Origin: Streptomyces sp. NRRL B-1347
GTDB taxonomy: Bacteria > Actinomycetota > Actinomycetes > Streptomycetales > Streptomycetaceae
Direction of reading: 5' to 3'
DNA length: 32,983 bases
NCBI RefSeq assembly: GCF_000720325.1
Contig: NZ_JOJM01000088.1
Location: forward strand, 1 to 32,983
Shown here: one piece after another, positions 1-32,983 of the stretch
Position numbering within the stretch: position 1 is the first letter of the stretch
Layout: every line of letters begins with the position of its first letter
The notes under the pieces: generated by a model
Databases searched by the model: none
What the model was told of the DNA's origin: nothing
What the model saw: the letters and a program-made list of their open reading frames with translations, nothing else
Program-made: the position numbers and the translations under genes

Positions 1-1024
1 CGCCCCCACCGCCGCAGCCGGACCCGCCGCTGCCGCAGCCGGAACCGCTCCGGCCGTCCCCCTCGCCGTCGCGGTTCGCGGTGCCGCAGCTCGACCCGCC
101 GCAGCCGGTGCCGCCCGCGCACCAGCCGACCGGGGCGCCGGTCCAGACGGCGGCGTCCCCCGGCCGCGCGCCGGAGGCGGCGACGGGCACCGTCGGCTGA
201 TGGCCGACCCGCAGCCGCCGCGCCTGCGCCAGTTGCTTGCGCAGCTCGGCGTCCGCCACGCCGCGCAGACCGCGCACGGCGACCGCGTGCGCGGCGCCCC
301 CTGCCGCCTTGCGGGTGCGGACGCGGTGCAGGCGCAGCGCGAAGCGGCCGCGCGCGGTCGCCCGGTCCCTGGCCACGCGGGAGCAGAGCACGCCGACGCC
401 GCCGCCGAGCAGGACCACGAGGGCCAGCTGGACGTCCGAGTACGCGGAGTCGGCACGCGCGGTCGAGGACGTCGCGGCAAGCACCAGGCCGAGCGGCACG
501 CCCGCGACGCACAGGACCAGATGCGCGGTGATCCGGCGCCGCCAGGGCAGCAGCGGTCCCGGCGGCACCATCAGGCCCCGGGCGGCGAGCCCGTCCCCGA
601 GCGCCTGCACGGCCGGGGCGCGCATCACCGCGGCGCGCAGCCAGTGCAGGGCGCCGCTGGGCGCGGCGGCGTAGGTGGCGAGCACCGCGGCCTCCACCGG
701 GTGCCGGGCCGCGGCCCCTGGGGCGACGCCGACGACGCCCGGGTGCGCGACCGTGAGGCGGCCGTCCTCGTGCAGGGCGGCGAGCGCGGCGTCGGCGGCC
801 CGGCCGGGCCCGCCCGCGAGGAAGGCGGCCTCGTACGCGTCGTTGAACGAACCGTGCGGCGGGTCCGCGCGGACCCGCGCCGGGCGCCGCCGGGTCACGA
901 AGACCCCGGCGACGACGGCGGCGCACGAGGCGGCGACGAGCAGGAAGTAGCAGACGGCGACGGCCTCGGCGGCCGCGTCGGGCAGGGCCGTCTGCAGCAG
1001 CTGGGTGTGGTCGGAGCGGTGCAT
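1..1024 (-). CDS. TIGR04222-type membrane protein with Cys/Gly-rich tail (3' end outside window)
   Basis: ATG at 1024 with a GGGGGA ribosome site about 7 nt upstream; 341 codons are visible and the gene continues past the left edge. A first membrane helix lies at about residues 17-43, then a soluble region of about 115 residues, then two further helices at about 163-183 and 197-213. From about residue 299 the sequence becomes low-complexity and rich in Gly, Ser and Cys, with pieces such as GCGGSSCG and SGCGSGGSGCGGGG. An N-terminal membrane domain followed by a Cys/Gly tail is the layout I know for TIGR04222 proteins; the assignment is from memory, not a search. It lies 49 bp downstream of the DUF692 enzyme gene on the same strand. 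I infer the tail may be the substrate of that enzyme. The tail length is unknown. Confidence 0.72.
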   Translation of the reverse strand, partial: MHRSDHTQLLQTALPDAAAEAVAVCYFLLVAASCAAVVAGVFVTRRRPARVRADPPHGSFNDAYEAAFLAGGPGRAADAALAALHEDGRLTVAHPGVVGVAPGAAARHPVEAAVLATYAAAPSGALHWLRAAVMRAPAVQALGDGLAARGLMVPPGPLLPWRRRITAHLVLCVAGVPLGLVLAATSSTARADSAYSDVQLALVVLLGGGVGVLCSRVARDRATARGRFALRLHRVRTRKAAGGAAHAVAVRGLRGVADAELRKQLAQARRLRVGHQPTVPVAASGARPGDAAVWTGAPVGWCAGGTGCGGSSCGTANRDGEGDGRSGSGCGSGGSGCGGGG

Positions 1025-1073
1025 GGTTGATCCCCCGATGTGCGGTGGTGCGTCGTCGGTGCGGGGCGCCGCG

Positions 1074-2435
1074 TCAGCGGAGCGGCCGGCTCCGGCGCAG
1101 CGCGAGCCGTGCCGTGCGCAGCCAGCGCGTCACCGGACGCCCGTCCAGCGGGCGCGGCCCCGAGCGGTCCAGCCACCAGTGGGTGAGGCGGCCGCGGGCC
1201 GCGGCGTCCTCGGGGCGGCCCGCGAGCAGCAGGTGCTCGGCGAAGGTCAGCGCGTCCCTGCGGTAGCCCGCCGTCATCGGGCGCCCCGCGGCGTACGCGC
1301 GGAACTCGTCGCGGTACGCGTCCCCGAGGATCTCCGGCAGCTCCGGTGCGACCTTCGCCACGACGTCGGCCCGCTTGGCGGCGAGCGCCCGGCTCTGCAC
1401 CCGGAGCCGCCCTCGGTCGAAGCCCTCGGGCGCGGGCGTTCCCGCGACGAGCGCGGACAGCAGGGACGCCTGGGCGAGGGCCACGCGCTCGCGGGCGGTG
1501 GCGAGGACCTCGGCGTCCGCGGGCCCCGGGACCTGCGGGGCCTCGGTGGCGGGGGTCCGGGCGGCGGGGGCTTCGGTGGCGACGGCCCGGGTGGCGGGGT
1601 CCGCGGTGGCCGCCGCCGTCGCCACCGTGGCGCGGATCGCGTCCAGTTCGCGTTCGAGCTCGCCCGGCTCGGGGAAGTTCTCGTCCCGCTCCAGGAGCAC
1701 GCCCGGCGGGTCCGTGCGCGCGGCCAGGTCCGCGAGGATGTCGAGGACCGGCTGCGGCACGGGGTGCGCGTGGCTGTCGTGCCAGACGCCGTCCCGCTCG
1801 AAGCCGCCCGCCACGTGCACGTACGCAAGCGCCTCCACGGGCAGCTCGGCGAGGGCCTTGGCCGGGTCCTCGGCGCGGTTGACGTGGTTGGTGTGCAGGT
1901 TCGCGACGTCGATGAGCAGCCGTACGCCGGTCCGCTCCACCAGCTCGTAGAGGAACTGCCCCTCCGTCATCTCCTCGCCCGGCCAGGAGATCAGGGCCGC
2001 GATGTTCTCCACGGCCAGCGGCACGGGCAGGGCGTCCTGCGCGATCCGGACGTTCTCGCACAGCACGGCGAGCGCGTCCCGGGTGCGCGGCACCGGAAGC
2101 AGATGCCCCGCTTCGAGCGGCGGCGAGACGGTGAGCGGCCCCCCGGCCCGTACGAAGGCGATGTGCTCGGTCACCAGCGGCGCGCCCAGGGCGTCGGCGC
2201 GCTCCGCGAGCGCGGCGAGCCGCGCCTCGTCGGGCCGGTCGGCGCCGCCGAGCCCCAGCGAGACGCCGTGCGGCACGACCGTGACGCCGCGCTCGCGCAG
2301 CCGCGTCAGGGACGCGGGCAGGTGCCCCGGGCAGACGTTCTCCGCCACGACCTCGACCCAGTCGATGCCGGGCATGCGCTCCACGGCGTCCGCGATCTCC
2401 GGCCGCCAGCCGATCCCCGTACCCAACCGCACCAT
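1074..2435 (-). CDS. DUF692 / MNIO-family iron enzyme with C-terminal DUF2063-like domain
   Basis: 453 residues from ATG 2435, chosen for the GGGGGG ribosome site just upstream; an in-frame ATG at 2504 would only add a poor N-terminus. Residues 1-265 carry the DUF692 TIM-barrel signature in order: VVPHG (H56), TEHIAF (E90, H91), VENIAAL (E143), DVANLHTNH (D176, H181, H184), VHVAGG (H207), DSHAHPV (D220, H222, H224) and LLERDENFP (E249). Family members (MbnB, TglH, BufB and others) use two or three irons to oxidise Cys residues of peptides. Residues 270-305 are an Ala/Thr/Pro linker. Residues 308-405 resemble the DUF2063/HvfC/BufC partner fold: a Gln-containing first helix, [15 protein letters not shown], then [13 protein letters not shown]. 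That would be an enzyme-partner fusion. The C-terminus is Arg-rich. It sits between the DUF4142 and TIGR04222 genes, probably in one operon. Confidence 0.85.
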
Positions 2436-2549
2436 GATTCCCCCCGGGTGTCTTTCCTCGTTCTCGTGACGCGCCTTTGCATCCTCCTTCGACGCCGGAG
2501 TCATGACCCCGACAGGGCCGCCCGAACCTTCTGATCAGCGGATTCAGAG

Positions 2550-3332
2550 CTACATTTGAGGTTCGGGCCGGTCGGTGTTGACGGTGCCGGGGGCCCCGGG
2601 GGAGGGCCGTGAGGTACCGGAGACGTCGTCGCTGGGACCGGCGGGGACCGGCTCCGGAGGCGTGCCGCCGGGCGGCGGCGGTCCGGTGGGGCTGGCCGTG
2701 GCCGTCGAGGCGTTGCCGTTGGCGATCGCGTCGAAGTCGACGAGGCCGGTGCCCTCCAGCATGGTGATGTGGTCGAGGACGGTCTGGTTGGCGTCCGACG
2801 CGAGCTGGCGCACCAGCGAGTTGCGGGTGCTGTCCCGCACCTGCGCGACCACGCTGAAGACCTTGCCGTGCGCGACGCGCAGCAGGTTCGCGAACTTGCG
2901 CTGGTACGTCTCGCCGCTCGCCTCGGTCAACTCCTTGAGCCAGCCCTGCTGTTGCTCGGTCGGCTGGTTGGGCAGCTCCACGTTCAGCTGCGCGGCGACG
3001 CCGCGCACCCGCTCGTCGAGGTCGGTGTGCCCGACGATCAGATGGTCCCCGGCCTCCTTGATGGCCTTGGTGGGCGCGCGCTCCACGGCCTGCTGCCCGG
3101 CGGGCAGCTCCCAGAGCCCGGCGAGCCGCACCTTCACGAGGAAGTCCCGGTCGGCGGCCGACAGGGGGCCCCAACGCGTCGACACGCTCCCGGCGTTGAG
3201 GTTCGCCTCACCCGTGCCGGAGCGGTCGGCGTACGACCACACGGGGAAGGCGAGCGCCCCCACGGTGACGACGAGGGCCGCGATGATCAGGGCCGTGCCG
3301 TTGATGTGCCTGATGGGCATAGTGCGCCGCAA
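2550..3332 (-). CDS. DUF4142 domain protein, membrane-anchored or exported
   Basis: About 260 residues. I chose TTG 3332 because GGGAGG lies 4 nt upstream; ATG 3320 is 16 nt from that site and ATG 3416 has no visible ribosome site. A hydrophobic segment at about residues 11-34 ends in ALAFPVWSYA, suggesting a signal peptide or anchor. Residues 50-205 are helical and fit the DUF4142 four-helix, ferritin-like pattern (LSAADRDFLVKV, AGDHLIVGHTDLDERV, LASDANQTVLDHI). The C-terminal 50 or so residues are a Pro/Gly/Thr-rich disordered tail. DUF4142 has no settled biochemical role. Its place at the head of a minus-strand set with the DUF692 and TIGR04222 genes (114 bp, then 49 bp) suggests co-expression, but the gap leaves room for a separate DUF692 promoter. 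Confidence 0.8.
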   Translation of the reverse strand: MRRTMPIRHINGTALIIAALVVTVGALAFPVWSYADRSGTGEANLNAGSVSTRWGPLSAADRDFLVKVRLAGLWELPAGQQAVERAPTKAIKEAGDHLIVGHTDLDERVRGVAAQLNVELPNQPTEQQQGWLKELTEASGETYQRKFANLLRVAHGKVFSVVAQVRDSTRNSLVRQLASDANQTVLDHITMLEGTGLVDFDAIANGNASTATASPTGPPPPGGTPPEPVPAGPSDDVSGTSRPSPGAPGTVNTDRPEPQM

Positions 3333-3569
3333 GGTGCCTCCCGGGCCGCAACAGAACTGCTGACCAAGCCACTTGGTGGTACGGGAAGGTACGGGAGGGG
3401 TGGGGGAGGTGTTCACGACTGGGCCCGGCTGTGACGGGAGTCACGCGCCGTCCCGGGGTGCGGTCGGGCCGCGGCCCCGGAGCCTGTGGGAACTCGACAA
3501 GCGCGGTCGCGGTCTTTCGTGCCCGGTCGCACTCGTGCCGCTCCGGGGCGCTCGGCTGGAATCTGACGC

Positions 3570-4040
3570 ATGGCCGACACGCCCGGCGAACCGAGCGCCG
3601 TCCTCCGTGCCAGCGGCCCGCGGGGGCCGGACTGCCCCCTGCGCGCCGAGGCCGTGCGGCTGCGCGACGAGGCGACGCTGCGGGTGCGGCGCGCGGACCG
3701 CAGGGCGCTGTGGTGGGCGGTCGTCGACGTCGTCCTCGGCTTCCCCGCCGCCCTGCTCGCCGGGGTCTCCGGCGCGGCGGGCCTCGCCACGGCGGACGCG
3801 CGGGTGCCCGCGGCCTTCCTCGCGCTGTTCTCCGCGGGCCTCGCCGCCGGGGCGGGCTTCCTGCGCAGCGACACCCGGCGCGTCGCCAACAAGCGCGCCC
3901 GCAAGGCCTGGGCGGCGGTGCAGGACGAGGCGGCCATCGCCCTCGCGCACGACCGCGTGGACGACGACACGATGCGCGTCCTCTTCGAGAAGCGACAGGT
4001 GGCCCTGTCGGCGTACGAGGGCACGGACAGCACCGGATAG
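3570..4040 (+). CDS. Two-helix membrane protein, unknown function (SLATT-like layout)
   Basis: 156 residues from ATG 3570; no convincing ribosome site, so it may be leaderless. A basic N-terminal helix of about 45 residues (LRDEATLRVRRADRRALWW) leads into two membrane helices at about 49-72 and 79-98 separated by a short loop, then a charged C-terminal helix (RRVANKRARKAWAAVQDEA) and an acidic stretch. This layout resembles SLATT two-helix effector proteins of nucleotide-triggered defence systems, but I see no diagnostic motif and no adjacent cyclase or SLOG gene. The upstream 237 bp (3333-3569) separates it from the divergent DUF4142 gene and holds no other gene that I can see. Coding character is good; function unknown. 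Confidence 0.7.
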   Translation: MADTPGEPSAVLRASGPRGPDCPLRAEAVRLRDEATLRVRRADRRALWWAVVDVVLGFPAALLAGVSGAAGLATADARVPAAFLALFSAGLAAGAGFLRSDTRRVANKRARKAWAAVQDEAAIALAHDRVDDDTMRVLFEKRQVALSAYEGTDSTG

Positions 4041-4050
4041 CCGGGCGCCG

Positions 4051-4076
4051 GGGGCCCGTCCCCGCGAGCGGGCCCC
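4051..4076. terminator. Hairpin between convergent genes
   Basis: A perfect 8-bp stem, GGGGCCCG (4051-4058) and CGGGCCCC (4069-4076), with a 10-nt loop lies in the 46-bp gap between the converging two-helix protein gene and the PTH2-like gene. There is no T-run, as is usual in Streptomyces. It could terminate both strands. Confidence 0.5.
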
Positions 4077-4086
4077 GCCGCGCCGG

Positions 4087-4806
4087 TCAGGCGCCCCGCA
4101 GCGCGGGGTGGTCGGCGACCACCGTGCACGACCCGGGGGCGATCTCCGTGTAGCCCGCGTCCCGCACCACCGGCAGGCCGCTCAGGGTCAACTCCCGCCA
4201 GCGGGACGCCGGCGCGGTCCGTACCGCGAGGGGGAAACCGGCGTCGCGCCACGCCGTCCGGTCCGCCGCCGTCAGGTCCCACCAGGCGAGCTGCGCGCCG
4301 TGGCCCGCCTGCGCCATCGCCTTGCCCGCCGACATCGTCACATCGGGGCTCAGCCACAGCACCGGCGTGCCCGGCTCCGGGCCCACGGGCGGCTCCGGGT
4401 CCTCCAGGTCCGTGCCCGACACCTGGAGGCGGGCCAGGTCCTTGGGCCAGCCGTCCAGCGGGACCGGCGGATAGACGCGGACCTCCGCCGACTTGCCCGC
4501 GACCGTGATGCCGTCGAGGGCCTCCGCGCGGCGCCACTCCGCGCCGCGCGCCCTGCGCACCACCTTGCGGATGCGGGCGTCCTGCCAGTCCCGCATCGCC
4601 GGTGCCCACGCGCCCTCGCCGAGGGAGCGCTCGTCGCTGAGGATCGTCAGGACCGCGCGCGCCGCCGTCTCCAGAGCGTCCGTACGCGCCGGGGGAGCCG
4701 CCCGCTCGATGCGGGCCACCAGGGGCAGCACGAACTGCGGCGCCTCGTCGCGCGCGCTCGGCTCGGCACGGAAGGGACTGTCGACCTGGGGTTCGTAAGC
4801 ACTCAC
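4087..4806 (-). CDS. Peptidyl-tRNA hydrolase (PTH2 family) with long N-terminal extension
   Basis: 239 residues from GTG 4806. The C-terminal 95 residues carry PTH2 hallmarks: MSAGKAMAQAGHGAQLAWW (158-176; SAGK and H169 correspond to the family SAGKxAAQxxHA motif) and RDAGYTEIAPGSCTVVA (215-231), matching the usual DAGxTQIAPGT. PTH2 enzymes recycle peptidyl-tRNA by cleaving the ester between peptide and tRNA. Typical PTH2 proteins are about 115-180 residues; here about 145 extra N-terminal residues precede the core, with a helical, Arg-rich section (65-95) and VRVYPPVPLDGWPKDLARL. Housekeeping Pth (Pth1 type) is unrelated, so this is likely an accessory paralogue. Divergent from the ABC pair, with 60 bp between starts. 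Confidence 0.75.
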   Translation of the reverse strand: MSAYEPQVDSPFRAEPSARDEAPQFVLPLVARIERAAPPARTDALETAARAVLTILSDERSLGEGAWAPAMRDWQDARIRKVVRRARGAEWRRAEALDGITVAGKSAEVRVYPPVPLDGWPKDLARLQVSGTDLEDPEPPVGPEPGTPVLWLSPDVTMSAGKAMAQAGHGAQLAWWDLTAADRTAWRDAGFPLAVRTAPASRWRELTLSGLPVVRDAGYTEIAPGSCTVVADHPALRGA

Positions 4807-4866
4807 TCATCCAGTCTGCCAGGGACGCCGGAGACCGCCCGGGGCCGGTGCGCGAGGATGAGGCGC

Positions 4867-5757
4867 ATGGGACGCACGGGAGACAGCGGCGGGGACAGCA
4901 CGGACGCCGCGATACGACTGCACGGCGCCGGACGCCGCTACGGCCTGCGCGGCCCCTGGGTGCTGCGCGGCGTCAGCCTCGGCGTGCGCGCCGGGGCCCT
5001 GACCCGCGTCCAGGGCGCGAACGGCACCGGCAAGTCGACGCTCCTGCGGCTCATCGCCCGCATCGACGCCCCGACCGAGGGCGGCGTCCACGGCCGCCCC
5101 CGCACCGCCTACGTCCCCGAACGCTTCCCGGCCGCCCTGCCGTTCACCGCCGCCGGCTACCTCACGCACATGGGCCGCGTGCACGGCCTGACCGGCGCGG
5201 CCGCGGCCCGGCGCGCGCACGAGTGGCTCGAACGCTTCGGCGCCGCGGGCCACGCGGGCACCCCCCTGCCCGAACTCTCCAAGGGCAGCAGCCAGAAGGT
5301 CGCCGTCGCCCAGGCCCTGCTCGCCGAACCGGGGCTGCTCGTCCTCGACGAGGCCTGGACGGGCCTGGACGCCGCCGCCCGCGACGTCCTCGACCGCGCC
5401 GTCGCCGAGCACACGGCCACCGGCGGCGCCGTCGTCTTCGTCGACCACGACCCGCGACGGCTCGCGGGGCTCGCCGACGAGACGTACGAGATCTCCGGTA
5501 CGGGGGTGAACCGCCTCGCGGAGCAGGCCGCGTCGGCCCCGGCGGCCGCGGGCCCCACCGTGGTCATCGAGGTGCGCGGCCCGCTCGGCGCGCGCCTTCC
5601 GCCGGGCCTGCCGGGGACGGCGGCACCGGGCCCTGAGGCGGACACCCGGCGCCTGCTCGTCGCGGCGCCGCACTCGGACCTGGTCCTGCGCGAGCTCCTG
5701 ACGGCGAGCCCGCCCTGGCACGTCGTCGGCGTCCGCGGCACGGAGGAGAAGCGATGA
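4867..5757 (+). CDS. ABC transporter ATP-binding protein
   Basis: 296 residues from ATG 4867 (GAGG 9 nt upstream; ATG 4858 in the same frame is possible). One nucleotide-binding domain: Walker A GANGTGKST (about 50-58), a signature LSKGSSQKVAVAQAL (about 137-151) in which KGSSQ replaces the usual GGQ, Walker B LLVLDEAW (about 157-164) and switch histidine VDHD. After about residue 210 comes a variable C-terminal domain (VVIEVRG ... LRELLTASPPWHVVGV) of the kind that regulates ABC-2-type exporters. Its stop overlaps the permease start in ATGA (5754-5757), so the two are translationally coupled and should form one exporter. Substrate unknown. Confidence 0.88.
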   Translation: MGRTGDSGGDSTDAAIRLHGAGRRYGLRGPWVLRGVSLGVRAGALTRVQGANGTGKSTLLRLIARIDAPTEGGVHGRPRTAYVPERFPAALPFTAAGYLTHMGRVHGLTGAAAARRAHEWLERFGAAGHAGTPLPELSKGSSQKVAVAQALLAEPGLLVLDEAWTGLDAAARDVLDRAVAEHTATGGAVVFVDHDPRRLAGLADETYEISGTGVNRLAEQAASAPAAAGPTVVIEVRGPLGARLPPGLPGTAAPGPEADTRRLLVAAPHSDLVLRELLTASPPWHVVGVRGTEEKR

Positions 5758-6425
5758 CGACGGCCCTGCTCCGGTACCAGACGGCCCTGCTGCTTCGCTC
5801 CCAGCGCTGGCTCGCGCCGGTCATCCTCTACGCGGTGTTCCTCGCCGTCGGCGTGCAGGGCGGGCAGCCCGTGCTCGACTCGCTCGCGTACGCGGCGGCG
5901 GCCCTGCTGCCCGTGACGGCCTGGCTCGTACGGATCTGCGTCACCAACGAACCGCCGGCGGCGCGCGGTTGCACCGCGGCGGCCGCGGGACCCGGCCGCG
6001 CGCACCTCGCCGCGCTGCTCACCGCCTTCCTCGCGGCGAGCGCCCTGGGGGCGGCGGCCGCCGCGGCCGTCGCCGTCATCAGCGACGCGGCGAGCACCGA
6101 CCACCAGACCGCCGTGGCACGCGGCCCCGCCGCCGCGGCGGGGCTGCTCGCGATGCTGGTCAGCGCCCTGCTCGGCACGGCCGTCGGGGCCCTCACCAGC
6201 AGGCCGCTGCTGCGCTCGCCGGGGCGGGCCGTCCCGGCCCTGCTGCTCGTCGGCCTGCTCGCCCTGGTGACCACGGGATCGCCCGCCAAGTCGGTGCTCA
6301 CCGACCTCACCCGCGGTTCGCGCGAGGGCGCGGTGCCGCTGCCGGTGGGCGCGGTCGCGGCGGCCCTCGCCCTCGCCGCGGCGGCGGTGGCCCTCGCGTG
6401 CGGGCTCTGCGCGCGCCGGGAGTGA
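5754..6425 (+). CDS. ABC transporter membrane subunit
   Basis: 223 residues, start codon overlapping the ATPase stop by 4 bp. Very hydrophobic, with about six predicted helices: near residues 18-35, 42-62, 80-105, 123-145, 158-172 and 198-217. There is no sequence motif beyond the Ala/Leu-rich helices, which is normal for small actinobacterial ABC-2-like permeases. Coupling to the ATPase is the main evidence of role. The 3' end is 12 bp from the end of the convergent deacetylase gene. Confidence 0.8.
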   Translation: MTTALLRYQTALLLRSQRWLAPVILYAVFLAVGVQGGQPVLDSLAYAAAALLPVTAWLVRICVTNEPPAARGCTAAAAGPGRAHLAALLTAFLAASALGAAAAAAVAVISDAASTDHQTAVARGPAAAAGLLAMLVSALLGTAVGALTSRPLLRSPGRAVPALLLVGLLALVTTGSPAKSVLTDLTRGSREGAVPLPVGAVAAALALAAAAVALACGLCARRE

Positions 6426-6437
6426 CCCCGGCGCCCC

Positions 6438-7298
6438 TCAGCCCTGGCTCCGGGCGGCACCGATCTGCTCCGACACGCGGACCAGGCGGAACCCGCGCTC
6501 GCGGAGCTCCGGGACGATCCGGCGAAGCGCGCGCTCCGTGGCCGGGGCCGCGCTGCGCGTGCAGTGCATGACGACGACCGAACCGGGGCGCACCGCCCGC
6601 AGGACCTGCCGCGCCACCGCGTCCGGGTCCGTCGCGAAGGCGTCGCCGCTCACCACGTCCCACTGCACCGCGGTGACCCCGCCCGGGGCCAGGGCGCGCA
6701 GCGCGGCCCGGTCGTAGCAGCCGCCGGGGAAGCGGAAGTACGGCACGGCCCGGGTGACGCCCGCCCGCCGGAAGGCGGCGAAGGCGCGCTCCACGTCGGC
6801 GCGCATGCGCTCGCGCGGCAGCGTGGGCAGGCCGTAGCAGTCCGCGGTGAAGGCGTAGTGGCTGTACGAGTGGTTGGCCACCTCGAAGAGGGGGTCCCGG
6901 CCGATGTCCCGGGCCTGGGCCGGGTACTCCTCGGCCCAGCGGCCCGTCATGAAGAACGTCGCCGGGACCTTGAGGCGGCGCAGCGTCGCCACCAGGGCGG
7001 GGTTGTCGAACCGCTCGCCCGCGGTGGCGCGGGGACCCTGGTCCGCGGTCATGTCGGCGTCGAAGGTGAGGGCCACGGTGGGCGCATCGCGGCGGCCCGG
7101 CGCCTTGCTGAACACCGGGGTGAGGCCCTGCGGTCCCGGGGCGAGCGTGGGCGGGGCGGCGCTCCGCCCGGCGGCGGGGGCGGCGGTCCTGTCGGGCGCG
7201 GGGGCGGCCGCGGGGGTGCCGGGGGCGGTGCCGCAGGCCGTCAGGGCGGCCGCGGCGAGGACGAGGAGGGCGGTCCAGCTCCGAGTACGAGTGATCAC
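6438..7298 (-). CDS. Polysaccharide deacetylase (NodB) lipoprotein
   Basis: 286 residues from GTG 7298. The N-terminus is a lipoprotein signal (LLVLAAAALTAC, lipidated Cys 22), followed by an Ala/Pro linker and a NodB carbohydrate-esterase 4 domain from about 72. The five CE4 motifs are visible: TFDAD (D80, D82), HSYSH (H143, H147), RFPGGCYD (R189), WDVVSGD (D214) and VVMH (H245). These bind a divalent metal and remove N-acetyl groups from cell-wall glycans or chitin-like polymers. Anchored outside the membrane, it most likely acts on peptidoglycan or another surface polymer; substrate cannot be read from sequence. Single gene, convergent with the ABC pair, divergent from the methyltransferase. 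Confidence 0.9.
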   Translation of the reverse strand: MITRTRSWTALLVLAAAALTACGTAPGTPAAAPAPDRTAAPAAGRSAAPPTLAPGPQGLTPVFSKAPGRRDAPTVALTFDADMTADQGPRATAGERFDNPALVATLRRLKVPATFFMTGRWAEEYPAQARDIGRDPLFEVANHSYSHYAFTADCYGLPTLPRERMRADVERAFAAFRRAGVTRAVPYFRFPGGCYDRAALRALAPGGVTAVQWDVVSGDAFATDPDAVARQVLRAVRPGSVVVMHCTRSAAPATERALRRIVPELRERGFRLVRVSEQIGAARSQG

Positions 7299-7322
7299 AT
7301 GGGGACGGTATCCGCATACAAG

Positions 7323-7346
7323 CGGTAAATCGGGTAAGACGGGTAA
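7323..7346. repeat. Three short direct repeats in divergent promoter region
   Basis: CGGTAA (7323-7328), CGGGTAA (7331-7337) and CGGGTAA (7340-7346) repeat with an 8-9 bp period, 25 bp upstream of the deacetylase start, in a locally A/T-richer patch of the 156-bp divergent region 7299-7454. They could be an operator; no regulator is identified. Confidence 0.3.
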
Positions 7347-7454
7347 GTCTGAAGGTGTCGTCGCGAGGCCGTTTGGCCTGGTGGGCACGGTGTGTCATCG
7401 TCCTGGGGGCGCCCATCGGCGCTCAGGGGATCCCGAGGAGTTGACGAGGCATTC

Positions 7455-8621
7455 ATGTCCGAGATGCCTGAGGTGCCGGTCATCGGCTGGACCGAGCCCG
7501 CGGGGGCCGAGCCAGGGGCCGCCCGCAGTGCCCGCTGGCACTCCGAGAGCGGCATGCCCGCCCCCAAGAGGGTGGTCGTCGCGGACGACCGGCTGAAGGC
7601 CGACAAGGCCTACCGCCTGGTCTGCGAGGGCACCGCGCTGCTGTGGCGCGGCGACTACCAGGGCGCGCGCCAGCTCCTGAAGGCCCTGGGGCGGCGCCTG
7701 GACCGGCTCGCCCCGAAGCCCGGGTCGACCCCCGCGGAGACGTTCCACCGGCACCGCCAGTCCCGCGGCCACCGGGCCCGGGTGCTCGGCATGCTCCTCG
7801 TGGTCCTGGAGGAGGACCACGCCCTGGACCTGCGCCGCGCCCCGGACGTGCGCCAGGCCTGCGCGGAGGCGTACGGCCCGCCGCAGGGGCGCACGGCCGT
7901 GTCGCTGCGCGAGCTGCTGGGCGTGATCGGCGCCCACGAGTGGCGCAAGAAGGGCGTGGAGATGCCGGCCGCGGGCGGCCGCATCCACCCGCACTACGGC
8001 GTGTTCTCCCCGATCCGGGGCGAGTACGTGGACCTGGTGGCCACGGCCCCGCTGCCCGCGCCCGCCCGCCTCGGCGACGGCACCGCCTTCGACCTCGGCA
8101 CCGGCACCGGCGTGCTCGCCGCCGTCCTCGCCCACCGCGGCGTCGGCCGCGTCGTCGCCACCGACAGCAGCCCCCGCGCCCTCGTCTGCGCCCGGGACAA
8201 CGTGGAGCGGCTCGGCCTCGCCGACCGCGTCGAGGTCGTCGACGGCGGCGCCCTGTACCCGCAGGGCCGCGCCGCGCTCGTGGTGTGCAACCCGCCCTGG
8301 CTCCCGGCCCGCCCGACCTCCGCCGTGGAGCAGGGCGTGTACGACCCGGACAGCGCCATGCTGAAGGCGTTCCTCGCCGGGCTCGCCGAGCACCTGGAGC
8401 CGTGGGGCGAGGGCTGGCTGATCATCTCCGACCTGGCCGAGCACCTGGGCCTGCGCGGCCGGCAGGAGCTCCTCGACGCGTTCGACGCGGCCGGGCTCCG
8501 CGTTGTCGACCGGCACGACGCCAAGCCCCGGCACCCGCGCGCGTCGGACCCCGGCGACCCGCTGCACACGGCCCGCGCCGCCGAGGTCACCTCCCTGTGG
8601 CGGCTCGCCCCCGCCGACTAG
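7455..8621 (+). CDS. Class I SAM-dependent methyltransferase
   Basis: 388 residues from ATG 7455, with ACGAGG about 5 nt upstream. The N-terminal 170 residues are helical (VCEGTALLWRGDYQGARQLL) and may bind substrate. The Rossmann domain follows: motif I FDLGTGTGVLAAVLA, acidic end of strand 2 VVATDSS, and the catalytic-type NPPW (VVCNPPWLPARP). NPPW/NPPY is typical of methyltransferases acting on exocyclic or amide nitrogens, as in HemK/PrmC and MTS-family RNA enzymes. The target (rRNA base, release factor or other) cannot be decided. Its stop overlaps the ppk2 stop in CTAG (8618-8621). Confidence 0.85.
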   Translation: MSEMPEVPVIGWTEPAGAEPGAARSARWHSESGMPAPKRVVVADDRLKADKAYRLVCEGTALLWRGDYQGARQLLKALGRRLDRLAPKPGSTPAETFHRHRQSRGHRARVLGMLLVVLEEDHALDLRRAPDVRQACAEAYGPPQGRTAVSLRELLGVIGAHEWRKKGVEMPAAGGRIHPHYGVFSPIRGEYVDLVATAPLPAPARLGDGTAFDLGTGTGVLAAVLAHRGVGRVVATDSSPRALVCARDNVERLGLADRVEVVDGGALYPQGRAALVVCNPPWLPARPTSAVEQGVYDPDSAMLKAFLAGLAEHLEPWGEGWLIISDLAEHLGLRGRQELLDAFDAAGLRVVDRHDAKPRHPRASDPGDPLHTARAAEVTSLWRLAPAD

Positions 8622-9520
8622 CCGGCCAGCAGCTGTCTGCGGCACTCCGCCACGTCGAAGTCCGCCTCCGGGTACCGCGGGCCGAGCGCCTCCAGGTGCT
8701 CCAGGAGGAGCGTGCTGATCGCCCAGTTGCGGTACCACTTGCGGTCGGCGGGGATCAGGTACCAGGGGGCCGACGGCGTCGAGCAGCGCTCCAGGGCCAG
8801 CTCGTACGCCTCCTGGTAGGCGGGCCACAGCGCGCGCTCGGCGATGTCGCCGGGGTTGAACTTCCAGTGCTTCTCGGGGTTGTCGAGGCGCTCCAGGAGG
8901 CGGCCGCGCTGCTCCTCGTACGAGACGTGCAGGAAGCACTTCAGGACCGTCACGCCGTCGTCGGCGAGGGACTGCTCGAAGCGGTTGATCTGGCCGTAGC
9001 GGCGGCCCAGCTGGCTGCGCGGGACCAGTTCGCGGACGCGGGCGATGAGGACGTCCTCGTAGTGGGAGCGGTCGAAGATGGCGATCTCGCCCGGCCGGGG
9101 CAGCGCCTTCGTGATCCGCCACAGGAACGGGTGGTCCAGCTCCTCGGGGGTGGGCGCCTTGAACGCCGTGATGCGGCAGCCGGACGGGTTGAACAGGCCG
9201 ATGACGTGCTTGACGGTGCCGCCCTTGCCGCTGGTGTCCATTCCCTGGAGGACCAGCAGGAGGCGCCGCCGGTCCCCTTGCGTGCTGGCCGCGTACAGGC
9301 GCTCCTGGAGGTCCCCGAGCCGTTCACCCAGACGGGCGGTCGCCAGGAGCCCCTCCGCCTTGCCCGGCGGTCCCCCGGGAGTGGCCCGCGCGTCGTACGA
9401 GGCCAGGGAGATCCGGTCGCCCTCGGGGATCCGCAGCAGGTCCGAGAGGCGGGCCGTGGTCTCCGGCTCCCCGGCCCCCCGGGCCTTCCCGGGCTTCTTC
9501 GGCTTCCTGGACTTCGCCAC
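8618..9520 (-). CDS. ppk2: Polyphosphate kinase 2 family protein
   Basis: 300 residues from GTG 9520; GGAAGGGG about 7 nt upstream. After a Lys-rich N-terminus, a single PPK2 domain contains Walker A QGMDTSGKGG (92-101), Walker B IFDRSHYEDVL (about 147-157), an Arg-rich lid region (EEQRGRLLERLDNPEKHWKF) and the conserved WYLIPADRKWYRNWAI. PPK2 enzymes move phosphate between polyphosphate and nucleoside mono- or diphosphates. One domain of this length fits class I or III; I cannot tell which nucleotide is preferred. It lies downstream of phoX with a 73-bp gap holding a strong hairpin, so its expression may be partly separate. Confidence 0.92.
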   Translation of the reverse strand: MAKSRKPKKPGKARGAGEPETTARLSDLLRIPEGDRISLASYDARATPGGPPGKAEGLLATARLGERLGDLQERLYAASTQGDRRRLLLVLQGMDTSGKGGTVKHVIGLFNPSGCRITAFKAPTPEELDHPFLWRITKALPRPGEIAIFDRSHYEDVLIARVRELVPRSQLGRRYGQINRFEQSLADDGVTVLKCFLHVSYEEQRGRLLERLDNPEKHWKFNPGDIAERALWPAYQEAYELALERCSTPSAPWYLIPADRKWYRNWAISTLLLEHLEALGPRYPEADFDVAECRRQLLAG

Positions 9521-9535
9521 CGCGCACCCCTTCCG

Positions 9536-9568
9536 GTTCCTCCCCCGATCGTGCGCCGGGGGAGGAAC
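9536..9568 (-). terminator. Strong hairpin between phoX and ppk2
   Basis: A perfect 12-bp inverted repeat, GTTCCTCCCCCG (9536-9547) and CGGGGGAGGAAC (9557-9568), with a 9-nt loop. It starts 26 bp after the phoX stop and ends 16 bp before the ppk2 start on the minus strand. Likely a terminator or attenuator limiting read-through into ppk2. The ppk2 ribosome site lies beyond it. Confidence 0.65.
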
Positions 9569-9593
9569 GGGCGCTACCCGTGCGGCGCGGGCA

Positions 9594-11000
9594 CTACTTG
9601 TGCCAGGGCCCCGTCACCGCGAACGTCGTCCCCGGCGTGTAGCAGTTCACGTACATCGTGCGGTGGTCGGGGGAGAAGGTGACGCCCGCGAACTCGCCCC
9701 ACGCGGGGTCCTGGGGGGTGCCGCCCGCCGCGGCAGCGGCTGATGTGATCGCCTGGGCGTTGCGGGCCATCGCGTACACGCGGCCGCCGCGCGTGACGCC
9801 GTACACGTGCTGCGCCCCGTCGCCGTCCTCGCACACCATGAGGCCGCCGCTGGGCGTCAGGCAGATGTTGTCGGGGGACTCGCCGGGCAGCTGGATGTCG
9901 GTGTCCGGGCCGAAGACGATCACGAGGGTGAGGCAGCGGCGCGCGGGGTCGTAGCGCCAGACCTGGCCGTAGTGGTCGCCCGCCGAGCCCTCCGCGCTGC
10001 GCGCGAAGCTGGACACGAAGTAGACGCAGCGGCCGCCCCAGTAGCAGCCCTCCAGCTTCTGCGCGTGCGTGATGCCCTTCGGGCCGAAGTCCTGGTTGCG
10101 GATCGGCGTGGACACCGCGAGCGGGTCGGGCACGTCGACCCACTCGACCCCGCCGAAGGACGCGCCGGTCTCCTGGACCGCCGACAGGTCGGGCAGGCCG
10201 GGCACGCGCATCGCCTGGAGGCGGCCGCCCGCCCGCAGGGAGCCCCTGCCGCCCCCGGGCCGCTCCGGCAGGAAGCGGTAGAACAGGCCGAACGGCTTCT
10301 GGAAGGCGTCCTCCGTCTCGTACACCACACCGCGCCACGGATCGACGGCGATCGCCTCGTGCTGGAAGCGGCCCATGGCCGTCAGCGGGACGGCCCCGGT
10401 GCGGCGCGGGTCGACGGGGTCGACCTCGAAGATGAAGCCGTGGTCCTTGGTGTAGCCGTTCGTCCCGGCCTTGTCCTCGGTCTCCTCGCAGGTCAGCCAG
10501 GTGCCCCAGGGGGTCGGGCCGCCCGCGCAGTTGACGGCGGTGCCCGCGATGGCGACGCGCTCGCCGAGCACGTCGTCGTCGCGGTCGAGGGCGAGCGCCG
10601 TACAGCCGCCCTTCGCGGCCGGGTCGTACGTCAGGCCTTCGACGGTCGGCACGCCGATCTTCGCGGTGACGCGGTTCTCGTGGTTGCGCACCAGGTGGAC
10701 GCCGCCGCGGCGGCCGCGGAAGGCGGCCATGCCGTCGTGGTTGCTCGGCACCCTGCCCTCGCCGGAGCGCAGCGGGTCGCCCTCGCGGGACAGGACCTTG
10801 TAGCGGAAGCCCTCGGGCAGGTCGAGGAGCCCGTTCGGGTCGGGCACGAGCGGGCCGTAGCCCGCCCTGCCCTGGGCGGCCGCGGTGGCCGTGCCCGCGA
10901 ACAGCTCCGACAGGGCGCCGGTGAAGGCGATCGACGCCCCCAAGGCTCCGGTGCGGGCGAGCACTTGACGTCTGGTCGCGCTGGATCGTGTTCCGGACAT
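9594..11000 (-). CDS. phoX: PhoX-family alkaline phosphatase, Tat-exported
   Basis: 468 residues from ATG 11000, which has AGGAGG 7 nt upstream. The N-terminus is a twin-arginine signal (SATRRQVLARTGALGASIAF), so the folded, metal-loaded enzyme is exported. The mature part matches the PhoX/DUF839 beta-propeller: EGFRYKVLSREGD, GVHLVRNHEN, CAGGPTPWGTWLTCEETE, FQHEAIAVDPWRGVVYETED and SPDNICLTPSGGLMVCEDG. PhoX releases phosphate from phosphomonoesters using a calcium/iron centre. I looked for PhoP boxes (GTTCACC direct repeats) in the 55 bp upstream and saw none, so it may be transcribed from the zapE promoter. Confidence 0.9.
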   Translation of the reverse strand: MSGTRSSATRRQVLARTGALGASIAFTGALSELFAGTATAAAQGRAGYGPLVPDPNGLLDLPEGFRYKVLSREGDPLRSGEGRVPSNHDGMAAFRGRRGGVHLVRNHENRVTAKIGVPTVEGLTYDPAAKGGCTALALDRDDDVLGERVAIAGTAVNCAGGPTPWGTWLTCEETEDKAGTNGYTKDHGFIFEVDPVDPRRTGAVPLTAMGRFQHEAIAVDPWRGVVYETEDAFQKPFGLFYRFLPERPGGGRGSLRAGGRLQAMRVPGLPDLSAVQETGASFGGVEWVDVPDPLAVSTPIRNQDFGPKGITHAQKLEGCYWGGRCVYFVSSFARSAEGSAGDHYGQVWRYDPARRCLTLVIVFGPDTDIQLPGESPDNICLTPSGGLMVCEDGDGAQHVYGVTRGGRVYAMARNAQAITSAAAAAGGTPQDPAWGEFAGVTFSPDHRTMYVNCYTPGTTFAVTGPWHK

Positions 11001-11055
11001 GGGGCAACCTCCTGCTGGCGGACAGGACATGACCCGTTTGTGTGTACCACGCGTC

Positions 11056-12150
11056 TCAGGCGTTAACGAGACCCTTGGCGTCGCGTGCCAGCGCCGTCAG
11101 CCGCGAAATCGCCCGGAAGTACTTCTTTCGGTAGCCGCCGTTGAGCATGTCATCGCCGAACAGCCGGTCGAAGGGGACGCCGGAGGCGAGCACCGGCACC
11201 TCGCGGTCGTAGAGCCGGTCGGCGAGCACCACGAGGCGCAGCGCCGTCGACTGGTCCGGCACCGGCGTGACGTCGGTGAGGCAGACCGCCCCGAGGCCGT
11301 CGGTGAGGGCGCCGTACCGGCTCGGGTGGACGCGCGCCAGGTGGTCGAGCAGCTGCGGGAAGTCGTCCAGGCTCGCGCCCGCGGTCGCGTACGCGGCCTT
11401 GGTGACCTCCTCGTCCGTGTACGGCGCGGGGGCCTCGGGCAGACCGCGGTGGCGGTAGTCGTCGCCGTCGATGCGCAACGTCTTGAAGTGCGCGGACAGG
11501 CCCTGGATCTCGCGCAGGAAGTCGACGGCGGCGAACCGGCCCTCGCCCAGCTTGCCCGGCAGCGTGTTGGAGGTCGCGGCGAGCGCGACGCCCGCCTCGA
11601 CGAGCTTGCGGAGCAGCGAGGACACCAGGACCGTGTCGCCCGGGTCGTCCAGCTCGAACTCGTCGATGCACAGCAGCCGGTGCCCGCTGAGGGTCGTGAC
11701 CGTCTGCTGGAAGCCGAGCGCGCCGACCAGGTTCGTCAGCTCCACGAAGGTGCCGAACGCCTTCAGCGACGGCTCCGCGGGGGTGGCGTGCCACAGGGAC
11801 GCGAGCAGATGGGTCTTGCCGACGCCGTAGCCGCCGTCCAGATAGACCCCGCGCGGACCGGAGGGCGCGGCCTGCTTGGCCCGCCCGAACCACCGGCGCT
11901 TGCCCGAGCCGCTCGCGTGGGCCCCGCCGAGCCCGCCGGCGAAGGAGCTCAGGACCCCGACGGCCTCGGTCTGGCTCGGCTGCTTCGGGTCCGGGATGTA
12001 CGTATCGAAGCGGACCGAGTCGAAGCGCGGCGGCGGCACCATCTCGGCGACGAGGCGGTCCGCGGGCACGTGCGGCTCGCGGGCGCACAAGGAGAGGGGG
12101 CCCGCTTCGGGTATGGGGCTCTGCCCGGAGGCAGCGGTGGAGGCTGACAC
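11056..12150 (-). CDS. zapE: ZapE / AFG1-like ATPase
   Basis: 364 residues from GTG 12150; a longer reading from 12231 would run across the neighbouring gene start. Walker A GGYGVGKT (106-113), Walker B LLCIDEFELDD (159-169), and the AFG1 features PPPRFDSVRFDTYIPDP (39-55), ATSNTLP and FLREIQ are present. ZapE is an ATPase of the AFG1 family linked in E. coli to FtsZ ring behaviour; mitochondrial relatives handle misfolded inner-membrane proteins. The role in filamentous actinomycetes is not established. First gene of the minus-strand run zapE, phoX, ppk2. Confidence 0.9.
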   Translation of the reverse strand: MSASTAASGQSPIPEAGPLSLCAREPHVPADRLVAEMVPPPRFDSVRFDTYIPDPKQPSQTEAVGVLSSFAGGLGGAHASGSGKRRWFGRAKQAAPSGPRGVYLDGGYGVGKTHLLASLWHATPAEPSLKAFGTFVELTNLVGALGFQQTVTTLSGHRLLCIDEFELDDPGDTVLVSSLLRKLVEAGVALAATSNTLPGKLGEGRFAAVDFLREIQGLSAHFKTLRIDGDDYRHRGLPEAPAPYTDEEVTKAAYATAGASLDDFPQLLDHLARVHPSRYGALTDGLGAVCLTDVTPVPDQSTALRLVVLADRLYDREVPVLASGVPFDRLFGDDMLNGGYRKKYFRAISRLTALARDAKGLVNA

Positions 12151-12158
12151 GTCTATCC

Positions 12159-12186
12159 ACTCTAGGCCCGCGTAGGAGGCGTGTAA
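12159..12186 (-). promoter_or_regulatory. Candidate zapE promoter, leaderless arrangement
   Basis: On the minus strand TTACAC (12186-12181) and TAGAGT (12164-12159) are separated by 16 bp; the -10-like element ends 8 nt before GTG 12150, so transcription would begin at or near the start codon. This fits the lack of a clear ribosome site for zapE. The divergent gene starts at 12198, so both starts share this 47-bp gap. Confidence 0.4.
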
Positions 12187-12197
12187 GACTGCCGGGC

Positions 12198-12983
12198 ATG
12201 CGACGCCTGTTCCCTGTGACCGATCAGACATCCGAAACCGCCGGAATGCCGGGTTCTGCCGTCGCTCGCGAGTGGACGCTCGACGAGCTGGCCGAGGCCT
12301 ACGCCTACCCGGACCGGGAGGGGCCCTGGCTGCGCGCCAACATGGTCTCCACGCTCGACGGGGCGGCCCAGCACGACGGCCGCTCCCAGCCCATCTCCGG
12401 CGCCGCCGACATGCGGATCTTCGGCACCCTCCGGGGCCTCGCGGACGCCGTCGTGGTCGGGGCCGAGACCGTACGCCAGGAGGGTTACCGCCCGGCCCGG
12501 GCGCGGGAGGCCTTCGCGGCCCGCCGCGCCGCCGCGGGGCAGCCGCCCGCGCCCGCCGTGGTCGTGCTCAGCGCGAGCCTCGACCTGGACTTCACCCTGC
12601 CGCTGTTCACCGCGCCGCTGACGCCGACGCTCCTGGTGACCGGGGCCGCGGCGGCCCCGGACCGGGTCGAGGCCGCGCGCAAGGCGGGGGCGGAGGTCGT
12701 GCTCGCCGGCGAGGGGGCGGGGGCGGAGCCCGCCCGGGTGGTCGCGGAGCTCGCCGAGCGGGGCTTCGCACGGCTGCTCACCGAGGGCGGGCCGCGCCTC
12801 CTCGGCCAGTTCGTGGCGGCGGGCGTGCTCGACGAGCTGTGTCTGACGGTGTCCCCGATGCTCACCGCGGGCGGGGCGCAGCGGATCGCGGGCGGGCCCG
12901 GTGTGGCCGTGCCCGAGCGGTTCGTACTGGCGTCCGTACTGGAAGAGGCCGGGTTCCTCTTCACCCGATACCGTCGGTCCTGA
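12198..12983 (+). CDS. RibD C-terminal / dihydrofolate-reductase-like pyrimidine reductase family
   Basis: 261 residues from ATG 12198. The whole protein is one RibD_C domain: MVSTLDGAAQHDGRSQPISG (substrate/NADPH site), FGTLRGLADAVVVGAETVRQ, and LLTEGGPRLLGQFVAAGVLDELCLTV split over strands near the C-terminus. RibD_C reductases reduce the ribosyl chain in riboflavin synthesis or serve other NADPH-dependent reductions. No deaminase domain and no other rib genes are nearby, so it is probably an accessory reductase rather than the main riboflavin enzyme. Divergent from zapE. Confidence 0.85.
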   Translation: MRRLFPVTDQTSETAGMPGSAVAREWTLDELAEAYAYPDREGPWLRANMVSTLDGAAQHDGRSQPISGAADMRIFGTLRGLADAVVVGAETVRQEGYRPARAREAFAARRAAAGQPPAPAVVVLSASLDLDFTLPLFTAPLTPTLLVTGAAAAPDRVEAARKAGAEVVLAGEGAGAEPARVVAELAERGFARLLTEGGPRLLGQFVAAGVLDELCLTVSPMLTAGGAQRIAGGPGVAVPERFVLASVLEEAGFLFTRYRRS

Positions 12984-13116
12984 GAATCAGCGGAATCCAC
13001 CGTTCCGTTTCGCTTCGGCGGGGCACACTAAAGTGCGCAGCCCCCGTCTCGGCACGGGGCAGGATGGTTTCCGCAGGGGCCTTGTCCACGGCCCACGGAG
13101 GAGAAGGGCGCCTGTC

Positions 13117-13590
13117 GTGTTCACAAGCGTATTGATGATCGAGAAGGCCCTGACGTCCGCCGACGTGGAGTTCGTCACCACCTTGCACGGCGACGAGCCG
13201 GTCACCTTCCACGTGCTCCTGCAGCCGCGCGGGGACCAGGCGGACCGGCTGCTGCGGGCGATCGACGACGTGGCGCTCGGCGAGCTCGACGAGGCCGTGC
13301 GCGAGGGGAGCGTGCCCGAGGGCGACGAGGCCGTCGGCCCCGGCGAGCAGGCCCTCCAGGTGTCCCTCACCGCCCTGCGGGCGGCGGGCAGCGCTGCCGA
13401 GGGCAAGCTCATCGAGGACCACCCGCTGGACGCCCTGCGCGAGCTCGTCGACGCGGCGGGCGCCGACGAGGTCATCGTCCTCACCGACCCCCACTACGTG
13501 GAAGAGTTCTTCCACCGCGACTGGGCTTCCCGGGCCCGGCACAAGGTCGGGGTGCCCGTCCTGAAGCTCTTCTCGCACAGCGAGAAGTAG
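13117..13590 (+). CDS. Conserved actinobacterial hypothetical protein
   Basis: 157 residues from GTG 13117 (AGAAGG 9 nt upstream, GGAGGAG a little further); ATG 13135 is an alternative. The protein begins MFTSVLMIEKALTSADVEFV and ends in an alpha/beta segment, ADEVIVLTDPHYVEEFF then RARHKVGVPVLKLFSH, which recalls the last strand and helix of universal-stress-protein domains. No catalytic motif is visible. Relatives are sometimes labelled indole-3-glycerol phosphate synthase, which I see no support for. Good third-position GC. It sits between the reductase and murC genes on the same strand. Confidence 0.75.
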   Translation: MFTSVLMIEKALTSADVEFVTTLHGDEPVTFHVLLQPRGDQADRLLRAIDDVALGELDEAVREGSVPEGDEAVGPGEQALQVSLTALRAAGSAAEGKLIEDHPLDALRELVDAAGADEVIVLTDPHYVEEFFHRDWASRARHKVGVPVLKLFSHSEK

Positions 13591-13640
13591 GCGGGGAGCG
13601 GCGGGAAGCGGCGGGCGCGGGAGCGACCGGTGCGGTCACG

Positions 13641-13738
13641 GTGGGGTCCGGGTGGGGTCCGGGTGGGGTCACGTGCGGTCCAGACGGGGTCCCGGTGGGC
13701 TCTCGGTGGGCTCCCGGTGGGCTCCCGGTGGGGCGGAT
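13641..13738. repeat. Nine-copy 11-bp direct repeat array upstream of murC
   Basis: Units near consensus GTGGGGTCCCG begin at 13641, 13652, 13663, 13673, 13684, 13695, 13706, 13717 and 13728: period 11 bp with a single 10-bp step. The first half favours GTGGGGTCCGG, the second GTGGGCTCCCG. An 11-bp unit cannot keep a reading frame, so the array is non-coding. It ends 46 bp before the murC start. An 11-bp period puts every unit on the same DNA face. Confidence 0.8.
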
Positions 13739-13783
13739 AGGGTGGGGACGCTCATGTCACCGTCACACCTCTCGGGAGAGAAG

Positions 13784-15190
13784 ATGGCACCCGGCCTCCC
13801 CTCCGCCATGCCCCGACCGCACTTCATCGGCATCGGCGGCGCCGGAATGTCGGGCATCGCGAAGATCCTCGCCCAGCGCGGCGCCCGGGTCGCGGGCAGC
13901 GACGCCCGGGACTCCGCGACCGCCGCGGCCCTGCGCGACCTCGGCGTGACGGTGCACATCGGGCACGCCGCCGAGCACCTGGCGGACGACGCCAGCTGCG
14001 TCGTCGTCTCCTCGGCGATCCGCGCCGACAACCCGGAGCTGGCCCGCGCCGCGGAGCTCGGCATCCCCGTCGTGCACCGCTCGGACGCGCTCGCCGCGCT
14101 GATGGACGGCCTGCGCCCGCTCGCCGTCGCGGGCACCCACGGCAAGACCACGACGACCTCCATGCTCGCCGTGAGCCTCTCCGCGCTCGGCCTGCACCCC
14201 TCGTACGCCATCGGCGGCGACCTGGACGCCCCCGGCTCCAACGCGGACCACGGCACCGGCGAGATCTTCGTCGCCGAGGCGGACGAAAGCGACCGCAGCT
14301 TCCACAAGTACGCGCCCGAGGTCGCCATCGTCCTCAACGTGGAGCTGGACCACCACGCCAACTACGCCTCCATGGACGAGATCTACGAGTCCTTCGAGAC
14401 GTTCGCCGACAAGATCGTCCCCGGCGGCACCCTGGTCGTCGCCGCCGACCACGACGGGGCCCGGGAGCTGACCCGGCGCCTCGCCAAGCGCGGCACGGAC
14501 CTGCGGATCGTCACCTACGGCGAGTCCGCCGACGCCGACGTGCGCATCACCGACGTGACCCCCCAGGGCCTCAAGAGCGAGGTGACCGTCGTCCTCGACG
14601 GCACCGAGCTGCGCTTCGCCGTGTCCGTGCCCGGCCGCCACTACGCGCACAACGCGGTCGCCGCGCTCGCCGCGGGCGTCGCCCTCGGCATCCCCGCCGC
14701 GGAGCTGGCCCCCGCCCTGGCCGCGTACACCGGCGTCAAGCGCCGCCTCCAGCTCAAGGGCGAGGCGCGCGGCGTCCAGGTCATCGACAGCTACGCGCAC
14801 CACCCGACGGAGATGACCGCCGACCTGGAGGCGATGCGCGGCGCGGCGGCGGACGCCCGCCTCCTCGTCCTCTTCCAGCCGCACCTGTTCTCCCGCACCC
14901 AGGAGCTGGGCCGCGAGATGGGCGCGGCCCTGGCACTCGCCGACGCCTCCGTCGTCCTCGACATCTACCCCGCACGCGAGGACCCGATCCCCGGCGTGAC
15001 CAGCGCGCTCATCATCGACGCCGCCCGGGCCGCGGACGCCGACGTGCGGGCCGCGCAGGACAAGGAGAGCGCGCCGGAGCTGATCGCGGGAATGGCACGC
15101 CCCGGTGATCTCGTTCTCACCATGGGAGCGGGCGACGTCACCGACCTCGGCCCGCGGATCCTGGACCGGCTGGCCCAGCCGGCCACGTAG
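13784..15190 (+). CDS. murC: UDP-N-acetylmuramate--L-alanine ligase
   Basis: 468 residues from ATG 13784, preceded by GGGAG with 5-nt spacing. MurC adds L-alanine to UDP-MurNAc in the cytoplasmic stage of peptidoglycan synthesis. Motifs: UDP-binding GIGGAGMSGIAKILA (16-30), P-loop AGTHGKTTTT (about 116-125), EADESDRSF, LNVELDHHANY, and the C-terminal DSYAHHPTEM and FQPHLFSRT. Length is normal. As I know it, Streptomyces keeps murC apart from the division/cell-wall cluster, which fits this context. Upstream lies the 11-bp repeat array; downstream is msrB after 54 bp. Confidence 0.95.
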   Translation: MAPGLPSAMPRPHFIGIGGAGMSGIAKILAQRGARVAGSDARDSATAAALRDLGVTVHIGHAAEHLADDASCVVVSSAIRADNPELARAAELGIPVVHRSDALAALMDGLRPLAVAGTHGKTTTTSMLAVSLSALGLHPSYAIGGDLDAPGSNADHGTGEIFVAEADESDRSFHKYAPEVAIVLNVELDHHANYASMDEIYESFETFADKIVPGGTLVVAADHDGARELTRRLAKRGTDLRIVTYGESADADVRITDVTPQGLKSEVTVVLDGTELRFAVSVPGRHYAHNAVAALAAGVALGIPAAELAPALAAYTGVKRRLQLKGEARGVQVIDSYAHHPTEMTADLEAMRGAAADARLLVLFQPHLFSRTQELGREMGAALALADASVVLDIYPAREDPIPGVTSALIIDAARAADADVRAAQDKESAPELIAGMARPGDLVLTMGAGDVTDLGPRILDRLAQPAT

Positions 15191-15208
15191 CGCCACCGCG
15201 CACATCGC

Positions 15209-15226
15209 GTACTTCACGTACTTCAC
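15209..15226. repeat. Two-copy 9-bp direct repeat between murC and msrB
   Basis: GTACTTCAC occurs twice in tandem (15209-15217, 15218-15226), about 20 bp before the msrB start. It is the only A/T-richer part of this gap and may overlap the msrB promoter or leader. Confidence 0.35.
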
Positions 15227-15244
15227 GTAAAGGGGATGCGTTCC

Positions 15245-15652
15245 ATGTCGTACGACGTCGAGAAGCCCGACGAGCAGTGGCGTGCGGAGCTGACCCCCGC
15301 GGAGTACGCCGTCCTGCGCCAGGCAGGCACCGAGCCCGCCTTCCGTGGCGAGTACACGGACACCAAGACCAAGGGTGTCTACTCCTGCCGGGCGTGCGGC
15401 GCCGAGCTGTTCACGTCCGGCGAGAAGTTCGAGTCCCACTGCGGCTGGCCGAGCTTCTTCGACCCCAAGGACAGCGACGCCGTGGAGCTCCTGAAGGACA
15501 CCTCGCACGGAATGGTCCGCACGGAGGTCCGCTGCGCCCGCTGCGGCTCCCACCTCGGCCACGTCTTCGAGGGCGAGGGCTACCCGACCCCGACGGACCA
15601 GCGCTACTGCATCAACTCCATCTCGCTGCGGCTGACTCCCGACGAGGACTGA
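15245..15652 (+). CDS. msrB: Peptide-methionine (R)-S-oxide reductase
   Basis: 135 residues from ATG 15245, with AAGGGG 9 nt upstream; ATG 15236 directly abuts that site and is less likely. MsrB restores methionine from its R-sulfoxide in proteins. Two CxxC pairs (SCRAC and CARCGSH) bind structural zinc, GWPSFF is the family signature, and RYCINSISL holds the catalytic Cys. Length and motif order are normal. It follows murC and precedes a zinc-ribbon membrane protein by 11 bp, so the latter is probably co-transcribed. Confidence 0.95.
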   Translation: MSYDVEKPDEQWRAELTPAEYAVLRQAGTEPAFRGEYTDTKTKGVYSCRACGAELFTSGEKFESHCGWPSFFDPKDSDAVELLKDTSHGMVRTEVRCARCGSHLGHVFEGEGYPTPTDQRYCINSISLRLTPDED

Positions 15653-15663
15653 CCGGGGCCCGC

Positions 15664-16137
15664 GTGAACTGCCCCGGGTGCGGCGGGCCCGGCGCCGTCC
15701 CGGTTCCCGAGGCCGTCGGCCGCAAGGACCTGCGCCGCCGCCTGAGCAAGGCGCCGCTCCTGGGCCGTGTGGCGCTGCTGCACGCCGTCGAGGGCCTCGT
15801 CCTGGTGGCGCTCACGCTCGGCTGGGCCGCCATGGGGGCGGACCAGGGCAAGCCCCTGTACGTGGTCGGTGCTCTCGCTCTCACCGCAGTGATCGCTGTG
15901 GTGACGTGCGTCGTCGTACGTGACGACCTGCGGGGGAGGGGCGCAGTGCGGGCGGGGGCCGCACGCGCCGAGAGCATCTGGCTGCCCGCCCGCTACTGCG
16001 TCGGCTGCGATGCGGTGTTCTGTCCCGAGGGGGCCCCTTGGCAGGGTCCCGTGACCCCCGAGCGGTTCACCAGGCTGGTGTGGACACAGGGCGGGTACGG
16101 GGATCGGCTTCCGCCGGAGGGCGCAGGGGGCGCGTGA
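15664..16137 (+). CDS. Two-helix membrane protein with Cys pairs at both ends, unknown function
   Basis: 157 residues from GTG 15664, 11 bp after msrB. It starts MNCPGCGG (CxxC at 3 and 6), has a basic segment KDLRRRLSK, two membrane helices at about 35-58 and 65-86, then YCVGC (112, 115) with a further Cys at 120. Both Cys-rich ends lie on the same membrane side, so they could form one zinc site. I do not recognise the family. Coupling with msrB could suggest a link to redox or zinc state, but that is inference. Confidence 0.7.
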   Translation: MNCPGCGGPGAVPVPEAVGRKDLRRRLSKAPLLGRVALLHAVEGLVLVALTLGWAAMGADQGKPLYVVGALALTAVIAVVTCVVVRDDLRGRGAVRAGAARAESIWLPARYCVGCDAVFCPEGAPWQGPVTPERFTRLVWTQGGYGDRLPPEGAGGA

Positions 16138-16180
16138 AGTGATGGCGGCTGCGCCGGTCGTGCGCCCACGCGCTGTTTGA

Positions 16181-16208
16181 TACTCATGAGTACCACCCAT
16201 TTGGGTGG
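16181..16208. promoter_or_regulatory. Two adjacent palindromes in a low-GC intergenic patch
   Basis: A perfect 12-bp palindrome TACTCATGAGTA (16181-16192) is followed at once by CCACCC-ATTT-GGGTGG (16193-16208; 6-bp arms, 4-nt centre). They lie after the zinc-ribbon gene and 75 bp before the small peptide gene. A further inverted pair TCAACG (16231-16236) and CGTTGA (16254-16259) follows. They look like operators rather than a terminator since no strong stem exceeds 6 bp. No matching regulator is identified. Confidence 0.45.
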
Positions 16209-16282
16209 CTGACGCTCGCTACTGTGTACGTCAACGCGGGGGATGTAAAGGTACGTTGAGCGCAGAAGGATGGAATAGGTTC

Positions 16283-16375
16283 GTGAACAAAGCTCGATGC
16301 AAGGTTGGCTCCATCACCCCCATCCCGCAGCCGGATCAGGACGGCATCTTCATGTGGTGGTGGCGCGGACTCTAG
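16283..16375 (+). CDS. Possible small peptide gene with three consecutive Trp codons
   Basis: A 30-codon frame from GTG 16283 to TAG 16373-16375. The N-terminal half is basic (MNKARCKVGS), the middle is ITPIPQPDQDG, and it ends IFMWWWRGL. Of 30 codons 24 end in G or C, though the surrounding DNA is the least GC-rich of the window. AGAAGGA lies 12 nt upstream, somewhat far; TTG 16256, with AAAGG 4 nt upstream, would add nine residues. The last 26 bp overlap the 3' end of the SARP gene on the other strand, and WWW lies opposite its final Thr codons. No plus-strand gene follows for 3.5 kb, so it stands alone. It could be a ribosomally made signalling or modified peptide, or chance. Confidence 0.4.
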   Translation: MNKARCKVGSITPIPQPDQDGIFMWWWRGL

Positions 16376-19300
16376 CCAACCCCGGCTCCCTCAGGGCCCG
16401 TCGGAGATCCCGTGCCGGCCCCGTGCATCCGAGCCGCTCGTACAACACCAGCGCGTCCTCCGCGAACACCCGTGCGGAGGGCGCGCTGTGCGTGTGCAGG
16501 GTCGTGCGGGCCAGTCCGTCGAGGGCGCGGGCCGCGCCCAGGGGGCTGTTGAGCTCGCGGGCCATGCGCAGTGCCTCATGGTGGGCGTCGAGTGCGGCCT
16601 CGTGGCGGCCGAGGAGCCGTAGTGCAGTGCCCCTCCCCAGGAGCGCGGACTGGAGGTCGAGGGGGCTGCCGATGCCGCGAGCGACGCGTTCGGCTTCCGC
16701 GAAGTGCCACAGTGCCTCGCCCGGCCGCCGGTCGGCCGCGTACGCCGAGCCCAGACTGATGAGCGTGTCCGACTCGCCCCGGGAGTCACCCGCGGCGCGG
16801 TAACTGGTCAGCGCGCGACGGAAGTAGCCGAGTGCCTGCTCCAACTGGCCTGTGGCCTGGCAGACGTTGCCGAGGTTGGTGAGCAGGTTCGCGTGCTCCT
16901 GGCGCCCGCCGACGCGCTGGGCGAGACGTAAGGAGCGCTCGTAGTGGGTGCGGGCTTCCTCATAGCGGCCGTCGATGCGGTGCACCTCGCCGATGTTGTT
17001 GAGCGCACGCAGCTGGCCGTGGAGGTGACCCGTGGACTCGTTGATGCGCAGGACCGTGCGGAACTGCTTCAGAGCCTGCTCGTGGTGGCCCGCCGCGTGC
17101 AGCGCCACGCCTCGCATGTTCGCCACCTGGGCCTCCCCGTACCGGTCCTGGACTCGTACGTACAGAGGGAGCGCCGCGTCAAGGAGCCGGGTGCACGCGC
17201 CTCTCCGGCCTGCGGCGAAGTGGGCGCGGGCCGACTGGAGGAGGGCGTCGGCCTGGCCGTGCGTGTCGTTCAGGTCATGGAAGAGGAACAGCGCCTCGGT
17301 CGCGCGATGCAGCGCCTTGCCGTGGTCCTTCTGGGTCAGTACGTCGGCCTGCTCGGTCAGGCTCCTGGCGAGGGCTGCGGTGTCCGCGCCGGCGCGGGCC
17401 GCGGACACCGCCGCCTCGAAGAGCTCGGCTGCGGTGTCCCACGCGCCCCAGCGCCGCAGGGGCGTGGCGAGCACGTGCGGGAAGGGCACCGCGTGCTCCG
17501 GTGATTCGGCGGCAGCGGTGCGCGCGACGGCGAGCAGATTGCCCCGCTCCACGCTCAGCCACGCGGCGGCCTCGTCCGCGCCGGCGAACTCAGGTGCGTA
17601 CGGGGAGGTCAGGCGCGGCACCGGCGCCAGGACGCGGCGGTGCGGCTCGGTGCGGACGACCGCCCGGTGCGCGGCGGTCAGATAGCAGTCGAGCAGCCGG
17701 GCGAGTGCCGTGCGCCGGTCGGCCAGGGGTTCGTCGCGGGTGACCACCCGCAGGCCGAAGGCGCGGGTCAGGTCGTGCAGGCGGTAGCGGTCGGTCACCG
17801 GCTCCTCAAGGAGGTTGCGGTCGAGCAGGTGGTCGAGGAGCTTGCGGGTGCGGGCCGTCAGGGTCCGGGGATCCCTGGGTGTGCCGCCGTGGACGGTGAG
17901 CGCCGTGGCCGAGTGGGGGGTGAGGTCCGGGCCGGGGTGCAGCGCGAGGCGGCGGAGCATCCGCGCCGCCTCCGGGGCCAGATCGGTGTACGAGAGCGAG
18001 AAGGCGGACGCCACGGTATCGCCGTCGAACTCGTCCAGCGGGTCGGCCGCCTGGACGAGCCGGTCGGTGAGGTGGTCCAGACTCCAGGCGTCCCGGTGCC
18101 GGAACTGGCTCGCCAGGAGCTGGAGCGCGAGCGGATGGCAGCCGCACGCGCCGACCGTCCGTGCGAGCGCCGCGGGGTCGGCGGGCACCCGGGCGGCACC
18201 GGCGACGCGCTGGAACAGCGTGGCGGCCTCCGCCGTGGACAGCACCTCCAGGTACAGGGGTGTTGCGCCGTCCAGGCCGGTGAGGCGGTTGCGGCTGGTC
18301 ACGATGGCCCGGCAGGATGCGGTGGCGGGCAGCAGGGGCGTGACCTGGTCGGCGTCGCGGGCGTTGTCGAGGACCACGAGGACGCGGCGGCGAGCCGTCC
18401 ACTCGCGCCAGCGCGTCACGCGCTCGTCGAGTGACGTCTCTCGCTTGCCGCCGGAGTCGTCCGCCTCGTCCGTCGCGCCCGCCGCGTGCAGCAGGACGAC
18501 GAGGGCCTCGGCGGGGTCGTACGGCGGAAGCGTGCCGTATCCGCGCAGGTCGACGTAGAGGCGGCCGTCCGGGTACGTGTCCGCGAGGCGGTGCGCGGCG
18601 TGGACGGCGAGGGCCGTCTTGCCGACGCCCGGCATGCCGTGCACGACGGTGACCGGCAGAGTTGCGGCTCCCGCGGGCGGCGTGCCGACCGGGCTCGCGT
18701 TGCCGAGGAGGATGCGCAGTTCGCTTGCGCGGCCGGTGAAGTCCCTGATGTCGCGGGGCAGGTTGGCGCGCGGCGCCTCGTCACCGGGCGGGTGCTCGGC
18801 CGGAGGACCGGTGGGCGGCGCGGACGTGTCCGCGGTGGCCGGGGGCCGTGGGGGAGCCGCCGTCTCCATCAGCGTGCGGTCCTGTTCCAGGATGCGCCGG
18901 TGCAGCTCCCGCAGCTCGGCGCCCGGCTCGATGCCCTGGCCCTCGTGGAGGCGGGCGCGCGTGGAGCGGTACAGGGCGAGGGCCTCGTCGTGCCGCCCCG
19001 AGCGGTACAGCGCCAGCATCAGCGCCGAAATCACCTGCTGGGCCAGCGGGTTCTGGGTGGCCAGCTCGTGCAGCTCGCCGATCAGGTCGGCGTGCCGCCC
19101 CAGTTCGAGCTCCAGGCGGATGCGCTCCTCGCGCACCCGACGGTGGTCCTCCAGGAGCCGGGCCCGCGCCGAGCGCGCCCACGCACCGGTGAACTCCGTC
19201 AACGGCTCGCCGCGCCACAGCGACTCGGCGGTCCTGAGCAGCCCGATCGCCAGCTCCCTGCGGCCCTGCCCGGCGGCCGCGGCGGCCTCGGCCCGCAGCC

Positions 19301-19625
19301 GCCGGTGGCGTTGCAGGTCCACGGTGTCGGGGGCGACGCGAAGGCGGTAGTGGCGCGGCGCGTACCGCTCCAGGCGGGCCTGGTCACCCGCCGCCCTGCC
19401 GAGACGGGAGCGCAGCCGCGACAGATAGCTCTGGAGCGTGTCCTGTGCCGTGCGCGGCGGCTCGTCATCCCAGACTCGGTTCATCAGCGCCTCGACGGAG
19501 ACCGGATCACCGTACGCGTGCACCAGAACGGCGAGAACGCAGCGCTCCTTCGGTGAACCGAGCTCGTAATGCCGCCCGTCGTGCCAGAGTTCGAGAGGTC
19601 CCAGAGCCAGTAGATCCACCGTCAC
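16350..19625 (-). CDS. SARP-type regulator with BTAD, NB-ARC and TPR domains
   Basis: About 1091 residues from GTG 19625 (GTG 19619 equally possible; neither has a clear ribosome site). Residues 1-100: OmpR-like winged helix (LLALGPLELW ... DTLQSYLSRLRSRLG). About 104-248: bacterial transcriptional activation domain. An Ala/Pro linker leads to an NB-ARC ATPase: P-loop HGMPGVGKTAL (about 330), Walker B RRVLVVLDNA, IVTSRNRLTG and GCHPLALQLLA. About 750-1080: tetratricopeptide repeats (ALNNIGEVHRIDGRYEEART and similar). This is the AfsR/large-SARP layout; such proteins activate secondary-metabolite or developmental genes when ATP is bound. A TTA codon at residue 899 makes it a likely bldA target. 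Divergent from the GT-B gene across 328 bp. Confidence 0.93.
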   Translation of the reverse strand: MTVDLLALGPLELWHDGRHYELGSPKERCVLAVLVHAYGDPVSVEALMNRVWDDEPPRTAQDTLQSYLSRLRSRLGRAAGDQARLERYAPRHYRLRVAPDTVDLQRHRRLRAEAAAAAGQGRRELAIGLLRTAESLWRGEPLTEFTGAWARSARARLLEDHRRVREERIRLELELGRHADLIGELHELATQNPLAQQVISALMLALYRSGRHDEALALYRSTRARLHEGQGIEPGAELRELHRRILEQDRTLMETAAPPRPPATADTSAPPTGPPAEHPPGDEAPRANLPRDIRDFTGRASELRILLGNASPVGTPPAGAATLPVTVVHGMPGVGKTALAVHAAHRLADTYPDGRLYVDLRGYGTLPPYDPAEALVVLLHAAGATDEADDSGGKRETSLDERVTRWREWTARRRVLVVLDNARDADQVTPLLPATASCRAIVTSRNRLTGLDGATPLYLEVLSTAEAATLFQRVAGAARVPADPAALARTVGACGCHPLALQLLASQFRHRDAWSLDHLTDRLVQAADPLDEFDGDTVASAFSLSYTDLAPEAARMLRRLALHPGPDLTPHSATALTVHGGTPRDPRTLTARTRKLLDHLLDRNLLEEPVTDRYRLHDLTRAFGLRVVTRDEPLADRRTALARLLDCYLTAAHRAVVRTEPHRRVLAPVPRLTSPYAPEFAGADEAAAWLSVERGNLLAVARTAAAESPEHAVPFPHVLATPLRRWGAWDTAAELFEAAVSAARAGADTAALARSLTEQADVLTQKDHGKALHRATEALFLFHDLNDTHGQADALLQSARAHFAAGRRGACTRLLDAALPLYVRVQDRYGEAQVANMRGVALHAAGHHEQALKQFRTVLRINESTGHLHGQLRALNNIGEVHRIDGRYEEARTHYERSLRLAQRVGGRQEHANLLTNLGNVCQATGQLEQALGYFRRALTSYRAAGDSRGESDTLISLGSAYAADRRPGEALWHFAEAERVARGIGSPLDLQSALLGRGTALRLLGRHEAALDAHHEALRMARELNSPLGAARALDGLARTTLHTHSAPSARVFAEDALVLYERLGCTGPARDLRRALREPGLARVRATTT
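16929..16931 (-). other. In-frame TTA codon (bldA-dependent control point)
   Basis: The minus-strand reading CGC TCC TTA CGT CTC gives R-S-L-R-L within the TPR region; the codon is in frame with the SARP start (898 codons downstream). TTA is rare in Streptomyces and is read only by the bldA tRNA, which accumulates late in growth. I saw no other in-frame TTA in the window, but this was by eye. Confidence 0.8.
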
Positions 19626-19953
19626 CCCCGTGGGTGGGCGAGCGGCGCGGGCGCCGCCGCGAACCGTCCCGCACATGTGTGCGGCACTCGGCTCACTGTT
19701 GTCGCGGTGTCAGGGGGAGCGGCTAGAGGCGCACAGTTGCGCGGCGGGCGCATGGGGCGCGGGGCATGGCCGGAAACCAGCACCGGACCCCGGCCTGCGG
19801 GCCCGGGATCCCGCACCGGCCCACGGAGTGCAGGGTTCCTGCAAGCGGACCGTCCAGGCCCCCTGGGCACGCTGTCGGCGTCCGAGAACACCCGTTCCGG
19901 CGGGCGGCGCAGCCCGCCTGCTGGGAAAGACAGAAGCCGGGGGATTCACAGCG
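19626..19953. promoter_or_regulatory. Divergent promoter region, SARP and GT-B gene
   Basis: 328 bp without a convincing gene; the plus-strand open frame through it has no coding character. It contains the inverted repeat CCGCAC-ATGT-GTGCGG (19669-19684), with the same 6-4-6 geometry as the repeat at 16193-16208. A weak promoter-like pair TTGTCG (19698) and TAGAGG (about 19723) is on the plus strand. SARP proteins often control their own divergent neighbours, so this is the natural place to look for its site. Confidence 0.4.
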
Positions 19954-21210
19954 ATGAGTGTGACCATGCTGGAAGCACACGGACTTCCGGTGCCGGTGCG
20001 CCTGGACGTCGACCGCTGGGCCACGCGCCGGGTACGCAGACGCGTACTCGCCGTGGTGCACACGGTGACGTCCGGGCGGCGGCTCCTCGACACAGTCCGC
20101 CTGCTGGAGGGCGACTGGCGGGTGCAGGTGTTCTTCACCGCCGCGCCCGACGTGTTCAGCGCGGGAGTGGCGGACTTCCTCGCCGAGATCAAGGGCGTCG
20201 TGCTGCCGTGGAGCCAGGCCGTGCAGACCGTCTTCGACCTGGCGGTGGCGGCCGGCCACGGGGGCCTGCACGAACTGCACGCGCCCGTGATCGTCCTGCC
20301 GCACGGCGCCGGGCACAACAAGGTCGTGCCCAGCGGCCCGCGCGGCCGGGCTGTCGCCGCGCGCGGCGTGTACGGGCTGAGCAGGCAGCGGCTCGTCCGC
20401 GACGGCGCCGTGATCCCCGAGGCGATTGTCCTCGCCCACCGCGACGAGCTGACTCGGCTGCGCCGCGAGTGCCCCGAGGCGCTGCCCGTCGCCGAGGTCG
20501 TCGGCGACCCCTGCTTCGACCGGATCGTCGCAAGCGGCCCCGCCCGCGCCCTGTACCGGGAGGCCCTGCGCACCCGGGTCGGGCAGCGGCTCGTCCTCGT
20601 CTGCTCCACCTGGGGCCCGGCCTCGCTGCTCGGTGCCTGCGGCCAGGAGCTGCTCGGGACGCTGGTGTCCGAACTGCCGGGCGCGGACTACCGGGTGGCG
20701 GTGCTTCTGCACCCGCACGTGTGGCACACCCACGGCGAGTGGCAGATCCGCTGCTGGTTCGCCGAGCTCGGCCGTCGCGGACTCACCGTGGTCAGCCACC
20801 GCGCCGACTGGGTCGGCGCCCTCGTCGCCGCCGACTTCGTCGTGGGCGACCACGGGTCCGTCTCCTTGTACGGCGCCATGACCGGAGCGCCCGTGCTGCT
20901 CGCCTGCCTGCCGGACGCCGACGTGGACCCGGGGTCGCCGATGGCCGAACTCGGCTCGTTCGCACCGCGGTTGCTCCCCGGCCGCTCGGTGCACCGCCAG
21001 CTGACTCGGGCCGCTGCGGCGTACCGCGCGGAGCCGTACGCGCGCGTGGCGGCCCGCATCACCTCCGAGCCGGGCCGGTTCGCCCGGAGGATGCGGGCGC
21101 TGCTCTACCGGAAGCTGCGGCTACGGCCACCGTGTGTGCTCCCGGAGACGGAGCCGGCGCGCCTGCCACAGGTCCTGACGTACGACGAGCCGGGCAGCGT
21201 CGTGTCATGA
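19954..21210 (+). CDS. GT-B-fold protein, CDP-glycerol glycerophosphotransferase-like
   Basis: 418 residues from ATG 19954 with GGGGGA 8 nt upstream. Two Rossmann-like halves: the first contains VLAVVHTVTSGRRLLDTVRL and VIVLPHGAGHNK (113-123); the second GDPCFDR (184-190), LVLVCSTWGPASLLG (213-227), VLLHPHVW (250-257) and FVVGDHGSVSLYGAMTGAP (295-313). The sequence of strands, hPHxW and GDHGSVSLY matches the CDP-glycerophosphotransferase/GT-B donor-binding half, so a transferase or epimerase on a nucleotide-linked substrate is plausible. I recall relatives labelled translation initiation factor 2; there is no GTPase domain to justify that. ATGA overlap couples it to the next gene. Confidence 0.75.
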   Translation: MSVTMLEAHGLPVPVRLDVDRWATRRVRRRVLAVVHTVTSGRRLLDTVRLLEGDWRVQVFFTAAPDVFSAGVADFLAEIKGVVLPWSQAVQTVFDLAVAAGHGGLHELHAPVIVLPHGAGHNKVVPSGPRGRAVAARGVYGLSRQRLVRDGAVIPEAIVLAHRDELTRLRRECPEALPVAEVVGDPCFDRIVASGPARALYREALRTRVGQRLVLVCSTWGPASLLGACGQELLGTLVSELPGADYRVAVLLHPHVWHTHGEWQIRCWFAELGRRGLTVVSHRADWVGALVAADFVVGDHGSVSLYGAMTGAPVLLACLPDADVDPGSPMAELGSFAPRLLPGRSVHRQLTRAAAAYRAEPYARVAARITSEPGRFARRMRALLYRKLRLRPPCVLPETEPARLPQVLTYDEPGSVVS

Positions 21211-21623
21211 CGGTGGAAAGGGTCCGCATGAGGTTCCCTCAACTGTCATGTGATCAGCGGTGTTTCGTGGACGAGCACTTGAGGGTGACGCTGCCTGCCC
21301 CGGACCCGTGGGCGCGGATTGCCGACGTCCTGTGCGCGCGGTCGGCGTCCGCCCGGTACGCGGCCGACCTCGCGGCGTGCTGCCCGGGAGCCCTCGTCGT
21401 GGCCGTGCACGACGGCCGCACCTGCCATCTCCGGCTGGGGCCGGACGGGTACGCCCTGAGCCTGCGGGAGCGGGGCGTGGTGCCGGCGGCGGTCTGGCGA
21501 GCGCGGGCGTCCCTCGTCCACGCGGGTCTCGCGGCCGGACTTCCCGCCCCGACGGTGGGGTCATTCGTCGGTCGGGGCGGAGAGCCGGTCCAGGCGCGCG
21601 CGTGCCCGGTACGCGTCGGCTGA
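21207..21623 (+). CDS. Unknown 138-residue protein coupled to the GT-B gene
   Basis: ATG 21207 overlaps the upstream stop (ATGA), the clearest evidence that this is a real gene; ATG 21228 is an alternative. It encodes a mixed alpha/beta protein with several Cys (QLSCDQRCFVDEHL, LAACCPGALVVAV, RTCHLRLGPDGYAL). No family is recognised. The last 63 bp overlap the 3' end of the convergent NB-ARC gene (21561-21623). Its function presumably follows that of the GT-B protein. Confidence 0.6.
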   Translation: MTVERVRMRFPQLSCDQRCFVDEHLRVTLPAPDPWARIADVLCARSASARYAADLAACCPGALVVAVHDGRTCHLRLGPDGYALSLRERGVVPAAVWRARASLVHAGLAAGLPAPTVGSFVGRGGEPVQARACPVRVG

Positions 21624-23723
21624 GTCGGCGCGGCCCGCTGTGCCGTAGAGGGCGAGCGCCTCGCCGTAGCGCTCGCGGGCCAGGGCGGTGTCGTGGCGGT
21701 GCTCGGCGAGTTCGCCGAGCGCGTGCAGGGCCCGCGCGGTCTCGTATGCGGCTGCCATGGCCCGCAGGCTCGACAGGGCGGTCGTCAAGTGGCGCTCGGC
21801 GGGGGCGGTTTCTCCCAGGCCGAGGTGGGCGCGGCCGAGGAGGATGGCCGCGCGGGCCGCGTTGTACGTGTCGCCGGACGCGCTCAGCGTGGCGTGCGCG
21901 GCGGCCGCCTGGTCCGCGGCCTCGCGGTCTTGGTGCCGGGCAAGGGCCACGTCCGCGAGGTTGAGCCGGGCCAGGCCGCCCGCCCGGACGTCGCCGCACT
22001 CCGGCAGCTCGCGGGCGGCGCGCGTGAAATAGCGGGTCGCCTCGTCCAGCCGGCCGATGCGCTGGTGGGCCAGGCCGCGGTAGTTGAGCGTGCGGGCGTG
22101 GCCAAGGGCGTTGCCGTCGGCCTGGAACTGCCGTGCCGCCCGCTCGAACATCTCCAAGGCCCGCTCGTGGTGGCCCCTGCCCAGCTCGCCCACGCCGCCG
22201 GAGGTCAGCATCCGGCACTGCGCCGCCGTGTCGCCGAGATCCTCGGCGGCGGCGAGGCCCTCCTTGTGGGCGGTGTGCCACTGCTCGTAGAACTTGCGGC
22301 GCAGGAACAGCGGCCAGAGCGCGTCGGCGAGCTGCCAGCTGACCGTGGGGAAGTGCGTGCGCCCCTGCCGGATCACCGCCATCAGGTTCGGCAGTTCGCG
22401 CTCCTGCCAGTCCAGGGCCGCCTCCGGGCCCTCTCCGAAGTCCTCCGTGACCACCGGGCCCGGGCCGTGGTCGCGGGCCATCGTCCGGTGCTGTGGGTCG
22501 ACGGCCTCCTCGGCGCGGGTCGCGGTGGCCAAGTAGTGGTCGGCGATCCGGCGCAGCCCCGCCGTGCGCTCGCGGGACGGCTCGTCGAGCGCGGCCTTCC
22601 GGGCCGCGTGCAGGCGTACGAGGTCGTGGAAGCGGTGGCGGTCCTCGTCGGCGTCGGTGAGGAGGTTCGCCTCGTGGAGCAGGTCGAGCAGCGCGAGCGC
22701 CCGCGCCCGGGTCGCGGCCTCGTCCTCCCCGGCGCGGGCGAGCACCGCGACTGCCACCGCGTCACCGAACTCGGTGCCCGGGTGCAGCCCGAGCAGGCGG
22801 TACAGCCGCGCGGCGCCCGGCGGCAGCTCCTGGTAGGTGAGGTCGAGCGTCGCCCGTACGTTGTGGTCGCCTTCGATGGCCAGCTCCTCCAGACGGTCGT
22901 GTTCTTCGGCCAGCGCCCGCACCATCGTGGTGATCCCACGCCGGGGCCGGGCCGCGAGCCGCGCCCCTGCCACCCGCACCGCGAGCGGCAGGCCCGCGCA
23001 CAGCTCGACCAGGGCACGGGCCTGCTCCGGCTGTGCGTCCACCCGGCCGTCGGCGAGCGTCTCGGCGAGCAGCTCGACCCCGGCGTCCAGGCCCAGCGGC
23101 TCCAGCTGCACGGTGTGGCAGCCGTCGACGGTCAGGCCCGGCATGCGCCAGCGGCTGGTCACCGCCGTCACGCTCTGCCCGCCGGGCAGCAGCGGCCGCA
23201 CCTGCGCGGCCGACACGGCGTCGTCCAGGAGCACCGTGAGGCGCAGGCCCGCGGTCAGCGAGCGGTACAGCGCGGCCCCCTCGGCGAGTGTGGCGGGCAC
23301 CTGGGCGGCGGGCACACCGAGAGCGCGCACGAAGCGACCGATGACCTCGGCCGGATCCGCAGGCCCGTCCGGCGCCTGTGCCCCGAGGTCGGCGTACAGC
23401 TGCCCGTCGGGGCAGGACGTGCGCAGGGTGTGCAGCCACGCAAGGGCGAGGGCTGTCTTGCCGACGCCGCCGAGGCCGCTGACCGCGACGAGAGTGCGGT
23501 GACCCGCGCGCCCGGAGCGCAGCCGCCGCCTCTCCAGGAGGCCGAGCTCGGCCGTGCGGTCCGTGATCCGGCCCGTCGGCGGCAGCTGCCACGGAGTGCA
23601 CGGCAACGGTGCCTGCGGAGCGGCCTGGACGTGGATGCCGCCGTACACGGTCCCCGCCTGGAGCGCTGGTCCGTGCACTGTTCCGCTCAACTCGTTGTGG
23701 CCGCCCTGCTCCTGCCCCCGCAC
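21561..23723 (-). CDS. NB-ARC/TPR STAND ATPase with N-terminal amyloid-signalling-like motif
   Basis: 720 residues from GTG 23723, chosen because GGAGGGGG lies directly upstream; longer readings to 23828 add only non-conserved sequence. Residues 9-32 contain HNELSGTVHGPALQAG followed by TVYGGIHV: the N-x-x-x-G-x-V-x-G-x-x-x-Q-x-G-x-x-x-G-G pattern of bacterial amyloid signalling sequences (BASS, RHIM-like). Then NB-ARC: P-loop GLGGVGKT (83-90), LTVLLDDAV, VTAVTSRWRM, CAGLPLAVRVAG. TPR repeats fill the C-terminus from about residue 470 (MLTSGGVGELGRGHHERALE, TLNYRGLAHQRIGRLDEATR). There is no effector domain in the protein itself. STAND proteins of this kind act as NLR-like sensors that oligomerise and nucleate a partner; no partner with a matching motif is in the window. 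Confidence 0.88.
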   Translation of the reverse strand: MRGQEQGGHNELSGTVHGPALQAGTVYGGIHVQAAPQAPLPCTPWQLPPTGRITDRTAELGLLERRRLRSGRAGHRTLVAVSGLGGVGKTALALAWLHTLRTSCPDGQLYADLGAQAPDGPADPAEVIGRFVRALGVPAAQVPATLAEGAALYRSLTAGLRLTVLLDDAVSAAQVRPLLPGGQSVTAVTSRWRMPGLTVDGCHTVQLEPLGLDAGVELLAETLADGRVDAQPEQARALVELCAGLPLAVRVAGARLAARPRRGITTMVRALAEEHDRLEELAIEGDHNVRATLDLTYQELPPGAARLYRLLGLHPGTEFGDAVAVAVLARAGEDEAATRARALALLDLLHEANLLTDADEDRHRFHDLVRLHAARKAALDEPSRERTAGLRRIADHYLATATRAEEAVDPQHRTMARDHGPGPVVTEDFGEGPEAALDWQERELPNLMAVIRQGRTHFPTVSWQLADALWPLFLRRKFYEQWHTAHKEGLAAAEDLGDTAAQCRMLTSGGVGELGRGHHERALEMFERAARQFQADGNALGHARTLNYRGLAHQRIGRLDEATRYFTRAARELPECGDVRAGGLARLNLADVALARHQDREAADQAAAAHATLSASGDTYNAARAAILLGRAHLGLGETAPAERHLTTALSSLRAMAAAYETARALHALGELAEHRHDTALARERYGEALALYGTAGRADSADAYRARARLDRLSAPTDE

Positions 23724-23856
23724 CGAACCCCCTCCGGCCGTGCTTCCGCTCTGCCTGAGCTGGTCTCTGGGGAACATGCTTTCCGTACACGTGCTCGGTA
23801 TCCGTCGGCGAGGCGCACACCCCTCCAACGCGGCCGAAAGGCAACGCCCAGCACTG

Positions 23857-25116
23857 TCAGGCGAACGCCACCGTGTGCCACGGGCTGTCCGGGTCCGTCG
23901 TCAGGGCCCGGTGGGCGTGCAGGACCGTGGTGTACCAGCTGCCGAACTCCTCCTCGTCGAAGTGCAGACAGCGGCCGAGGACGTAGCCCGCGGAGAACTC
24001 CTCCCAGGACGCGTACGCCGAGCGTGCCGCGCGGGAGGCCTCCTCCAGGGCCGAACCGAGCTCGGCCCGGGTGGCGTAGCGGGCGCCGCGGCCCCAGCGG
24101 GCCATCTTGGAGGCGCGGCCGATGTCCCAGGCCGCCACGGTGTCCACCCGGCCGTCGGCGGGCAGCAGGCCGTCCGCGCGGAAGCGGGCCTCGTAGCGCA
24201 GGACCTTGCCGACGAGCGCGCGCAGGGCGGCCACGAACTGGTCGAGCTCCGGGTCGTCGCCGGGGCGGTGCGGCGTGTCGGGGCCGCTCGTCGCCACCAC
24301 GCGGTCCCGCAGCGTGACCTCCACGCACTGCCGCCACAGGTCCGGGTCCACCGCGCCGCGCCCGGTGGCGACGGCGGTGCGGGCGCCGAGGACGAAGTCC
24401 CAGTACCAGGGGCTCACTTCGCGGTCGAGCAGGCGCCGCTGGACGGCGTGCCACTCCTCGCGGTCGCGCACGCCCCACCACTCCTCCAGGCGCGCCACCT
24501 CGTTGCTGTAGCCCGCGCCGTGCCAGTCGAGGGTGTTCCAGGCGTCGCCGTTGGCGTAGCAGAGGTGGGCGCCGCAGGCCAGGCCGTGCAGCAGCGCGCC
24601 CGGTGCGGGGGCGCCGGTGCGGCGGGTCTCGATGCGGTCGCCGAGCCGGTCCGCGCGGTGGTGCTCGGCGTGCAGGTCGGCCCAGACCTCCCGCTCCTCG
24701 TCCGTGGTCAGGAAGTACTGCTCGCACGGCGTCCGGGTGTTGACGACCAGGACGTCGACGTCGTCGGGCCAGGCGGCGGCGAGGGTGCCGAGCGTCACGT
24801 ACTCGTAGACGAGGTCGGGGTGCGGGGGCGGCAGGAAGCCGGCCGTGTAGACCTGCGCGACCCGGCGGCCGTCGGGCACCTCGATGCTGAACAGGGGCGG
24901 CGCGTCGGGCCGCGCGGCGAGGTCGGTGAGCGGCACGGGGCGGTAGAGGCCCGCGACGGCGAGCGCCCGCAGATACGTGTAGCCGTCGTCCGCGAGGGTC
25001 AGCTCGTACAGGTGCTCCTCCAGGTCGGCGGGCGCCTGCCAGGGCGAGCCGTCCGCCGGTGCCGGGACGACCGGGAACACCTCGTCGTGGTACTCGTCTT
25101 CGGCTGCCGCGTACAT
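23857..25116 (-). CDS. SseB-like / DUF1266 protein
   Basis: 419 residues from ATG 25116. Residues about 33-137 look SseB-like: YLRALAVAGLYRPVPL, DGRRVAQVYTAGFL, and VDVLVVNTRTPCEQYFL, matching the family's VNPGTPxE strand. From about 200 comes a DUF1266 region, with the typical WDIGRASKMARWGRGARY and SAYASWEEFSAGYVLGRCL near the C-terminus, rich in Trp. Both domains are common in Streptomyces proteins near secretion or toxin-immunity genes, but no biochemical function is known. It lies between the hydrolase-P450 fusion and the NB-ARC gene on the same strand (88 bp and 133 bp gaps), with a hairpin upstream suggesting separate transcription. Confidence 0.75.
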   Translation of the reverse strand: MYAAAEDEYHDEVFPVVPAPADGSPWQAPADLEEHLYELTLADDGYTYLRALAVAGLYRPVPLTDLAARPDAPPLFSIEVPDGRRVAQVYTAGFLPPPHPDLVYEYVTLGTLAAAWPDDVDVLVVNTRTPCEQYFLTTDEEREVWADLHAEHHRADRLGDRIETRRTGAPAPGALLHGLACGAHLCYANGDAWNTLDWHGAGYSNEVARLEEWWGVRDREEWHAVQRRLLDREVSPWYWDFVLGARTAVATGRGAVDPDLWRQCVEVTLRDRVVATSGPDTPHRPGDDPELDQFVAALRALVGKVLRYEARFRADGLLPADGRVDTVAAWDIGRASKMARWGRGARYATRAELGSALEEASRAARSAYASWEEFSAGYVLGRCLHFDEEEFGSWYTTVLHAHRALTTDPDSPWHTVAFA

Positions 25117-25166
25117 GCCCGGCTCTCGCTTCCGTGTTCGGGATGATCTTCTCCGAACCGTATCCC

Positions 25167-25191
25167 GGCCCCGCCGGAGCGGCCCGGGGCC
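25167..25191 (-). terminator. GC-rich hairpin after the hydrolase-P450 gene
   Basis: GGCCCCG (25167-25173) and CGGGGCC (25185-25191) pair across an 11-nt loop that itself can pair (GCCG-GAG-CGGC). It starts 13 bp after the stop at 25205 on the minus strand, so it probably ends the fusion transcript before the DUF1266 gene. Confidence 0.45.
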
Positions 25192-25204
25192 CCTCGGGGG
25201 GCCT

Positions 25205-27193
25205 TCAGCCGACGAGGTTCAGGCGCAGCGACTTGAGGCCGTTGATGAAGTGCGAGACGAGGCGGGCGGGCGGCGCCGCCCGGGTGATGACCGGCGCGGC
25301 GGCGAGGAACTCCTCGTACAGGACCGTCAGTTGCAGGCGTGCGAAGTGCGCGCCCAGGCAGACGTGCGGGCCGTCGCCGAACGACACGTGCGGGTTCGGC
25401 GCCCGCGTCAGGTCGAGCCGGTCGGGGTCGGCGAAGGCGCGCTCGTCGCGGTTGGCCGCGGCGTGCAGGACGACCACCTTGTCGCCGCGCCGGATCCGCC
25501 GCCCGGCGAGCTCGGTGTCGCACGCGGCGGTGCGGCGGAAGCTCAGCACCGGCGGGTGCCAGCGCAGCAGCTCCTCCACCGCACCGGCCATCGGGGCCTC
25601 GCCCGTGCGCAGCCGGCGCTGCTCGGCCGGGTGCCCGGCGAGCGCGAGCAGCCCGCCGGGCGCCGCGCCGCGCACGGTGTCGTTGCCCGCGACCGTGAGC
25701 AGGAAGAAGCACATCTCCAGCTCGGGCGCGCTCACTTCGGGCGTGGTGGCGAGCGTGGTGAGGACGTCGTCGCCCGGGTGCCGCCGCTTGTGCGCCGCCA
25801 GCTCGGTGGCGTACGCGAACATGTCGCGCAGCAGGGCGGGGGAGCGCGGGTTCACCGGCCGTCCGTCCGCGCCGACGACCTGCTCGCCCGCCTCGTCTGG
25901 GTCCTGGTAGCCGATGACGCGCCGGGTCCAGTCCAGGAGCAGGCCCCGGTCGGACGCGGGCACGCCGAGCAGGTCCGCGAGGTTGAGGACCGCGTAGTCG
26001 TCGGTGACCGCGGCGACGACGTCGCAGCCGCCGTCCCCCGCGCGGGCCGCGGCGACGGCCCCGGCGACCAGCGAGCGCGCCCGCCGCCGGGCCAGCGCCT
26101 CGAACCGGGCCACGCGGCGCGGCGTGAACGCCCGGCTGACCAGGCGGCGCAGCCCGCCGTGGCCGGGGGGATCCTGGTTGAGCATCATGCGGCGGATGAA
26201 CGGCAGGTCGTCCGGGTCCGGATCGCGGATCTGGGTGGCGCCCAGGTGGGAGGAGAACACCGTCGCGTCCTTGAGTACCGCCGTCACGTCCGCGTGCCGC
26301 GTCACCGCCCAGAAGCCGGGGCCCGCGGGCCAGCCGAGCACGGCAGGCTCGTCCTGCCAGGCCACCGGGTGGTGGTCGCGAAGCACGCGGTAGCGGTCGT
26401 ACGGCACGGCACGCGCGTACAGGCGCGGATCGAACACGTCCGGGACCTCGACTTCGACCTCGGGCGGTGCGTGGGCAACAGGTACCTGGCCTGCCGGTGC
26501 GCGGGGCCGATCGGGCGCGGCGGGGGGCAGCCAGGTCTGCCGCATGGTGTCCGCCGACAGAGCCGGGTCCAGGGCCCCGACCACGGCGAGCGCGGGCACC
26601 GGCGAACCCGTCACGCGGTCCTGGAAGTCGTGGCCCGTCCAGCCGTCGAGCCAGGCGCGGAACGCCTTGGCGTCGCTGCGCGCGAAGGACCGGTCCGCCA
26701 TGCGGCGCAGCCACGCCGCCGGGCGGCCGCCGCCCGTCGTGAAGTCGATGATCGCCCGGCGGCTGTCCGCCGCGTGCTCGGCCGACTCGAACAGCTCCCG
26801 CTGCTCCGGCGGCATCGGGATGCCCGACGCGGGCACCGGCGACACGCCGACGATCCTGCGCACCCGGTCCGGCGCGTCGGCCAGGACGTGCTGTGCCACG
26901 GCGCCGCCCATCGAGTGCCCGACCACCGAGAACCGCGCCCAGCCGAGGTGGTCCGCAAGGGCCACGACGTCGGCCGCGGCCTCGGCCGTCGTGAACGCAC
27001 CGGGCGCGTCCCGCGCCTCGCCGTAGCCGCGCAGGTCCACCACGGCGTACGCGAAGGCGCCGGTGTCCAGGTCGGCGAGGACCGGCGCGAACGCCGACCG
27101 GTCGGCCAGCCAGCCGTGGACGGCGATCACTTTGTGCGGGCCTTCGCCCACCAGGTCATGAGGCAGCGTGAAGGAGGTCACGCCCGCCACCAT
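25205..27193 (-). CDS. Alpha/beta-hydrolase fused to cytochrome P450
   Basis: One uninterrupted 662-codon frame from ATG 27193 (GTG 27181 possible). Residues 10-250: alpha/beta-hydrolase with oxyanion region VHGWLAD, nucleophile GHSMGG (S94) and acid GALDP (D209). The last third of that fold is short and Pro-rich; H241 in VAHAPPE sits at about the right distance to be the catalytic His. Residues 251-662: P450 with LRDHHPVAW, FSSHLGATQIRDPDP, MMLNQDPPGHGGLRRLVS, I-helix AGNDT (502-506), ExxR (541-544) and heme loop FGDGPHVCLG (C612). The P450 half resembles the CYP125/142/124 group that oxidises steroid or fatty side chains. No ferredoxin gene is adjacent. Hydrolase plus P450 in one chain suggests sequential action on one substrate. 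Confidence 0.85.
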   Translation of the reverse strand: MVAGVTSFTLPHDLVGEGPHKVIAVHGWLADRSAFAPVLADLDTGAFAYAVVDLRGYGEARDAPGAFTTAEAAADVVALADHLGWARFSVVGHSMGGAVAQHVLADAPDRVRRIVGVSPVPASGIPMPPEQRELFESAEHAADSRRAIIDFTTGGGRPAAWLRRMADRSFARSDAKAFRAWLDGWTGHDFQDRVTGSPVPALAVVGALDPALSADTMRQTWLPPAAPDRPRAPAGQVPVAHAPPEVEVEVPDVFDPRLYARAVPYDRYRVLRDHHPVAWQDEPAVLGWPAGPGFWAVTRHADVTAVLKDATVFSSHLGATQIRDPDPDDLPFIRRMMLNQDPPGHGGLRRLVSRAFTPRRVARFEALARRRARSLVAGAVAAARAGDGGCDVVAAVTDDYAVLNLADLLGVPASDRGLLLDWTRRVIGYQDPDEAGEQVVGADGRPVNPRSPALLRDMFAYATELAAHKRRHPGDDVLTTLATTPEVSAPELEMCFFLLTVAGNDTVRGAAPGGLLALAGHPAEQRRLRTGEAPMAGAVEELLRWHPPVLSFRRTAACDTELAGRRIRRGDKVVVLHAAANRDERAFADPDRLDLTRAPNPHVSFGDGPHVCLGAHFARLQLTVLYEEFLAAAPVITRAAPPARLVSHFINGLKSLRLNLVG

Positions 27194-27338
27194 GACCGCG
27201 AATCCCGGGCCGCGCAAGAGCGCGGCCCGGCGTCCCGCGGGCCGTTCCGCACGGCGCCGGGGCGGCCGGATTTCCCCCTGGTGGCGGGAAGTTGGCCGAC
27301 CGCCTGCGAGGGGCGCCCCCGGATGGTCAGAATGTGGC

Positions 27339-29777
27339 ATGGCCATCCGCCGCCTCAGCTACCGGCTCGACGAGGAGCCGGTCACCGGAGCCGTCCGACT
27401 GATCCCCGTCCCCGCGTCCGCACCCCCGTCGACCATGTCCATGCACCCCGACGGGACCGAACGCGAGGACCAGCGGCAGCTGCGGGAGTGGGCCGAACTG
27501 GCCATCGGCGCCGGGCACACCCGGGGCCGCGGCCACTCGGGCGACGGACCCGGCCTCAGCTACAGCAGGCTGCCGGACGGCGGCAGCCTGCTGTGCGCCA
27601 CGGGCATCGACGCCGGCGTGACGGCGTACTACCTGACCGAGGCCGACACGACGGCCCGGTTCGCCGAGGAATGGCCGATCACCTGGGGAGAAGCGGGAGC
27701 GGACCAGGAACCCACGCGGGCCCCGCGGGGCGGACCCGCCGCCCTCGACCACGACGGGCTCGGCCACGACGGGCTCGGCCACGACGGGCTCGGCCACGAC
27801 GGGCTCGGCCACGCGGACCTCGTCGCCTTCGCCCGCGCCCACGAACCCCGCGTCGCCCCCTTCCTCGCCGACGTGCGCCGCCTCTTCGACGACCCGGCCG
27901 GGCGGCAGCTCGTCGTCGCCGAGGAGAGACCCGGCACCGTCGCCCGCTGGATCGCCCTCGCCTGCGCCTCGCTGCCCGCCGCGTACGTGCCGTCGCTGAC
28001 GTTCACCACCGGAGCCGCGGACCCCGGGCGCGCCCCGCAGCACATCGTCGGCATCGGGCCCGACGCCGACTTCGACCGCGGCGACCCCACCGTCCTCGAC
28101 CACCTCTACCGCGTCCACGACGGCCTCGGCGGGCCCGGCAGCCCGCCCCGCGCCGACGTCTGGGCCACCTGGACGGCCCGCCTCTGGCTCGCCGGGGAGC
28201 CGCTGCCCCGGGCGGGGGCCGCCGACGGCGACCCCTTCGCGGCCGGGCCGCTCGTCCCGCACCTGCTGCGCGCCGGACTCCTCACCGGGCGCGAGCTGAC
28301 CGGGCTCGACGGCGACGCGCTGCGGGCGGCCGTCGACACCCTCGTCGCGTCCGTGACCGACGGCGGCACCGACCACGCCCGACTCCTCGCCGTCTGCCGC
28401 GACCTGTACGCCCACGACCCCGCCGCCGCTGCCCCCCTCGCGCTCGCCCTCGCCCGGCACCGGCTCGGCGCCGTACGCCCCGCGGAGCTGCCCGGCGAAC
28501 TGGGCGCCGTCTGCGCCGAGTTGCCCCTCAGTGCCGATGCCGTACGAGTCCTGCGCGGCGAGTACGGCGGCGACGCCGAAAAGGCGCTGCGGCGCGCCCT
28601 GCGCGACCCGGTCGACACCTGGGCCGAGCCGCTGCGCCTGGCCCTCGCCGTCGGCGCCGACGACGGGCGCGGCCTCGGCGAGGCCGTCGACCGGCTCGCC
28701 CGCGCCCTGCGCGACCCCACGGGAGTCGACCGCGAACCGGCCGTGCGGGTCCTCGACGACGTCGGCAGCGAGCCGCTGACCCGCCGCGTGCTGCGCCGCC
28801 TCGCCGACGCCACCCACAGCCGCCGCCTCGACCTGCTCGTGGAGCTCGCTGACTCGCCGTACGGCGACTGGCTGCGCCGCAACCTCGACGAGGCGTCGCC
28901 GCTGCCCCTGCGCCTGGCCGAGGCCGCCGCCCGCTGGCGGGCGGGCGGCGGCGGGCTGCGCGGCATGGAGCTGTTCGCGAAGCTCACCGAGGTCCTGCCG
29001 CGCCGCCGGGTCACCGACGCGGAGACGCTGCGGCAGCTGTGGTGGCTGGTCTGGGGCAGCTCCTGCCCCGCCCCCGGCGAGCTGTCGTGGGTGGCCCACA
29101 CCTGCACGGTGCGGCTGCTCGTCGGCGCCGGGTACGGCATGCGGATGACGGGCCTGCTCGCCGCGCCGGACGGGGTGGACAGGGAACTCGTCGGGTTCGC
29201 CGCCGACCTGCTGCACGAGAAGCAGCTGTCCCGGGGGCACCGCGCCACCGCCGAGCTGCTCGTCCTCGCCCAGGACCTCGCCGACGGCCGCAAGGCCCTG
29301 CTCCAGGGCCTCCGGCGCTTCGAGGCGCTGTGCGTCGACGCGGGCACCCTCGACGTCACCGTGCGGCGCGGCGTGTTCCGGCTCGTCGCCCGCGCCCTGG
29401 CCCACGCGGACGCGGACCAGCTGGCCCGCCCGCCCGCCTTCGGCCTGCTGGTCGCCGCCGGGCCCGAACTCCTCGACCCCTACCGCGCGTTCATGCTCGA
29501 CGAGGACCGCAGGAGCCGTCTGGAGCGCGAACTCCCGCTGCGGCCGGCCGAGGTGGCCGCCTACTACTACGTGTGGCGCAGGCGCGAGCGCCGGGGCATC
29601 AGCCACGACTGGCAGCGCGTCGCCGCCGAACTCCTCGACGAGATCCTCGGACCCGTCACGGTCCGCCTGGACGACCGGCAGCTCTCCGACGTGGCCGACG
29701 TCATGGCCAAGCGCCAGGGCGGCCTCGACCGCGTCCGGGAGTGGAACGCCTGGCGCAACAGCTTCCGAGCCCGCTGA
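27339..29777 (+). CDS. GTPase-associated protein 1 (GAP1)-family protein
   Basis: 812 residues from ATG 27339. The start MAIRRLSYRLDEEPVTGAV and GLSYSRLPDGGSLLCATGI fit the GAP1 N-terminal domain; a His/Asp/Gly repeat linker follows at about 138-157; the middle domain shows RWIALACASLPAAYVPSLTF and TTGAADPGRAPQHIVGIGPD; the long helical C-terminal region (about 330-812) ends with YYYVWRRRERRGISHDW. GAP1 proteins were described by comparative genomics in NTP-dependent conflict systems with GTPases, vWA, PP2C and kinase partners. No enzymatic motif is visible, so an adaptor or sensor role is likely. The vWA gene follows 85 bp later; the GTPase usually found with GAP1 is absent here. Confidence 0.78.
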   Translation: MAIRRLSYRLDEEPVTGAVRLIPVPASAPPSTMSMHPDGTEREDQRQLREWAELAIGAGHTRGRGHSGDGPGLSYSRLPDGGSLLCATGIDAGVTAYYLTEADTTARFAEEWPITWGEAGADQEPTRAPRGGPAALDHDGLGHDGLGHDGLGHDGLGHADLVAFARAHEPRVAPFLADVRRLFDDPAGRQLVVAEERPGTVARWIALACASLPAAYVPSLTFTTGAADPGRAPQHIVGIGPDADFDRGDPTVLDHLYRVHDGLGGPGSPPRADVWATWTARLWLAGEPLPRAGAADGDPFAAGPLVPHLLRAGLLTGRELTGLDGDALRAAVDTLVASVTDGGTDHARLLAVCRDLYAHDPAAAAPLALALARHRLGAVRPAELPGELGAVCAELPLSADAVRVLRGEYGGDAEKALRRALRDPVDTWAEPLRLALAVGADDGRGLGEAVDRLARALRDPTGVDREPAVRVLDDVGSEPLTRRVLRRLADATHSRRLDLLVELADSPYGDWLRRNLDEASPLPLRLAEAAARWRAGGGGLRGMELFAKLTEVLPRRRVTDAETLRQLWWLVWGSSCPAPGELSWVAHTCTVRLLVGAGYGMRMTGLLAAPDGVDRELVGFAADLLHEKQLSRGHRATAELLVLAQDLADGRKALLQGLRRFEALCVDAGTLDVTVRRGVFRLVARALAHADADQLARPPAFGLLVAAGPELLDPYRAFMLDEDRRSRLERELPLRPAEVAAYYYVWRRRERRGISHDWQRVAAELLDEILGPVTVRLDDRQLSDVADVMAKRQGGLDRVREWNAWRNSFRAR
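27751..27810 (+). repeat. Four perfect 15-bp tandem repeats inside the GAP1-family gene
   Basis: Unit ACGACGGGCTCGGCC at 27751, 27766, 27781 and 27796, encoding the five-residue repeat HDGLG four times in the linker after the N-terminal domain. Because the unit is a multiple of three, copy-number change would alter linker length without a frameshift. Confidence 0.92.
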
Positions 29778-29862
29778 CCGCCGCGCGCCCGCCGCGGCGA
29801 AACCGGCGACCGGCGCCCCGCGTCCCTACGTACCGACTGATCCCCCCCTGGAGAGGGCCAGC

Positions 29863-30585
29863 GTGAACCCAGCCGACCACAGTAGTGACACCACCGAGAT
29901 CGTCGACAACTTCCCGGGCGGCTCCATGGCCAGCCGCCCCGTCCACTTCATCTGGATGCTCGACTGCTCGGGCTCCATGAGCGTCAACGGCAAGATCGGC
30001 CAGCTGAACTTCGCCATCCGCGAGGCCATCCCGGAGATGCAGCAGGCCGCCGACTCCAACCCCGCCGCGTCGCTGCTCGTGCGCGCCATCTCCTTCGCCA
30101 GCGGGGCGAGCTGGCACGTCAGCGAGCCGACCCCGGTGAACAGCTTCTCCTGGGAGGACGTGCACACGTACGGCGGCACGGACATGGGCGCCGCCTTCAA
30201 GCTCGCCGCGGGCGCGCTCCAGACGCCGCCGATGCCGCAGCGCGCGCTGCCGCCGGTGCTCGCGCTCGCCTCCGACGGACAGCCCACCGACGACTGGCGG
30301 GCGGGTCTGCGCGCCATCGACAGCACGCCCTGGGGCAAGCGGGCCGTGCGCGTCGCCGTGGCCATCGGCGACGACGCGGACAAGAGCATGCTCAAGGAGT
30401 TCCTCGCCAACCCCGAGCTGGAGCCGCTGCAGGCCAAGAACCCGCGCCAGCTCGCCGCCGCCATCCGCTGGATGTCCACGGCGGTCGTCAAGGACGCCTC
30501 GACGCCCAAGGTCGAGGACGCCAAGCCCGCGACGCCCCTTGGCCCGCCGCTGACCAAGGTCGAGGGCGAAGCCGACATCTGGTGA
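29863..30585 (+). CDS. TerY-like von Willebrand factor A protein
   Basis: 240 residues from GTG 29863 with GGAGAGG 7 nt upstream. One vWA domain with an intact metal-ion-dependent adhesion site: DCSGSMS (D34, S36, S38), GGTDMG (T106) and SDGQPTD (D138). TerY-type vWA proteins bind partner proteins through the metal. The C-terminal 35 residues are a Lys/Pro-rich tail. Its stop overlaps the PP2C start in GTGA (30582-30585). This is the first member of the TerY-P triad: vWA, phosphatase, kinase. Confidence 0.9.
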   Translation: MNPADHSSDTTEIVDNFPGGSMASRPVHFIWMLDCSGSMSVNGKIGQLNFAIREAIPEMQQAADSNPAASLLVRAISFASGASWHVSEPTPVNSFSWEDVHTYGGTDMGAAFKLAAGALQTPPMPQRALPPVLALASDGQPTDDWRAGLRAIDSTPWGKRAVRVAVAIGDDADKSMLKEFLANPELEPLQAKNPRQLAAAIRWMSTAVVKDASTPKVEDAKPATPLGPPLTKVEGEADIW

Positions 30586-31490
30586 CCGCCGAGCAGGGGA
30601 CAGGCCGCGGCCCGGACGTCCGCTGGGCGCTGCTCACCGGCGGGGTCAAGGGCGTCGGCAAGAAGTACAGCCAGGACCGCTGGGCCGCGCGGGCCACCGC
30701 GGACGGACGCGCCGTCGTCCTCACGGTCGCCGACGGCCACGGCTCCGCCGCGCACTTCCGCAGCGACCTGGGCGCCCGCTGGGCCGTGGAGGAGTTCACG
30801 GCGTGCGCGGAGGCCTTCGCGCACGAGGCGGTGCGGGTCGGCGCGGACGCCGCGGGCTGGCCGGAGCTGCGGGCCGAGGCCCGGCTCCTGCCGCAGGCGG
30901 TCGGGCACCGCTGGCACCGGCGCGCGCGGTTCCACGACAGCAACACGCCCGCGCGGGGGGCGTCCCCCGCCCAGCGCGCCGCCGCCCACCGGCGGACGCG
31001 CGGCCGCGGCACCCCGGACCTGGCCGCGTACGGCAGTACGCTGCTCGGCGCCGTCCTGACCGAACACACCCTCATGTGCTGGCAGTTGGGCGACGGTGAC
31101 ATCGTCCTCGTGGACGACGGCGGCGTGCCGCACACCCCGCTGTCCAGCGGCCCGGACATGGGTGACGAGACCGACTCGCTGTGCGAACCGGAGCCGTGGC
31201 GCAAGACCCGTACGCACTGGCAGCCCATCACCGGCGGCCCGCCGCCCGCCGTGCTGCTCTCCACCGACGGCCTGTCGAAGAGCTTCGCCGACCACCAGGG
31301 CTTCCTGGACTTCGCCACCGGGGTGCGCGAGCGGGCCGCCGAGCAGGGCGTGGCGGCGGTGCAGGGCCAGCTGGCGGACTGGCTGGCGCGGGCGGCGAAG
31401 TACTCGGGCGACGACACCACCCTCGTCGGGGCGTTCGGCGCCCGGTACGACACGAGTGACGCCACAGGAGGACACGAACCGCATGAGTGA
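30582..31490 (+). CDS. PP2C-family protein phosphatase
   Basis: 302 residues from GTG 30582, overlapping the vWA stop by 4 bp. The PP2C metal-binding motifs are all present: SQDRW (D32), VADGHGS (D51), QLGDGD (170-173), STDG (D229) and SGDDTTL (277-278). It should remove phosphates from Ser/Thr residues set by the neighbouring kinase, using two Mn/Mg ions. An Arg-rich insert (about 108-145) is unusual. Near its end AGGAGG begins at about 31466 and is followed by a ten-codon frame (31483-31512) that overlaps both the PP2C stop and the kinase start. Confidence 0.9.
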   Translation: MTAEQGTGRGPDVRWALLTGGVKGVGKKYSQDRWAARATADGRAVVLTVADGHGSAAHFRSDLGARWAVEEFTACAEAFAHEAVRVGADAAGWPELRAEARLLPQAVGHRWHRRARFHDSNTPARGASPAQRAAAHRRTRGRGTPDLAAYGSTLLGAVLTEHTLMCWQLGDGDIVLVDDGGVPHTPLSSGPDMGDETDSLCEPEPWRKTRTHWQPITGGPPPAVLLSTDGLSKSFADHQGFLDFATGVRERAAEQGVAAVQGQLADWLARAAKYSGDDTTLVGAFGARYDTSDATGGHEPHE

Positions 31491-31508
31491 AGGAACGGGG
31501 ACCCCAGC

Positions 31509-32861
31509 ATGAGCAACGGCATGCTCGCCCGCGGGAAGAAGCTGGTGGCCGAGTCGGGGGAGCGCGTCACGGTCGCGGAGCTCTTCGGCTCCGGCGGCCA
31601 GGGCGAGGTGTACCGCGTCACGACGGCCACCGGCGACCGCGCCGTGAAGTGGTACTACCCGCAGCTCGCCGACGCCCGCCAGAAGCACATCCTGGAAGGG
31701 CTCATCGAGAAGGGGTGGGACGACGACCGCTTCCTGTGGCCGCAGTCCATCGTGATGGACCCGGACGGCACGGAACCCGGCTTCGGCTACCTCATGGACG
31801 TGCGCCCGGCCCGGTTCCAGGACCTGCCCGCCCTGTTCCGCCGCGACCCGTCCGTCAAGGACGCCACGATGCGCACCCTGGTCACGGTCGCCCTGCACAC
31901 CGTCGAGGCCTACCGCGCGCTGCACTCCAAGGGCATCGCCTACCGCGACATCAACTGGGGCAACATCTTCTTCGACCCGGCCACCGGCGACGTCCTGGTG
32001 TGCGACAACGACAACGCCGTCGTGGAGGGCGCCCTCGCCGGGGTCGCCGGGACCATGGACTTCATGGCGCCGGAGCTGGTGCGCGGCGACAAGGGCGCAC
32101 AGCCCGGCACCCAGACCGACCTGCACTCGCTCGCGGTGCTCCTGTTCCTGCTCCTGATGAACGACCACCCCTTCAACGGCGCGCTCGCCATGCGCATCCA
32201 CTGCATGGGCGAGTCCGCCAAGCGCAAGCTGTACGGCACCGACCCGGTGTTCGTGTACGACCCCGGGGACACCCGCAACCGCCCCGTGGTGGGCGAGCAG
32301 CCGACCGTCATCGCCACCTGGGCGGCGCTGCCGAAGATCCTGCGGGACCTGTTCGTGCAGACGTTCACGGACGGGCTGCGCAGCCCGGCGCGGCGGGTGC
32401 GCGAGAGCCAGTGGCGGGACGCGCTCAGCCAGGTCCTCGACGCCATCACGCAGTGCCGCGGCTGCGGCAAGCAGAACCTCACCCAGCCGGACGGCGCGCC
32501 GCCGGACTGCTGGAAGTGCGGCAAGCCGCTCCAGCTGCCACCGCGCCTCGAACTGGTCACCGCCACCGGCACCACGCTGCGCACCCGGCGCGGCATCCGC
32601 CTCGACCCGAGCGCCCGCCTCTACGCCCACCACCTGGACGGCGACCCGGACCGCCACGACTTCCGCGCCGTCGTCGGCGAGGTCACCGAACACCCCCAGC
32701 AGCGCGGCAGGTTCGGCCTCACCAACCGCACCCGCGCCACCTGGACCGCCCGCAAGCAGGACGGCACGGTCCTGGACGTGGAGCCGGGCCGCACCATCGG
32801 CCTCCAGCCGGGGCTGCTCCTGGAGTTCGGGGGCGGCGCGGAGGCCGAGGTCAAGGACTAG
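31509..32861 (+). CDS. Protein kinase with C-terminal zinc ribbon and FHA-like domain (TerY-P triad)
   Basis: 450 residues from ATG 31509. Kinase domain: Gly loop FGSGGQGEVYRV (about 26-37), Lys AVKWYY, catalytic loop YRDINWGN (about 144-151) in which Tyr replaces the usual His, CDNDNA in place of DFG, and GTMDFMAPELV. The key Asp and Asn are kept, so activity is likely though the metal loop is atypical. A zinc ribbon follows (CRGCG at 316-319 and CWKCG at 334-337), then a beta-rich 100-residue end (LELVTATGTTLRTRRG ... DVEPGRTIGLQPGLLLEFGG) like the FHA or Zn-ribbon tails of TerY-associated kinases. No membrane segment, so cytoplasmic. It completes the triad with vWA and PP2C. Confidence 0.9.
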   Translation: MSNGMLARGKKLVAESGERVTVAELFGSGGQGEVYRVTTATGDRAVKWYYPQLADARQKHILEGLIEKGWDDDRFLWPQSIVMDPDGTEPGFGYLMDVRPARFQDLPALFRRDPSVKDATMRTLVTVALHTVEAYRALHSKGIAYRDINWGNIFFDPATGDVLVCDNDNAVVEGALAGVAGTMDFMAPELVRGDKGAQPGTQTDLHSLAVLLFLLLMNDHPFNGALAMRIHCMGESAKRKLYGTDPVFVYDPGDTRNRPVVGEQPTVIATWAALPKILRDLFVQTFTDGLRSPARRVRESQWRDALSQVLDAITQCRGCGKQNLTQPDGAPPDCWKCGKPLQLPPRLELVTATGTTLRTRRGIRLDPSARLYAHHLDGDPDRHDFRAVVGEVTEHPQQRGRFGLTNRTRATWTARKQDGTVLDVEPGRTIGLQPGLLLEFGGGAEAEVKD

Positions 32862-32983
32862 GGCCCGCACCGGCCGTACGGCGCCGCAGCCAGCGGCGCC
32901 ACCACGGCACGGGTGCGGGCGGCACGGGCGGGGGCGGCGGGGGCGCGGCGGCCAGGGTGACCCGGGCGGGCGCGGCGGGGACG
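32851..32983 (-). CDS. 3' end of a minus-strand gene entering at the right edge
   Basis: The minus frame ending in TGA (32853-32851) reads RVTLAAAPPPPPPVPPAPV then PWWRRWLRRRTAGAGPSP. It has better third-position GC than the competing frame ending at 32858. A Pro-rich linker and a basic end are all that is visible, so no family can be named. It would overlap the kinase stop by 11 bp. Confidence 0.4.
   Translation of the reverse strand, partial: VPAAPARVTLAAAPPPPPPVPPAPVPWWRRWLRRRTAGAGPSP

Follow-up and report, generated by a model that had tools for sequence, protein, structure and literature searches.

MNIO (DUF692) enzymes characterised in the literature cited here act mostly on small precursor peptides, and the closest described counterparts of the present locus are the TIGR04222-MNIO pairs of Antoine et al. 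2025 (PMC12452194). In the parts of that study drawn on here, more than 3,500 TIGR04222 proteins were collected and counted among precursors without Sec signal peptides, subsets with Cys tails were proposed as MNIO substrates, the tails were placed in the periplasm, partner genes were described as apparently missing from many TIGR04222-MNIO clusters, and adjamnio-II (peptidyl-tRNA hydrolase)-MNIO-TIGR04222 loci were tabulated. Because the MNIO-TIGR04222 substrate relation was proposed there, the core of the pairing idea already stands in the literature as a hypothesis. The locus described below shares the families, the neighbourhood and the proposal of a Cys-tail substrate with those pairs, but differs in the partner-like domain fused or adjacent to the enzyme, where many published loci were left without a partner gene, and in a charge pattern that places the tail in the cytoplasm rather than the periplasm. 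Relative to those parts of PMC12452194, the additions are the fused domain, the charge pattern, counts of Cys tail-MNIO co-occurrence, and the Streptomyces loci without a Cys tail.

The TglH-TglI pair of the pearlin/thiaglutamate pathway likewise includes an MNIO enzyme, but with a separate TglI protein and a peptide substrate, whereas in our locus the enzyme itself carries the partner-like domain and a membrane protein is the candidate substrate. Bufferins share a Cys-containing candidate substrate, and their maturase BufB is the nearest NCBIfam model to our MNIO (180.5 bits, below the cut-off of 310). They combine a DUF2282 precursor with a DUF2063 partner, whereas our TIGR04222 protein matched no Pfam family at E 0.001, DUF2282 included, and its neighbour's partner-like domain gave no DUF2063 match.

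Gene order and the domain fused to the enzyme

The 32,983-nucleotide stretch analysed (the window) constitutes an entire contig, C88, of a genome that has its closest protein matches in Streptomyces, and its first genes are listed in the table. The original prediction described a DUF4142 gene leading a set completed by the MNIO and TIGR04222 genes; all three indeed lie on the minus strand, and 49 bases separate the MNIO stop from the TIGR04222 start (1024), as had been read. The DUF4142 gene is present, but its first position may not hold, given the PTH2-domain gene further upstream, which recurs in 58 of 70 Streptomyces MNIO loci. A plus-strand gene (3570-4040) sits between the PTH2 gene and the other three; its small product has a weak SLATT match (23.9 bits against a cut-off of 55). 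In its length, number of Cys and neighbours the PTH2 protein resembles the adjamnio-II group, but that group is assigned to PF01195 in PMC12452194 whereas the window protein belongs to PF01981.

Table. Features of the locus, in window coordinates
Feature	Position	Strand	Basis or remark
TIGR04222 (near_uncomplex) membrane protein	2..1024	-	three predicted TM helices and Gly/Ser/Cys tail; gene cut by contig end
Cys tail, portion present (residues 301-341, five Cys)	2..124	-	translation and conservation
MNIO (DUF692) enzyme with fused C-terminal partner-like domain, 452 aa	1074..2432	-	profile matches
MNIO catalytic domain (PF05114)	1626..2420	-	profile match
MNIO C-terminal region excised for analysis, partner-like domain PF26136 (SCO6045-like C-terminal domain)	1074..1511	-	
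DUF4142 protein (PF13628), hydrophobic segment at N-terminus	2550..3320	-	71 bits, cut-off 27
PTH2-domain protein (PF01981), 239 aa, one Cys	4087..4806	-	

Since the window ends with its contig, the TIGR04222 gene is truncated; in two near relatives, P0003 and P0002, the protein extends a further 10 and 18 residues, with two and three extra Cys at the end. Some relatives, L014 and L033 among them, continue the gene order with a second DUF4142 gene (DUF4142b) and a short, tail-less TIGR04222 gene, and in the present genome these two genes are found at the end of contig C85 (L001), so that C85 probably abuts C88. The short tail-less proteins (L001 1417-2214 and 43 from the genus survey) have three conserved Cys columns of their own (40, 37 and 41 of 43): one lies near TM3, and the other two, spaced four apart, lie near the end of TM1.

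The MNIO matches PF05114 over residues 5-269 with 262.8 bits against a gathering cut-off of 25, and ten residues (H56, H91, E143, D176, H181, H184, H207, D220, H222 and E249) are invariant across 53 MNIO rows. This His/Asp/Glu set aligns in part to TglH and comprises putative metal ligands, including those expected to bind iron. The protein further carries a C-terminal domain of ~145 residues, absent from the original description, and a domain of this kind is fused to or adjoins the MNIO in 107 of 108 MNIO loci. The domain appears similar to the chain taken to be TglI and, like PME-type 2 partner proteins, is encoded with an MNIO; the enzyme seems to carry its helper or partner protein as a fused domain. 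No report of an MNIO-partner fusion was found among the matches listed from the open PMC literature. A second actinomycete MNIO subfamily, represented in G345, G404, G365, G281, G289 and G226, scores ~358-371 bits, about 100 bits above the TIGR04222-linked enzymes; in G345 the TIGR04222 genes lie more than 1.6 Mb from this MNIO.

Cysteine tails and their occurrence with MNIO genes

The membrane protein matches the TIGR04222 NCBIfam model with 122.3 bits (cut-off 43), and both tail pieces named in the original prediction, including GCGGSSCG, are present in its translation, a Gly/Ser/Cys tail that corresponds to the low-complexity C-terminal region described for TIGR04222 in PMC12452194. We aligned the 120 best homologues, the window protein among them, and found four tail columns, two of them within the portion present here (C302 and C313), to be Cys in 115-118 of the 120, although column placement in such Gly-rich sequence depends on the aligner. 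Tail Cys conservation, on which the original prediction hinged, therefore holds among close homologues and exceeds what chance would give.

In a survey of 394 genomes of the class, in which scoring covered the 7 to 13 best first-look candidates of each genome, 73 genomes outside Streptomyces had a TIGR04222 match over the cut-off, in at least 87 genes. With a Cys-rich tail defined as at least three Cys in the last 60 residues and at least half Gly+Ser in the last 40, PF05114 was found in 43 of the 44 genomes with such a tail, the 44th (G079) having the start of an MNIO that is cut by a contig end (L180), and in only 3 of the 29 with TIGR04222 but no Cys tail (Fisher p 2e-15 on raw genome counts, kinship ignored). 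Those three are G181, G038, where the tail runs into a partner-like remnant, and G345, where the MNIO lies elsewhere. An MNIO lies within 1.8 kb of 41 of 48 Cys-tail genes versus 3 of 39 other TIGR04222 genes, and several MNIO-less relatives (for instance G497, G336, G059 and G113) have Gly-rich tails with Asp and without Cys repeats. The tie is strong in raw counts; as co-evolution it is suggestive, not proven, because in a tree-aware test (83 rows after removal of four poor ones, with G079 treated as linked) pairs that differ in linkage split 5:0 in the direction of the tail (median p 0.06, values from 0.03 to 0.375) and those that differ in MNIO presence about 2:0 (p 0.5). The G038 locus (L184), in which the Cys tail is in frame with the apparent partner-domain remnant and no MNIO lies beside it, looks like a decayed locus.

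Within the genus, TIGR04222 occurs in 106 of 121 genomes and PF05114 in 114; the enzyme is therefore common in a well-studied, genetically tractable genus. After leaving out seven genomes already analysed, partial matches and the higher-scoring subfamily, 106 PF05114 matches were retained and every second one examined, giving 53 Streptomyces MNIO loci. The Cys-tail TIGR04222 gene is the next gene in 25 of these, and two more (L247 and L261) hold run-on or frameshifted copies. The remaining 26, three of them limited by contig ends, showed neither a linked Cys tail nor another Cys/Gly-rich same-strand stretch in the DNA examined, so the consistent neighbourhood looked for as a check on the original prediction does not always obtain. 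Among the loci nearest by MNIO sequence (70 of 80, those with 2.5 kb after the MNIO), eight have a Cys tail, and the label switches three times on the MNIO tree. Since many loci are without a linked Cys tail and the invariant MNIO residues are kept in both kinds, many Streptomyces species probably use the enzyme on a different substrate or for a different purpose. In five loci (L312, L310, L303, L311 and L316, in G205, G288, G270, G229 and G292) a TIGR04222 gene lies far from the MNIO and encodes a Gly tail whose last 60 residues include three Cys; G292 gave no match to PF05114.

The same retention of invariant residues, together with the near ubiquity of PF05114 in the genus, speaks for a rather unlikely alternative, in which the MNIO substrate is encoded elsewhere and the Cys-tail protein is an unmodified functional neighbour, such as a thiol-based metal binder. 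Against it, the MNIO and the tail gene are mostly directly adjacent, and outside the genus every Cys tail seen came from a genome with an MNIO, if the cut gene of G079 is included. That the tail might be a mere low-complexity Gly/Ser linker whose Cys drift neutrally in GC-rich DNA we regard as very improbable: its composition (across 83 Cys-tailed proteins, Gly accounts for 42% and Ser for 25% of the final 60 residues), its variable length and the related Gly-rich tails without Cys would suit such a linker, but neither the four near-invariant columns nor the way Cys-rich tails follow MNIO presence would. The predicted role of the TIGR04222 tail as MNIO substrate thus stays plausible, given the tie to the enzyme and the partner-like domain, with the qualification that the Cys-tail gene is not always linked.

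Predicted side of the tail and proposed maturation

Three hydrophobic peaks are present in 115 of the 120 closest homologues, and each of these 115 carries more K+R in the flanks on the side of loop 1 and the C-terminus (means of 2.9, 3.9 and 3.9, versus 0.05 at the N-terminus and 0.3 in the TM2-TM3 loop). In the wider survey, a hydropathy script assigned three helices to 160 of 174 TIGR04222 proteins, and charge bias places the C-terminus in the cytoplasm in 157 of the 160 and in 72 of the 73 Cys-tailed ones. The pattern predicts an external N-terminus and a cytoplasmic tail; the AlphaFold model of the protein (pLDDT 78, residues 303-341 under 50) contains three long helices and leaves the membrane side unfixed. 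A periplasmic tail, modified before or during membrane insertion, would accord with the placement by Antoine et al., which in the parts of PMC12452194 drawn on here derives from predicted topology, but it appears improbable to us, as the helix-flanking charges run the opposite way in both protein sets. With a cytoplasmic tail, modification need not precede export, which alters the function to be sought.

We therefore favour, with moderate confidence, a cytoplasmic tail whose Cys are oxidised by a self-contained MNIO-partner enzyme into a metal or redox ligand. The locus would encode a self-contained maturase together with a membrane-bound protein substrate: the N-terminal MNIO domain would carry the iron cofactor, and the fused helical domain would aid substrate binding, a role taken elsewhere by a separate partner (TglI, PME-type 2). 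The substrate would be the Gly/Ser/Cys tail of the adjoining TIGR04222 protein, which, being cytoplasmic and anchored by three helices, would meet the enzyme without export. Oxidation of its Cys would probably yield a thiooxazole- or oxazolone-thioamide-type heterocycle, a guess made because BufB is the nearest characterised maturase model, and the product would be a membrane-tethered intracellular metal or redox ligand. A fused or adjoining partner domain would explain how TIGR04222 loci called partner-less work, and it would place enzyme and partner on a single polypeptide for expression; together with a cytoplasmic tail, the fusion would make the substrate idea easier to test.

As to the ligand's role, the present results give no reason to prefer copper to another metal or to a redox function. 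SCO6045, which the Pfam name of PF26136 suggests is the MNIO, is up 3.0-fold under oxidative stress in wild-type S. coelicolor and is among the genes deregulated in the hsr mutant (PMC4991794, Table 1), and this induction is at least as compatible with a redox role as with copper. More tentatively, we put forward as possible a widespread actinobacterial system for protein modification: an MNIO and its partner, joined in one chain, would equip the cytoplasmic tail of a membrane-resident protein with Cys-derived ligands. The product would be a membrane-tethered metal or redox device inside the cell, in contrast to an exported peptide.

Farther along the window (16350-32861) lie genes for a BTAD/NB-ARC/TPR regulator, an NB-ARC/TPR protein, a DUF1266 protein, a GAP1-M/GAP1-C GTPase-associated protein and a kinase-like protein with weak LanL/PknB matches, a region that might be a conflict-type cluster.
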